Source: Candidatus Ryanbacteria bacterium RIFCSPHIGHO2_02_FULL_48_12
GTDB lineage: Bacteria; Patescibacteriota; Minisyncoccia; Ryanbacterales; 2-02-FULL-48-12
Direction: 5' to 3'
Length of the DNA stretch: 46,944 nucleotides
NCBI GenBank assembly: GCA_001819875.1
Contig: MHNR01000012.1
Span: 4,775-51,718 of the forward strand
The notes below the pieces were generated by a model that did not search any database, was not told where the DNA came from, and saw nothing but the letters and a program-made list of their open reading frames with translations. This document shows, piece after piece, positions 1-46,944 of this stretch. The position numbers were made by a program, and so were the translations under genes. How positions within the stretch are numbered: the first letter of the stretch is position 1; each line of letters begins with the position of its first letter.

Positions 1-858
1 GGCCAGATGAAACGGGCGCTTGAGTTTCTTCCGCATCTTGCCCATTGGCAAAAAGCGCACGGATTTCCATTTGCCTTTTATACGGAGGCAAGTGTCAATA
101 TCGGCAAGTCGTTGGAACTTGTAGATGCGATGGTAAATGCCGGTTTTAGTATGGTGTTTTTAGGCATTGAGACGCCGAATGCTAAAGTGCTTAGACGGAT
201 TGGCAAGACTCAAAATACCCAGCGTATGATCGGGAGCAAGGAGTATAATCCGGATTTTCTTCCCGATGTTATCCGGACTCTGCAACAAAAAGGATTGGAG
301 GTGACGGCAGGATTTATCTATGGGATGGATGGAGAGCCGGAGGATGCCGCCGAGCGCCAAGTAGCCTTCATAGAAGAAACGGCGATAGCAGTAGCTATGA
401 CCGGGATTCTGGAGCCGCTCAAAGGCACCGATCTCTATATTCGGCTGGCTCAGGCGGGGAGGCTCGTTGATCAGGCGTCCGGCAATAATGTGAGTGCACG
501 TCTTGCGTATATCCCGGAGCGTGATTCGGAGACGGTATTGCGGGAATACCGGATGATTTTAAATGCTCTGTATGGCAAGGGGCTTAAAAGTTATTTTGGG
601 AGAGCCTATCGTCTGCTCACAACTCTTAAGGTAACTGATCATACGGTGCGCAAAATCGGCATGCTCGAGCTCAAAGCCCTGGCGCGGTCCCTCTTCTACC
701 AAACATTTTCGGCTCATGGTCCTGCGTATCTTACGTTCTTGGCAAAGATTCTTGTGAAAAGACCAAAGATGTTTGTGGAAGCAATACGTCTTGCCATAAT
801 GGGATATCACTTCGAGCGTTATACGCAAGATATTCTTCGTATCCAACCTGTCCATTAG
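1..858 (+). CDS. Radical SAM protein, C-terminal part (5' end outside window)
   Basis: The frame is open from base 1, so the gene begins upstream and the CxxxCxxC iron-sulfur motif is not visible. The visible part includes FYTEASVNI, then a GIETPN-type segment (GFSMVFLGIETPN), typical of the second half of the radical SAM barrel in B12-binding radical SAM enzymes. The C-terminal ~120 residues resemble the DUF4070-type tail of that family. Family members carry out radical methylations or rearrangements; the substrate cannot be inferred here. The next gene has its own promoter, so this gene probably ends its transcription unit. Confidence 0.75.
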   Translation, partial: GQMKRALEFLPHLAHWQKAHGFPFAFYTEASVNIGKSLELVDAMVNAGFSMVFLGIETPNAKVLRRIGKTQNTQRMIGSKEYNPDFLPDVIRTLQQKGLEVTAGFIYGMDGEPEDAAERQVAFIEETAIAVAMTGILEPLKGTDLYIRLAQAGRLVDQASGNNVSARLAYIPERDSETVLREYRMILNALYGKGLKSYFGRAYRLLTTLKVTDHTVRKIGMLELKALARSLFYQTFSAHGPAYLTFLAKILVKRPKMFVEAIRLAIMGYHFERYTQDILRIQPVH

Positions 859-958
859 GCGTTGCATGTGCAGCGCTTTTTTATTTTTTTGCGTATGGTA
901 TCTTATAGGGTCTAATAAAACAATGTCCACAGAGGCCCCGCCCGGTGTGGGTTTTATC

Positions 959-973
959 TGGTATCATAAAGCT
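959..973 (+). promoter_or_regulatory. Extended -10 promoter, leaderless start of pilin operon
   Basis: TG at 959-960, one base, TATCAT at 962-967, then six bases before the ATG at 974. No Shine-Dalgarno sequence lies between, so the transcript should begin at or next to the start codon. Confidence 0.6.
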
Positions 974-1456
974 ATGCGGCGCGGATTTACGTTGATTGAG
1001 ATGATGCTGGTAATAGCCTTGATAGCTATGGTTACCGTTATTGCTGTGGGAGGGTTTTCTCTCTTCCAGCACCAGTCCGATCTCAACGCCGCCGCTGATA
1101 CGGTAATTGCCATCATGGAGGAGGCGAGGTCAAAGACGCTCTCTTCCCGAGATCAGTCGCAATATGGGGTACGGTTCAATAATGATAGGGTTCTTTTGTT
1201 TGTTGGCTCCTCTTTGCCGGTGGATGTCGCAACACTTCCCGCCGCTACCAGTACGGATGGATTTCGGGAGTATATACTTCCGCCGAGCGTAGAAGCTTCG
1301 ACCACGATCGCCGTGGATGCCAAACACGAGGATGCGGTTTTCAAGCGTCTGACGGGAGAGACGGCAAGCGGTACGATTAAACTTTGGTCAAAAGGTGATA
1401 CGACTAAGGTAAAGACTATTAGCATACAATCAACAGGAATTATATTATTGCGTTAG
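974..1456 (+). CDS. Type IV pilin-like / GspH-type pseudopilin
   Basis: A 160-residue protein beginning with a short basic leader and the prepilin peptidase site G|FTLIE (residues 4-9), followed by a ~20-residue hydrophobic helix. This N-terminus is diagnostic of type IV pilins and pseudopilins, which are cleaved and N-methylated by PilD and assembled through the inner membrane. The start at 974 was chosen because it puts the leader directly before the cleavage site and lies 6 bases after an extended -10 box. It is the first of four pilin-like genes separated by 1-14 bases, consistent with minor pilins of a pilus used for DNA uptake or attachment. Confidence 0.85.
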   Translation: MRRGFTLIEMMLVIALIAMVTVIAVGGFSLFQHQSDLNAAADTVIAIMEEARSKTLSSRDQSQYGVRFNNDRVLLFVGSSLPVDVATLPAATSTDGFREYILPPSVEASTTIAVDAKHEDAVFKRLTGETASGTIKLWSKGDTTKVKTISIQSTGIILLR

Positions 1457-1457
1457 T

Positions 1458-1964
1458 ATGCGTGTTTCTACTTCACAAAAAGGATTCGGGATTATTGAGA
1501 TCGTCATCGGGGTTGCTATTATTACGATCTCGCTTTTGGGTGTGATGCTTTCTGCGAAAGTTTCATTTCAAATAATCAGTGAAAACTTGCGCAGAGTCCA
1601 GGCTAATTTTTTGGCCGAGGAGGGAATAGAGGCTCTCAAGTCAATACGTGATGATGGTTGGACGGCGAACATCGTACCGATTACTACGGGGACTGACTAT
1701 CATCTGGTATACGATACGGGTGCCAATGAGTGGACGTTGGTTGCTGGCGCTTTAGCAGATCAAATAGATGGGGTATTTACGCGCACGGTGCAGTTAAATG
1801 CGGTGGATCGCGATGTTGCCAATGGCACACAGGATATTGTGTTTGCAGGGGGCATAGCGGATGCGGGCACGAGAAAGGTTACGGTTACTATCTCTTGGCC
1901 AGGACGATCGGGTACAAAGACGCAGGCTATTTCTACATATATGACAAACATATTTGCCAATTAG
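1458..1964 (+). CDS. Minor pilin, PilV/GspI-like
   Basis: 168 residues. After a nine-residue leader comes G|FGIIEIVIGVAII, a prepilin cleavage site with the usual Glu at +5 and a hydrophobic helix. The segment ANFLAEEGIEALKSIRDDGW is typical of PilV/GspI-like minor pilins. It starts one base after the stop of the preceding pilin and has no own promoter, so it is translated from the operon mRNA. In type II secretion and type IV pili such minor pilins prime fibre assembly. Confidence 0.8.
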   Translation: MRVSTSQKGFGIIEIVIGVAIITISLLGVMLSAKVSFQIISENLRRVQANFLAEEGIEALKSIRDDGWTANIVPITTGTDYHLVYDTGANEWTLVAGALADQIDGVFTRTVQLNAVDRDVANGTQDIVFAGGIADAGTRKVTVTISWPGRSGTKTQAISTYMTNIFAN

Positions 1965-1965
1965 T

Positions 1966-2478
1966 ATGTCTTTACAGCACAGAACATCCAAGAACAGGGG
2001 ATTTACTCTGGTTGAGACGGTGGTCTATATTGCGCTTTTTATTTTGCTTTCTGTCGTGGTGATTGATGCTTTATTCATGACTGCCAAAGTGCTACGCCAT
2101 GCGCGCACCACGCGTGCAGTTACCAGTGCTGGCGAGGCCGCTATGGAACGGATGATCCGTGATATTCGGTTTGGGAGTGCCATTACCACTATCACGGCCG
2201 GCCATCCGGGCACACTCGAGATCACGGGGTATGATCCGGAGACTCTGGCAGAACAGCAGGTCCGGTTTGCTTGGGTAGCAACCTCGATAGGTGGCAAGAT
2301 TCAGGTGACCGAAGGGGCTGCCGCCGCCGAAGATCTTACACCGCCAAGCCTCAATGTCAGCAATCTCGTATTTCGGCAGATTACCTTGGTTACCGGAACG
2401 TATGCGATCAAGATAGAGATGACCGTAAATGGGGTTAATTTTTATGGGACGGCGCTGATGCGGCGTGCATACCAGTAA
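1966..2478 (+). CDS. Minor pilin, PilW/GspJ-like
   Basis: 170 residues, with basic leader and G|FTLVETVVYIALF (site about residue 12), then a hydrophobic helix. The soluble part has the pattern seen in GspJ/PilW proteins (AAMERMIRDIRFG, a helix that packs on the pilin core). ATG 1966 is preferred over an in-frame codon at 1954 because only the later start gives a normal-length leader; it lies one base after the upstream stop. Part of the four-gene pilin operon. Confidence 0.78.
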   Translation: MSLQHRTSKNRGFTLVETVVYIALFILLSVVVIDALFMTAKVLRHARTTRAVTSAGEAAMERMIRDIRFGSAITTITAGHPGTLEITGYDPETLAEQQVRFAWVATSIGGKIQVTEGAAAAEDLTPPSLNVSNLVFRQITLVTGTYAIKIEMTVNGVNFYGTALMRRAYQ

Positions 2479-2491
2479 TCAATTCATATAT

Positions 2492-4513
2492 ATGTATTTT
2501 GTACGCATACAGAGACAATCGCTCAACCATGGACAGGCGGCACTCACGGTAGTAATATTTTTCTTATTTATATCTCTGACGATGATGTTTGGTTTTGCCG
2601 CACTCGCGGTTGAGAACGAGATAAAAGTGCGTGGCGATGTGCAGGCCAAGGAGTCTTATTTTTTGGCAGAGGCTGGCATCGAGGATGTGGGATATCGCAT
2701 TATTCAAAATATGGCTTACGATACAAGCGAGACTATCTCTTTGGTCTCCGGCGGTCCAAGTGCTACAAGTAATGTCTCTGATGTAGGGCTTACCGAAAAA
2801 AGCATCGTTTCTACGGGTGATGTTTCCAGTGCATTTCGCAAGGTGAGTCTCAATCTCCGTCCAGGCGCAGGCACTTCACTTAATTATGGAGCCCAATCAG
2901 GGTATTTGGGCATCGTGCATCAAGACACGCCGGTTATCAATGGGAGTATATTTAGTAATGGCAGTGTGGTACGGGCCGCTGTTAGCAATAGAATTACTAT
3001 AAACGGGGATCTCCATGTGGCGAGCTCGACACTTGATGCTTCCCAACAGAATCTTGCAGATGTATTGAAAACAGCACAGCCCACCCCATCGCCAGGCACC
3101 CTCCCTCCCTATACGTTTAATGTGCGCAGGTTTGCCGGTCATCAGGACATGGCGCAGTCTTTCATGGTCAATCGCACCGGAGTGATCAGAAAAGTCGAGA
3201 TATATATGAGAAAAGTTGGTACGCCATCTAGTTTTGATCTTACCCTGGTAGAGGATGTGAGCAACGGAGTCGGTAGTAGTAAACCAGATAACAATGGTGC
3301 GCTATTCGATGCTTCATTTACCCATACAGCAGTCTCAACCAATTTTGACTGGGTGGAGTTTGATATTGGTAGAGGACAAAATCCGGTATACCCTGGCCGC
3401 AAGTATTGGTTGATTTTGAGTACACCGAGTAGTACCGATACGAGCAACTACTATATTGTGGGTGGTGGTGGACCGGCTACCTATACAGCAAGCTCCTCGG
3501 CCGAGATGCTGTTTACCGCAGACTGGAGTTCTGGGAGTGCTGTTTGGTCTCCCTACAATGATACGGGGGATGTATCCGGTTCGTTGCCACGGCCGGGGGA
3601 TGAGGCATTTAAGGTATTTTTTGGTGATGTAGAGTTTGCCGGTACGGATTTTTACACCGGAGATATTCACAGCACGATCAACCATGTGATTACTACAGGC
3701 GATACGGTGGGCTACAAGATAAAAGGGTCTATTGTGGGTAATGATGCGACGGATGAAGCGTACTATGAGGTAGACGGTGGTAGTAATACATGGGGTAGCA
3801 CCCAAAAAAACCCCCCGAGCGGTACGCCGACCACCGTCCATCCCACGCCGCTTCCCGCACCAATCTCTCTTACAAAAATCGATGAGCTGATTACCGAGGT
3901 AGAAGCTAGCGCCACATGTAATAATATCCCGGCAAGTTTTGCGACCCAGCGTGCCAATTGTATCGCGGGTGATGATGTTGATTTTAACAATGCCAATGTG
4001 ACGCTCACGGGCCCGGTAGTGTTCCCTGCGGATCTTACGATACGGGGAAGTACGACGTTCACCATGCATGATCCGGGCACGGGTGGTAATATCTATGTCA
4101 AAGGAGATCTCGACATCGGTACGGCTGCTGCTTGTACAATTCGGCTTGATTCATCATTTGGGGCGAGTAGTGGTACTATCGTCGCCGAGGGACCGGTAGA
4201 CGTAAGTATTTGCACATTTTCCGGAAGCGGTAATTCTGATTCGTTTATGGTTATCATTGGTTTGAGTAAAAATTTTACGACCCCTAACGCAGTGGCGGTA
4301 CACACCAATAGTCTCACCGGTGGGGTATTCTACGCGGCAAAAGGCTTCCTAACTATCCGTGATGCGCCTGATCCCTATGCCCTTTTTGGCGAGGGGGTGT
4401 TTGTTGAGGCGAGCTCGGTCATTAATTACCAGGCAGGTCTTGCGAATCTTGATTTTCGTGCTGGACCGGTAGGGGGGTGGGAGCTTGATAACTCTTGGAA
4501 AGAAATAGAGTGA
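2492..4513 (+). CDS. PilX-like pilus protein with large extracellular region
   Basis: About 673 residues. The N-terminus has one hydrophobic segment (roughly residues 16-38) followed by YFLAEAGIEDVGYRI, the region seen in PilX-type minor pilins that lack a classical cleavage motif. Residues ~200-360 form a jelly-roll-like region with W/F/G-rich strands (SFMVNRTG, WVEFDIG, YWLILSTPSS) like exported carbohydrate-binding or 'choice-of-anchor' modules. The remainder is rich in Thr, Ser and Gly with beta-helix character. It contains the sequence NNPPSGTPTTVHPTPLP-like Pro/Thr linker around residue 440. An earlier ATG-proximal start at 2465 is possible and overlaps the previous gene. Probably the tip or adhesive subunit of the pilus. 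Confidence 0.65.
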   Translation: MYFVRIQRQSLNHGQAALTVVIFFLFISLTMMFGFAALAVENEIKVRGDVQAKESYFLAEAGIEDVGYRIIQNMAYDTSETISLVSGGPSATSNVSDVGLTEKSIVSTGDVSSAFRKVSLNLRPGAGTSLNYGAQSGYLGIVHQDTPVINGSIFSNGSVVRAAVSNRITINGDLHVASSTLDASQQNLADVLKTAQPTPSPGTLPPYTFNVRRFAGHQDMAQSFMVNRTGVIRKVEIYMRKVGTPSSFDLTLVEDVSNGVGSSKPDNNGALFDASFTHTAVSTNFDWVEFDIGRGQNPVYPGRKYWLILSTPSSTDTSNYYIVGGGGPATYTASSSAEMLFTADWSSGSAVWSPYNDTGDVSGSLPRPGDEAFKVFFGDVEFAGTDFYTGDIHSTINHVITTGDTVGYKIKGSIVGNDATDEAYYEVDGGSNTWGSTQKNPPSGTPTTVHPTPLPAPISLTKIDELITEVEASATCNNIPASFATQRANCIAGDDVDFNNANVTLTGPVVFPADLTIRGSTTFTMHDPGTGGNIYVKGDLDIGTAAACTIRLDSSFGASSGTIVAEGPVDVSICTFSGSGNSDSFMVIIGLSKNFTTPNAVAVHTNSLTGGVFYAAKGFLTIRDAPDPYALFGEGVFVEASSVINYQAGLANLDFRAGPVGGWELDNSWKEIE

Positions 4514-4566
4514 TGCCGCGTCTTCATATGGGTGCACTTTGTGTAGGATAGCCAATTTATCACTAA

Positions 4567-4578
4567 TATATACACGTT
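4567..4578 (+). promoter_or_regulatory. -10 box for leaderless SIMPL gene
   Basis: TATATA at 4567-4572 is followed by six bases and ATG 4579, repeating the spacing seen at many genes in this window. No ribosome binding site is present. Confidence 0.45.
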
Positions 4579-5388
4579 ATGATGGAGACAAAAATAAAAA
4601 ACTATCTGGGTATTGCGGCAATTATCGTCTTATTCGCTTTTGCGCTTGCGGCATTGAGTTACGTAAATACCTACTCTAAGTCTGTACAGCCTTCGTCTTT
4701 TCGAAGCTTTACCGTTTCTGGCGAGGGTAAGGTGGTGGCGGTCCCGGATGTTGCAGGGTTTAGCTACCAGGTGATCACTCAGGGTGGGACAGATGTCACT
4801 TCGCTACGCCAGGAAAATACCAAAAAGTCTAACGATATTATCCAATTTCTCAAGGATAATGGAGTAGACAAAAAAGATATTCAGACAACAGGACTTATGA
4901 TTCAGCCGCGCTACCAGACCTACGCCTGCGATTATCGGAGTGTCACGCCAGGCGGGTCCGCTCCCCAGCCTTGTCCGCCGGCATCTATCGCGGGGTACGA
5001 GATTATACAGTCGGTTTCAGTAAAAGTTCGCGACTTTGAAAAATCAGGCACTATCTTGGGAGGCATTGCCGATAAGGGGGCTAACTCCGTCTCACAGCTT
5101 AACTTCACTATAGACGATCCAACCAAGCTTCAAGATCAGGCCCGAGAGGAGGCGATTGCAAACGCCAAAGAAAAGGCTTCGGCGATTGCGAAAGCCGGAG
5201 GATTTGGTTTGGGCAAACTCCTCAATATTCAGGAGGGGTATGGACCGACGCCATATTTTTATACCAAAGACGCCTATGGGAGGGGTGGCGAGGGTATTGC
5301 CGCGCCGGCCGTAGCTGAAGCGCCGGTGATTGAGCCGGGTTCGCAGGAGATTCGTTTGAGTGTCTCGCTTACCTACGAGATTCGCTAG
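4579..5388 (+). CDS. SIMPL domain (DUF541) protein, membrane anchored
   Basis: 269 residues: one transmembrane helix at ~9-29, then a SIMPL/DUF541 domain beginning with the family hallmark F..SGEGKV.A.PD (residues ~44-58) and containing IQTTGL.IQPRY. The family includes periplasmic oxidative-stress proteins (YggE) and BP26 ring-forming antigens; the molecular role is unsettled. Topology implies the domain lies outside the cytoplasmic membrane. Single gene between its own promoter and a bidirectional terminator. Confidence 0.85.
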   Translation: MMETKIKNYLGIAAIIVLFAFALAALSYVNTYSKSVQPSSFRSFTVSGEGKVVAVPDVAGFSYQVITQGGTDVTSLRQENTKKSNDIIQFLKDNGVDKKDIQTTGLMIQPRYQTYACDYRSVTPGGSAPQPCPPASIAGYEIIQSVSVKVRDFEKSGTILGGIADKGANSVSQLNFTIDDPTKLQDQAREEAIANAKEKASAIAKAGGFGLGKLLNIQEGYGPTPYFYTKDAYGRGGEGIAAPAVAEAPVIEPGSQEIRLSVSLTYEIR

Positions 5389-5402
5389 GGAAGTTTACAA
5401 AT

Positions 5403-5438
5403 AAAAATCCCCGTGTATTACGGGGATTTTTATTTTTT
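5403..5438. terminator. Bidirectional rho-independent terminator
   Basis: AAAAATCCCCGT, a five-base loop and ACGGGGATTTTT form a 12-bp perfect stem flanked by A and T runs on both sides. It serves the SIMPL gene on plus and polX on minus; the polX stop codon lies within the T run. Confidence 0.9.
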
Positions 5439-7163
5439 AAGGAACGTGCGAAGTTTTTTAAGTGGCCAGGCGTTAATAATATCTTTTTTTGTTGCCCAAC
5501 CGCGTCGGGCAGTGGCGACACCAAACTCAAGCACCGAAAATTGATTGGCCGCATGAGCATCCGAGTCAATGGACATTTTTACTCCTGCTTGGACGCATGC
5601 ACGGATATATGCGTCTTTGAGATCCAAGCGTTCAGGATGGGCATCGATCTCCAGAATCGTCCCGGTGCGTTTGGCGGTTTTGATGATGGCGTCCATACCG
5701 AGTTCTATCGGTTCGCGTTTGTTGATGATGCGTCCCGTAGGATGAAATAATATATCCACGTGAGGGTTCTCCATGGCACGTATCACACGTTTTGTTTGAT
5801 CTATCTCTGAAAGATTAAAATTGCTGTGTACCGCGGCACCCACGATGTCGAGTTGCATAAGAGTAGGGTCATCAATATCGAGCGAGCCGTCTTTTAGGAT
5901 ATTCACCTCGGCGCCTTTCAAAAGAACGATACGGTGTCCGGTGGCTTGTAGTTTTTTCTGTATCCGGTCGATTTCCGCTATTTGCCGCAGAAGTTTTTTC
6001 TCGTCTGATCCGCCGGTCATTGCAAGACTCTGGGTATGATCGGTGATAGCAATGTACTCAAGTCCGGCCTCTTCAGCTGCAAGCGCCATTGCTTCGATGG
6101 AGTCCTCTCCGTCGGTCCAATCGGTCTGGGTCTGCAGATCTCCCCGCAAATCTCCGTAGTTGATAAGTTTGGGGAGCTTATGCTGGCGCGCGGCTTCTAT
6201 CTCCCCGGTCATCTCGCGCATCTCTGGCTCAATATAGTCTAGTCCTAGAGCTTTATAGAGCTCCTCCTCGGTGCGGCCGGTAATGCGTTTTACTCCTTTG
6301 TACAGTCCATACTCATTGAGCTTTAGGTTTTTTTTTATCGCAATCTCACGTAGTGCGATATTATGCTCTTTTGATCCGGTAAAATAATTGAGTGCTGCAC
6401 CAAATGATTCCTCTGGTACAACGCGTAGATCTGCGTCCATGCCATTTTTAAGGCGCACCAGAGTTTTGGCCGGACCCTGGGCATAAATATGCGCTACCAT
6501 AGGAAGTCTGGCAAATTGCCCCATAGCATGTGCTGGGTCTTGGGCAACGGCAATCATATCGATATCGCCGATAGTCTCTTTGCGACGGCGCAGAGAGCCT
6601 GCTAGTACCACATGCTCTATCCCGGGGAATGATGCGATCATGCGCTTGAGCACCTCGGCGTCGTGCCACGCTTCCCCGAGGGATTTTCGTCCGCCAGATT
6701 TTTTGAGAAACGTTATACCTTTCTGGATTTTGTCCTGTGATTTTTGCCCAAAGTGGGGGAGTGTACGGATCTTACCTACACGCACCGCGGTCTCCAGATC
6801 CTTGAGATTTTTTACCCGGAGCTTATCCCAAAGCGTTTTTATCATTTTTGGTCCCACGCCCTCAATTTGGAGGAGTTCGCTGACACGTACGGGGATTTTT
6901 TTCTTGAGGCGTTTATGTTCGGCAAAATCCCCCTTGGTGATGATGTCTTTGATATGTTCGGCAATGCCTTTCCCTACGCTTGGTATCTCCAAAAGGCCGT
7001 CTATACCATGCTCGCGGTATACAGATGCTATATCTTTGTCAGATGACTCTACGGCAAGCGCGGCACGTTCAAATGCGCGAGGTTTAAAAGCCACGCCCTC
7101 CATCTCCAGAAGCGCGCCTGTCTCGAATAATAGATCGGCTATTTCCTTGTTGCTTGCGACCAT
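5430..7163 (-). CDS. polX: DNA polymerase X family protein with PHP domain
   Basis: 577 residues, normal for bacterial PolX. Order: N-terminal 8-kDa-like region with two helix-hairpin-helix motifs (IPSVGKGIAEHI ~60-71, IEGVGPKMI ~99-107), polymerase palm with GSLRRR (189) and GDID (199-202) plus a third acidic site MDADLR (~242-247), then a C-terminal PHP domain. Bacterial PolX fills gaps in base-excision repair and the PHP domain gives 3'-5' exonuclease and end-processing activity. The first PHP metal motif, normally H/Q-x-H, reads Q-T-Q (344-346), while later ligands (ITDH, GAEVN, AAVHSNF, LFHP, DSDAH) remain. On the minus strand an extended -10 (TGC TACCAT) lies 6 bases before the ATG, so a leaderless mRNA is expected. 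Confidence 0.93.
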   Translation of the reverse strand: MVASNKEIADLLFETGALLEMEGVAFKPRAFERAALAVESSDKDIASVYREHGIDGLLEIPSVGKGIAEHIKDIITKGDFAEHKRLKKKIPVRVSELLQIEGVGPKMIKTLWDKLRVKNLKDLETAVRVGKIRTLPHFGQKSQDKIQKGITFLKKSGGRKSLGEAWHDAEVLKRMIASFPGIEHVVLAGSLRRRKETIGDIDMIAVAQDPAHAMGQFARLPMVAHIYAQGPAKTLVRLKNGMDADLRVVPEESFGAALNYFTGSKEHNIALREIAIKKNLKLNEYGLYKGVKRITGRTEEELYKALGLDYIEPEMREMTGEIEAARQHKLPKLINYGDLRGDLQTQTDWTDGEDSIEAMALAAEEAGLEYIAITDHTQSLAMTGGSDEKKLLRQIAEIDRIQKKLQATGHRIVLLKGAEVNILKDGSLDIDDPTLMQLDIVGAAVHSNFNLSEIDQTKRVIRAMENPHVDILFHPTGRIINKREPIELGMDAIIKTAKRTGTILEIDAHPERLDLKDAYIRACVQAGVKMSIDSDAHAANQFSVLEFGVATARRGWATKKDIINAWPLKKLRTFLKK

Positions 7164-7194
7164 ATCGCTATGGTAGCAGACTGCGCTCCATTTG

Positions 7195-7223
7195 TTGACT
7201 TTTCATACATTTTTCTGTACAAC
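7195..7223 (+). promoter_or_regulatory. Canonical -35/-10 promoter
   Basis: TTGACT (7195-7200), 17 bases, TACAAC (7218-7223). It gives a leader of about 28 bases with a ribosome binding site, unlike the divergent leaderless polX promoter next to it. Confidence 0.6.
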
Positions 7224-7257
7224 GCAGGCAGATTATGTCTTTACAAAAGGAGCATAT

Positions 7258-7863
7258 ATGCCTATACCAGAGGAGCTACAAGAGTTTCTTCACCTCGGCA
7301 CAGAGTCGCGGCCGGAGGCGGAAGCGGCGGCTTTGGCACGTTTACTCTGCGATAAAACAAAGGGGGATAAAATTTGTTGGATACCAAGGTATACTTCTGA
7401 TGGGTATGAGATATGGAGTGCGTTAATTGCAGATGCACTAGCCATTGAAACAGTCGAGAAAGATTCTGAAGGCAATACATTGCTTATCCAAGTGCCACGT
7501 ATTTCTGTGCACATAGGCGTCATGCGTGTTGCCTCTCTCGCGGGCGCATTACGGGGACTTACTGGCGGGCAAAATCCAGCTCTCGAATTTTTATGTGTAG
7601 CTGATTTTGGTGATAGCACCCACGGTGTTCTTCTCACTGACCCAAGTCCGTTTTGCGCTTTATTAAGCGGCAAGGAGCAACGCTTGCTCCTTATGAGCCA
7701 TAGAGAGGTTCTCACTCTCTATGTAGAGATGAAAGTACAGATGGTCGGGTATAATATTTCGCGGTACCCTTCGAAAGATCCGCCTGCAAAACGCGCCACT
7801 GAATATGCTCCCCAGAGCCCGAGTGAGGCGTTTCGTATGGCGCGCCACTATCTGGAGACCTAG
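7258..7863 (+). CDS. Hypothetical cytoplasmic protein
   Basis: 201 residues, not recognised. The start at 7258 is set by AAAGGAG about seven bases upstream; an earlier in-frame ATG at 7192 lies inside the promoter and is rejected. The protein has no signal peptide or membrane segment and is mixed alpha/beta in character, with a Leu-rich helix (SGKEQRLLLMSHREVLTLYVEMKVQ) near residues 138-162 (given here only as location). It is transcribed alone and followed by its own terminator. It belongs to the Shine-Dalgarno-led set of mostly unknown genes in this window. Confidence 0.65.
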   Translation: MPIPEELQEFLHLGTESRPEAEAAALARLLCDKTKGDKICWIPRYTSDGYEIWSALIADALAIETVEKDSEGNTLLIQVPRISVHIGVMRVASLAGALRGLTGGQNPALEFLCVADFGDSTHGVLLTDPSPFCALLSGKEQRLLLMSHREVLTLYVEMKVQMVGYNISRYPSKDPPAKRATEYAPQSPSEAFRMARHYLET

Positions 7864-7887
7864 ACAACTTGCTGGTTTGTGTAGCGT

Positions 7888-7913
7888 AGCCTCTTTACAA
7901 AAGAGGCTTTTTG
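7888..7913 (+). terminator. Rho-independent terminator
   Basis: AGCCTCTT, short loop and AAGAGGCT followed by TTTTTG, directly after the hypothetical gene ending at 7863. Confidence 0.85.
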
Positions 7914-7952
7914 TTTGCAAAATTTTTGATTCAGGTGTATACTTTTTTGGTT

Positions 7953-9365
7953 ATGAAACATATCTCAAAGAAAAAAGTAAAGATTGTAGCTACACTCGGT
8001 CCCGCCTCCGGCTCGGCCGATATGATAAAAGCGCTCGCCAAAGAGGGCGTCAATGTATTTCGCATTAATATGTCGCATTGCCCCAAGCCCGAGGTCTTAG
8101 AGCGTGTCAAACGCATTCGGGCTGTGGAGCGCGAGCTGGGAGTACCACTCTCTATTATGGGGGATCTTATGGGTCCCAAGATTCGTATTGGTGACGTAGA
8201 GCCGGGAACCGAGCTTGCAGTAGGGGGAGAGATTTGTATTGGAGCAAAAGCTGTGCGCGGTACTGCCAAAGAAATATCGCTTAATTTTCCTACCATTCTT
8301 AAGAGCCTAAAAGCCGGTAATGAGATTTATATCGGAGATGGTCAGATAAAGCTCATAGTCAAAAAAACTATTCCCGGTGGCGTGCTTGCCACAGTGGCTG
8401 TTGGCGGGCCACTTCTCTCGCGCAAAGGATTTTCCGCGCATGGCATGACGCTCAAGCACATGGCGCTTACCAAAAAAGACCGCGAGGATACTGCGACTCT
8501 TATCGAAGCGGGAGCGGACGCGATTGCTATTTCTTTTGTCCAAGGTCCCAAAGATGTTGAAGCTATCCGCAATTTGTTACCCAAAAAGAATCCGCCGTTT
8601 CTCTTGGCTAAAATCGAGACACAGTCTGGCGTGGATCACGCGGATAAGATTTTGGATGTGGCGGACGGTCTTATGGTAGCGCGGGGTGACCTTGGACTCT
8701 CGGTGCCGATGGCGGATGTGCCACATATCCAAAAACGGCTTATCGCGCTTTGTCTCAAACGTGCCAAGCCGGTAGTGACGGCGACCCAGATGCTCGACTC
8801 TATGGCTTCCCGTCCTATCCCAACGCGTGCAGAGGTGACGGATGTTGCCAATGCCATCTTGGATGGTACGGACGGGGTGATGCTTTCCGATGAGACGGCA
8901 ACTGGCAAGTTTCCAGTGGAGGTGATACGCACTATGGTAAGTATTATTGAGCGTGCTACATCGGAGATAGGCAAGCGCTATTTCCCCGAGGATACTTCTA
9001 TCGCCGGAGCTATTGGGGCTTCCGTGGTGCGTGTAGCAGAGCAAATTGGTGCCAAGCTCATCGTAGTGATGACGGAGAAAGGCGTGACCGCGCGGCGCAT
9101 CGCACGGCACCGCCATATGCAGCCGATTATAGCTCTCTCCCCGCACCTAGAGACCTTGCGCCGACTCAATTTTTCTTGGGGTGTATATGGCTATCGCGTG
9201 CCAGTCATGAAGAGTGCCGATGATCTTTTGCTCCAGACCAAAAAAATCGCCAAAGCAAATGATATCATGTCTCTCAAAGAGGGGGATCTCTTTGTGGTAA
9301 GTGCCAGTATCCCATTTGGGGGAGCATCTGGTACGACTAATCTTGCGCTTGCCCAAAAAGTTTAG
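7953..9365 (+). CDS. pyk: Pyruvate kinase
   Basis: 470 residues, the usual length. It converts phosphoenolpyruvate and ADP to pyruvate and ATP in the cytoplasm. Visible family signatures: KIVATLGPAS at the N-terminus, RINMSH for nucleotide/metal binding, the active-site strand FLLAKIET with the catalytic Lys and Glu, LMVARGDLGL, and ATQMLDSM..RPIPTRAEVTD with DGVMLSDETATG. The C-terminal regulatory domain is present (~residues 345-470). The start at 7953 places the methionine just before the conserved N-terminal strand and lies 9 bases after TATACT; no Shine-Dalgarno sequence. Confidence 0.95.
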   Translation: MKHISKKKVKIVATLGPASGSADMIKALAKEGVNVFRINMSHCPKPEVLERVKRIRAVERELGVPLSIMGDLMGPKIRIGDVEPGTELAVGGEICIGAKAVRGTAKEISLNFPTILKSLKAGNEIYIGDGQIKLIVKKTIPGGVLATVAVGGPLLSRKGFSAHGMTLKHMALTKKDREDTATLIEAGADAIAISFVQGPKDVEAIRNLLPKKNPPFLLAKIETQSGVDHADKILDVADGLMVARGDLGLSVPMADVPHIQKRLIALCLKRAKPVVTATQMLDSMASRPIPTRAEVTDVANAILDGTDGVMLSDETATGKFPVEVIRTMVSIIERATSEIGKRYFPEDTSIAGAIGASVVRVAEQIGAKLIVVMTEKGVTARRIARHRHMQPIIALSPHLETLRRLNFSWGVYGYRVPVMKSADDLLLQTKKIAKANDIMSLKEGDLFVVSASIPFGGASGTTNLALAQKV

Positions 9366-9415
9366 CGCGTAGATTCTTGGTTTGGTACCACGATATTCTC
9401 TGCTACTATGGTGGT

Positions 9416-9682
9416 ATGAGTACCAAACGCATCATCTACATCTCTCTTTTTGTCCTGCTCGGCATATTGCTCCAATTTGTGGCACATGCGGTGCTTGAGA
9501 TTTGGTATATCGGTCTTCTTCTCAATGATTTCGAGCGATATGGACTCGGGCTTAGCTGGGAGGTATGGGTGCAAATCCATAGTGTACTCTCTTTTGTATT
9601 TTTAGCGCTCGGGGTGCTCTTTGGCTACCAGCAAGGGAAACACTGGTGGCAGAAGATTTATATTGAACATGCCTATCGATGA
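9416..9682 (+). CDS. Small two-helix membrane protein
   Basis: 88 residues with two hydrophobic helices (~6-28 and ~52-72) and a basic C-terminus. Not assigned to a family. Extended -10 TGC TACTAT lies six bases before the ATG, so it starts leaderless. Its stop overlaps the start of the tRNA-binding protein gene by ATGA, implying translational coupling of the pair. Confidence 0.65.
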   Translation: MSTKRIIYISLFVLLGILLQFVAHAVLEIWYIGLLLNDFERYGLGLSWEVWVQIHSVLSFVFLALGVLFGYQQGKHWWQKIYIEHAYR

Positions 9683-10017
9683 ACGAAAAAAATATAATTC
9701 CTTTTACTGATTTTGCCAAGGTGGATCTTCGTGTTGCGCGTATTCTTGAGGCAGAGCGGGTAGAGGGGTCGGATAAACTTTTACGTTTGCAGGTGAGCCT
9801 AGGGGATGAGAAGCGCCGCCAGATTTTGGCAGGTATCGGCAAAAAATATACGCCCGAGGAGCTTATAGGTCGCGAGATTATTATTGTCGCCAATCTTGAG
9901 CCGCGGTCGCTCATGGGGTTTGAGTCGCAAGGCATGCTCCTTGCCGCCGGGGACGCCGCAGGTCCCGTATTGTTACAGCCGGATACAGAAGTTTCTCCTG
10001 GCTTGGAGATTCACTGA
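9679..10017 (+). CDS. Stand-alone tRNA-binding domain protein (Trbp111/CsaA-like)
   Basis: 112 residues forming one EMAP-II/Trbp111 OB fold. Family features seen: F.DFAKVDLRV.RI at the start, V.GSDKLL.L.V.LG, R.I.AGI...Y.PEEL.GR.I..V.NL, and the hallmark PRSLMGFESQGMLLAA. Family dimers bind the outside corner of tRNA; the same domain is found at the C-terminus of MetG, and CsaA members act as chaperone-like proteins. Coupled by a four-base overlap to the small membrane protein upstream. Confidence 0.88.
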   Translation: MNEKNIIPFTDFAKVDLRVARILEAERVEGSDKLLRLQVSLGDEKRRQILAGIGKKYTPEELIGREIIIVANLEPRSLMGFESQGMLLAAGDAAGPVLLQPDTEVSPGLEIH

Positions 10018-10041
10018 TATAGGTAAAAAGACAAAAAAGAA

Positions 10042-10068
10042 AACCCCAGAAGTTTGGGGTTGTTTTTG
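10042..10068 (+). terminator. Rho-independent terminator
   Basis: AACCCCA, five-base loop, TGGGGTT and a T-rich tail follow the Trbp111 gene. Confidence 0.85.
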
Positions 10069-10078
10069 TTTTGGCAGG

Positions 10079-10771
10079 TTACTCTTGAGGTACTGGATGC
10101 GCAGAGAACCATCCAAAAGTTTGTTGAGAGCAGAAGAGTTCGCCGCAGGGGCAGGGGGGATTGTAAAATAAATACGCAAGTCCGAGTCTATTTTTGGCGA
10201 GAAATCGTCTCACGGATATCTCATCTACAATTCCCATTGCGGACATGTTTTGTATGCACGCGCTATCTTGCGTATGTGCCTCACTTCGTGTTTGCCAAGC
10301 GGTCATAAGTTCCAGCGATGAGTCCGCGATAACGATCCATCCATCAAGGAGGTGACTCTTGATTTTGGCAAGCACGGCCGAGGGATCATCGAGGTGGTGC
10401 AGAGATCGGAGAAAGAGAACCACATCTCCTGGCTGAATGGAAAACGCTCTGCCGATACTTTCCACCACTTCCTCACAAATGAATGTGATTTGTTCGAGTG
10501 CTCGGGGGAGTGTTTCCGAGATTTTGGCAAAAACCCGTTGCATCTCCCTTTTATTGGCATCTACATACACAATCGGGGTATGTGATGTTAAGTTCATCAG
10601 TAACTCCGCTGACCCTCCAACGGCAATGACGCGCCTCGCCTCTGGATGCAGGGCTTTGATTATGCGAAAGACTTGCACATCGCTTCGGTCTTCGAATTCT
10701 ACATGCGCAAACTGCAACATGTTGGGCGTGGTTAATGCGTCTAAGTCGAGTGTTTTCATGGTTGCTTCCAC
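10079..10771 (-). CDS. Methyltransferase-like (Rossmann fold) protein
   Basis: 230 residues. Residues ~46-56 (RRVIAVGGSAE) resemble the glycine-rich motif I of class I SAM-dependent methyltransferases, IVYVDANKREMQ (~69-80) looks like the acidic end of strand 2, and DVVLFLRSLHHLDDP (~114-128) like motif IV. The classical GxGxG is reduced to VGGS, so activity is not assured and the substrate is unknown. GTG 10771 is chosen over ATG 10759 because AAGGAG lies six bases before the GTG but 18 before the ATG. It follows a long structured leader (10838-11240). Confidence 0.55.
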   Translation of the reverse strand: MEATMKTLDLDALTTPNMLQFAHVEFEDRSDVQVFRIIKALHPEARRVIAVGGSAELLMNLTSHTPIVYVDANKREMQRVFAKISETLPRALEQITFICEEVVESIGRAFSIQPGDVVLFLRSLHHLDDPSAVLAKIKSHLLDGWIVIADSSLELMTAWQTRSEAHTQDSACIQNMSAMGIVDEISVRRFLAKNRLGLAYLFYNPPCPCGELFCSQQTFGWFSAHPVPQE

Positions 10772-10837
10772 GTGGCGCTCCTTTCCTCTGACAAATTACT
10801 TCACCACGAGCATAGCAGATTGCATCAAAAAATAAAA

Positions 10838-10975
10838 TACCCCTTGTTTGTGGGGTATAAAAGGTATCGCACTGGCTCCGAATGCCGTATGTTGTTTGTC
10901 CACAGCATCCGCCACGTTCCAACGTCCACACCGCGCTTTCGCGTTGTCCATTTTGGCTACGATAGCCAGTGCGGG
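10838..10975 (-). ncRNA. Structured leader or small RNA with terminator
   Basis: On the minus strand GCACTGGCT and AGCCAGTGC (plus 10964-10972 and 10869-10877) close a ~100-base domain that contains a CGCGAAAGCG tetraloop hairpin and a GATGCTGT/ACGGCATT stem. It is followed by ATACCCC..GGGGTAT and a T-rich run, an intrinsic terminator. It lies 5' of the methyltransferase-like gene, so it may be a small RNA or an attenuating leader. No known RNA family was recognised. Confidence 0.45.
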
Positions 10976-11234
10976 GAGTTCACGACTCCTTGTCAGGGTT
11001 TAAAAAATGCACCCGGGAATAGGTGTAAAAAATGAGGGGGATCCTGGCAACGTGCTCGAGCCGTGAACGCTGTATTGGAGGATGGAGGAGAAAAGGGGCG
11101 GAGGAGGCTAGTAGCAGAAGAGAAGAAGCAAGGTAGGCAAGTTACGATTGCGTGTTGGCGGGTGATGTAGCTCTCTATGAGATTCCACACAGACACCTCT
11201 TTTTTCCTGTATGAGAAAGTTCAAGTACTTAGCC
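10976..11234 (-). other. Non-coding leader region, pyrimidine-rich
   Basis: This stretch lies between the minus-strand promoter and the structured RNA. It contains a pyrimidine-rich tract (11080-11130), a GGAGT..ACTCC hairpin near 10974-10989 and a CACC..GGGTG hairpin near 11011-11026. A frame of ~65 codons begins at GTG 11190 after AGAGG, but its Pro/Ser/Phe-rich composition is not convincing. Confidence 0.3.
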
Positions 11235-11262
11235 AATCTAGCAAATATATAGTATCTGTCAA
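11235..11262 (-). promoter_or_regulatory. Minus-strand promoter for the structured leader
   Basis: On the minus strand TTGACA (11262-11257), 16 bases, TAGATT (11240-11235). It faces away from the mutT gene and would give a leader of about 460 bases. Confidence 0.45.
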
Positions 11263-11295
11263 TCAGCCTATTCATTTTGATATACTATTGAGTAT

Positions 11296-11754
11296 ATGAA
11301 TAAAAAAGTACTCACGCTTTGCCTAGTATATGACAATGCTCGAATTTTGCTTGGTATGAAAAAGCGGGGATTTGGTGCGGGCAGATGGAATGGGTTTGGC
11401 GGCAAAGTACAGGAGGGAGAGACGGTTGAGGCGGCGGCACATCGCGAGCTGGCAGAGGAGGCGGGTATTCGGGTGCCGGAGCTTACCAAACGTGCGGTAC
11501 TGGAGTTTTTGTTTGAGGGAGATCCTATGGTACTTGAGACACATGTGTTTAGCGCTTCTGTATTTGAGGGTGAGCCGACGGAATCCGAGGAGATGCGTCC
11601 ACAATGGTTTTTGCATCCGGAGATACCATTTCAGGAAATGTGGGCGGATGATCGTCATTGGATGCCTATATTGCTTTCCGGCAAAAATTTTATGGGACGG
11701 TTTTTATTCAGCGCGGATCATCGGCTTTTGGAACACGATATTCACGAGGTTTAA
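11296..11754 (+). CDS. NUDIX hydrolase, MutT/MTH1-like
   Basis: 152 residues. A complete NUDIX box (GX5EX7REUXEEXGU) begins at GKVQEGE (~residue 36) and ends in RELAEEAGI. The preceding GFGAGRWNGFGGK and the later WF.HPEIPF..MW.DD..W segment match the MTH1/8-oxo-dGTPase group, which removes oxidised purine nucleotides from the pool. TATACT lies nine bases before the ATG and there is no Shine-Dalgarno sequence. Substrate choice is family inference. Confidence 0.88.
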   Translation: MNKKVLTLCLVYDNARILLGMKKRGFGAGRWNGFGGKVQEGETVEAAAHRELAEEAGIRVPELTKRAVLEFLFEGDPMVLETHVFSASVFEGEPTESEEMRPQWFLHPEIPFQEMWADDRHWMPILLSGKNFMGRFLFSADHRLLEHDIHEV

Positions 11755-11780
11755 ATTTTTTATCATTTGCTAAAAACAAA

Positions 11781-11806
11781 AGCACACAGAGAGTGCGCTT
11801 TTTTTG
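11781..11806 (+). terminator. Rho-independent terminator
   Basis: AGCACAC, five-base loop, GTGCGCT with one mismatch, then a T run, after mutT. Confidence 0.75.
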
Positions 11807-11811
11807 GGGCT

Positions 11812-11871
11812 GGGAAGGGGGTTGTGTGCTTTCTCGATGGACGTTCCGAGGAGGCGCATAACCCCCCTCCC
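11812..11871. repeat. 25-bp imperfect inverted repeat (long hairpin)
   Basis: Arms 11812-11836 and 11847-11871 pair over 25 positions with four G-U wobbles, one mismatch and a ten-base loop. It sits between two intrinsic terminators and contains no gene. It could be a small RNA or a remnant of a MITE-like element. Confidence 0.6.
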
Positions 11872-11880
11872 GATTGAGTT

Positions 11881-11906
11881 GCTGGTACAATCACCAGCTA
11901 GTTTTT
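11881..11906 (+). terminator. Rho-independent terminator after hairpin
   Basis: GCTGGT, six-base loop, ACCAGC, then TAGTTTTT. Its presence right after the long hairpin suggests that the hairpin itself is transcribed. Confidence 0.65.
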
Positions 11907-11970
11907 AAGTACCATGTTTCTGCGTCTTCTGGCAATCAGTTTTTGCCAAACATGTGCATAGAAATTGCAT

Positions 11971-11999
11971 TTGACGCCCGTCGTATTCTCACGTATCTT
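11971..11999 (+). promoter_or_regulatory. Promoter of the parB-like gene
   Basis: TTGACG (11971-11976), 17 bases, TATCTT (11994-11999), then a leader of ~30 bases ending in AAAAGGAGGA before ATG 12036. Confidence 0.55.
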
Positions 12000-12035
12000 G
12001 TAAACAAATGAATCTTAAAAAAGGAGGACGCTAGT

Positions 12036-13406
12036 ATGGGATCAACCGCAGTTGCTGTCGAGGTATCCAGGAAGGTTCCCGTCGTGCCGTCTGGTTCCAT
12101 AAAATCCCTGGTACGGTACGAGAAGATAGATTTTTCCTTGGTGCATTTCAACCCCAAACAACCACGTAAGAAGTTTGACCAGAAAAAAATTGAGAATCTA
12201 AGCACCTCATTTCGTAATGAGGGATTGCTACAGGCGCCGATAGTAAAGTCACATCCTACCATACAAGGCCACTATGAGCTGATGGTGGGAGAGCGGAGAT
12301 TTCGGGCTCTCCAAGCCCTTGGGGTTACGAGCTATGAACTTGGTATATGGACGGGAGACCCGGACACATTTATTGCCTCTCTCATAGAGAATATTCATCG
12401 CGAACAATTGAATCCGATCGAGGTAGCAGAGTCCTATCGGGTGTTGCGGGATGAGAAAGGCATGTCCTTGAAAGCTATAGGGGAGCTCGTGGGAGTAACC
12501 TATCAGACGGTAAGCTCGTATCTTCGGCTATTGGATCTCCCCCCGCATATCCAGCAGATGATAATTGATGATAAGCTACCGAAAAAGGTCGCCCTTAATT
12601 TTTCTAAGTTCAAAAAAGGTCAGGGGTATAAAGATGCACAGCTTATTCGGATGGCGCATGAGCTGATGAACGGTATAACGCCAATGGAGATGCAAGCGGG
12701 GTACAGTGGGATTGATGAGCGTGAAGCACTTGAGCATCGTCTGCGCGGCATGCGTCTGCCTACCAACGCCGAAGAGTTGCTTGCTCGTTTTATGAAAGAA
12801 GCTTCACGGGTTTCTAGTATCCTTGCCTGTGTAGAAAGATTGGGGGATGCGGGAGATACGGATCTACAACGAGCATGGAATCGTATGGCGACGATAGGGC
12901 AAAGGACTTTTTTGCGATATCTTGATACATTCGTGCAGGTGGCACCCTTGGTACAGGGCTTTGCGGGGAGATTGAGGTCGGCAAACGAACATATTGATTC
13001 CGATGAGGTGCGTCGGGCCAAGCGTGAGCGCGCGTTTGGCAATGCCACACGCGTAGTACGCTTACTTTTGTACGAAGGCATCAATGTCAAAGTAAATCTG
13101 GGAAGAGCGTTTGTTATCCGGCAATTACGTCTTTCCACAAAGTGGCAGAAGACCGTAGACAATACCGTTATCGGCGCGCTCCGGGTTGTGGGATTGTACT
13201 GGTACCATACACCTGATGATACCCTGCGCGATCAGCCACTCCAAGGGTTTCTGCCCTTTATAACCGGTATCAAGGATGCATTTAAGGTACGTGAGTACAA
13301 GGAGTTTCTGGCGCGTATCCGGGATCTGGATGACTCGGATGATCCCATCGATATTACGGAGGCGGAGAAACTTAAACCTGCGGTTTCGCAAGTAGGCGGT
13401 CAATAA
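12036..13406 (+). CDS. ParB/RepB/Spo0J-type partition protein
   Basis: 456 residues. The N-terminal ParB/sulfiredoxin-like CTP-binding domain is evident from FNPKQPRKKFD (~38-48), the GERRFRA box (~88-94) and ENIHREQLNPIEVAESY (~120-136). A helix-turn-helix follows (MSLKAIGELVGVTYQTVSSY, ~144-163). The remaining ~280 residues are a long extension unlike classical Spo0J. No parA gene lies next to it, so it could be a chromosome partition protein encoded away from parA, or a ParB-like regulator. The start is fixed by a strong AAAAGGAGG site. Confidence 0.82.
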   Translation: MGSTAVAVEVSRKVPVVPSGSIKSLVRYEKIDFSLVHFNPKQPRKKFDQKKIENLSTSFRNEGLLQAPIVKSHPTIQGHYELMVGERRFRALQALGVTSYELGIWTGDPDTFIASLIENIHREQLNPIEVAESYRVLRDEKGMSLKAIGELVGVTYQTVSSYLRLLDLPPHIQQMIIDDKLPKKVALNFSKFKKGQGYKDAQLIRMAHELMNGITPMEMQAGYSGIDEREALEHRLRGMRLPTNAEELLARFMKEASRVSSILACVERLGDAGDTDLQRAWNRMATIGQRTFLRYLDTFVQVAPLVQGFAGRLRSANEHIDSDEVRRAKRERAFGNATRVVRLLLYEGINVKVNLGRAFVIRQLRLSTKWQKTVDNTVIGALRVVGLYWYHTPDDTLRDQPLQGFLPFITGIKDAFKVREYKEFLARIRDLDDSDDPIDITEAEKLKPAVSQVGGQ

Positions 13407-13425
13407 TTGGCTGCTTTTTTTTGGC

Positions 13426-13450
13426 AAAAAAAAGACGCACGAGTGCGTCA
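13426..13450 (-). terminator. Terminator for the sigma factor gene
   Basis: GACGCAC/GTGCGTC stem (13434-13449) with eight A's on the plus strand, i.e. a U run on the minus transcript. The hairpin overlaps the sigma factor stop codon. Confidence 0.85.
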
Positions 13451-14314
13451 TGGATCATCAAATAATGTTTGGAGAGATTGGACTATGTCTTCGGTATCCA
13501 GCGGTGGCGTATCTTCCAAAAGGAACAAGAGATCGGCCGCAATCTCATCCCCGGTGCTCACAGGAGGCACTGCCGCGGATTTTTTTACTGAAGGTTCGTC
13601 AAAGATATCTCGTAGGAAGAGGAGAGCAGTAGTATGTATCTGGCATATACGTCCTTCGGTGACGCCAAGTATTTCAGCGATTTCCTGCAGAGTCAGCTCC
13701 TCTTCATAGTAGAGGGCGATCACGAGCCGTTCACGCTCGGGGAGCTCCTCGCGACACACGACAAGGCGCTCCAGAAGTGATGCACGTTCGACGATTGTCT
13801 CCGGACCTTCTATGCTCGGATGTGTTCGATCGATCATGTTTACATCTTCTAAGGCCACCATGATGGCTTGGTCTAGCTTTGCATCTATGCGAAAATATGC
13901 CTCAAGACTGATACCAAGCTCTTCGGCAACCTCCTCTTCGGTGGTCTGTCTGTGCACTCGATCTACCATACGTTTTTTGGCAGATTCAACTCTGCGTCTC
14001 CAATGGCGAATTGAGCGTGATACCCAATCAAGAGACCGCAGATATTCCATAATCTCGCCTTGGATGCGGTATCGGGCGTATGTTTGAAATACTGCCCCGC
14101 GCTTTGGGTCAAATCGCGCTTTGGCCTCCAGGATTCCTACAATACCGGCATGTATGAGAGATTCTAGGTCTACACCAGGAGGTAGTCTTTGGTGTATGCG
14201 TTCAGCAATGAGGCGGACCAAAGGGGTGTATGCTCCTATAAATTCATCATTTGAAAGTGGCAGGGCTCCGTTTTTGCTCTCGGGAGGAGAGCCATTGCTA
14301 TGGTGTTTTGACAT
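13448..14314 (-). CDS. RNA polymerase sigma factor, FliA/WhiG-like
   Basis: 288 residues. Region 2 (~22-105) contains LESLIHAGIVGILEAKARFDP and YARYRIQGEIMEYLRSLDWV, the FliA/WhiG/SigD signature. Region 3 is ~110-165 and region 4 has a helix-turn-helix (LTLQEIAEILGVTEGRICQIH, 209-229). A ~48-residue acidic tail follows region 4 and is not usual for FliA. The start at 14314 is supported by AAAAGGAG upstream; a longer frame to 14383 is rejected because it runs into the promoter (TTGACA on minus at 14383-14378). No flagellar genes are nearby, so it may direct pilus, envelope or signalling genes. Confidence 0.88.
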   Translation of the reverse strand: MSKHHSNGSPPESKNGALPLSNDEFIGAYTPLVRLIAERIHQRLPPGVDLESLIHAGIVGILEAKARFDPKRGAVFQTYARYRIQGEIMEYLRSLDWVSRSIRHWRRRVESAKKRMVDRVHRQTTEEEVAEELGISLEAYFRIDAKLDQAIMVALEDVNMIDRTHPSIEGPETIVERASLLERLVVCREELPERERLVIALYYEEELTLQEIAEILGVTEGRICQIHTTALLFLRDIFDEPSVKKSAAVPPVSTGDEIAADLLFLLEDTPPLDTEDIVQSLQTLFDDP

Positions 14315-14417
14315 ATGCGACTCTCCTTTTTTACAATGAGCAGATTTGCTATTAGAAGTACCAGTATTTGTTTCTCGTGTCAATTTTCATGTTTTATGCT
14401 ACAAACGAGTGTATCAT

Positions 14418-15554
14418 ATGATTCATTTTTCAATTCTTAAAAAATCAAAAAAGTCTCGTGCCCGGCTCGGACTCCTTGAGACGCCGCATGGTGTGGTGGA
14501 GACCCCGGCATTTGTAGGTGTAGCGACGCAGGCCACTGTCAAAGCCATGACGATGGATCAGGTGCGCTCTACCGGCATGCAACTTTTGATTGCCAATACC
14601 TATCATCTGCATATTCGCCCCGGGGAGGATGTCGTCAAAAAAGGTGGTGGACTGCACAAGTTTATGGACTGGGATCGTCCACTCATGACCGACTCGGGCG
14701 GGTTTCAGGTATTTAGTCTGGGGTTTGGCAAAGACCGCGGTACGGGTAAGATCCTCAAAGAAAAGTCCGACGAGAAGATACGCGAGGGCGAGCAACCGCG
14801 TACGGTGCGTATCACCGAAGATGGCGTGGAGTTTCGCTCCTATGTGGACGGCCGCAAGCTTTTCATCGGCCCCCGGGAGTCCATGCGGATTCAGGAAAAA
14901 TTGGGTGCGGATATTATATTCAATTTCGATGAGTGCACCTCGCCGATAGCGGACCATGCCTACACCAAAAAATCTTTAGACAAAACACACCGTTGGGCGC
15001 GTGTTTGTATCGACAGCAAAAAATCCAAGCAAGCGCTCTACGGTGTGGTACAAGGCGGCAAGTTTAAAGACTTACGTATCGAGTCGGCAGAGTTTATGAA
15101 CAAGCTTCCTTTTGCGGGATTTGGTATTGGCGGAGAGTTTGGCGATGATAAGCGCCAAATGACGAAGATGATTGATTGGGTAGTCTCGGAGCTGGATGAG
15201 GCGCGCCCGCGGCATCTTTTGGGTATTGGATATCTTGAGGATATGCCCAAAATTATTGCTTCCGGGATTGATACATTTGATTGCATTGTGCCGACACACT
15301 ATGCACGCAGAGGTGTCGCATTTACTTCGCGTGGGAGACTTGATATTGGGCGCACCGAATTTTTGTCGGACAAAAAACCATTGGATCCCAAGTGTTCTTG
15401 CTTTGTGTGTCAAAATCATACACGCAGTTATTTATCACATCTTTTGCGGGCGCATGAGATTACGCCGCTCACCCTGCTCTCATTCCACAATATGCATTAT
15501 TTTAATGCCTATGTGTCCATGCTCCGCGAGGACATTAAGAAAGGTAATCTCTAA
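14418..15554 (+). CDS. tgt: tRNA-guanine(34) transglycosylase
   Basis: 378 residues, normal for bacterial Tgt, which exchanges guanine-34 for preQ1 in GUN-anticodon tRNAs. Seen: MTDSGGFQVFSLG with the base-binding Asp (~92), GVVQGG, GIGGEFG, the catalytic Asp in FDCIVPTHYARRG, and the C-terminal zinc motif CSCFVC...YLSHLLRAHE. The start at 14418 gives the standard N-terminus; longer frames are rejected. It is followed after five bases by queA, making a queuosine operon. Confidence 0.96.
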   Translation: MIHFSILKKSKKSRARLGLLETPHGVVETPAFVGVATQATVKAMTMDQVRSTGMQLLIANTYHLHIRPGEDVVKKGGGLHKFMDWDRPLMTDSGGFQVFSLGFGKDRGTGKILKEKSDEKIREGEQPRTVRITEDGVEFRSYVDGRKLFIGPRESMRIQEKLGADIIFNFDECTSPIADHAYTKKSLDKTHRWARVCIDSKKSKQALYGVVQGGKFKDLRIESAEFMNKLPFAGFGIGGEFGDDKRQMTKMIDWVVSELDEARPRHLLGIGYLEDMPKIIASGIDTFDCIVPTHYARRGVAFTSRGRLDIGRTEFLSDKKPLDPKCSCFVCQNHTRSYLSHLLRAHEITPLTLLSFHNMHYFNAYVSMLREDIKKGNL

Positions 15555-15559
15555 GCCAT

Positions 15560-16630
15560 ATGCCAAGTTCGCTTGAGCGTGTGCTCAAACAATATGATTA
15601 TATGTTGCCAGAGCGCTTGGTAGCGAAATGCCCGGTCACTCCGCGGGATGCCGCGCGGATGCTGGTCTATCAGCGAGCAACAGATACGATACGGTGGGAT
15701 ACATTTCTGCATCTCCCCAAATATCTTCCCAAGGGTGCGGTGCTCGTATTCAATAAGACCAAGGTTTTTCCGGCGCGACTCAAACTAAAAAAAGAAACGG
15801 GTGGTACAGTAAAAATTTTATACGTCAAACACGATGCGCGCTACTTGTATGCGCTTTGTGACAAGCCCCTGCGAAACGGCATGAAACTTTCTTTGGGGGG
15901 AGTGGTGCGTTTTGCGGTACGCGCCAAAAAAGAGGCGGTCTATACACTGGTGCCACATATGCCGGTGAGTAAGGTGATGGAGTTATTCTTGCGTTATGGG
16001 GAGACGCCCATCCCGCCGTATATCAAAAACTCTCCGCTCTCGGAATCACGTCTACGCAAGGAGTACCAAACGGTATTTGCCTCCGCGCTTGGCTCGGTAG
16101 CCGCCCCCACGGCGTCACTGCATTTTACCAAGCGTCTCTTGTCGCGTATCAAAAAATCCGGATGCGATATTGCATTTGTCACACTACATGTAAATCTGGG
16201 GACATTTGCACCCATAACCCAAATAGCATTGCGTACGGGACGTTTGCATGAGGAGTATTATGAGATAGACGCGCGTACAAAAACTTTGCTCGAGTCGGCC
16301 AAGCGTGCCGGTCGGCCGATTATCGCTGTGGGTACTACAGTGGTACGTACCCTTGAGTCTGCGGCAGATAAAAAGGGAGTGCTCCAAAGACCCTCTGGGT
16401 TTACAGATCTTTTTATTCGTGAAAAATATCAGTTTCGTTTTGTAGATGGCATAATTACTAATTTTCATGTGCCCAAATCGAGTCTCCTCATCCTCGTTGC
16501 CGCGTTTGCGGGTCAGAAAAATATTTTGGATTTATATCAGACCGCCATCAAGAAAAAGTTTCGATTTTTTTCCTTCGGTGATGGGATGCTTATTTTGGGT
16601 TCAAAAATCCCAAATCCCAAGGCCAAGTGA
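15560..16630 (+). CDS. queA: SAM:tRNA ribosyltransferase-isomerase
   Basis: 356 residues. QueA moves ribose from S-adenosylmethionine to the preQ1 base already inserted by Tgt, giving epoxyqueuosine. Family signatures: YMLPERLVAKCP near the start, VLVFNKTKVFPARL, YGETPIPPYI, YQTVFA..LGSVAAPTASLHF, HVNLGTFAPI and the C-terminal TNFHVPKSSLLILVAAFAG. In queA the SVAAPTA loop binds substrate. Starts five bases after tgt and shares its transcript. Confidence 0.96.
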   Translation: MPSSLERVLKQYDYMLPERLVAKCPVTPRDAARMLVYQRATDTIRWDTFLHLPKYLPKGAVLVFNKTKVFPARLKLKKETGGTVKILYVKHDARYLYALCDKPLRNGMKLSLGGVVRFAVRAKKEAVYTLVPHMPVSKVMELFLRYGETPIPPYIKNSPLSESRLRKEYQTVFASALGSVAAPTASLHFTKRLLSRIKKSGCDIAFVTLHVNLGTFAPITQIALRTGRLHEEYYEIDARTKTLLESAKRAGRPIIAVGTTVVRTLESAADKKGVLQRPSGFTDLFIREKYQFRFVDGIITNFHVPKSSLLILVAAFAGQKNILDLYQTAIKKKFRFFSFGDGMLILGSKIPNPKAK

Positions 16631-16667
16631 CCAAAGGGGGTATTTTGTGTCCCAAAGTATTTTTGGC

Positions 16668-16679
16668 TATAATAGGCTT
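16668..16679 (+). promoter_or_regulatory. Perfect -10 box, leaderless start
   Basis: TTGTGT (16645-16650), 17 bases, TATAAT (16668-16673), six bases, ATG 16680. The promoter overlaps only the end of the queA spacer. Confidence 0.65.
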
Positions 16680-16946
16680 ATGTCTGAAGAAATATCTCCA
16701 ACAAAAGCCGATCAGAAAAGTATTCGCAAAAAAGCTAGAGAGCAGACCATTGGCTATATTGTCGGCGCGTTTGGACTTGTCGCTGGTCTTGCCTGGAATG
16801 ATGCGGTCAAAGCATTTATTGAATACGCATTTCCCATGAGTGCTGGCGGAGGGCTTGCGGCGAAGTTTGTCTATGCGCTCCTGATCACCCTTGCGGTAGT
16901 GGTGATTACGACCTATCTCTCCCGTCTTACGGAAAAAGAAGGGTAA
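16680..16946 (+). CDS. DUF5654-type small membrane protein
   Basis: 88 residues: a charged N-terminal helix, then two transmembrane helices (~29-49 and ~58-80). The GAFGLVAGLAWNDAVKAF segment matches what I know of DUF5654 proteins, which are widespread in candidate-phylum bacteria and archaea with no known function. Single leaderless gene with its own promoter and terminator. Confidence 0.75.
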   Translation: MSEEISPTKADQKSIRKKAREQTIGYIVGAFGLVAGLAWNDAVKAFIEYAFPMSAGGGLAAKFVYALLITLAVVVITTYLSRLTEKEG

Positions 16947-16973
16947 GCGCCTCTTAGATATTATTATAGCGTT

Positions 16974-16994
16974 GCCGGCGTAAGTCGGTTTTTT
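16974..16994 (+). terminator. Rho-independent terminator
   Basis: Short GCCGGC/GTCGGT stem followed by TTTTTT, between the DUF5654 gene and truB. Confidence 0.6.
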
Positions 16995-17021
16995 CTCTTG
17001 TAAAATTGTCGGTTAAAGTTC

Positions 17022-17033
17022 TAGCATAGCTTT
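17022..17033 (+). promoter_or_regulatory. -10 box for leaderless truB
   Basis: TAGCAT (17022-17027), six bases, ATG 17034; TTGTAA lies 18 bases upstream of the -10. Confidence 0.5.
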
Positions 17034-17687
17034 ATGGATGAGTTGTTCGCAGTTTATAAACCCAAAGGCCCGACGTCGCACGATATAATCATGCGCATTC
17101 GCCGTATTACCGGTGAGCGACATGTGGGGCACGCGGGGACGCTGGATCCCTTAGCATCAGGTGTTTTGGTGGTGGGTGTGGGCAGAGCCGCTACGCGCAA
17201 ACTTACCAGCGAGATCCGCAAAGACAAGACCTATATTGCCGATATATATCTGGGAGCTTCCAGTGCTACCGATGATGCTGAAGGTGAGCGTACTACCCAT
17301 GCCGTAGCACATATACCTACAGATGAGACGATCTTAGTTGTGCTCCAAAAATTTGTAGGGCGGATACTGCAACGTCCGCCGGTGTATAGCGCACTCAAAA
17401 TTTCCGGCAAGCCCGCCTACAAGCGGGTGCGGGAGGGGGAGCGTGTCGAGCTAGCGCCGCGCGAAGTGGAGATCCATGCAATTAAACTGCTTGCCTATGA
17501 CTGGCCGCATCTCAAGATTCAGGTAGATACGGGATCGGGCGTCTATATACGAGCGCTCGCACGGGATATCGGCGAAGCTTTGGGGACGGGCGCATATCTT
17601 GCGGATTTGGAGCGCACACGCGTGGGGGAGTTTGGGGTGGAAGGCGCAGTACGTCTCGCGGATCTCGTGAAGCATCTAAAAATGTAA
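17034..17687 (+). CDS. truB: tRNA pseudouridine(55) synthase
   Basis: 217 residues. TruB isomerises U55 in the T-loop of tRNAs. The catalytic motif GHAGTLDPLASGVL places the nucleophile at Asp38; YKPKGPTSHD precedes it, and KTY.ADI.LG, RPPVYSALKISGKPAYKRVREG and the later Y.RALARDIGE.LG motifs are all present. At 217 residues it is shorter than E. coli TruB (about 314) and lacks the C-terminal PUA domain, as in many streamlined genomes. Confidence 0.95.
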   Translation: MDELFAVYKPKGPTSHDIIMRIRRITGERHVGHAGTLDPLASGVLVVGVGRAATRKLTSEIRKDKTYIADIYLGASSATDDAEGERTTHAVAHIPTDETILVVLQKFVGRILQRPPVYSALKISGKPAYKRVREGERVELAPREVEIHAIKLLAYDWPHLKIQVDTGSGVYIRALARDIGEALGTGAYLADLERTRVGEFGVEGAVRLADLVKHLKM

Positions 17688-17691
17688 CCGC

Positions 17692-17720
17692 TTGATTGCA
17701 AGGGCATGATCCTATATAGT
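17692..17720 (+). promoter_or_regulatory. Canonical promoter
   Basis: TTGATT (17692-17697), 17 bases, TATAGT (17715-17720), then a leader with AAGGGGG before ATG 17753. Confidence 0.6.
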
Positions 17721-17752
17721 TTCTGTAGAAAAAGTCTGAAGGGGGCTCTCTT

Positions 17753-18127
17753 ATGGCAGTAAAAAAAATTCTTGTGGCGGATGCCGACCATGATGTAAGG
17801 CTCTATGTAGAGACAACTCTTCGAGTGCCATCATGGTCCTATCAGATTATCTTGAAAGAAGATTTGCTTTGGTTGGCTGTGGGCTTATCTGAAGGATGGC
17901 CGGACTTTATTATTGTCAGCGGGGAGCTCGTCGCTCAATCCATCAAGGCCTTTGTGGATAATGTCCGCAGGGGTCATCCACGCTTGCCAATACTCATTAT
18001 GGTGCCGAAAAACCATAACTATTTTGGTAATTTTGAGATGGTCTACTCTATACAAAAGCCGTTCTCTCCGCTCGAGCTTTTAGAGAAGTTGCAGGAGATA
18101 CTTACTGTATCCTGTGCGAACCCATAG
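17753..18127 (+). CDS. Receiver-like protein lacking the phosphoacceptor Asp
   Basis: 124 residues with the length and strand/helix order of a CheY-type receiver. The first strand ends in an acidic cluster (KILVADADHD, ~5-14) and the Lys-Pro of the last active-site loop is kept (IQKPFSPLELLEKL, ~100-113). The third strand reads DFIIVSGELV (~51-60), with Ser where the phosphorylated Asp should be, so phosphotransfer is not expected. It may act as a phosphorylation-independent adaptor. Its ribosome binding site is strong and its terminator overlaps the stop codon. Confidence 0.65.
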   Translation: MAVKKILVADADHDVRLYVETTLRVPSWSYQIILKEDLLWLAVGLSEGWPDFIIVSGELVAQSIKAFVDNVRRGHPRLPILIMVPKNHNYFGNFEMVYSIQKPFSPLELLEKLQEILTVSCANP

Positions 18128-18155
18128 TCCTGAAAGATTGTGGGTTTTTATTTTG
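18119..18155 (+). terminator. Rho-independent terminator
   Basis: AACCCATA pairs with TGTGGGTT (one wobble) before TTTTATTTT; it overlaps the stop codon of the receiver-like gene. Confidence 0.75.
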
Positions 18156-18179
18156 TATGGATGTGTGTATACTATAGGC

Positions 18180-18350
18180 ATGGAACATTCATGTGTGAAG
18201 TGCGGTGGGTCAACTGCCGGATACAAGTGTGATGGTTGTGGAGCCGGATGTGATGAGAGTAACAGTCAGCATAGCTGCGGTACCGGAGTATGCGCGCCAC
18301 AGTGCTCTGGTTGTGGCGAGCCCGAGACCAAGTGTACTTGCCAACGGTAG
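18180..18350 (+). CDS. Small Cys-rich putative metal-binding protein
   Basis: 56 residues with 11 cysteines, arranged largely as CxxC pairs (C5/C8, C17/C20, C42/C45) plus C24, C33, C38, C52 and C54, and two histidines. The pattern fits one or two zinc ribbons or knuckles in the cytoplasm. TATACT lies exactly six bases before the ATG, giving a leaderless start. No family assigned. Confidence 0.7.
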   Translation: MEHSCVKCGGSTAGYKCDGCGAGCDESNSQHSCGTGVCAPQCSGCGEPETKCTCQR

Positions 18351-18360
18351 TTTTTTGCAA

Positions 18361-18390
18361 AAAGACAACTCATGAAAAGGTTGTTTTTTT
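18361..18390 (+). terminator. Rho-independent terminator
   Basis: GACAAC and GTTGTT pair across a ten-base loop, followed by a run of seven T's. Confidence 0.65.
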
Positions 18391-18493
18391 GTTTGGATAT
18401 ATATAGGTCATGGCTAGTAAAATACAGCCATCTTGTATTAAAAGATAAAATCTCTATAATATAAATAGCTTATTAAGGTAACCAATTTTATTT

Positions 18494-19261
18494 ATGGAGC
18501 CAGAAATACGTATGGAGCCCCAGCAGACTCCAGCACCAGTTCCCAGTCCGTACATGGTCCCTATGGCTATCGTTATTGCAGGAGCCATGATTGCCGGGTC
18601 CATTTTTTACTCGGGTGGTAGCCGTTCAGGAGTGGCGAATATCAAAGATGCTATAGATCCGACACTTACGGCAGACGACCAAGGGGCCAAAGGGATGGAC
18701 AGTGTCAAGCCGATAACCAAAGACGACCATATCTTGGGCGATCCCAACGCGCCGGTCAAAATTGTAGAGTTCTCGGATTTGGAGTGTCCATTTTGCAAGC
18801 GATTCCACGATACGACCAAACAGGTCATGGATGAGTATGGCAAATCCGGTAAAGTTGCGCTGGTATTCCGCCACTTCCCACTTGAGCAACTGCACCCCAA
18901 GGCCCCCAAAGAAGCCGAGGCTACCGAGTGCGCCTACGAGCAAGGAGGAAACGCAAAGTTCTGGGATTACACCAATCGCATATTCGAGGTTACGCCATCC
19001 AACAATGGTTTGGATTTAAATCTTCTGCCAAAGTTTGCCGAGGATCTTGGACTCAATCGTGCTCAGTTCGAATCTTGCCTCTCTTCGGGTAAATATAAGG
19101 ACAAGGTACAGGCTCAGTATGATGATGCAGTTGCCTCCGGTGGTACCGGTACGCCGTACAGCATCGTGATCGCTCCCAATGGCAAAAAGTTTGTCGTAAG
19201 CGGCGCCCAGCCATACAGCGCGGTCAAAACAATTATCGAGCAGGCACTCAAGGAAAACTAG
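18494..19261 (+). CDS. DsbA-like thiol-disulfide oxidoreductase, membrane anchored
   Basis: 255 residues: Pro-rich N-terminus, transmembrane helix ~21-40, then a DsbA/BdbD-type thioredoxin fold with DLECPFCKRF (active site CPFC 98-101) and the cis-Pro loop GTGTPYS (~217-223). The domain should face outward and oxidise or isomerise disulfides in exported proteins. Likely clients in this window include the Cys-rich repeat protein at 34498. Its own terminator follows. Confidence 0.9.
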   Translation: MEPEIRMEPQQTPAPVPSPYMVPMAIVIAGAMIAGSIFYSGGSRSGVANIKDAIDPTLTADDQGAKGMDSVKPITKDDHILGDPNAPVKIVEFSDLECPFCKRFHDTTKQVMDEYGKSGKVALVFRHFPLEQLHPKAPKEAEATECAYEQGGNAKFWDYTNRIFEVTPSNNGLDLNLLPKFAEDLGLNRAQFESCLSSGKYKDKVQAQYDDAVASGGTGTPYSIVIAPNGKKFVVSGAQPYSAVKTIIEQALKEN

Positions 19262-19299
19262 TATCCAGTAGTAAGTCGTACGTGTTTAGTAATAGGTAC

Positions 19300-19327
19300 A
19301 AAAACCCCGCACGATATGCGGGGTTTT
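19300..19327 (+). terminator. Rho-independent terminator
   Basis: AAAACCCCGC, seven-base loop and GCGGGGTTTT, a 10-bp perfect stem with A and T flanks. Confidence 0.9.
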
Positions 19328-19338
19328 CCACAGGCGTA

Positions 19339-19367
19339 TTGACATACCACGGTATCTCTTGTAGCAT
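19339..19367 (+). promoter_or_regulatory. Consensus -35 promoter with leaderless start
   Basis: TTGACA (19339-19344), 17 bases, TAGCAT (19362-19367), six bases, ATG 19374. One of the clearest examples of the fixed -10-to-ATG spacing. Confidence 0.7.
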
Positions 19368-19373
19368 CGAGAC

Positions 19374-19493
19374 ATGGATTTTATTAGTCAATCAGCTGTA
19401 TATTTTTGGCTCAACTGCGGAGTGCTCCTTATGGGCATTCTCTTTATTGTGCTTTGCAGAAAACAGCGGGAGGTTGGGTTAGTCAGGATATAA
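19374..19493 (+). CDS. 39-residue single-span membrane protein
   Basis: Encodes 39 residues: a short N-terminus, a hydrophobic helix (residues ~9-28) and a basic tail (RKQREV). Support comes from the consensus promoter placed at the leaderless spacing and from the terminator just after it. No family recognised. Confidence 0.6.
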   Translation: MDFISQSAVYFWLNCGVLLMGILFIVLCRKQREVGLVRI

Positions 19494-19514
19494 GAACTAT
19501 ACAATGATTACCAC

Positions 19515-19545
19515 ACCGATCCCGCTCTAGCGGGGTCGGTTTTCT
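19515..19545 (+). terminator. Rho-independent terminator
   Basis: ACCGATCCCGCT and AGCGGGGTCGGT pair (one wobble) and are followed by TTTTC. Confidence 0.85.
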
Positions 19546-19648
19546 TTCGGAGTGTTATGCTGTTTATCTCCACGGAGATAGGTAGCTTACGCATCGAAAT
19601 TGGGTATGTGCAGATTAGATCTTTTACATTTTAGGAAAAGGAGGAGTT

Positions 19649-20566
19649 ATGGAGAAAGTCATGGGTCCTTGGACGTTTACGTTATGCGATACAAGGCTTC
19701 AGATGACGGATCGTGAGCTTGCGGAGACAAAAGATATCATCCACGCCTGGGAGCCGGCGTTTGCCAGAGAAGAAAATGCGTCTGTAAGAATTTTTGGCAA
19801 GCCCTCAATATTAGTGCGGGTTGATTATGCTTGCCAGAGCGATGGCAGTATCGGTGTCTATGAGGTTGAGGAACGGCCATGTGGTATGGGCATGGGTATG
19901 CAGTATCACCCATATTTTTGTGAACACTTTTCGCGATTGTTCCGTCGTTGGTACCAGACCTGCGGCAAAATAACATCCGTTGTTTCTCCACATAGGGTTA
20001 ATTCATGCGATGATACTGCGTGGGCGAGTGAGTTGCGCTTGGACATCAAGTACACGTACGATGTACCGGAAGACGGAATTTATTGGGTACGTGCCGACCC
20101 ACACGAAACGGATTACCACTCTCTTGTGTCTTCATCGCTTACCACGATATGCAATGAAGGAGATAAGACGTATGGTCCTAAACTTGGTCTCTGGAAAGAG
20201 ATACCACAAAATCCTGACGAGCTTCCCTGGGAGGTGGGATTTGCCATAAAACCATTACAGGGCAGTAAGATGGAAAATCTCTATCTTTGGAAGCCGAGGG
20301 CACGCGACCTTGGGGGTATCGTAACGAAAACTCGAATTTTGAAAGAGATTGAACAGGGGAACGTCGCATTCTATCAAGAATGGATTGACCCGGAATACCC
20401 ATGCTTTTTGCCTGATGGGTACTTCATGATCCGACGGGTATTTTTCGGCTGGGATGTCGATTCAGAAGACTGGGATTGTTTAGGAGGTTTCTACACCGCC
20501 CGGCCCGGACAACAATGTCGGTTGCATGGCGCATCAGATGCTACCTTTGGGATTATCATGCCATAA
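19649..20566 (+). CDS. Unknown protein, possibly ATP-grasp-like
   Basis: 305 residues, not confidently recognised. Two stretches hint at an ATP-grasp fold: VRVDYACQSDGSIGVYEVEERPCGMGM (two segments, ~54-80), where an acidic strand follows a D-G turn, and FAIKPLQGSKMENLYLWKP (~202-220) with a Lys on a strand. Near the C-terminus YFMIRRVFFGW and GGFYTARPG..CRLHGASDA could be the metal and phosphate loop. The call is inference. Starts after AAAAGGAGGA, so it belongs to the Shine-Dalgarno-led set. Confidence 0.5.
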   Translation: MEKVMGPWTFTLCDTRLQMTDRELAETKDIIHAWEPAFAREENASVRIFGKPSILVRVDYACQSDGSIGVYEVEERPCGMGMGMQYHPYFCEHFSRLFRRWYQTCGKITSVVSPHRVNSCDDTAWASELRLDIKYTYDVPEDGIYWVRADPHETDYHSLVSSSLTTICNEGDKTYGPKLGLWKEIPQNPDELPWEVGFAIKPLQGSKMENLYLWKPRARDLGGIVTKTRILKEIEQGNVAFYQEWIDPEYPCFLPDGYFMIRRVFFGWDVDSEDWDCLGGFYTARPGQQCRLHGASDATFGIIMP

Positions 20567-20577
20567 CCTTCTCTACC

Positions 20578-20600
20578 AGGGTCCATACGGGCCCTTTTTC
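20578..20600 (+). terminator. Rho-independent terminator
   Basis: AGGGTCC, four-base loop, GGGCCCT, then TTTTC after the unknown gene ending at 20566. Confidence 0.75.
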
Positions 20601-20612
20601 TTTGGCATAATT

Positions 20613-20647
20613 TTGATTTTTTGGGTAACATCCGGTATCATCTATCC
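20613..20647 (+). promoter_or_regulatory. Promoter that fixes a leaderless GTG start
   Basis: TTGATT (20613-20618), 17 bases, TATCAT (20636-20641), six bases, GTG 20648. The spacing decides the start of the peptidase gene. Confidence 0.6.
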
Positions 20648-21739
20648 GTGGAAGATATAGAAAAAATACTGAAACAACTCGTCGAATTCCAATCAGTGAC
20701 CCAGGATCAGGAAGAAAATGGGCGCCTTTTGGACTTTGTAGAAAATACGCTGAAGTCTCATATGCATGTGCGGCGATTTGTATACAAGGGGTATCATGCT
20801 TTATTTGCTACGGTGGTGAATACAAAAAAACCAAAGATTGTTCTTGCCGCACATTGCGATGTCGTACCTGCGCCGCAACGACTTTTTCGTATGAAAGCCA
20901 ATGGTAGCAAACTCATTGGTAGAGGAGTTTTGGATATGAAGTTTGCGATAGCTTGCTATATGCGTTTAGTGACAGAGCTCAAGAAAAATCTGAAAGAGTA
21001 TGATTTGGGTATTATGATTACCTCTGATGAGGAGGTAGGAGGATCTCATGGGGTTCAATATTTGCTCGATAAAGGATATGGTGCTGGGCGCATAGCTTTT
21101 TTGCCCGATGGTGGCTGGGAGTGGCGTATTGAGACAGGAGCAAAAGGAGTCTGGCATATTGATGTCGAAGCTGTCGGCAAATCTGCACATGCCTCCCGTC
21201 CCTGGGAAGGAGAGACGCCATTTTTTGAGTTTTTTGAATTTCTAAAGGATCTCAAAGGCCAATTCTCTTCGGCAGTGTGTGATGGGAAGGATCACTATCA
21301 TGACACAGTGACCGTTGGCAGAATCATGGGGGGCGAGGCCGTCAATCAAATACCGTCGTTTATTCGCGCCTCTGTAGATATCAGACATATCCCGGAGACC
21401 ACCAAGAAGGATTTGGAGCGGCGCATCTTGTCAGTTATGAAAAAATACAAAAAAATATCCATGACGGAGCGTGTCTATGGCTATGCTTCCAAAACAAATC
21501 TTGATATCCCGGAGATACAGACGTTTCGTCAGATCGCGCGTCGCCATGGTATACAGACAGGCTCTATGTTTTCACATGGTTCATCGGACGCTAGATTTTT
21601 TGCAGAGAAAAATATTCCCACGCTCATTGTTTGGCCACGCGGTGGTGGGCATCATAGTGACGATGAATGGGTACAGCGTAGAGACATAGAGACGTACTAT
21701 AAGATTTTGCGCGATTGGGTGCTCGCCACGGCAAAATGA
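20648..21739 (+). CDS. M20-family metallopeptidase (ArgE/DapE/CPG2-like)
   Basis: 363 residues. Zinc-site motifs of M20 are present: LAAHCDVVPA (~67-76), GRGVLDMKFAIA (~99-110), TSDEEVGG (~127-134) with the catalytic Glu, and a C-terminal GGGHHSDDEW (~335). The central dimerisation insert (KGVWHIDVEAVGKSAHASRPWEG) is also typical. Members remove N-acyl or C-terminal residues from peptides; substrate is unknown. GTG 20648 is chosen over TTG 20621 because the promoter overlaps the longer version. Confidence 0.9.
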   Translation: MEDIEKILKQLVEFQSVTQDQEENGRLLDFVENTLKSHMHVRRFVYKGYHALFATVVNTKKPKIVLAAHCDVVPAPQRLFRMKANGSKLIGRGVLDMKFAIACYMRLVTELKKNLKEYDLGIMITSDEEVGGSHGVQYLLDKGYGAGRIAFLPDGGWEWRIETGAKGVWHIDVEAVGKSAHASRPWEGETPFFEFFEFLKDLKGQFSSAVCDGKDHYHDTVTVGRIMGGEAVNQIPSFIRASVDIRHIPETTKKDLERRILSVMKKYKKISMTERVYGYASKTNLDIPEIQTFRQIARRHGIQTGSMFSHGSSDARFFAEKNIPTLIVWPRGGGHHSDDEWVQRRDIETYYKILRDWVLATAK

Positions 21740-21763
21740 CCAACGCAAAATTTTTATACGGGG

Positions 21764-21789
21764 AATAAAAAATCCAGCGTAAGCTGGAT
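21764..21789 (-). terminator. Rho-independent terminator (minus)
   Basis: AATCCAGC/GCTGGAT stem; on the minus strand it is followed by a T-rich run, so it ends the gene at 21818-22291. Confidence 0.8.
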
Positions 21790-21817
21790 GGTGGGGTGTC
21801 TCGGGGAGGAGCTGCTG

Positions 21818-22291
21818 CTATGCCTTAAATCCCGGTGCGTCCCAGTAGCCGATGCAGGCCATCTCCTCGCTATCTCCGTCAAGTTTTACGAACAAAAACG
21901 GGTCTGTATAGAGATAACTTACACTTACACAAAGTCCTGCATCAAGGGCGGTTTTGGCTCGTTCGGCTATTATATGGGGAACCGTTTTGGTATTCCAGTA
22001 TTCTAGCCATTTTATAGGGACTTCTTTCCACGAGAGCAATTTGAACTGATTCAGTGATTCTGGCATGATCTGCCAGGGAAGAGACCAAAAAAGTTCAGCG
22101 AGCCACGGGTGTCTTGCCCAGAAAAATGTCTTTTTGAACGTTTGCAGATATTCCTTCTGGTAGGCTCGTACTCGCTCCATTGGTATAGATGGCAGATCGA
22201 GCTCCTGTAGTTTCTGCCGGAGCGGTGATGGTGTGGAAAGCGATTCCACGGTAAGAGCAGTAATATCAACCTTCGGCGGCATTTGGGACAT
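21818..22291 (-). CDS. Hypothetical protein
   Basis: 157 residues with no recognised family. The middle is rich in Trp and aromatic residues (FFWARHPWLAELFWSLPW, ~57-74), which could be amphipathic rather than membrane-spanning because charged residues flank it closely. The C-terminal third resembles an alpha/beta domain. AAGGAGG precedes the ATG, so it is Shine-Dalgarno-led. It is transcribed alone on the minus strand, divergent from xseA. Confidence 0.6.
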   Translation of the reverse strand: MSQMPPKVDITALTVESLSTPSPLRQKLQELDLPSIPMERVRAYQKEYLQTFKKTFFWARHPWLAELFWSLPWQIMPESLNQFKLLSWKEVPIKWLEYWNTKTVPHIIAERAKTALDAGLCVSVSYLYTDPFLFVKLDGDSEEMACIGYWDAPGFKA

Positions 22292-22366
22292 AGCGTGTCC
22301 TCCTTGTATAGGAACATTATCTATACGCTAGCAAACGTGGTCTCTTCAGACAAGCCACTCGTATGA

Positions 22367-22378
22367 TATGATGCAGAG
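22367..22378 (+). promoter_or_regulatory. -10 box for leaderless xseA
   Basis: TATGAT (22367-22372), six bases, ATG 22379. Confidence 0.5.
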
Positions 22379-23962
22379 ATGGATTTTGATATCATCCGAA
22401 AACTCAAAGCCAAGCGCAAAGAATTTGCCGATCGCGAGGGCAAAGAGCTTTATCGCGTTTTTTCCAATGAGACACTGGAGCTCACCGCCGCGGCATATCC
22501 TAAGACAAAAGCCGAACTCACGCTTATCAAAGGCTGGGGACCCAAAAAAATTGCTGCCTATGGCGATCAGATCTTGGCTTTGTTCGCGGGCGGGGCATCT
22601 ACGTCTTTGCCGGATGAAGTTTTACCTCTGGAGGTTCAAGGAGCACGTGAGCCGGGGATACTCTCGGTTGCCCAGTTTTTGGACATCGTGAATCTTTCGC
22701 TCGCGCGTATGGGGTCCATCAAGGTACGTGGTGAGCTAAGCGATGTCTCGGGTAATGGTATGGCATTTTTTGATCTCAAAGATGCGGAGGGGACTGATGC
22801 AATTGCCAAATGTTTTTTGGGCCGATGGCAATACGAGCGGTTTTCGCATCTTTTGGAGGCGGGGCTTGAGGTGGTGATTACCGGCCGCCCCAGTGTCTAT
22901 AAAAGTGGTAGTTTCCGCATCGTAGTCGAGTCCATCGAGCCGGTAGGCGAGGGGGCGCTCCAGAAGGCGTTTGAGGCGCTCAAGAAAAAACTTGAAGCCA
23001 AGGGGTATTTTGCCTCCTCACGCAAACGTGCCCTGCCCAAGATTATCAGAACAATTGGCGTTATCACCTCCGAGACGGGTGCGGTCATCAATGACTTCCG
23101 GCGTAATATTGGCGAGTTTGGCTTTCGTATAGAGCTTTTGGATGTGCGCGTGGAAGGGGATGAGTCCGAGGAGTCTATTGTCTCCGCAATTCGCTGGTTC
23201 AACGTGCATCGTCCCGAGCTGGATGTTCTGGTGCTCATGCGTGGCGGCGGTGGATTGGAGAGTATGCGGGCATTTAACTCCGAAGGGGTTGCAGAGGCCA
23301 TTGTCACCTCGCGTCTGCCGCTTATTACCGGTATTGGTCACGAAAAAGACGAGACGATTGCGGGATATGTCTCGGATAAAAATTTTTCTACGCCGACAGC
23401 GGTTGCCAATTTTATCCGGCAATCCAGAGAGACCATGTTGGAGCGAGTTGAGTTTGCCGGATCGGATCTCATCATGGGATTTGCCGAACTCATGGCATAC
23501 AAAGAAGACTTGCTTGCCCGCGTGCATGAGGGACTTATTCGTGCATTCCAGAACGCAATGGAGCGCTATGGATTTGTGTTGCGGCGGCTGGCGGCGGATC
23601 TCGCGGGAGGGTTGGGGCAGATATTCGCCTCATTCCATATGTTGGAGCGGCGGTTTGCAAGTGAGATGCATGCGTACTATCAGCATATTGGGGACGCGCG
23701 ACATCGGGTAGATCGGCTCTCGCTCCAGTCTCTTACCGCTATGCTTGAGCGTCAAAAACGCGCAGAGGCCCGTCTGGAGGTAGCGGAAGCCGCACTCTTA
23801 CCCCTAAGTCCGACAGCAATACTGGAGCGCGGATATAGTGTAGTTACAGATGCTGTAGGCAAGATTATCAAGTATAGCAGAGATGTGCGCGTCGGTGAGT
23901 TATTGCAGATAACGCTCTCCAAGGGCAAAATAGATTCGCGGGTAGAAAAAATACAAGAATAA
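22379..23962 (+). CDS. xseA: HRDC domain fused to exonuclease VII large subunit
   Basis: 527 residues. Residues ~1-72 form an HRDC-like helical domain (KAKRKEFADREGKELYRVFSN, then TKAELTLIKGWGPKKIAAYG), the module used by RecQ helicases to bind DNA. From ~97 it is XseA: OB-fold (LSVAQFLDIVN, IKVRGELSDVSG), then the catalytic core with IRTIGVITSETGAVINDF, LMRGGGGLESM and TGIGHEKDETI, followed by a long coiled-coil region. ExoVII degrades single-stranded DNA from both ends. No xseB was seen in the window. It lies directly upstream of a retron, and ExoVII has been implicated in processing some retron msDNAs. Confidence 0.93.
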   Translation: MDFDIIRKLKAKRKEFADREGKELYRVFSNETLELTAAAYPKTKAELTLIKGWGPKKIAAYGDQILALFAGGASTSLPDEVLPLEVQGAREPGILSVAQFLDIVNLSLARMGSIKVRGELSDVSGNGMAFFDLKDAEGTDAIAKCFLGRWQYERFSHLLEAGLEVVITGRPSVYKSGSFRIVVESIEPVGEGALQKAFEALKKKLEAKGYFASSRKRALPKIIRTIGVITSETGAVINDFRRNIGEFGFRIELLDVRVEGDESEESIVSAIRWFNVHRPELDVLVLMRGGGGLESMRAFNSEGVAEAIVTSRLPLITGIGHEKDETIAGYVSDKNFSTPTAVANFIRQSRETMLERVEFAGSDLIMGFAELMAYKEDLLARVHEGLIRAFQNAMERYGFVLRRLAADLAGGLGQIFASFHMLERRFASEMHAYYQHIGDARHRVDRLSLQSLTAMLERQKRAEARLEVAEAALLPLSPTAILERGYSVVTDAVGKIIKYSRDVRVGELLQITLSKGKIDSRVEKIQE

Positions 23963-23988
23963 GATATGGCCATGCTGTTTCATCTTAG

Positions 23989-24251
23989 ATGGGGCTTTAA
24001 GTGAAAATATTGCTTAATACCTCTTCTCTCAAGGTTAAAGAATGTTTTTAACCTGAAAGGTCGATTATTAAGAAGTAAATCTGGAGAGACTCCTGTCATT
24101 TAAGCAGGTCTTTTCAGGTCAAGCATATGTACAAAGTAATTTTGGTTAGGGTTTTTCTAACTGAGTTACTAAAGATATGCGTCTTGGCGCTCTCCATTAA
24201 GGAGGTTGTTGAGACCATCTTTAGCCCTTGCAAATTTCTTAAACCGCCCAT
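23989..24251 (+). ncRNA. Putative retron msr-msd RNA
   Basis: The ~260 bases between xseA and the reverse transcriptase contain no credible gene but strong structure. Ends 23989-24013 and 24230-24251 pair over about 19 bp with small bulges (TTGC/GCAA, GAAA/TTTC, TTTAA/TTAAA, GGGC/GCCC), as expected of retron a1/a2 repeats. Inside are AGGTTAAA/TTTAACCT (24032-24053), GGAG/CTCC and CCTG/CAGG hairpins, and a long hairpin at 24123-24180 (GCATAT, AGTAA, GTTAG and their complements). The branching guanosine cannot be assigned with certainty; G24012 in TTGC is one option. Confidence 0.55.
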
Positions 24252-24277
24252 AAGTAAGAACTATGGGCGGTTTTTTG
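24244..24277 (+). terminator. Terminator-like hairpin in the RT leader
   Basis: CCGCCCATA, nine-base loop, TATGGGCGG and TTTTTT, ending four bases before the RT start. Its 5' arm overlaps the putative a2 repeat, so the two foldings exclude each other; this could couple msr-msd folding to RT expression. Confidence 0.8.
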
Positions 24278-24280
24278 TCC

Positions 24281-25204
24281 ATGAAGAAAATTTATCCACA
24301 AACTTTTTCAAGGTTTAAAGATCTAAGGATAGAATTACTTCCTAACCTTTTTGGTGTTCGTGATATGGAATTTTATCGGGTTTCAAGTAATGCTCATTTT
24401 TTGTATAGACCTATAGAAATTAAGAAAAAGAGTGGTGGAGTGCGTCAAATATATGCTCCCTCTGGTAGATTGAAATTTTTACAAAGACGGATACTATCAA
24501 AATTACTCGAGAAAGTACGCTTGCCCCCATTTGTCTTTGGGGGCGTAAAAGGAAAGTCTATAATTAATAATGCGAGTTGCCATTTGGGGTCGAAATATTT
24601 ACTGAACTTAGATATCGAGAATTTTTTCCCCAGTGTAAACTGGCAGCTTGTGCGTAAATTATTCATAGATCTTGGGTGTGATAGTAGCGTGGCCGATGTG
24701 TTAACTCGATTTACAACATTGGATTATCGGCTCCCACAAGGTGCTCCCACAAGTCCTTATATTTTAAATCTTGTATTAAGTAACCTTGACCGAAGATTTT
24801 TTCTATTAGCTTGCTCTAATAGACTTACCTATTCAAGATATTTTGATGATATTACAATCTCTGGTGGTAAGAGATTGATTGGGTTGGAGGAGAGCTTTTT
24901 AGAAATTCTTAGACAAGAAGGATTTACTATAAATCTTAAAAAAAAATATCTTTATGGCCCTAGTGAGGATAAGAAGGTAACAGGGTTAGTGCTCAAGAGT
25001 GGGGGAAGGATGGAATTAGTCAGCATGTCGGGGTTACTCAAATACTTAAATGAGCTGATTACGGAAGGTTTATCTAACCTTGATGGTATAAATTTAGAAA
25101 AAGAGAAGCAGACGCTTCTGGGGAAGATAGAATTTGTAAAATCAATAGACAAGGTAGATGGTCAAAATTTAAATACTCTTTTTAATAAGATTAAATGGGT
25201 TTAA
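24281..25204 (+). CDS. Retron-type reverse transcriptase
   Basis: 307 residues, the size of retron RTs and too short for a group II intron maturase. Motifs: NAxxH at 97-101 (NNASCH), NLDIENFFPS with the first catalytic Asp (111), LPQGAPTSP at 151-159, YSRYFDD at 184-190 with the catalytic Asp pair, and VTG at 233-235. NAxxH and VTG are the retron X and Y hallmarks that direct priming on the cognate msr RNA; DGR enzymes have a different LPxGxxxSQ box. The gene is visibly AT-rich compared with xseA and pcm, suggesting transfer. No effector gene is adjacent. ATG 24281 is chosen over an earlier in-frame codon inside the terminator hairpin. Confidence 0.85.
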   Translation: MKKIYPQTFSRFKDLRIELLPNLFGVRDMEFYRVSSNAHFLYRPIEIKKKSGGVRQIYAPSGRLKFLQRRILSKLLEKVRLPPFVFGGVKGKSIINNASCHLGSKYLLNLDIENFFPSVNWQLVRKLFIDLGCDSSVADVLTRFTTLDYRLPQGAPTSPYILNLVLSNLDRRFFLLACSNRLTYSRYFDDITISGGKRLIGLEESFLEILRQEGFTINLKKKYLYGPSEDKKVTGLVLKSGGRMELVSMSGLLKYLNELITEGLSNLDGINLEKEKQTLLGKIEFVKSIDKVDGQNLNTLFNKIKWV

Positions 25205-25310
25205 TGTGCTCAATCTCTGAGATGGTTACGAGAAAAATCCTTGCGCCGATGGCAACCGGCAAGTATGGGTGTTGAGAAAACGCTAACTTATCGAGAACGC
25301 TCTTTATAGT
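25205..25310 (+). other. Non-coding gap after the retron
   Basis: No gene seen. A weak fold is possible (CTCAA at ~25209 with TTGAG at ~25273, and CTTG..CCG with CGG-CAAG around 25238-25262). It may be the 3' end of the retron unit. Confidence 0.3.
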
Positions 25311-25346
25311 ACCGCCAACGCGCATATGCGCCATGGCGGTTTTTTG
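25311..25346 (+). terminator. Rho-independent terminator
   Basis: ACCGCC and GGCGGT enclose an inner GCGCATATGCGC palindrome and are followed by TTTTTTG; it ends the retron unit. Confidence 0.85.
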
Positions 25347-25359
25347 TTTGTGTGTCTAA

Positions 25360-25374
25360 TGCTACCATCATCGT
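25360..25374 (+). promoter_or_regulatory. Extended -10 promoter of pcm, leaderless
   Basis: TG (25360-25361), one base, TACCAT (25363-25368), six bases, ATG 25375. Confidence 0.6.
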
Positions 25375-26010
25375 ATGGATGAGCTTGTGCGAGAGTTGGA
25401 ACGAAAGGGTGTATTAAAATCAAAACGCATTGTGGATGCGCTTTTGGCGGTGGATCGCGTGGATTTTGTGCCTGGGCATATGAGAGACTTGGTATATGCG
25501 GATGAGGCTTTGCCTATCGGCTACGGGCAGACGATATCACAACCGTATACTGTGGTCTTTATGCTTGAGCTTTTGGGAGTACGTGCCGGGGATATCGTCT
25601 TTGAGGTCGGCTATGGATCAGGATGGCAAACCGTGCTTTTGGCACATATTGTAGGTAGTGGTGGTCATATATATGCCTGCGAGATTGTACCCGAGCTTTG
25701 CAAATTTGGCGAGGACAATATTGCAAAGCACGCGTCCTTGGCGTCGCGGGTTTCTCTGTATTGTCAGGATGCGAGTGCGGGGCTCCCCAAAGAGGCAAAA
25801 AATCGCGGGGGGTTTGATCGGATCGTCGCCGCGGCGAGTGCTACACAGGTGCCCAAAGCCTGGCGCGACCAGCTCAAGGGGGGCGGTGTGATGGTATATC
25901 CAAGTCATGAATCGTTGTGGCGGGAGACTAAGCGTGCGGGCGGAGATTTTGCGGTAGAGGAGTTCCCCGGGTTTGCCTTTGTGCCATTCGTTACGGACGA
26001 TACGGCATAA
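25375..26010 (+). CDS. pcm: Protein-L-isoaspartate O-methyltransferase
   Basis: 211 residues, the usual length. PCMT repairs isomerised Asp/Asn residues in aged proteins using S-adenosylmethionine. Seen: VDRVDFVP near residue 22-30, the substrate-binding ALPIGYGQTISQPYTV (~44-59), SAM motif FEVGYGSGWQT (~76-86), and the later RIVAAASATQVPKAW. Leaderless start; it has its own promoter and is not linked to the retron transcript. Confidence 0.93.
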   Translation: MDELVRELERKGVLKSKRIVDALLAVDRVDFVPGHMRDLVYADEALPIGYGQTISQPYTVVFMLELLGVRAGDIVFEVGYGSGWQTVLLAHIVGSGGHIYACEIVPELCKFGEDNIAKHASLASRVSLYCQDASAGLPKEAKNRGGFDRIVAAASATQVPKAWRDQLKGGGVMVYPSHESLWRETKRAGGDFAVEEFPGFAFVPFVTDDTA

Positions 26011-26062
26011 TCTTGTTGGGGATGTCGCTGTATATTGGAGAACTTTCGTGCTACAATGCAGA

Positions 26063-26182
26063 TGGGTCCAGGACATCGAAAAGGCACCATGTTCATGGGA
26101 TCTCCTAGATGGGTGACCGACGGGTCCTGGCCTTAGGGTTTTGGTTTCTAAATATCTTGTCCCCCCATAAAGGGGTTTTTTG
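26063..26182 (+). ncRNA. Candidate small structured RNA
   Basis: An extended -10 (TGC TACAAT, TACAAT at 26052-26057) starts a transcript of about 120 bases that ends in CCCC/GGGG and a T run at 26161-26182. CCAGGAC (26069-26075) and GTCCTGG (26124-26130) close a domain holding GGcACC/GGGTgaCC and small inner hairpins. There is no open frame. The conserved SRP RNA loop was looked for and not found, so the family is unknown. Confidence 0.6.
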
Positions 26183-26217
26183 TTTGGTAGTTTTTCCGGT
26201 AAGGGTACTACAAGGCC

Positions 26218-26349
26218 ATGCTTACTGATGAGGAGGTCACAAAGCTTATTGGCGCATTTAAAGAGGTATTTGCTACCCGTACGGAGATTGAGGGCAGGTT
26301 TGACGCGCTCAAAGAGGATTTTTCAAAATTGCAGTCTTTCGTTGCTTAG
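26218..26349 (+). CDS. 43-residue helical protein
   Basis: Encodes 43 residues, predicted as one or two charged amphipathic helices (MLTDEEVTKLIGAF, then EIEGRFDALKEDFSKLQ). Such short helical proteins beginning with an EEV-KLI-like helix recur in candidate-phylum genomes without a known role. TACTAC lies six bases before the ATG, and a terminator follows at 26372, which supports expression as an independent leaderless gene. Confidence 0.55.
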   Translation: MLTDEEVTKLIGAFKEVFATRTEIEGRFDALKEDFSKLQSFVA

Positions 26350-26371
26350 TATGCAGAAGCTTTTTACCCAC

Positions 26372-26395
26372 TCCCCAATAAGGGGCTTTTTGTTC
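26372..26395 (+). terminator. Rho-independent terminator
   Basis: CTCCCC, five-base loop, GGGG then CTTTTTG after the 43-residue gene. Confidence 0.75.
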
Positions 26396-26443
26396 CTATT
26401 ATCAAAAAGAATCCACAGATAAGGATTTGGAGAGATGAGATGG

Positions 26444-26458
26444 TGCTATACTTGATGT
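26444..26458 (+). promoter_or_regulatory. Extended -10 promoter, leaderless
   Basis: TG (26444-26445), one base, TATACT (26447-26452), six bases, ATG 26459. Confidence 0.65.
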
Positions 26459-26743
26459 ATGAACGAGCAGGAGCTACGGGAGCGCATTGGGGAGAGATTT
26501 CCCAAATTGGCACCCGAGGAGAATATGGCGGTCATTTTAAAATCTATCGCCGAGATACATCCGGAGGTGCGCCCAAAGCTTGAGGAGTTTTTGCGCACCG
26601 GCATGACGCCGCCCTATGAGCTCGAAGGGTATGACGTGGCACGGCTCATGCGTGAGCAAGGTATGCATGAGCTTGCCGCTTACATGACGCTCTCCTGGCT
26701 CAAAAAAGATCCCGTAAAGGCACTCAAATCGCTCCAAAATTAA
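26459..26743 (+). CDS. Hypothetical small protein
   Basis: 94 residues, acidic to neutral, almost all helical with no membrane segment or signal. No family recognised; it was considered as XseB, but that protein is shorter and has a different helical pattern. The leaderless promoter fixes the start. The C-terminal half (YDVARLMREQGMHELAAYM) looks like a small helix-turn-helix-like bundle. Confidence 0.65.
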   Translation: MNEQELRERIGERFPKLAPEENMAVILKSIAEIHPEVRPKLEEFLRTGMTPPYELEGYDVARLMREQGMHELAAYMTLSWLKKDPVKALKSLQN

Positions 26744-26795
26744 TTTGGTATTCAAAGGTCGTTAGTAGCTAAGTGTTTGTACTCATATCATTTTT

Positions 26796-27053
26796 ATGAA
26801 GTTACATACGATAGCATTTATCCTACTTATCATAGGAGGACTCAACTGGCTCCTCATGGGGCTTGTCGGTTGGGAAGTAGGGGAGATCTTTGGCGGATCA
26901 AGTGCCATGATCTCACGTATTATCTATATCTTGGTGGGACTCTCTGCGGTATATGAGATTGCAACCCACAAGGGGCGTTGCAAAGAATGCGATGCCGCAA
27001 AGTCCAGCTCGCCATCAATGCCATCTATGCCGAGCCAGCAAAAGCCGATGTAG
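26796..27053 (+). CDS. DUF378 membrane protein
   Basis: 85 residues with two transmembrane helices (~3-24 and ~41-59). The sequence LLIIGGLNWLLMGLVGWEV and the second helix ending in YEI match DUF378 (YuzA-type) proteins, whose function is unknown. A Cys pair (RCKEC, ~66-70) and a Ser/Pro/Met-rich tail follow. TATCAT lies only four bases from the ATG, so the transcript is probably leaderless or nearly so. Confidence 0.85.
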   Translation: MKLHTIAFILLIIGGLNWLLMGLVGWEVGEIFGGSSAMISRIIYILVGLSAVYEIATHKGRCKECDAAKSSSPSMPSMPSQQKPM

Positions 27054-27110
27054 TGGTCGGTAATGAAATGTATTTTCATTCGTTGTAGAGTATGGTGCAT
27101 CATAAAGCGG

Positions 27111-27146
27111 CAAACCTCTCCCAGTCAGCGGAGAGGTTTGTTTTTG
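27111..27146 (+). terminator. Rho-independent terminator
   Basis: AAACCTCTCC, eight-base loop, GGAGAGGTTT and a T-rich tail. Confidence 0.9.
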
Positions 27147-27434
27147 TGTATGAAGTAAGAATTTCCCCAAACAAAAAAATCGTCCCAAAACGAAAAAGTG
27201 CCCGAGGGCGTTGAGTGTGAAGTGTGGTGAGTGGTTAGTGTGGGTTGTGGTGTTTGAGAGTGGAGTGTGTGGTTTGTTTGGGGTGTTGTTGCCGATGGGC
27301 GAAGTGTTTTTGTGGGTTGTGTAAGGTGCTTACATTCTCAATATATACCTTGGGTATTAGGTGTGCAATAAGTGAGAGGCTAAAGGTGTGGATAAAAAAA
27401 TATTTATTTCCAACCCTCTCATACCATTTATGCT
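27147..27434. other. Non-coding region with G/T-only tract
   Basis: No gene supported. From ~27211 to ~27330 the plus strand is almost purely G and T with GTGTGG-like words, a strong strand asymmetry not seen elsewhere in the window. One copy of a 21-base direct repeat lies at 27375-27395. Confidence 0.6.
27375..27395 (+). repeat. Direct repeat, left copy (21 bp)
   Basis: AGAGGCTAAAGGTGTGGATAA; the copy at 28095-28115 differs at one base. The pair flanks the NUDIX gene. Confidence 0.75.
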
Positions 27435-27939
27435 TTACTGTGTCCCACTCGAATCTGTGGGTAGTGCTATCGTAGCGATTGTTTTTTCTGTAAACAATAC
27501 TTCAGATATTATCCTAAACGGATCTTTAGCATAAGAAGCATGGCGAATATTATTTTGATTTTCGAGTAGCCATCGTATTCTATATTTCATAATATCGCTT
27601 TCCACACTTGCAAGAATTTCTTCTCTTGAGAACCACCCCACATCAAGAATCTCATTATCTGCTTTGATATCACCACCTCTATATTCTGAAAAAAAGTCTA
27701 GGATTACCTTGGGCGGCTCACTAATACTTGAGTAGATAGCCGACATTTTTTTTATTTCGATATGAACATTTGTCTCCTCTAAAACCTCCCTCTTCAGAGC
27801 TGAAATGACATCTTCGCCCTCCTCAACTTGCCCCCCCTGGTATCTCCCATCCTCGCCATTCTGTTCTAGCCAACAAAAATTGGTCATACCTGTTTCGTAT
27901 AAGACTACCAACCGCAACTATGTGTTTGGGGTATGCCAT
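27435..27939 (-). pseudogene. NUDIX hydrolase, frameshifted at a G7 tract
   Basis: On the minus strand ATG 27939 opens MAYPKHIVAVGSLIRN, then FLLARTEWRGWEIPGG, a normal NUDIX N-terminus, which runs into a stop soon after a run of seven G's (plus 27831-27837). The second frame continues with GGQVEEGE...REVLEETNV, the rest of the NUDIX box, and a full C-terminus. Removing one G joins both halves into a protein of about 168 residues. It may be a real pseudogene, a phase-variable gene with a slippery tract, or an assembly error. TATCTT lies seven bases before the ATG. Confidence 0.85.
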
Positions 27940-27973
27940 ACCGTCAAAGATAACATAAAATAAGTTTCGTCTC

Positions 27974-28023
27974 TAAAAAAACAAAAAATACTGTGCAAAA
28001 AAATAATTTGTTTGCACAGTATT
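27974..28023 (-). terminator. Strong hairpin / minus-strand terminator
   Basis: AATACTGTGCAAA and TTTGCACAGTATT (27987-27999, 28011-28023) form a 13-bp perfect stem. On the minus strand a U-rich run follows, so it would stop a transcript entering from the right. No minus-strand gene is seen upstream of it. Confidence 0.65.
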
Positions 28024-28094
28024 ACTCACAAGGGAAGACCCAATAGTGTATATCCAAATGAGTGAGCAAAGTCATATAAAATACTCTAAGGTGT

Positions 28095-28115
28095 AGAGGC
28101 TAAAGGTATGGATAA
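28095..28115 (+). repeat. Direct repeat, right copy (21 bp)
   Basis: AGAGGCTAAAGGTATGGATAA, matching 27375-27395 at 20 of 21 bases. Confidence 0.75.
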
Positions 28116-28136
28116 GTATGATATATCCAAAAAGTA

Positions 28137-28165
28137 TTGACATATATGGATATTTTTAGTAAAAT
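28137..28165 (+). promoter_or_regulatory. Consensus promoter with possible operator
   Basis: TTGACA (28137-28142), 17 bases, TAAAAT (28160-28165). ATATCCA upstream of the -35 and TGGATAT between -35 and -10 form an inverted repeat, and a further ATATCCA lies near 28050; a repressor could bind here. Confidence 0.7.
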
Positions 28166-28216
28166 CGCAGTGGTTTTTAGTTTTTTGATAGAATAATACA
28201 AGAGAAGGGGGATCTT

Positions 28217-28591
28217 ATGGCTCTAGCAAGCAGAGATATCCGCGATTTTGAGTGCGACAAGGTGGTGCGCATCCTGCAGGCAGATGGCGGGTATGCCAGG
28301 ATTCGAGTCCAGACAATAGATCGAGACCTCTATCTTTGTGTCGAACCAAAAGAGGGTGACCCGGGGAGAGAGGCCGCGGTTGCATTTATTGTGGAGATAT
28401 TTGAGATTTTGAAAAAACAGGTTTTTGTCCCCGTGGCTCAAGGTCCTGTCAATGCGCCAGTAGAAAAAATTTCTCTTCTGCGGACATGGCTAAACCGGGA
28501 TGACTATCCAATCATCCGCACTATCAATGCTATTCTCGAGCTCGATCCGGAGCCAAATAGCGAGCTCGTCCAAGCGCAAGATTCTCTATAG
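28217..28591 (+). CDS. Hypothetical protein
   Basis: 124 residues, cytoplasmic by composition, not recognised. It begins with a beta-rich stretch (~14-45) followed by a hydrophobic helix pattern (EAAVAFIVEIFEILKKQVF, ~55-73) that is amphipathic rather than membrane-spanning. AAGGGGGA precedes the ATG. A strong promoter with a putative operator and an own terminator suggest a separately regulated single gene. Confidence 0.6.
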   Translation: MALASRDIRDFECDKVVRILQADGGYARIRVQTIDRDLYLCVEPKEGDPGREAAVAFIVEIFEILKKQVFVPVAQGPVNAPVEKISLLRTWLNRDDYPIIRTINAILELDPEPNSELVQAQDSL

Positions 28592-28601
28592 GTATAAGTA
28601 T

Positions 28602-28627
28602 AAGAGCGTATCATACGCTCTTTTTTG
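28602..28627 (+). terminator. Rho-independent terminator
   Basis: AAGAGCGTA, three-base loop, TACGCTCTT and TTTTG. Confidence 0.9.
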
Positions 28628-28693
28628 TTTCAGGGTAACCGCGTGCTACCATGTGCCTATAGGTGAAATACAACAACTAACTACATACTATCT

Positions 28694-29251
28694 ATGGCAT
28701 CTCAAATATCCAAAGACGTGCAGAGCCACGGTGTCAAAATCTCCCAGCCACGCAAAGAGGAGGCCGAATACGGAAAGACCAAAAAAGGCATGCAGGCCTG
28801 CAAAAAATGTCATGCCTATTTTTATAAAAAATCGTGGCATCATGATCTGCCCGGCGTGAAAAAAGGAGAAAAGAAACCTGTCCCCGTGTTTACGTTTACG
28901 CTTTGTCCGGCGTGTCAGATGATACAAAACCGGCAGTATGAGGGCAAGGTCATCGTGGATGCTGCTCCGGCACATTTGCTCACCGAGATCATCAATCTCA
29001 TCAACGCTTATGGTGCGCGCGCCTACCATGCTGACACCCAGCATCGCATCATCAAGGTACAAAATGCTAAATCGGGTATTACAGTGACTACTACCGAAAA
29101 TCAGCTTGCCATCAAACTCGCTAAAAAAATCAAAGCGACATTTCATGCCTCAAAATTGATGGTGATACATCTTAAAGATCCTTCGGATGTGGAGCTCGCA
29201 CGTGTCATATTTGCGATGGACATGGATCGCGCCAAGTCCCTAAAGTCTTAG
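28694..29251 (+). CDS. Zinc-ribbon protein, BCAM0308/NMD3-like
   Basis: 185 residues. A CKKCHAYFYKKSWHH segment (~36-50) and a CPACQMIQN segment (~71-79) form a split zinc ribbon. The following HLLTEIINLINAYGARAY...HRIIKV and ITVTTTENQLAIKLAKKI resemble the BCAM0308 family and the N-terminal part of NMD3; binding to RNA or ribosomes is a guess from that resemblance. TACATA lies six bases before the ATG. It heads a run of same-strand genes through 34108. Confidence 0.6.
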   Translation: MASQISKDVQSHGVKISQPRKEEAEYGKTKKGMQACKKCHAYFYKKSWHHDLPGVKKGEKKPVPVFTFTLCPACQMIQNRQYEGKVIVDAAPAHLLTEIINLINAYGARAYHADTQHRIIKVQNAKSGITVTTTENQLAIKLAKKIKATFHASKLMVIHLKDPSDVELARVIFAMDMDRAKSLKS

Positions 29252-29258
29252 CTTTCCT

Positions 29259-29855
29259 ATGCCGGATATCTCCGTAGAGCAGATACTCCTAGCGTTTGGG
29301 TACGCGGGGATTTTTGGCGCCATGATCGCCAATGGGTTTTTTAGCTTTCCCTCAAGCCAGGTGCTCTATATTATCGCGGGATATTTTATCTCCACGGGAT
29401 ATTTTGATTGGTTTTGGGTGCTATTTGTGGGAGCGTTTGGGAACACCATCGGCAACGTCGTACTCTATGAAGTGGTGCGCAAACATGGTCTCTCCTACAT
29501 TACCAAATATCGAATGTTTCCGGAGCGCGAAGTCCGCAAGGTGCAGGTGGCATTCAATCGCCAGGGCGCATGGTTTTTGTTTGTGGCCAAGCTCCTGCCC
29601 GCGATTAAAGTATTTGCGCCGATACCTGCAGGTATCGCTCGGATGCATCGCGGACTTTATATGGGCATTATATTTATATCTTCGTATCTGTGGGCGTTTA
29701 TATTTTTGGCTATCGGGTTTTATTTTGGCAAAAGTAGTGATCTTTTCGGCAAATATGCGATTGTGCTCACGATAGTCGCATTTGTGGTGATGGCGGTGTT
29801 TTATCGCTATATGAACAGTGAGGCGGTGATACGCGAGGTGGAAGATGGTCTGTAG
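29259..29855 (+). CDS. DedA-family membrane protein
   Basis: 198 residues with the DedA / SNARE-associated (PF09335-type) pattern: FPSSQVLYIIAGYF near the first helix, GAFGNTIGNVVLYEVVRKHG with the re-entrant loop, F.RQGAWFLFVAKLLPAIKVFAPIPAGIARM with the conserved R/K and GxxR-like segment, and further hydrophobic helices to ~185. DedA proteins recycle undecaprenyl phosphate or flip phospholipids across the membrane. Seven bases after the preceding gene. Confidence 0.9.
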   Translation: MPDISVEQILLAFGYAGIFGAMIANGFFSFPSSQVLYIIAGYFISTGYFDWFWVLFVGAFGNTIGNVVLYEVVRKHGLSYITKYRMFPEREVRKVQVAFNRQGAWFLFVAKLLPAIKVFAPIPAGIARMHRGLYMGIIFISSYLWAFIFLAIGFYFGKSSDLFGKYAIVLTIVAFVVMAVFYRYMNSEAVIREVEDGL

Positions 29856-29900
29856 GGTGGATGAGTGTATGCGTTTCCAAAGTGTCGAGAACTCTATATT

Positions 29901-31001
29901 ATGGATAATATGTCAAAGCATGTGCAGTTATCTGAAAGTGAGCGTGCGCGTTATATCTACGATATACAGCTTTTAAAAGCGGGGTTTGACCACGTGAACG
30001 ATCATGTGGTAATCACGGATCCGCGGGGCAATATCCTGTATGCCAACGAGGCGGTAACCAAAAATACCGGCTACCTGCTGGATGAGATACTGGGGCACAA
30101 CCCAGGGGATCTCTGGGGTGGCCATATGCCGAAGGAATTTTATCAAGAGATGTGGCATGTTGTTGCAGAGGAGAAAAAGCCGTTTGTTGGCGAGGTAAAA
30201 AACGTCCGCAAAGACGGCACCGAGTATTGGCAAGAGATCCATATCTCACCGGTATTTGATGAGCATGGCGCGGTGCGGTTTTTTATCGGTATTGAGCCAA
30301 ACATTACCGGGCGCAAAGATCGGGAAAAATTCCGTGAGGAGTTTAATTCTATATTGAGCCATCAATTGCGCAACCCCTTGACCGCGATCAACTGGTCATT
30401 GCAGTGGCTTTTTGAGCAAGGCGGCCTTTCCATATATCAAAAAGAAACGCTTGAAGGGCTGTACAAAGAAAACCAAACACTTTTGCAGTTGGTAGCGGAT
30501 CTTTTGTCGCTCTCTCGGATGGAACGGATAGACAATCGTACCGAGGATTTTGATTTGGCGGAGCTGGTGCGTTCCATCTTGGAGATGCAAAAGCCGCACT
30601 ACAAAGACAAGGAGTTTTCATGTACTGCCACCGGGGCGTATCCGATGCACAACAACCGGTCGCTGGCGCTCCAGGTCTGTACCAATATCATTGCAAACGC
30701 CGCCGACTATTCGGCAAAAGAAAAGGGTAGGGTAACGATGTCGCTTGCTAAAAAACCCGGGGAATATGTGTTTTCTTGTGAGAACAACGGCGCGGCGATC
30801 CCTCTGGAAGAGCAGTCAAAGATTTTTACGCGGTTTTTCCGGACCTCCAATGCACGTGCATACAAAGAGCAGGGCACGGGTCTGGGTCTTTATATTGTCA
30901 AAATGATTACAGACCATCTCGGCTGGCACGTTTCTTTTACGAGTCCTGCGGCTGGCGGGGAGGGGACGATTTTTTATGTTCGGATCCCTGCGGGAAGATA
31001 G
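29901..31001 (+). CDS. PAS-domain sensor histidine kinase (cytoplasmic)
   Basis: 366 residues with no transmembrane segment. PAS domain ~20-135 (FDHVNDHVVITDPRGNILYAN, then GYLLDEILG and YWQEIHISPVFDEHG) suggests sensing of a soluble ligand, redox state or light. HisKA with FNSILSHQLRNPLTAI (His154) and HATPase_c with N-box VCTNIIANAADYS and G-box GTGLGLYIVKMI follow. Signal transfer to a receiver is expected, but no intact response regulator is adjacent. The nearest candidate with the acceptor Asp lies at 39706. An earlier start at 29865 is rejected. Confidence 0.93.
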   Translation: MDNMSKHVQLSESERARYIYDIQLLKAGFDHVNDHVVITDPRGNILYANEAVTKNTGYLLDEILGHNPGDLWGGHMPKEFYQEMWHVVAEEKKPFVGEVKNVRKDGTEYWQEIHISPVFDEHGAVRFFIGIEPNITGRKDREKFREEFNSILSHQLRNPLTAINWSLQWLFEQGGLSIYQKETLEGLYKENQTLLQLVADLLSLSRMERIDNRTEDFDLAELVRSILEMQKPHYKDKEFSCTATGAYPMHNNRSLALQVCTNIIANAADYSAKEKGRVTMSLAKKPGEYVFSCENNGAAIPLEEQSKIFTRFFRTSNARAYKEQGTGLGLYIVKMITDHLGWHVSFTSPAAGGEGTIFYVRIPAGR

Positions 31002-31034
31002 TCCTTAGTAATTTGATTGGGGAATAGTCATGTC

Positions 31035-31505
31035 ATGGCGGAGCTTTTTGCATGGGTAGATAGGCGGATTATTTATTTTTTGCGGGCGGTGAGCGTGCCG
31101 ACGGCGCGTCTTGCTTTGTTTGTGGTATTTTTTTGGTTTGGGATTTTGAAAATATTGCACACCAGTCCGGCTAACCCCTTGGTGGAGGAGCTTTTGGAAC
31201 GCACACTCCCGTTTATATCGTTTAATGAGTTCATTATATTTTTTAGCTTGTTTGAGATGCTCATCGGGTTTGTCTTTTTGGTGCCAGGGTGGGAGCGTCT
31301 GGCTATCGCGCTTTTGGTGCCACACATGATTACAACATCTCTGCCGCTGATATTTCTGCCCGCGATTACCTGGCAGGGGTATCTTACACCGACCTTGGAG
31401 GGGCAGTACATTATTAAAAATCTGGTGATTATTGCACTTGCTCTTGGGCTGGCGGCGCGTCTGGAGCCGTTTGGTGAACGGCATGGCGTTGAGATACGTG
31501 GGTAA
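31035..31505 (+). CDS. DUF417 / YkgB-like membrane protein
   Basis: 156 residues with about four transmembrane helices. R..LFVVFFWFGILKIL..SPANPLVEELL and FSLFEMLIGFVFLVPG match the DUF417/DoxX-like pattern of small four-helix proteins of unknown function, sometimes tied to quinone or thiol redox. ATG 31035 is used; a TTG at 31017 is possible. Confidence 0.65.
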   Translation: MAELFAWVDRRIIYFLRAVSVPTARLALFVVFFWFGILKILHTSPANPLVEELLERTLPFISFNEFIIFFSLFEMLIGFVFLVPGWERLAIALLVPHMITTSLPLIFLPAITWQGYLTPTLEGQYIIKNLVIIALALGLAARLEPFGERHGVEIRG

Positions 31506-31543
31506 TTTTTGTATCAGTCATTTTAGGGTACTATAAGGAGCAT

Positions 31544-32485
31544 ATGGCGAAAGCAAGAGAGTGGCTCATTTTTTTGTCTCTGGGGGGCGGTGTCCTTTTG
31601 CTATTTGCGGGGGCTATGTTGTATCACACAGGGACGTATACCTATTTTCGTGAGGAGATGGGCAGGCATACGGCGGATCTCCAGGATATGGTCATTACCA
31701 TGAAGCCCCAGACCTTTGCGCCGGGCGAGGAGACCTATAGCTACGAAAAATTTGTCGTGCCGGAGGATGTCTATATGACGGGTCTCGTGCCGGAGTTTGA
31801 GGGTAATGCCCATCTATTGCATCATGGTCAGCTTTTGGCGCTTGGCAAAAAGAATGCCGCGTGCCCGGATTTTCCGCTGTACCTTTTTGCGATTGGTGCG
31901 GAGATGAAGGCGATGGATGGGCTTCTCCCGGGGTATGGTATGCCGATGAAAAAAGGCACACAGCTTTTGCTTGGGGTACATCTTGCCAATAGTACAGGTA
32001 CTACAACCTCGGGGTTCCTACGTCTTCATCTGCGCGCTACCCAGGAGAAGCAAAAGCCGGTGGAGCCTATTGTTTTGAGTATTGTGGATCTCTGTAGCGA
32101 GGCTACTTCAGCGACCGATGTCTCGACCGAGTACACTATCCCGGGAGGCATAGCACACGACGAGTCGCATATGCAAAAACCGTTCGTGATGCCCGCCGAC
32201 GCGCGACTTCTTGGTTTTGGAGGGCATGTACATACGTACGGCAAGGAATTGCGACTGCTCAAAAATGGCGAGCCGGTTTCGCGTCTTATGCCGGGGACTA
32301 ATCCAGTAAAGGGCGCAGATCCCGCGAGTGTATATTTAGAACATGAGGTATTTTTGGATCGTCCTGTGGAGTTTAAAAAAGGGGATGTGGTGGATATGAT
32401 TGCGGTGTATGACAAGCCACGCGAGCTTTTTTATAAGGGCGCTATGGGGACGGGATATCTCCTATTTGATTTTAATACCCGCTAA
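31544..32485 (+). CDS. Copper type II monooxygenase-like (PHM/DBH fold) protein
   Basis: 313 residues, N-terminal transmembrane helix ~7-27, remainder outside. The motifs LLHHGQLL (~91-98, HH pair), LLLGVHLANST (~142-152) and GGHVHTYGKELRL (~226-238, HxH) correspond in order to the two copper sites of peptidylglycine alpha-hydroxylating monooxygenase and dopamine beta-hydroxylase. A Met near GAMGTGYLLF could be the CuM ligand. Animal enzymes hydroxylate with ascorbate; the bacterial substrate is unknown. Nine bases later comes a multicopper oxidase, so a joint copper redox function is likely. AAGGAG precedes the ATG. Confidence 0.7.
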   Translation: MAKAREWLIFLSLGGGVLLLFAGAMLYHTGTYTYFREEMGRHTADLQDMVITMKPQTFAPGEETYSYEKFVVPEDVYMTGLVPEFEGNAHLLHHGQLLALGKKNAACPDFPLYLFAIGAEMKAMDGLLPGYGMPMKKGTQLLLGVHLANSTGTTTSGFLRLHLRATQEKQKPVEPIVLSIVDLCSEATSATDVSTEYTIPGGIAHDESHMQKPFVMPADARLLGFGGHVHTYGKELRLLKNGEPVSRLMPGTNPVKGADPASVYLEHEVFLDRPVEFKKGDVVDMIAVYDKPRELFYKGAMGTGYLLFDFNTR

Positions 32486-32494
32486 TATAAAGAT

Positions 32495-34108
32495 ATGGAG
32501 AGATCAAAAATATATAAACTCTTGGCAGTTATAGTATGTGGCGTGCTCGCGGTGCTTTTGGTATCGCGTGTTAGTCAGTGGCGTTCGGCCGCTATTAGCC
32601 TTCAGGAGCCATTTTCTCGGGATATTGCGGGTGCTGGCGAGGTGAAGTCCTCGGAGATTATTGAGCTTGCAAATGGTGCAACATTTGATCTCGTGGCAGA
32701 GATTGTCAAAAAAAATATCGCCGGGCGTGAGGTTAAGATGCTTGCGTATAACGGCTCTATCCCGGGGCCGGTGCTCAAGGTACAAAAGGGCGCAGAGGTG
32801 ACTATCAATTTTACCAATAAGACAGACGTGGATACGACGATTCACTCACATGGAGTACGGCTTGATTCCCAATACGATGGCGTGCCGGATGTGTCTCAAA
32901 AGCCTATACATCCGGGAGAGTCATTTACCTATAAAGTGCGTTTTCCGGATGAGGGAATTTTTTGGTATCACCCGCATATTCGTGAGGACTATGCGCAAGA
33001 GCTAGGACTCTACGGCAATTATCTGGTAGTGCCCAATCAAAAAAATTATTGGCAGGCGGTGAATCGCGAGGTGCCGATTTTTTTGGATGATATTCTTATG
33101 GAGAATGGCGACATCGCCGCTTTTTCCAAACAAATTGCCAATCGTACTCTCATGGGGCGTTTTGGTAATACTATGCTGGTAAATGGCATGACCGATTATC
33201 AGCTAGAGGCGCGGCAGGGAGATATTATGCGGTTGTATATTACGAATGCGGCAAATGTGCGGACGTTTAATTTTACGATTCCCGGTATACGCCTTAAGTT
33301 GGTGGGCGGAGATAACGGCGCATACGAGCGGGAGAGCTGGACGGATGCGGTGGTGCTCGCCCCCTCGGAACGGGCGATTGTGGAGGTGCTGTTTGAAAAG
33401 CCCGGGCGATACGACCTGCTCAACAAAACGCCGGTGAGTGTCTCGAGTCTAGGGACGATTCGGGTCTCGGAGGAAAAAACCATACAGCCGCCGACACGTG
33501 ATTTTTCAAAGCTTCGTCAAAATGATGCGGTAGTAGCCGAGATGCAGGCGGTGCGAGCGTATATCGCCAAAGAGCCGGACAAGAAAATTACTCTCGGTAT
33601 TGAGATGCACGGTATAGATGCCGAGAGCATGCCGCATAGCCACTCCGGAGGCACGCATATGATGCCGGATGGCACTATGATGGCAAATGGCGGGATGATG
33701 GGATCTGCCGATGGTATTGAGTGGGAGGATGGCATGGCGGCGATGAATGCGATGACAGACACTAATTCAGTGCGCTGGCTTATTGGAGATATTGCCACAG
33801 GCAAAACAAATACTGATATACGCTGGGAGTTTAAGCGTGGTGATAAAGTAAAGATCCGGATATTCAACGACCCCATGTCTATGCATCCGATGCAGCACCC
33901 GATTCACTTTCATGGACAGCGGTTTGCAGTACTTGCGGTAGACGGCAAGCCGGCGGACAATCTCATCTGGAAGGATACGGTGCAGGTACCTATAGGTGTT
34001 ACTGTAGATATTCTTCTCGATGTCTCTAATCCGGGCGACTGGATGGCGCATTGCCACATCGCCGAGCACCTCGAGTCAGGGATGATGTTTATGTTTTCCG
34101 TAAAATAA
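32495..34108 (+). CDS. Multicopper oxidase, CueO/laccase-like
   Basis: 537 residues with a signal-anchor (~8-25). All four copper-binding segments are present: HSHGVR, WYHPHIRE, HPMQHPIHFHGQ and WMAHCHIAEHLESGMM, which supply the type 1 Cys and axial Met and the trinuclear cluster histidines. A His/Met-rich insertion (SMPHSHSGGTHMMPDG, then MMANGGMMG) recalls the substrate-binding loop of CueO. The enzyme probably oxidises Cu(I) or another reductant outside the cell with reduction of O2 to water, which suggests exposure to oxygen. Follows the PHM-like gene after nine bases. Confidence 0.95.
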   Translation: MERSKIYKLLAVIVCGVLAVLLVSRVSQWRSAAISLQEPFSRDIAGAGEVKSSEIIELANGATFDLVAEIVKKNIAGREVKMLAYNGSIPGPVLKVQKGAEVTINFTNKTDVDTTIHSHGVRLDSQYDGVPDVSQKPIHPGESFTYKVRFPDEGIFWYHPHIREDYAQELGLYGNYLVVPNQKNYWQAVNREVPIFLDDILMENGDIAAFSKQIANRTLMGRFGNTMLVNGMTDYQLEARQGDIMRLYITNAANVRTFNFTIPGIRLKLVGGDNGAYERESWTDAVVLAPSERAIVEVLFEKPGRYDLLNKTPVSVSSLGTIRVSEEKTIQPPTRDFSKLRQNDAVVAEMQAVRAYIAKEPDKKITLGIEMHGIDAESMPHSHSGGTHMMPDGTMMANGGMMGSADGIEWEDGMAAMNAMTDTNSVRWLIGDIATGKTNTDIRWEFKRGDKVKIRIFNDPMSMHPMQHPIHFHGQRFAVLAVDGKPADNLIWKDTVQVPIGVTVDILLDVSNPGDWMAHCHIAEHLESGMMFMFSVK

Positions 34109-34140
34109 TAGGTGTACATGCTAGGCAAGGATATGCACAC

Positions 34141-34172
34141 ACATCCGGAGATGTTCGTCTCTGGATGTTTTA
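34141..34172 (+). terminator. Rho-independent terminator
   Basis: ACATCCGGAGA and TCTCTGGATGT form an 11-bp stem with one wobble, followed by TTTTAT. It separates the copper genes from the Cys-rich protein pair. Confidence 0.85.
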
Positions 34173-34205
34173 TACTATAGATAGTATTCAATAACTCGTT
34201 TTTCT

Positions 34206-34496
34206 ATGGAGGAGACAACGCAATCTCATAGTAGTTCTTGGCTCGCGTACGCCATTATTGCTCTTTTGGTGGGCGGGGGTGCCGGGTTTTGGTTTGGGCA
34301 AGAAATAGGGAGAGAGGCAGGATATGCGCGCGCAGAGGCTGAGATTTTAGAAAATGCCGCTTTGGTAGAGCGTGCTCGTGCGGCAGATAACGCTGACACC
34401 GCGACTCAAAATCCATTGGCGGAGGTAAAAACAAATCCTTTGGAAGGCGTGAAGACCAATCCATTTGAGGATGTAAAGCTTAATCCTTTTGAATAA
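34206..34496 (+). CDS. Membrane protein with NP(L/F)xxVK repeats
   Basis: 96 residues: transmembrane helix ~12-32, a charged helix, then a repeated C-terminal unit NPLAEVKT / NPLEGVKT / NPFEDVKL / NPFE (residues ~68-96). The repeats probably form an extended linear binding region. It ends two bases before the Cys-rich protein gene, with which it is co-transcribed; the two may work together at the cell surface. TATACT at 34171 may serve as -10. Confidence 0.7.
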   Translation: MEETTQSHSSSWLAYAIIALLVGGGAGFWFGQEIGREAGYARAEAEILENAALVERARAADNADTATQNPLAEVKTNPLEGVKTNPFEDVKLNPFE

Positions 34497-34497
34497 T

Positions 34498-36180
34498 ATG
34501 CAATCCCACTATCGTCTCTTGCTGGGATCAGGCCTTGTGGCCGTGGCTGTTGCGTTTGGTGTAGCGGGAGGGGTGATCGCGCAATCAGATACCGCTTCTT
34601 CTACAGGGCCGACACCAGCAATAACATTTCCTATTGCCGATCTTGGTAATTGTGAGTCAAAAACTGCGTGCAAAGCGTATTGCAATGCTCCAGAGCATGT
34701 AAACGCCTGTGTCCTGTTTGGAGAAACACACGGTCTTATGACGCATGAGAATACATTGCGTGTACGAAAGATAAAGGATCTTATTGGCCCGGGTGGATGC
34801 AAAGGAGGGGCGTGTAAAGAATATTGCAGTGTGGATGAACATCGCGATGCGTGCCTTCAGTTTGCCGAAGAGCACGGGCTTATGAAAAAAGAAGAGCTGG
34901 AACGTGCGCACAAGCTCGGGTCCAAACCTGGCCCGGGCGGATGCCGCGCCGAAGCATGCAAAACATACTGTGCGGACGAGGAACATCGGGACGAATGCCT
35001 CAAGTTCGCCGAAGAAAATGGATTTATATCTAAAGGTGAGGCGGATGTTGCGCGTAAGCTTGGCGGCAGACCGGGTCCCGGCGGGTGCGCGGGGGAGGCG
35101 TGCAGGGAGTACTGTGCCGACGAGACGCATACCGAAGAGTGTTTGCAATTTGCAGAGGAGCATCAGCTCATCTCTTCGGAGGACATTGCTCAAGCTCGTA
35201 AGCTTATGGGGCAATCTGGTCCGGGTGGATGTCGGGGCCTGGAATGTCGAACGTATTGTGCTGATGCCGCACATAAAGAAGCGTGTCTGAAGTTTGCCGA
35301 AGAGCATGGCATAATCTCCAAAGAAGACCATGAGAACGCAAAAGATCTTTTAAGTGGATCTGGCCCGGGTGGATGCAAAGGAGAGGCGTGCAAAATATAT
35401 TGTGCTGATGAGAATCATTTTGAGGCATGCGCCAAGTTTGCGCGAGAGCGGGGATTTGCAAATGATGACGATATTGATACCGCACGAAAACTCATTGAGG
35501 GTTCTGGCCCCGGCGGGTGCAAAGGTGTCGAGTGCCGGGCGTATTGCGCGGATCCGGCGCACCGTGAGGCGTGTGTGGCATTTGCCCGCGAGCATGGACT
35601 TATGCGTGCGCGGGAGGTACGTTTACCCGAAAAAATGCCGGGGCGGATGCTCAAAGATGGGGAGGTGCCGGAGGATTATACTCCTGAATTTAAAGAGAGT
35701 GAGTATCAGGGTCCGGGAGGATGCGCGACACGCGAGGCGTGCGCGACATACTGCGCGGATCCAATACATAAAGAGGAATGCGCCGGTTTTAGCGGGCCGA
35801 GCGCTGCGGATCGCGCCAAGCGTTTTCGCGAGAAGTCCCCAAGTGTGGTACCAAAAATGAATACGGATGAGCGATCAGGTGGCCCGGGCGGGTGTCAAAC
35901 TCCGGAGGCGTGTCTTACCTATTGCAAGGAGCATGCGGATGATGAGGCGTGCAAAAAGTTTTTCCCCAGGGAGATCCAGGGGATATTCCGTGAGCAAATG
36001 ATGGAGGATGAGGCGCGAGCCCGGGAGATGCAAAAAGAACGGCAAGAACGCATGATGGAAGAACAAAAGCGACAAGAGTCAGAGCGGCGGGGTTTATTTA
36101 TGCCGCTCCCACCATCGGCACCACCGTCAGAAAGTGGCGCTTCGCCATTCTCGTTATTCTTCAAATTACTGGGTCTCTAG
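34498..36180 (+). CDS. Secreted Cys-rich tandem-repeat protein
   Basis: 560 residues: signal peptide ~1-29 (cleavage near VIAQS), then nine copies of a ~48-residue unit with the core GPGGC-x4-C-x3-YC-x8-C-x2-FAEEHG. Units 2 to 6 are nearly regular, unit 1 lacks GPGGC and units 7 to 9 have longer spacers. Four Cys per unit suggest two disulfides each. A Met/Arg/Glu-rich tail and a hydrophobic C-terminus end the protein. Probably exported and disulfide-bonded; the DsbA-like protein at 18494 could catalyse this. Function unknown: surface layer, adhesin or metal binding are options. Confidence 0.8.
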   Translation: MQSHYRLLLGSGLVAVAVAFGVAGGVIAQSDTASSTGPTPAITFPIADLGNCESKTACKAYCNAPEHVNACVLFGETHGLMTHENTLRVRKIKDLIGPGGCKGGACKEYCSVDEHRDACLQFAEEHGLMKKEELERAHKLGSKPGPGGCRAEACKTYCADEEHRDECLKFAEENGFISKGEADVARKLGGRPGPGGCAGEACREYCADETHTEECLQFAEEHQLISSEDIAQARKLMGQSGPGGCRGLECRTYCADAAHKEACLKFAEEHGIISKEDHENAKDLLSGSGPGGCKGEACKIYCADENHFEACAKFARERGFANDDDIDTARKLIEGSGPGGCKGVECRAYCADPAHREACVAFAREHGLMRAREVRLPEKMPGRMLKDGEVPEDYTPEFKESEYQGPGGCATREACATYCADPIHKEECAGFSGPSAADRAKRFREKSPSVVPKMNTDERSGGPGGCQTPEACLTYCKEHADDEACKKFFPREIQGIFREQMMEDEARAREMQKERQERMMEEQKRQESERRGLFMPLPPSAPPSESGASPFSLFFKLLGL

Positions 36181-36201
36181 GAAAATACTGAGCTAAATTA
36201 A

Positions 36202-36233
36202 CTAAAACACCCTTATTTTTAAGGGTGTTTTAG
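36202..36233 (+). terminator. Rho-independent terminator
   Basis: CTAAAACACCCTT and AAGGGTGTTTTAG form a 13-bp perfect stem across a short loop. It ends the Cys-rich operon. Confidence 0.85.
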
Positions 36234-36249
36234 TGCAGGAAGGTATATA

Positions 36250-36278
36250 TTGACAAATATATACTAAAGATGTATAAT
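36250..36278 (+). promoter_or_regulatory. Perfect consensus promoter of the small-gene cluster
   Basis: TTGACA (36250-36255), exactly 17 bases, TATAAT (36273-36278). It is the strongest promoter in the window and precedes a 220-base structured leader. Confidence 0.85.
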
Positions 36279-36284
36279 GTTGAC

Positions 36285-36505
36285 AGTAAATTAAAAAGTT
36301 TGCTTGAGGGAGGAGAGACCCAAAGGCAAACATAGTTTGATGAGATATGAGCGGTTAGGTCGTCTCTCCTCGAGGCACTGCAATTATATATTATAATCAT
36401 TTGCAGTTGTGCCTCATGTGAGGAGTGGCGTCCCAACCGCTTTTTTCGTAAGGCGGTGATCGTTCTTTGAATAGACAAGAAAAAACTTAGATAAGGGGGG
36501 TTCGT
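36285..36505 (+). promoter_or_regulatory. Structured leader with terminator/antiterminator and boxA-like site
   Basis: GAGGAGAGAC (36310-36319) pairs with GTCTCTCCTC (36362-36371); GAGGCAC (36372-36378) with GTGCCTC (36409-36415). AGCGGTT (36350-36356) pairs with AACCGCT (36435-36441) right before six T's, a terminator. The same ACCGC can instead pair with GCGGT (36453-36457), an alternative without termination. The first and third pairings cross or compete. GTTCTTTGA at 36462-36470 looks like a Nus-factor boxA. This resembles an attenuator or riboswitch; no ligand class was recognised. Confidence 0.65.
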
Positions 36506-36772
36506 ATGTCAGCAAATTGGACTAGAGCTTTTTTGGGAAGTCCGAAGCGATTTTTAATGAGTTTGGCTGGTCTGTGGTTTCTCATTCACTGGGCAGATCC
36601 CATGGCGGCAAGAACTATCTTGCACGGACTGTTTGCCCAAGTGGGACTTGGCGCAAATGCTGTGCTTCAGGAAGCACAGCCGATGTTCCAGCCGTTGATT
36701 GCCGTTGCTATTCTGTGGTTTGCCTTTACCCGGCTTATACCCTGGCCCGGACGAGCTAAGAAGAAAAAATAA
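36506..36772 (+). CDS. Small membrane protein of the cluster
   Basis: 88 residues with two hydrophobic segments (~13-30 and ~60-77) and a very basic end (GRAKKKK). TAAGGGGGG precedes the ATG. Not recognised. First gene behind the consensus promoter and the structured leader. Confidence 0.65.
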   Translation: MSANWTRAFLGSPKRFLMSLAGLWFLIHWADPMAARTILHGLFAQVGLGANAVLQEAQPMFQPLIAVAILWFAFTRLIPWPGRAKKKK

Positions 36773-36790
36773 GTTTTTTGTCTGACATTT

Positions 36791-36900
36791 GGAGAGCATC
36801 AAAATCTGTTACAGTATCCGATATGATGTTCTCCTCCATCTCTAGGCTTATGAGATAGGCTCGCAAGTCTAGACTGTGGATTGTTCTTTACGAAAAACAA
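36791..36900 (+). repeat. Hairpin-hairpin-boxA element, copy 1
   Basis: Hairpin a: GGAGAGCATC (36791-36800) with GATGTTCTCC (36825-36834). Hairpin b: TCTAGGCTT (36841-36849) with AAGTCTAGA (36865-36873), loop containing ATAGGCTCGC. Then GACTGTGG and boxA-like GTTCTTTA (36883-36890), AAAAACAA. Copy 2 shares this layout and much of the sequence. Confidence 0.75.
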
Positions 36901-36913
36901 AGAGAGGTGTATT

Positions 36914-37309
36914 ATGGCTTTTGATCCAGATATGAACGTATTGGTAGTCGATGTTGCCGCAACTATGCGGCGCATCATGCGCGCGATGTTGCGCGAATTG
37001 GGGGTTAAGAACGTGCGTGAGGCCGAGGATGGCGATATGGCACTCGCGGATCTGAAGCGCTACCATGGATCTGGTGTAAAAACGGACTTAGTAGTGTCGA
37101 ATTGGGCGATGCCCAAGACGGATGGCATCGAGCTACTCCGTGCGATTCGTCAGGATGAAGCATTGAAAGAAATCCCTGTGCTCCTGGTGACCGCAGAATC
37201 GAGAAGAGAAAATATCATGGAGGCCATCCAAGCCGGAGTGAGCGGCTATATCGTTAAGCCGTTTAATTCCAAAACCTTGGAGGAAAAGATTAACAAGATT
37301 TTTAAATAG
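36914..37309 (+). CDS. CheY-like receiver with Asn at the phosphorylation site
   Basis: 131 residues, very similar in layout to CheY of chemotaxis. The first acidic pair reads VVDVAATMRR, so only one Asp remains (V14 replaces the second). The acceptor strand reads LVVSNWAMPKTDG, with Asn63 in place of the phosphorylated Asp. The switch Thr (LLVTAESRRENIMEA, Thr93) and Lys115 (YIVKPF) are kept. It probably cannot be phosphorylated and may be locked as a scaffold or competitor. Start at 36914 follows GAGAGG; the longer frame is rejected. Confidence 0.85.
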   Translation: MAFDPDMNVLVVDVAATMRRIMRAMLRELGVKNVREAEDGDMALADLKRYHGSGVKTDLVVSNWAMPKTDGIELLRAIRQDEALKEIPVLLVTAESRRENIMEAIQAGVSGYIVKPFNSKTLEEKINKIFK

Positions 37310-37316
37310 ACTCACC

Positions 37317-37400
37317 GGAGAGTGCGTCGCACTCTCCTCCATTCCCAGACCCACGAAATAGGCTCGCAGGTCTGGACTGTGGAAGTTCTTTGGCAAAAAC
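37317..37400 (+). repeat. Hairpin-hairpin-boxA element, copy 2
   Basis: Hairpin a: GGAGAGTGC, three-base loop, GCACTCTCC (37317-37337). Hairpin b: CCAGACC (37345-37351) with GGTCTGG (37369-37375). Then GACTGTGG and GTTCTTTGG (37385-37393), AAAAACAA. Compared with copy 1, three stem b pairs differ on both arms but still pair, which supports an RNA structure. Confidence 0.78.
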
Positions 37401-37458
37401 AACACTATCTCTGATGTCCAAAAAGGAAATCAGAACATCAGAAGATATAGGGGGTTAT

Positions 37459-38220
37459 ATGTTGAAGCGTTTTGTAGTAGTATCTTTTCTGGTAGTCTCG
37501 GTTTTTCAAATCGTTGCCCTAGCAAATGCGGGGCAGACAGAGGAAGAGCGTACAGCACTGGTGAAGAAATTGCACGATCAGGAGGTGGCTAGTGCTAAAA
37601 CTGCCTGGGATATCGTCCTAGGCAAAAAGGACTCTATCGGGGAGGAGGCGGAGCCAGACTGGGTAGGCGAGGCAAAGTCTGGCAAACAAGATGCCGTTTT
37701 TGCCACCATAATGACCGCCTGTGATGACTACTGGCGGTTCCAAAAGGGTAAGTACCTGGAGGAGCTTTTCGCAGGTGTCTATACTCAAAAGGTGGAGGTT
37801 CATGAGGTATTAGACAAGCTGACCCTGCCTGTTGTGCACTCGGTTGTCGAGAAACTTGGCTTGCAGGTGGCAAGTGGTATGCTTGCAACGATGAAGGCAC
37901 AAGGAAAAAGTGTGTATTGCGGTATCGGTGAAGGAGCTTTTGACCTTGGTACATTTACCGCTTTTGACTCCATGGTAGAGGTTTTAAAATACCTCAAAAA
38001 GGAGCCCAAAAATATAAAGACCACACCAGAGGAGCTTCGCGGATTGCTCCTGAAAGCGGTAAGAAAAGAGACCATCGAGCTTGCAAGTCGCTTGGCGGAC
38101 TCGGAGGATGCTAGGGGGGTAGTCAATGGCTTTCTTGAGGAGTATAATTTTACTCCAGAGGAGCTCGGGCTCTCTCCCGCCCAGCAACAGGATTTGGAGG
38201 AAGCCACTAAACAACAATAA
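37459..38220 (+). CDS. Secreted hypothetical protein
   Basis: 253 residues with a signal peptide (~1-25: basic start, FVVVSFLVVSVF, then ALANA cleavage site). The mature part is charged and mostly helical, with a Gln-rich end, and matches no family known to me. ATG 37459 follows AGGGGG; the longer frame from 37390 would hide the signal peptide. Likely acts outside the membrane. Confidence 0.7.
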   Translation: MLKRFVVVSFLVVSVFQIVALANAGQTEEERTALVKKLHDQEVASAKTAWDIVLGKKDSIGEEAEPDWVGEAKSGKQDAVFATIMTACDDYWRFQKGKYLEELFAGVYTQKVEVHEVLDKLTLPVVHSVVEKLGLQVASGMLATMKAQGKSVYCGIGEGAFDLGTFTAFDSMVEVLKYLKKEPKNIKTTPEELRGLLLKAVRKETIELASRLADSEDARGVVNGFLEEYNFTPEELGLSPAQQQDLEEATKQQ

Positions 38221-38227
38221 CCCAACC

Positions 38228-38331
38228 GGAGAGTGCGTCGCGCTCTCCTCTATTTCCCGATTCATCAAATTTTATGTGGTGAGTCGAGACTGTAGGGTTT
38301 GCTCTGATAGCAAAAATAAATCAGTTCTTTA
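38228..38331 (+). repeat. Hairpin-hairpin-boxA element, copy 3
   Basis: Hairpin a: GGAGAGTGC, loop, GCGCTCTCC (38228-38248), almost identical to copy 2 with a T-A pair changed to T-G. Hairpin b: CGATTCA with TGAGTCG. Then GACTGTAGG, GCTCTGATAG (38301-38310) and a second boxA-like GTTCTTTA (38324-38331) leading into AAGGAGG. Confidence 0.7.
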
Positions 38332-38345
38332 TAAGGAGGGTTATC

Positions 38346-38462
38346 ATGACGTGGGAGCAATGTCTTTTTATGGTATTTATCATACTCACTCTTTGTATTG
38401 TTCCGGCTATTATTTTTGCTTGTCTATGCCGGCGCGCAAGCAAAAAAAGTGAGGCGGCATAG
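38346..38462 (+). CDS. 38-residue membrane protein
   Basis: 38 residues: MTWEQ, one hydrophobic helix (residues ~7-27) with three Cys, and a basic tail (RRASKKSEAA). AAGGAGGG lies ten bases before the ATG. Too short for family assignment; supported by the strong ribosome binding site and its place in the cluster. Confidence 0.6.
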   Translation: MTWEQCLFMVFIILTLCIVPAIIFACLCRRASKKSEAA

Positions 38463-38494
38463 AGATAATCCAACAAAAAGAAAGGAGGAGTAGT

Positions 38495-38632
38495 ATGCTA
38501 CTGCTTACAGTCCTGGTACTTAGTTGTCTCGCCTTGTTCGGCGCCATAATTGCTATCAATCGATTTGAGCGCCGGCAAAATGCCAGGGTATCGGCGGAAG
38601 CTCTCAAAAACGAGTACCCGAGCGACTACTAA
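38495..38632 (+). CDS. 45-residue membrane protein
   Basis: 45 residues with one helix (LLLTVLVLSCLALFGAIIAI, ~2-21) and a charged tail (RFERRQN..). AAAGGAGGAG precedes the ATG. Together with its neighbour it forms a pair of tiny single-span proteins. Confidence 0.6.
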   Translation: MLLLTVLVLSCLALFGAIIAINRFERRQNARVSAEALKNEYPSDY

Positions 38633-38645
38633 CCCACCTACAATA

Positions 38646-38750
38646 GGGGAGTTCTCAACTCCCCGCTTCAAATAGGCTTTCAAAGTATACACACCCTTGA
38701 AAACCTGGAGAGGCGGTATACAATAAAGTCAAATTAGATTTCTTTGCAAG
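38646..38750 (+). repeat. Hairpin-boxA element, copy 4 (divergent)
   Basis: Hairpin a: GGGGAGTT, loop, AACTCCCC (38646-38664). A weaker second fold uses TTTCAA/TTGAAA (~38678-38702). AAATAGGC recalls the loop of copies 1 and 2. TTTCTTTGCAAG (38739-38750) is boxA-like and abuts AAAGGAG. Confidence 0.55.
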
Positions 38751-38765
38751 AAAGGAGATAGTTGT

Positions 38766-38996
38766 ATGATCGACCGATCGCATAGCGGTTTTCGTGTGCA
38801 CACACTCCGTTTCGTGCGCACGGTCAAGGGCGATCTCTCGCCCGGTACCCAAGGTACTATTGTCTACGAGACGGAGAGTCTTGGGCGCCAGCTCGTACTT
38901 ATAGATTGGGATGCGGGGTTTTCGGTTCCCGCGTTCCCGGATGAGATAGAAATCGAGGACAGGAAGGATGAGGTCCAAGATGGTCGCCCCGCATAA
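38766..38996 (+). CDS. Hypothetical small beta-rich protein
   Basis: 76 residues, probably a small beta-barrel: HTLRFVRTVKGDLSPGTQGTIVYE (two strands), then GRQLVLIDWDAGFSVPAFPDEIEIED. The pattern G-T-x-G-x-V-x-E-x(n)-G-R-x-L-x-x-x-x-W-x-x-G recalls short proteins annotated near redox genes, but I cannot assign a family. AAAGGAG lies before the ATG. Confidence 0.6.
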   Translation: MIDRSHSGFRVHTLRFVRTVKGDLSPGTQGTIVYETESLGRQLVLIDWDAGFSVPAFPDEIEIEDRKDEVQDGRPA

Positions 38997-39002
38997 TTTT
39001 TT

Positions 39003-39125
39003 AGAGGAGGATATGGCAATCCTCCTCTCTGCTCCCGAACCCGTGAGCGTGTCTCATGAGTTCAGGCTGCGGAATGCAGTCTTGCTCTTTGATAGATTTT
39101 GGGAGTTCTGCGAAAGCAAAAACAA
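39003..39125 (+). repeat. Hairpin-hairpin-boxA element, copy 5
   Basis: Hairpin a: AGAGGAGGAT (39003-39012) with ATCCTCCTCT (39019-39028). Hairpin b: CC.GAAC (~39034-39040) with GTTC.GG. Then GGCTGCGG and GCTCTTTGATAGA (39084-39096), the closest match to bacterial boxA, followed by GTTCTGCG and AAAAACAAAAA. Confidence 0.68.
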
Positions 39126-39151
39126 AAACTCTCAAAATAGAGGAGGATGGA

Positions 39152-39376
39152 ATGGTGGTAAAAGCTGTGGCGGTGTTGCTGTTGGATGGTTTCGTGGGGG
39201 TAATCACTTTGAGTGTTCTGAAAATTTTCGGCAAGAAGTTTTATTTGCCGGAAACCAATCTCTGCCCTCTGATAGAGATATCAGCTCGGGAAGCTTTTCG
39301 ATTGCAGATAGCCGAGAGGATGGATAGCATCCGCACCAATCAAAGGATACGGAGTACAAAGTATATCTGTAGATAA
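39152..39376 (+). CDS. Small membrane protein of the cluster
   Basis: 74 residues: hydrophobic N-terminal helix (~3-24), then a charged segment with a Lys/Arg-rich end. GAGGAGG precedes the ATG at 39152; overlapping frames in other phases are rejected. Not recognised. Confidence 0.6.
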   Translation: MVVKAVAVLLLDGFVGVITLSVLKIFGKKFYLPETNLCPLIEISAREAFRLQIAERMDSIRTNQRIRSTKYICR

Positions 39377-39384
39377 CAACATTC

Positions 39385-39412
39385 CTACAGATAAGCGCAC
39401 GCTTATCTGTAG
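39385..39412 (+). repeat. Perfect hairpin between cluster genes
   Basis: CTACAGATAAGCG and CGCTTATCTGTAG pair over about 12 bp with a tiny loop. It replaces hairpin a of the other spacers and lies just ahead of AGGAGG. Confidence 0.7.
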
Positions 39413-39434
39413 CGCCCTTGTAGGAGGTACGTTG

Positions 39435-39719
39435 ATGGGGGAAGACGAGCCACGACCACGCAAGCTTCGGTATGTTCCTGGGGGGGATTGTCAGGCATGC
39501 GAGTTGCCGGGATACCGTAACAGGTTTTGTCGGCAATGCGGTTGGCGAGGCGAGCCAAAATGTGAAAAATGCGGCGGCTATACAGCTGCCAAAAAGTTTT
39601 ATACATTTATGGACTTGCCGCAAGGCAAGGAGGATCGCCGATGTCTCTGCGGCATCGCTACCAGTTTGGAATTACCACAGCCTGTGTTGAGGAGGAGGGA
39701 ACAGCGTGTTGCCGCTTAG
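39435..39719 (+). CDS. Zinc-ribbon-like protein
   Basis: 94 residues with three CxxC pairs (CQAC ~19-22, CRQC ~33-36, CEKC ~44-47) and a later CLC; likely two zinc ribbons, cytoplasmic. The rest is Arg-rich. TAGGAGG lies seven bases before ATG 39435. Its end overlaps the next gene by 14 bases, a sign of coupled translation. Confidence 0.65.
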   Translation: MGEDEPRPRKLRYVPGGDCQACELPGYRNRFCRQCGWRGEPKCEKCGGYTAAKKFYTFMDLPQGKEDRRCLCGIATSLELPQPVLRRREQRVAA

Positions 39720-40050
39720 ACGTGTGTTGGTAGTCGAGGATTACCTGGGGATCGCACGCGCGATTCTCCAGGAGTTGCAAGAGATGGGCGCTGTGGTGTG
39801 TGAAGCACCAGACTGGCTTTCTGGCCAGAGGATCTTACGAGATCAAGAGGGGGTACAGCTTCTAGTGCTCGATATCGATACCACTGGTCTCGAGGTCATG
39901 GATGAGATACCCACGGGATTCCCTGTGGTAGTGATCTCGGATGGTCTCTATGATATTCCAGAGCGGGATCATCTTGCACACATCGAAAAGCCGTTTAGCT
40001 TAAGTGATTTTACCCAAGCGCTTATCAATGCCATGTCCCACCAAAAGTAG
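39706..40050 (+). CDS. Response-regulator receiver domain protein
   Basis: 114 residues, a stand-alone receiver. LVVEDYLG supplies the acidic pair, LLVLDIDTTGLEV the phosphoacceptor Asp (~54-56), VVVISDG a Ser switch residue, and IEKPFSL the Lys. Unlike the two other receivers in this window it has all key residues, so it could accept phosphate, for example from the kinase at 29901. GTG start at 39706 after GAGGAGGAGGGA. Confidence 0.8.
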   Translation: MLPLRRVLVVEDYLGIARAILQELQEMGAVVCEAPDWLSGQRILRDQEGVQLLVLDIDTTGLEVMDEIPTGFPVVVISDGLYDIPERDHLAHIEKPFSLSDFTQALINAMSHQK

Positions 40051-40117
40051 GCGGGCGATATTCTATCCTCCTACTTTTCTTATAATCCAGCATCTCTACG
40101 GTACCGGACTATAAGAA
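40043..40117 (+). repeat. Two hairpins closing the cluster
   Basis: AAAAGTAGG (40043-40051) pairs with CCTACTTTT (40070-40078); TTCTTATA (40077-40084) with TATAAGAA (40110-40117). The first includes the receiver stop codon. Layout resembles the hairpin a / hairpin b pairs upstream. Confidence 0.6.
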
Positions 40118-40119
40118 GA

Positions 40120-40266
40120 GTTTTGCCGCCAGACGGCTGCATATCTTTATATGTAAGGCAGACGTAAGGAGTTATTCTCTTCCCTTGCGTCTATCGAGCA
40201 TCATTGGGTCTGTAGCCTTGTGGCGGTATCTTATGTACACGCCTCTTTTCGGGGCGTGTTTTGTTT
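40120..40266 (+). ncRNA. Candidate multibranched RNA with terminator
   Basis: CCGCCA (40126-40131) and TGGCGG (40221-40226) close a domain with CATAT/ATATG, GACGTAAGG/CCTTGCGTC (40161-40169, 40183-40191) and GGCT/AGCC stems. ACACGCC/GGCGTGT (40237-40259) plus TTTTGTTTT follows as a terminator. TATAAT at 40081 might be a promoter, but it is also part of a hairpin. No known RNA family identified. Confidence 0.6.
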
Positions 40267-40329
40267 TGGGGAGAGAGGTATACTAAAGTTACCGCTTGCG
40301 CTTTTGCGGGGCGAGGTATATAGTCTCTT

Positions 40330-40686
40330 ATGGAAAACTTTGAAGCACAATCTTATGGAGTACCAAAGGGGGTAGATGACATGTCTGAAGCTGTGCGAAA
40401 GGTAGAGGATGTTTTGCATGTGGTTGATCGGGTGCATAACGATCCAGAGTCTCCTATCCGTGGCTATGGGGGCGATCAAGGTCTTGGTGTCGGTGAGATA
40501 GGAGCACTCCTTGATGAAGGGCATGAGGATGTGGTAGTGATGCTCTCTGAAGAAGGGGAACGAGGGGATGCGGCTCGGGATATTTTTCATCACCTTACCC
40601 AGGGCAGTATTACCCCGAAAGAAATCTTGCGGCTTGCGGAGCTCGTCAGTCAAATGAAGCGAGGTCATGCTTCAGGAGTCCATTGA
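40330..40686 (+). CDS. Hypothetical acidic protein
   Basis: 118 residues, acidic, helical, no signal. No family recognised. TATATA lies seven bases before the ATG, consistent with a leaderless start. Its end overlaps the end of fmt on the other strand by 41 bases, a convergent overlap. Confidence 0.6.
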   Translation: MENFEAQSYGVPKGVDDMSEAVRKVEDVLHVVDRVHNDPESPIRGYGGDQGLGVGEIGALLDEGHEDVVVMLSEEGERGDAARDIFHHLTQGSITPKEILRLAELVSQMKRGHASGVH

Positions 40687-41611
40687 GAGCGGACGTACCA
40701 CTTATTTCTTTGCCTCCTTCTCCTTGTAGGGTTTGGATAATAAGCAGGTTGTCCTTGGTACAAACGGCAAGATCGCCGTTTTTTGTTTGGGTGATGGTGC
40801 CGGGCTCTGCTGGAGAGGCCTCATCAGCGACTCGTGCGGAGATGATTTTCACTCGTTTTATTTCCGGAAGTCCGACTTCCGGATGCACAAGGGTCGTCCA
40901 TGTGGTGGGCCAGAACTCGAATGCTCGGACTTGCCGATCGATTTCTTTGGCAGATTTGTGCCAATCTATCCGGCCGTCCGCTTTGGTAAATAGTTTTGTA
41001 AACGTAGCTTTGGTATGGTCTTGCTTTTCTGGGGTAATGTCGCCATGTATCCGTTTGGGCAGTGTCTCCACAAGTAGCCTCCCTCCAATATCGGCGAGTT
41101 GATCGTGGAGTTTTGTGTATCCTGTGCCATTAGCTATCGGGCATGTGCTATACGCAAGTATCGGTCCGTGATCCATTTCAGCATCAGTCAGCATGAGGGT
41201 CACGCCGGTAGCAGGGTCGCCGTTGAGGATGGCGGTCTGTATGGGGGATGGTCCGCGGTATTGTGGCAAAAGCGAGGGGTGCACATTGATAGCACCATGC
41301 GGTGGGATATCAAGAAGCGTCTGGGGTAAAAATTTGCCGTAGGAGGCGATGACAAAAATATCGGGCATAAGCTTTCTTATGGCAGAGAGAAATACTTCAT
41401 CTTTGAGACGCGTAGGTCCAAGGACCGAGATGGCACGGCTTTGCGCGTATACTTTGACTGCAGATGGGGTGAGCGTGCGTCCGCGACCGGCCGGTGCGTC
41501 TGGGCTCGTGACTATAGCGATGGGGGGGAGGTCATGTGCGCACAGATGCTCCAATACAATACGTGCAAAGTCTGGTGTGCCAAAAAAAATAATCCGCGGG
41601 GTGTTATCCAT
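40646..41611 (-). CDS. fmt: Methionyl-tRNA formyltransferase
   Basis: 321 residues. Fmt formylates initiator Met-tRNA using 10-formyl-tetrahydrofolate. Seen: RIIFFGTPDFA at the start, INVHPSLLPQYRGPSPIQTAIL with the catalytic His and Asn region, VTLMLTDAEMDHGPIL, and a C-terminal OB-fold. Start 41611 overlaps the def stop (ATGGATAA), the usual def-fmt coupling; the in-frame ATG at 41638 is less likely. Minus strand, same transcript as def. Confidence 0.95.
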   Translation of the reverse strand: MDNTPRIIFFGTPDFARIVLEHLCAHDLPPIAIVTSPDAPAGRGRTLTPSAVKVYAQSRAISVLGPTRLKDEVFLSAIRKLMPDIFVIASYGKFLPQTLLDIPPHGAINVHPSLLPQYRGPSPIQTAILNGDPATGVTLMLTDAEMDHGPILAYSTCPIANGTGYTKLHDQLADIGGRLLVETLPKRIHGDITPEKQDHTKATFTKLFTKADGRIDWHKSAKEIDRQVRAFEFWPTTWTTLVHPEVGLPEIKRVKIISARVADEASPAEPGTITQTKNGDLAVCTKDNLLIIQTLQGEGGKEISGTSALNGLLKHDLASFD

Positions 41612-42173
41612 GGCGTTTTTTGGTTTCGGGGTCGTCATGGATGTTCACAAGACCGCGCGCTTTTTCTATAAATAAATGACCGTTGAGATGATCCACCTCG
41701 TGTTGCATGAGACGCGCATAGAGTTTGGATGCGCCGCGGCGAAATTTTTTGCCGTGCGCGTCATACGCTTCGATGGTAACTTTTTCGGAACGCTCCACGG
41801 TGCCAAATTTGCCGGGGACGCTCAAGCATCCCTCAAGGTCTTTGTGTTTTTTCTTGGAGTAGTTGGTGATAATGGGATTTATAAATACGTAGTGCTCCCA
41901 TTTTTTCGCTTTACGTTCTTTTTCCGTCATTTTGCGGGACTCATCGATGGAGAGTGCCTCCTCCGATGCCAAAAATATTTGCAGGGAGTAGCCGATTTGC
42001 GGTGCGGCGATGCCAATACCTTCGGGAGAGGCGGCTAGAGCCTCGGACATCTCCCGGATAATCTGGCGGATCTTGGGGGTAGTAATGTCGGCCAAAGGTA
42101 CCGGGTGCGCTTTTTGCGTGAGCACCGGCGCGGGGTTGGTGACGATTAGGTTTTTGGCGGATGATTTGGGCAT
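41604..42173 (-). CDS. def: Peptide deformylase
   Basis: 189 residues. It removes N-formyl groups from nascent proteins with a metal held by three motifs, all present: GIGIAAPQIG (~53-62), EGCLSVP (~113-119) and QHEVDHLNG (~156-164). A ~15-residue insert (SIDESRKMTEKERKAKK) lies between motifs 1 and 2, and the tail is extended. Lies between fmt and a hypothetical gene in one minus-strand operon. Confidence 0.95.
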   Translation of the reverse strand: MPKSSAKNLIVTNPAPVLTQKAHPVPLADITTPKIRQIIREMSEALAASPEGIGIAAPQIGYSLQIFLASEEALSIDESRKMTEKERKAKKWEHYVFINPIITNYSKKKHKDLEGCLSVPGKFGTVERSEKVTIEAYDAHGKKFRRGASKLYARLMQHEVDHLNGHLFIEKARGLVNIHDDPETKKRHG

Positions 42174-42177
42174 GGGA

Positions 42178-42615
42178 TTATTTCATGATGCGCATGAGTG
42201 CGGCGACATCTTCTTTCATTTTATTGATATCCTGATAGGAAAATGGTTGCCAAGTGGATGCGGTGTGCACGCGCGGATAGTAGCGGTCAGTGAGCTCATT
42301 GATCTCTTTCCAAAAATTGGGTCGGTCCATTGATTGCGTAAGTTCGGCAAGCACCACCTTGGAAAGCATGGTACCAATGCGAGGCTCAAGCTTTTCTTTG
42401 CGGGCAAAAAACCATATCGCTAGGGTCTCAAGTTTGTCCTCGGAGAGTCTTTGGAGTGCGTATTTGACGAGATTGCCGTCTTTGCCACGGATAATCTCGG
42501 GTTTTTTGCCACGGATGCGCTCGCCTGCTTTGACAAAAAAATCGATAAAACGGAATATATCGGAGTTCGGTCTCTTGGGCGCTGGCGGGACGGACGGTTT
42601 TTGCTCTTGAGGCAT
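42178..42615 (-). CDS. Hypothetical protein upstream of def
   Basis: 145 residues: Pro-rich start, then a mostly helical soluble protein with charged helices and a conserved-looking WKEINELTDRYYPRVHTAS segment. No family recognised. Four bases separate it from def, so it shares that operon. TATTAT on the minus strand lies six bases before the ATG, giving a leaderless start, and overlaps the murC -10 box on the other strand. Confidence 0.65.
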   Translation of the reverse strand: MPQEQKPSVPPAPKRPNSDIFRFIDFFVKAGERIRGKKPEIIRGKDGNLVKYALQRLSEDKLETLAIWFFARKEKLEPRIGTMLSKVVLAELTQSMDRPNFWKEINELTDRYYPRVHTASTWQPFSYQDINKMKEDVAALMRIMK

Positions 42616-42620
42616 AATGA

Positions 42621-42627
42621 TATAATA
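42621..42627. promoter_or_regulatory. Overlapping divergent -10 boxes
   Basis: TATAAT (42621-42626, plus) for murC and TATTAT (42627-42622, minus) for the def operon share five bases. Only one direction can be opened at a time. Confidence 0.6.
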
Positions 42628-42635
42628 TCGAAATA

Positions 42636-43976
42636 ATGCAAAAACTCAATCGAACATCGGGGTCAGGTATAAAAAAAGCCCGCAAGCCACGGATACATAT
42701 GGTTGGCATAAAGGGCGTGGGTATGACGGCTTTGGCGGAGATTCTAGCGCCGCATGCGCATATTACCGGATCAGATACCGGGGAAGTTTTTTTTACTGAC
42801 GCGGTACTCAAAAAATTACGCATCCCGGTTTCTCTCTTTGATGCCAAGCACATCACGCTGGGTATCGACCGCATCATATATTCATCTGCTTACACCAAAG
42901 GCAATAGTGAGCTCCAAACAGCGGAGCGTCTCGGGATCCCGATGATACCCTATGCAGAAGCCTTGGCCGAAGTTTTCAACCAAAAACATGGCATTGCAAT
43001 CGTGGGCACACATGGCAAGACTACAACGACGGCTATGATTGGGACGATGCTCGAGGCGTGCGGGGTGGACCCGACGGTGCTGGTGGGGGCCAAGGTCGTC
43101 TCTTGGGGGCGTAACGCGCGCATCGGCAAGTCTGAGTGGATGGTGGCAGAGGCCGATGAGTACCAAAATAAATTTTTGTTGCTCAAGCCCAAGGTGCTCG
43201 TGGTCACCAATATCGAATACGATCATCCAGATTTTTTTAAAAACCCTCGTGCGTACGGCGAGGCGTTTCGGGAGCTCGTGCGGCGCATGCCCAAGGACGG
43301 CGTAATCATCGCCGAGCGGCATCTCAAAGAGTTTCTCAAGCAAGCCCCATGCCAAGTAATCTACTACGGCCTAGAGGGAAATATCGCCGGGCGATACATG
43401 GAGCTCAACGGCGAGGCGGCACTTGCGCTTGTGCGGTACCTTAAGCTCAATATGAAAAAAGCACGCGTGGCACTTACCGGGTATCGGGGTACGGCACGGC
43501 GTCTCGAGCTCTACACGGACCCAAAGGATAGAGTGGTGGTGTTTGATGACTATGCACATCATCCGACCGAGATCCGGGCGAGTCTCTCTATGATTCGCCG
43601 GCGCTACCCCAAGCGCCATGTTATTGCGGTCTTCCAGCCACACACGTTTTCCCGTACGCAGGCTCTACAGAAAGAATTTGCTAAAGCATTTACTGATGCG
43701 GATGAGGTGTTGTTTTTGCCTATCTATGCATCTGCGCGCGAGTCAATTGCTGACTTCCCACCGAACCTAGCAGAGCATCTCACGCGTGAGACAAAAAAAC
43801 ACCATGCGCACGTGGCATACATGGAGTCGGCGACATGCGCCCTGCACTATTTGCGTACGCGTCTCGGTCTCAAACCAAAAGAGGAGCTGGTGGTGGTAAT
43901 GATGGGTGCGGGAGATGTCTGGCAGATTGCGCGCGATCTCCTATCCAAAACCAAAAAACGCCACAAGACGCGCTAG
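42636..43976 (+). CDS. murC: UDP-N-acetylmuramate-L-alanine ligase
   Basis: 446 residues. MurC adds L-alanine to UDP-MurNAc in the cytoplasm, first amino acid of the peptidoglycan stem. Seen: HMVGIKGVGMTALA for the nucleotide-sugar domain, GTHGKTTTTAM as P-loop, EADEY, TNIEYDHPDFF, and YGHH-like DDYAHHPTEI with C-terminal domain motifs. Mpl would have a related sequence, but the layout fits MurC. TATAAT lies nine bases before the ATG. Confidence 0.93.
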   Translation: MQKLNRTSGSGIKKARKPRIHMVGIKGVGMTALAEILAPHAHITGSDTGEVFFTDAVLKKLRIPVSLFDAKHITLGIDRIIYSSAYTKGNSELQTAERLGIPMIPYAEALAEVFNQKHGIAIVGTHGKTTTTAMIGTMLEACGVDPTVLVGAKVVSWGRNARIGKSEWMVAEADEYQNKFLLLKPKVLVVTNIEYDHPDFFKNPRAYGEAFRELVRRMPKDGVIIAERHLKEFLKQAPCQVIYYGLEGNIAGRYMELNGEAALALVRYLKLNMKKARVALTGYRGTARRLELYTDPKDRVVVFDDYAHHPTEIRASLSMIRRRYPKRHVIAVFQPHTFSRTQALQKEFAKAFTDADEVLFLPIYASARESIADFPPNLAEHLTRETKKHHAHVAYMESATCALHYLRTRLGLKPKEELVVVMMGAGDVWQIARDLLSKTKKRHKTR

Positions 43977-45394
43977 TCGGTTTTTGGCGTAAATGGCGTA
44001 TCCAGGGAGATCTTGAGTAAAATATTGTCGTCGAGAATATAGACAACTTTTTCGTCTCCGGGTACAAATATCTGCGGGCGTTTGCCTTTGTAGAGATTGA
44101 CAGTGTTTCGTATATTTCTACCGTCAAGCTCGGTGACAAATACTGTTTCTCCGGCGGCTACTACCAGATACCCTTCAGTTGGGTAAAGGAACACCTGTGA
44201 TATAGGGCGTTCGGTCTGGAGCAGTTTCTCGTGTCGTTCGGTCTGGTAGTAGGGGAGCTTCTCGTCGCTCGCAAGCCATTGGATCCAAAGCGATCCATTG
44301 GACCACCAGATGATATTTGTGTCGCTCGAGAGCGGGGCACGCGTGAGCTCTTCATCGCTGATTTTTTGCACATGCGATGCATTGGTATCGAGCATGGAGA
44401 GACCGGCGTCACTCCAGACCGCATACCCATCTAGTCGACTGATAATATGCGCGAGTCCTCGGTGTTCTATTTTTTCTTGGCTTAGTGCCTGTGGTGCTCT
44501 GCCATCAAGATCTGTTCGGTAGAGAAGGCCGCTCTGACTATCCAGCATGACGAGATTATTCTCTTCGGCGATGAGTCCTGCAATAGTCTCGAGTACCGGG
44601 ACTTTTGGCGCTTGCCCGCCATGCCAAATAAAGAGCCGTTCGCCATCAAGTATGAATATGCGCTGGGGATCATCGGGATGCATGGTCACGAGGCGTGGTT
44701 TTTGTTTGAATAGTCTGCGTAAGTCACCTGTAGCATAGAGTGACTTTGCCGCTACGGTGCCCTCGGGGTTGAAGGTGATCTCGATCCAGTCGTTTTTGGT
44801 TTCGACTATTGCGCTCGTCTCGTCGCTTGCCCAGGAGATGTGTCCGGGTATGGCGTTTATGTGTTCGAGGAGGTTTTTTGCCTGTAGAGATGCGGGGGTG
44901 AGCAACATACCGCTTCGCAAGTTGTAGAAACTCAAGCCGTACGACTGGTCATTTTTCTTTTCGGTAAATAGGAAAAATCTGCCTTGGGGAGATGTCAGCA
45001 TATTTTCAAATGGTCCGCGTAGTACGATCTCGCCGTGCGGATCTCGTGGCACAAGTACTGCTCGCGCCTCGGTAACCGCGCTCGGGCGCGTTGGCAGGGT
45101 TTTGGTCCAAGGCCAGAAGCCATCTTTTTCTACTAAGATGGTGTATGATTTTGGCCGCAGGTTTTGGATAAATGCTCCACGCGATATAAATGAGGTCTCT
45201 TTTTTGAATTTACCATCTAGGGATATGCGGGAATTAAGTGGAGAGGTGGAGACGAAAAAACCGCCTGTTTTTTGTAGGGTCCAGGATTCGGGAGAGAGCC
45301 GATAGCCAAAGGTGTAGAGGAGTATCGGGCCGAGCGCGGCGATAAATATGATGTAACTTGCGCCGACGAGTACGCGCCGGGTGCGGATAGTCAT
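43973..45394 (-). CDS. PEGA-domain membrane protein with propeller-like region
   Basis: 473 residues: transmembrane helix ~10-30, then a PEGA-like domain (PLNSRISLDGKFKKETSF...LRPKSYTILVEKDGFWPW) and a beta-rich region (~120-473) with repeated D/N-G-W/F strands suggesting a propeller. PEGA domains sit at cell surfaces, function unknown. It ends convergent with murC, sharing four bases. TAACAT lies six bases before the ATG on the minus strand. Confidence 0.75.
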   Translation of the reverse strand: MTIRTRRVLVGASYIIFIAALGPILLYTFGYRLSPESWTLQKTGGFFVSTSPLNSRISLDGKFKKETSFISRGAFIQNLRPKSYTILVEKDGFWPWTKTLPTRPSAVTEARAVLVPRDPHGEIVLRGPFENMLTSPQGRFFLFTEKKNDQSYGLSFYNLRSGMLLTPASLQAKNLLEHINAIPGHISWASDETSAIVETKNDWIEITFNPEGTVAAKSLYATGDLRRLFKQKPRLVTMHPDDPQRIFILDGERLFIWHGGQAPKVPVLETIAGLIAEENNLVMLDSQSGLLYRTDLDGRAPQALSQEKIEHRGLAHIISRLDGYAVWSDAGLSMLDTNASHVQKISDEELTRAPLSSDTNIIWWSNGSLWIQWLASDEKLPYYQTERHEKLLQTERPISQVFLYPTEGYLVVAAGETVFVTELDGRNIRNTVNLYKGKRPQIFVPGDEKVVYILDDNILLKISLDTPFTPKTD

Positions 45395-45468
45395 GCGGAT
45401 ATGTTATACGATGTATGTGCCGTATTGGCAAGACTGCTATGCACCATTGATTTTAGCAGGAAAGCCTC

Positions 45469-45481
45469 TACAATAAAACCA
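45469..45481 (+). promoter_or_regulatory. Promoter of murA
   Basis: TTGATT (45447-45452), 16 bases, TACAAT (45469-45474), seven bases, ATG 45482. Supports the downstream start. Confidence 0.55.
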
Positions 45482-46777
45482 ATGGATTCTAATCTCATCA
45501 TACAAGGCGGCCGGAAATTATCCGGCACGGTAGAAGTTCGTGGCTCCAAAAATGCGGCGACCAAGCTGATGATCGCCTCGCTTCTTTCAGATGAGCCATC
45601 AGTGATAGAAAATGTCCCATTTATATCCGATTTGGATGTCACCAAGGAGCTCTGTGAAAAAATCGGCTCGACGGTAGACATCTCTCCAGATCGGATATGC
45701 CATATCACGACGCGCGAAGTCAAGACCCCGCTTGTCCCGGAGCTCTCGCGTAAAAACCGCATTCCTATTTTGGCGCTCGGGCCACTTTTACATCGCAAAG
45801 GTATCGCGGAGGTGCCGGTACTCGGCGGCTGTCCGATCGGTCACCGACCGGTTAATCTGCATATAGAGGCGTTACAAAAAATGGGCGCACGTATTGAGCG
45901 CCGCGAGAACTCCTATTATGCCGAGGCCAAAGAATTGCATGGCGAGCATGTCATATTTCCATTTCCTTCGGTGGGGGCCACAGAGAATGTACTACTTGCC
46001 GCTACTCTGGCGCATGGTACTACGATCATTGAAAATGCCGCCATCGAGCCGGAGATTACGAATCTCGTGGACATGCTCGTTGGTATGGGGGCCGATATTG
46101 CCTTCAATCAAGTAACACGTACGGTGGAGATCCATGGGGTGAGTAAGCTTCACGGCACTACCATACGAGTTATGCCGGATCGCAATGAGATTATGTCGTT
46201 TGCGGTTGCCGCACTCGCCACCGAGGGATCTATTTTTATCCCGCGGATAGAGGCCTCATATCTTGGCTCATGTATCAATGCTCTCCAGCGGGTTGGCGGC
46301 AAGATTGATGAGGAGGAGCAGGGTATACGGTTTAGCGGTCGGCGGCCATATAAGGCGATCGACATAGAGACGGGACCGCATCCGGGATTTATGACCGACT
46401 GGCAACAGCCGATGTGTGTCTTGCTCACCCAGGCAGAGGGGAAATCAAGTATCCATGAGACGGTATATGACGATCGGTTTGGATATACGAAAGATTTGGT
46501 GCGGATGGGTGCGCGCATAGAGGTAGACAAAACGTGTCCGGCCAAACCTTGCCGTTTTCATGGTGAATATTTTCATACGGCGCATATTGTCGGGCCAGCG
46601 TCACTCCATGCGGCAGAGTTGGTGGTGACTGATCTGCGGGCAGGCATGGCGCATATTATTGCGGCATTGATTGCAAGCGGCGAGTCGCGTATTACGGGGA
46701 TTGATCACATTGATCGCGGGTATGAGGAGATAGATATGCGTCTGAGAGGATTGGGTGCCGACATCATTCGTGCCTAA
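45482..46777 (+). CDS. murA: UDP-N-acetylglucosamine 1-carboxyvinyltransferase
   Basis: 431 residues. MurA transfers enolpyruvate from PEP to UDP-GlcNAc, the first committed step of peptidoglycan synthesis. Seen: GSKNAATK with the conserved Lys and Asn, LGGCPIGHRPVNLH with the catalytic Cys (E. coli Cys115 equivalent), and LRAGMAHI..AL and the end GYE.ID..L..LGA. The Cys predicts sensitivity to the covalent inhibitor fosfomycin. The longer frame from 45401 is rejected since the promoter lies inside it. Confidence 0.96.
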   Translation: MDSNLIIQGGRKLSGTVEVRGSKNAATKLMIASLLSDEPSVIENVPFISDLDVTKELCEKIGSTVDISPDRICHITTREVKTPLVPELSRKNRIPILALGPLLHRKGIAEVPVLGGCPIGHRPVNLHIEALQKMGARIERRENSYYAEAKELHGEHVIFPFPSVGATENVLLAATLAHGTTIIENAAIEPEITNLVDMLVGMGADIAFNQVTRTVEIHGVSKLHGTTIRVMPDRNEIMSFAVAALATEGSIFIPRIEASYLGSCINALQRVGGKIDEEEQGIRFSGRRPYKAIDIETGPHPGFMTDWQQPMCVLLTQAEGKSSIHETVYDDRFGYTKDLVRMGARIEVDKTCPAKPCRFHGEYFHTAHIVGPASLHAAELVVTDLRAGMAHIIAALIASGESRITGIDHIDRGYEEIDMRLRGLGADIIRA

Positions 46778-46821
46778 CCGTCAAGTAGCGACGAGCATAC
46801 AAAGGTAGTACACTTCTGGAT

Positions 46822-46944
46822 ATGGCGAGCTGGTTCATAAAAAAACTTGGCATTGATTTGGGCACGGCAAATACCCTTGTGTTTGTGCCGGAACGCGGCG
46901 TGGTCTTAAATGAACCATCAGTGGTGGCGGTCTCTACTATGGAA
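46822..46944 (+). CDS. mreB: MreB, 5' part (runs off window end)
   Basis: First 41 codons. [22 protein letters not shown] and [10 protein letters not shown] (two segments) are the N-terminal nucleotide-binding strands of MreB, the actin-like protein that guides rod-shaped wall growth. TACACT lies seven bases before the ATG. Next to murA it forms part of a cell-wall region. Confidence 0.9.

Follow-up and report, generated by a model that had tools for sequence, protein, structure and literature searches.

Repeated tandem-hairpin RNA elements separate the genes of a small-gene unit in Candidatus Ryanbacteria bacterium RIFCSPHIGHO2_02_FULL_48_12, and the same element, with covarying structure, recurs in co-oriented clusters in related genomes. 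The window in which it was noticed (the whole stretch of DNA analysed here, 46,944 nucleotides of contig MHNR01000012.1) belongs to a genome of 0.99 Mb, and our analysis confirms the original observation, which extends further than was first noted. We regard the tandem-hairpin element as a real RNA family that is apparently undescribed. No description of it was found in the literature, Rfam at gathering score returned only rRNA and tRNA for the window and ten array loci, and among 240 stretches of viral contigs containing GGATAGTTCTTTGA or GGAAGTAGTTCTTT tandem hairpins were present in none of the 25 best-folding.

The operon-like unit and its spacers

The region encoding p1 to p9 is supported as an operon-like unit on the + strand, running from a perfect -35/-10 promoter (TTGACA-17-TATAAT, 12 of 12 matches, 36250-36278) to the intrinsic terminator that closes it (40237-40259). 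A structured leader of putative function (36285-36505) precedes p1 (88 aa, 36506-36772), a small membrane protein without family match. It is followed by the CheY-like p2 (36914-37309); p3 (253 aa, 37459-38220), whose start resembles a signal peptide and which has no family match; p4 (38 aa, 38346-38462) and p5 (45 aa, 38495-38632), each with a single membrane helix; p6 (76 aa, 38766-38996) and p7 (74 aa, 39152-39376), both without family match; p8 (94 aa, 39435-39719), with zinc-ribbon-like cysteine pairs according to a weak match below the cut-off; and the receiver-like p9 (39706-40050), which overlaps p8. Neither p1 nor p3 has relatives in the genome, viral and family collections searched, and a resemblance of p3 to NusB (E 0.096 over 29 residues) fell below the cut-off and was dismissed as noise. 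The description of p2 as a non-phosphorylatable CheY agrees with its alignment to CheY (E 7e-38), in which Asn replaces the phospho-acceptor (D57N) and the second acidic residue is also substituted (D13V); p9, the proposed intact receiver, is a weak receiver match that keeps the acceptor Asp in place. The two closest loci with CheY-like relatives of p2 (L015 and L016) have neither synteny with the unit nor elements. Directly 5' of the unit, a large cysteine-rich protein with repeats around GPGGCK/R..C..YC is encoded (34489-36180), and the stretch between p9 and the final terminator (40051-40230) forms long stable hairpins without a clear boxA-like motif.

Reading, folding and aligning the sequence identifies four clear copies of the element on the + strand, in the spacers after p1, p2, p3 and p6. 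Hairpin 1, which is GC-rich, begins six to 18 bases after the stop codon and directly abuts hairpin 2 (0-1 base between them). In hairpin 2 a lower and an upper stem, about 17 pairs in all, are separated by a conserved mismatch position; next come AGUUCUUU or a variant of it, an A-rich stretch and the ribosome binding site of the following gene. Copy S1 (36791-36889, spacer 36773-36913) comprises hairpin 1 at 36791-36834, hairpin 2 at 36835-36880 and GTTCTTT at 36883-36889, and copy S2 (37317-37392, spacer 37310-37458) has its hairpins at 37317-37337 and 37338-37383 and GTTCTTTG at 37385-37392. In copy S3 (38228-38330, spacer 38221-38345) the hairpins (38228-38248 and 38249-38296) are accompanied by the variant TTTGCTCTGA (38299-38308) plus AGTTCTTTA (38323-38331), and in copy S5 (39003-39092, spacer 38997-39151) the hairpins at 39003-39028 and 39029-39073 are joined by a small extra hairpin (39064-39082) and the variant motif GCTCTTTGA (39084-39092). 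Hairpin 1 is almost letter-for-letter identical in copies 2 and 3, so duplication accounts for at least part of the array's growth.

The initial annotation had listed five such spacers, each with a boxA-like site. The fifth, S4 (38646-38746, in the spacer 38633-38765 after p5), has the same layout by eye, with a GGGGAG..CTCCCC hairpin 1 (38646-38664), a second stem-loop (38665-38715) and TTCTTTG (38740-38746), but this likeness is loose; S4 was missed by every covariance model and is at best a diverged copy. The motif is likewise clear only after copies 1 and 2, being degenerate or displaced after the others: a weight matrix rates it as strong in S1 and S2 (0.4% and 0.1% of random windows equally good), moderate in the leader, S3 and S4 (1-2%) and weak in S5. 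The p4-p5 spacer (38463-38494) holds no element, and a lone 12-pair hairpin without motif (39385-39412) is not a copy of it.

Conservation of the RNA structure

Aligning hairpin 2 of S1, S2, S3 and S5 (alignment A4) yields 18 aligned pairs in which 88.9% of cells are paired, as opposed to 38.9% at most when the partners are slid. Two-sided changes occur in 8 of the 18 pairs, against 3.9 in shuffles, and covariation reaches 0.593, compared with 0.365 in shuffled alignments (none of 500 as high) and no more than 0.194 in slid ones. Between copies 1 and 2, where three compensated stem changes had been reported, two are full (UA to CG twice), but two others are one-sided. A larger alignment of 58 copies, which was fitted to the model and hence leans towards structure, has 90.5% of its cells paired, against 69.1% after shuffling, and 225 cells with double changes, against 64; its covariation is 0.700 (0.297 shuffled, at most 0.192 slid). 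The picture agrees in 27 trimmed copies aligned with MAFFT, most of which were model-found. Selection on RNA structure, as first proposed, is thus upheld by covariation in the sets of four, 58 and 27 copies. The tandem arrangement also recurs: in 47% of copies, as against 11% of control positions, a hairpin 1 stem with at least nine uninterrupted pairs reaches up to hairpin 2.

Some features of the stem go beyond pairing. Among the 27 trimmed copies, fixed positions keep the identity of the pair (A-U in 25 of 27, G-U in 14 of 27), and these conserved identities point to the sequence probably being recognised as well as the shape; in the 58-copy alignment, moreover, pyrimidines strongly predominate in the 5' arm of hairpin 2. 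G-U pairs outnumber A-C pairs by 137 to 47, or by 55 to 24 when each locus contributes a single copy, an excess partly built in by a search model that takes G-U and refuses A-C; in the four founding copies the counts are just 10 and 7. Sense copies also score higher than their own antisense with a model of hairpin 2 alone (R3, below), a comparison subject to the same model bias. The active form is likely the sense RNA.

Recurrence in related genomes

Three covariance models were used: R1, built from the four window copies of alignment A4; R2, built from copies in G000, G313 and G027 with the motif included; and R3, built from hairpin 2 alone as a guard against circularity on the motif. Within the window's own genome, the only convincing R1 matches are the same four copies. 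Across 384 genomes of the class, R1 finds look-alikes in other families, several of which, when read out, have an abutting hairpin 1, some being then followed by AGTTCTTTG or GTTCCTTG. R2 matches 69 of these 384 genomes at E<=0.05, of which about 19 are expected by chance, since E-values are per genome. The strong point of the recurrence is clustering, as scattered matches almost never cluster in this way: at least two co-oriented R2 matches lie within 5 kb of each other in 12 genomes from nine families (G000, G027, G053, G119, G138, G204, G209, G217, G267, G272, G313 and G323), with two to nine copies each, and nine clustered genomes in seven families remain when the three training genomes are set aside. 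Recurrence in related genomes and covariation beyond the locus had both been set beforehand as tests of the idea, and both were found. In a phylum-wide sample, R2 matches 16 of 380 genomes at E<=0.01; few matches outside the class are convincing, the best being that in G709.

Each copy follows a stop codon, precedes the ribosome binding site of the gene after it and has the same orientation as the genes. At the key locus (L058 of G313), about ten copies separate unrelated small genes, and most of them are followed by TAGTTCTTTGA or a similar string; a second structured spacer of about 170 bases occurs there twice (6660-6840 and 5680-5850), running from the element to the next gene. The proteins of the arrays are short, mostly without families and different between genomes. 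Cysteine-rich zinc-ribbon-like and one-helix membrane proteins are recurring kinds, and one protein family is common to two genomes (L063 and L107, 34% identity), but nothing ties the RNA element to particular array proteins. In G204 (L112, - strand), a small protein weakly similar to STIV B116 (PF08960, E 0.017, below the cut-off) is encoded about 164 bases past an element (8062-8112), and a similar protein start, MPTTYFGF, lies 3' of a match in a genome of another class (G663, L368). The array of G272 (L104, 1849-6400) sits within the order nusB-rnc-rpsP-[array]-KH protein-trmD, and that of G204, which belongs to another family (L112, - strand, 328-9505), a few kb 3' of an RNase III gene; either placement may be due to chance.

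The boxA-like motif and the Nus/Rho machinery

The consensus around UUCUUU in the 27 copies, RANAGUUCUUUNANAAAA, fits the published boxA consensus GYTCTTTAANA, which is gamma-proteobacterial (PMC5725501). The UUCUUU positions were selected and are hence matched by construction; the G before them was not, and it is present in 26 of 27 copies, preceded by A in 20 of 27, with A-rich RNA following the motif. By itself, the word AGTTCTTTG shows no enrichment in the genome (14 occurrences against 11 for the reversed word), so that only the composite element is significant. Of 74 sense hits of R3, 32 have GTTCTTT or GCTCTTT within 110 bases downstream, as compared with 8 in the upstream control and none in antisense; in the 20 R3 hits that R2 did not find, however, the motif is as frequent downstream as in the upstream control (4 of 20 in each). 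The motif is a frequent companion of the element in some lineages and no fixed part of it. It is also absent from the two rRNA leaders that could be read, that of the 16S gene in the window's genome and that of the 23S gene in G006, a genome from the same order, a sample of two in which other rRNA boxA variants are possible. The boxA reading of the initial annotation therefore stands in part: the consensus fits and all 8 of the genomes examined encode NusB, but motif frequency in independently found copies and the two rRNA leaders are against it.

No Rho match exceeded the cut-off in any of 12 genomes, while 8 of 14 controls were positive. The weak matches lie in open frames roughly 460-516 residues long, frequently as a pair on one contig, a pattern that we read as that of ATP synthase subunits. 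With no Rho found, classical boxA action against Rho would be without a target.

Two further observations concern the rRNA genes of this lineage. The 16S rRNA of the window's genome (L043, - strand, around 1501-1525) appears to end in GGAAUUUCUCCUUUU and not in ...CACCUCCUU, an apparently altered anti-Shine-Dalgarno, and its gene is followed by a terminator of its own, with no 23S gene next to it. In G006 (L118, 6054-7200), a small one-element array lies just 3' of the 23S and 5S rRNA genes.

Array leaders

Similar leaders precede several arrays (window 36285-36505; L110 6253-6475; L104 3667-3860; L111, - strand, 5768-5980; L117 5904-6100). Common to them are a nearly perfect promoter, an AGGAGAG-type stretch rich in purines close to the 5' end and a later complementary CUCUCU-type stretch, and in the window, L104 and L111 the AGGAGAG-type stretch lies in a hairpin loop. 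In the window, GAGGAGAGAC (36310-36319, + strand) can pair with GUCUCUCCUC (36362-36371), and this pairing competes with a terminator-like U-tailed stem (36350-36446); the same competition is seen in L110. It makes an attenuator possible, and the array leader may be one. The boxA-like site noted in the window leader is indeed there, as GTTCTTTGAA (36462-36471), with the moderate score given above.

Discussion

We suggest that the tandem-hairpin element is a cis-acting RNA that punctuates the polycistronic messages of small-gene arrays, a reading put forward tentatively, as plausible rather than probable. Hairpin 2 would be recognised by a protein or nuclease; by analogy with known sites, the hairpins might cut, cap and insulate adjacent cistrons, acting as an RNase III-type processing site or as a site protecting 3' ends; and the AGUUCUUU tail, where present, could bind NusB-S10 or a comparable factor while the RNA is still nascent. 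This role is favoured because processing or end protection accounts best for the position of the element, its double hairpin, the conservation of its stem sequence and the absence of Rho; since Rho was found in none of the 12 genomes, untranslated spacers would need no protection from it. RNase III processing sites lie between the early genes of phage T7. These are likewise imperfect hairpins after the stop codons of a series of small genes, but the hairpins described here are tandem, have conserved stem sequence and a boxA-like tail, and their cleavage is only putative. The proximity of arrays to an RNase III gene, within a few kb in two families, is a weak hint of processing. Against punctuation, RNase III can as a rule do without conserved identities of its pairs, a pure processing site offers no evident role for the boxA-like tail, and the sense-strand G-U preference is partly built in by the search model.

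A doubtful alternative is processive antitermination or anti-pausing, in which the hairpins would work on RNA polymerase in the manner of HK022 putRNA, or NusB-S10 would be loaded by the boxA-like tail, allowing polymerase to cross the hairpin-rich array and the terminator-like leader. The putRNA works without any protein, and its suppression extends to intrinsic terminators (PMC9378689). When compared by layout and not by sequence, putL and putR (PMC9378689) resemble the element in having two stem-loops, in about 70 nt (70-90 nt here), the second of which is interrupted in its stem by a mismatch or an unpaired base; the boxA of rRNA leaders and of the suhB leader (PMC5725501) resembles it in GUUCUUU followed by A-rich RNA after a hairpin, and NusB is encoded in the genomes examined; and a terminator-like stem is present within the leader. 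Yet the element differs from put sites in occurring at every spacer, with a boxA-like tail and no identified phage early operon, and a single HK022 put site acts over 10 kb, which would make a copy at every gene redundant. It differs from boxA in sitting between protein genes at many spacers with a motif that is not constant, and the missing Rho, the control-level frequency of the motif in copies found without it and its absence from the two readable rRNA leaders all weigh against antitermination. Promoter- and terminator-like sites within the arrays do not exceed roughly the shuffled expectation, and since most of the hairpins have no proper U tract, the array itself offers little that would have to be read through. 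The notion that the cluster encodes its own antitermination system is not supported, as the cluster proteins are not found where the RNA recurs, the proteins of other arrays differ and NusB is encoded elsewhere; antitermination directed against Rho is unlikely, none having been found in 12 of 12 genomes.

That the elements are leaky terminators is a distinctly improbable reading. Hairpin 1 with the pyrimidine-rich stretch behind it, or hairpin 2 with UUCUUU, would then end part of transcription and create a falling gradient of expression. UUCUUU does lie 0-9 bases past the hairpin in many copies, and in AT-rich genomes the pyrimidine 5' arm of hairpin 2 places CCUUUUUC-like strings after hairpin 1; still, these U tracts are short, interrupted and weak in GC-rich genomes, the conserved G before UUCUUU and the A-rich RNA after it are superfluous for a U tract, a plain terminator has no need of conserved stem sequence in a second hairpin, and the true end of the unit (40237-40259) is a classic terminator of a different kind. 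More remote still is the idea that they are DNA-level recombination sites flanking gene cassettes, functional as folded single-stranded DNA. Like integron attC, the element is a structured, sequence-variable unit after each small array gene; every element is accompanied by one or two small genes specific to the lineage, and the genes of these co-oriented arrays differ by genome. The folded substrate of attC is the bottom strand, however, and here the gene-sense strand pairs better, within the model bias noted above; there are two abutting hairpins instead of one, and RYYYAAC/GTTRRRY end boxes were not seen in the copies read.

Intercistronic punctuation thus remains our preferred role for the element. 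A broader formulation, which we hold to be possible but rather unlikely, is that these Rho-less bacteria possess a system for elongation or processing, built on RNA alone or assisted by Nus factors, in which put-like tandem hairpins with a boxA tail would separate the cistrons of fast-changing small genes under an attenuator-like leader, as a new class of polycistronic RNA punctuation. More generally, the element provides a covariance-supported marker by which small-gene arrays can be found through their spacers and not their proteins, in a large and probably mostly uncultured group of bacteria. If borne out by functional tests, it would reveal the way in which Rho-less bacteria arrange long mRNAs that have structured spacers, and would indicate whether these organisms use NusB and boxA for anything other than rRNA.
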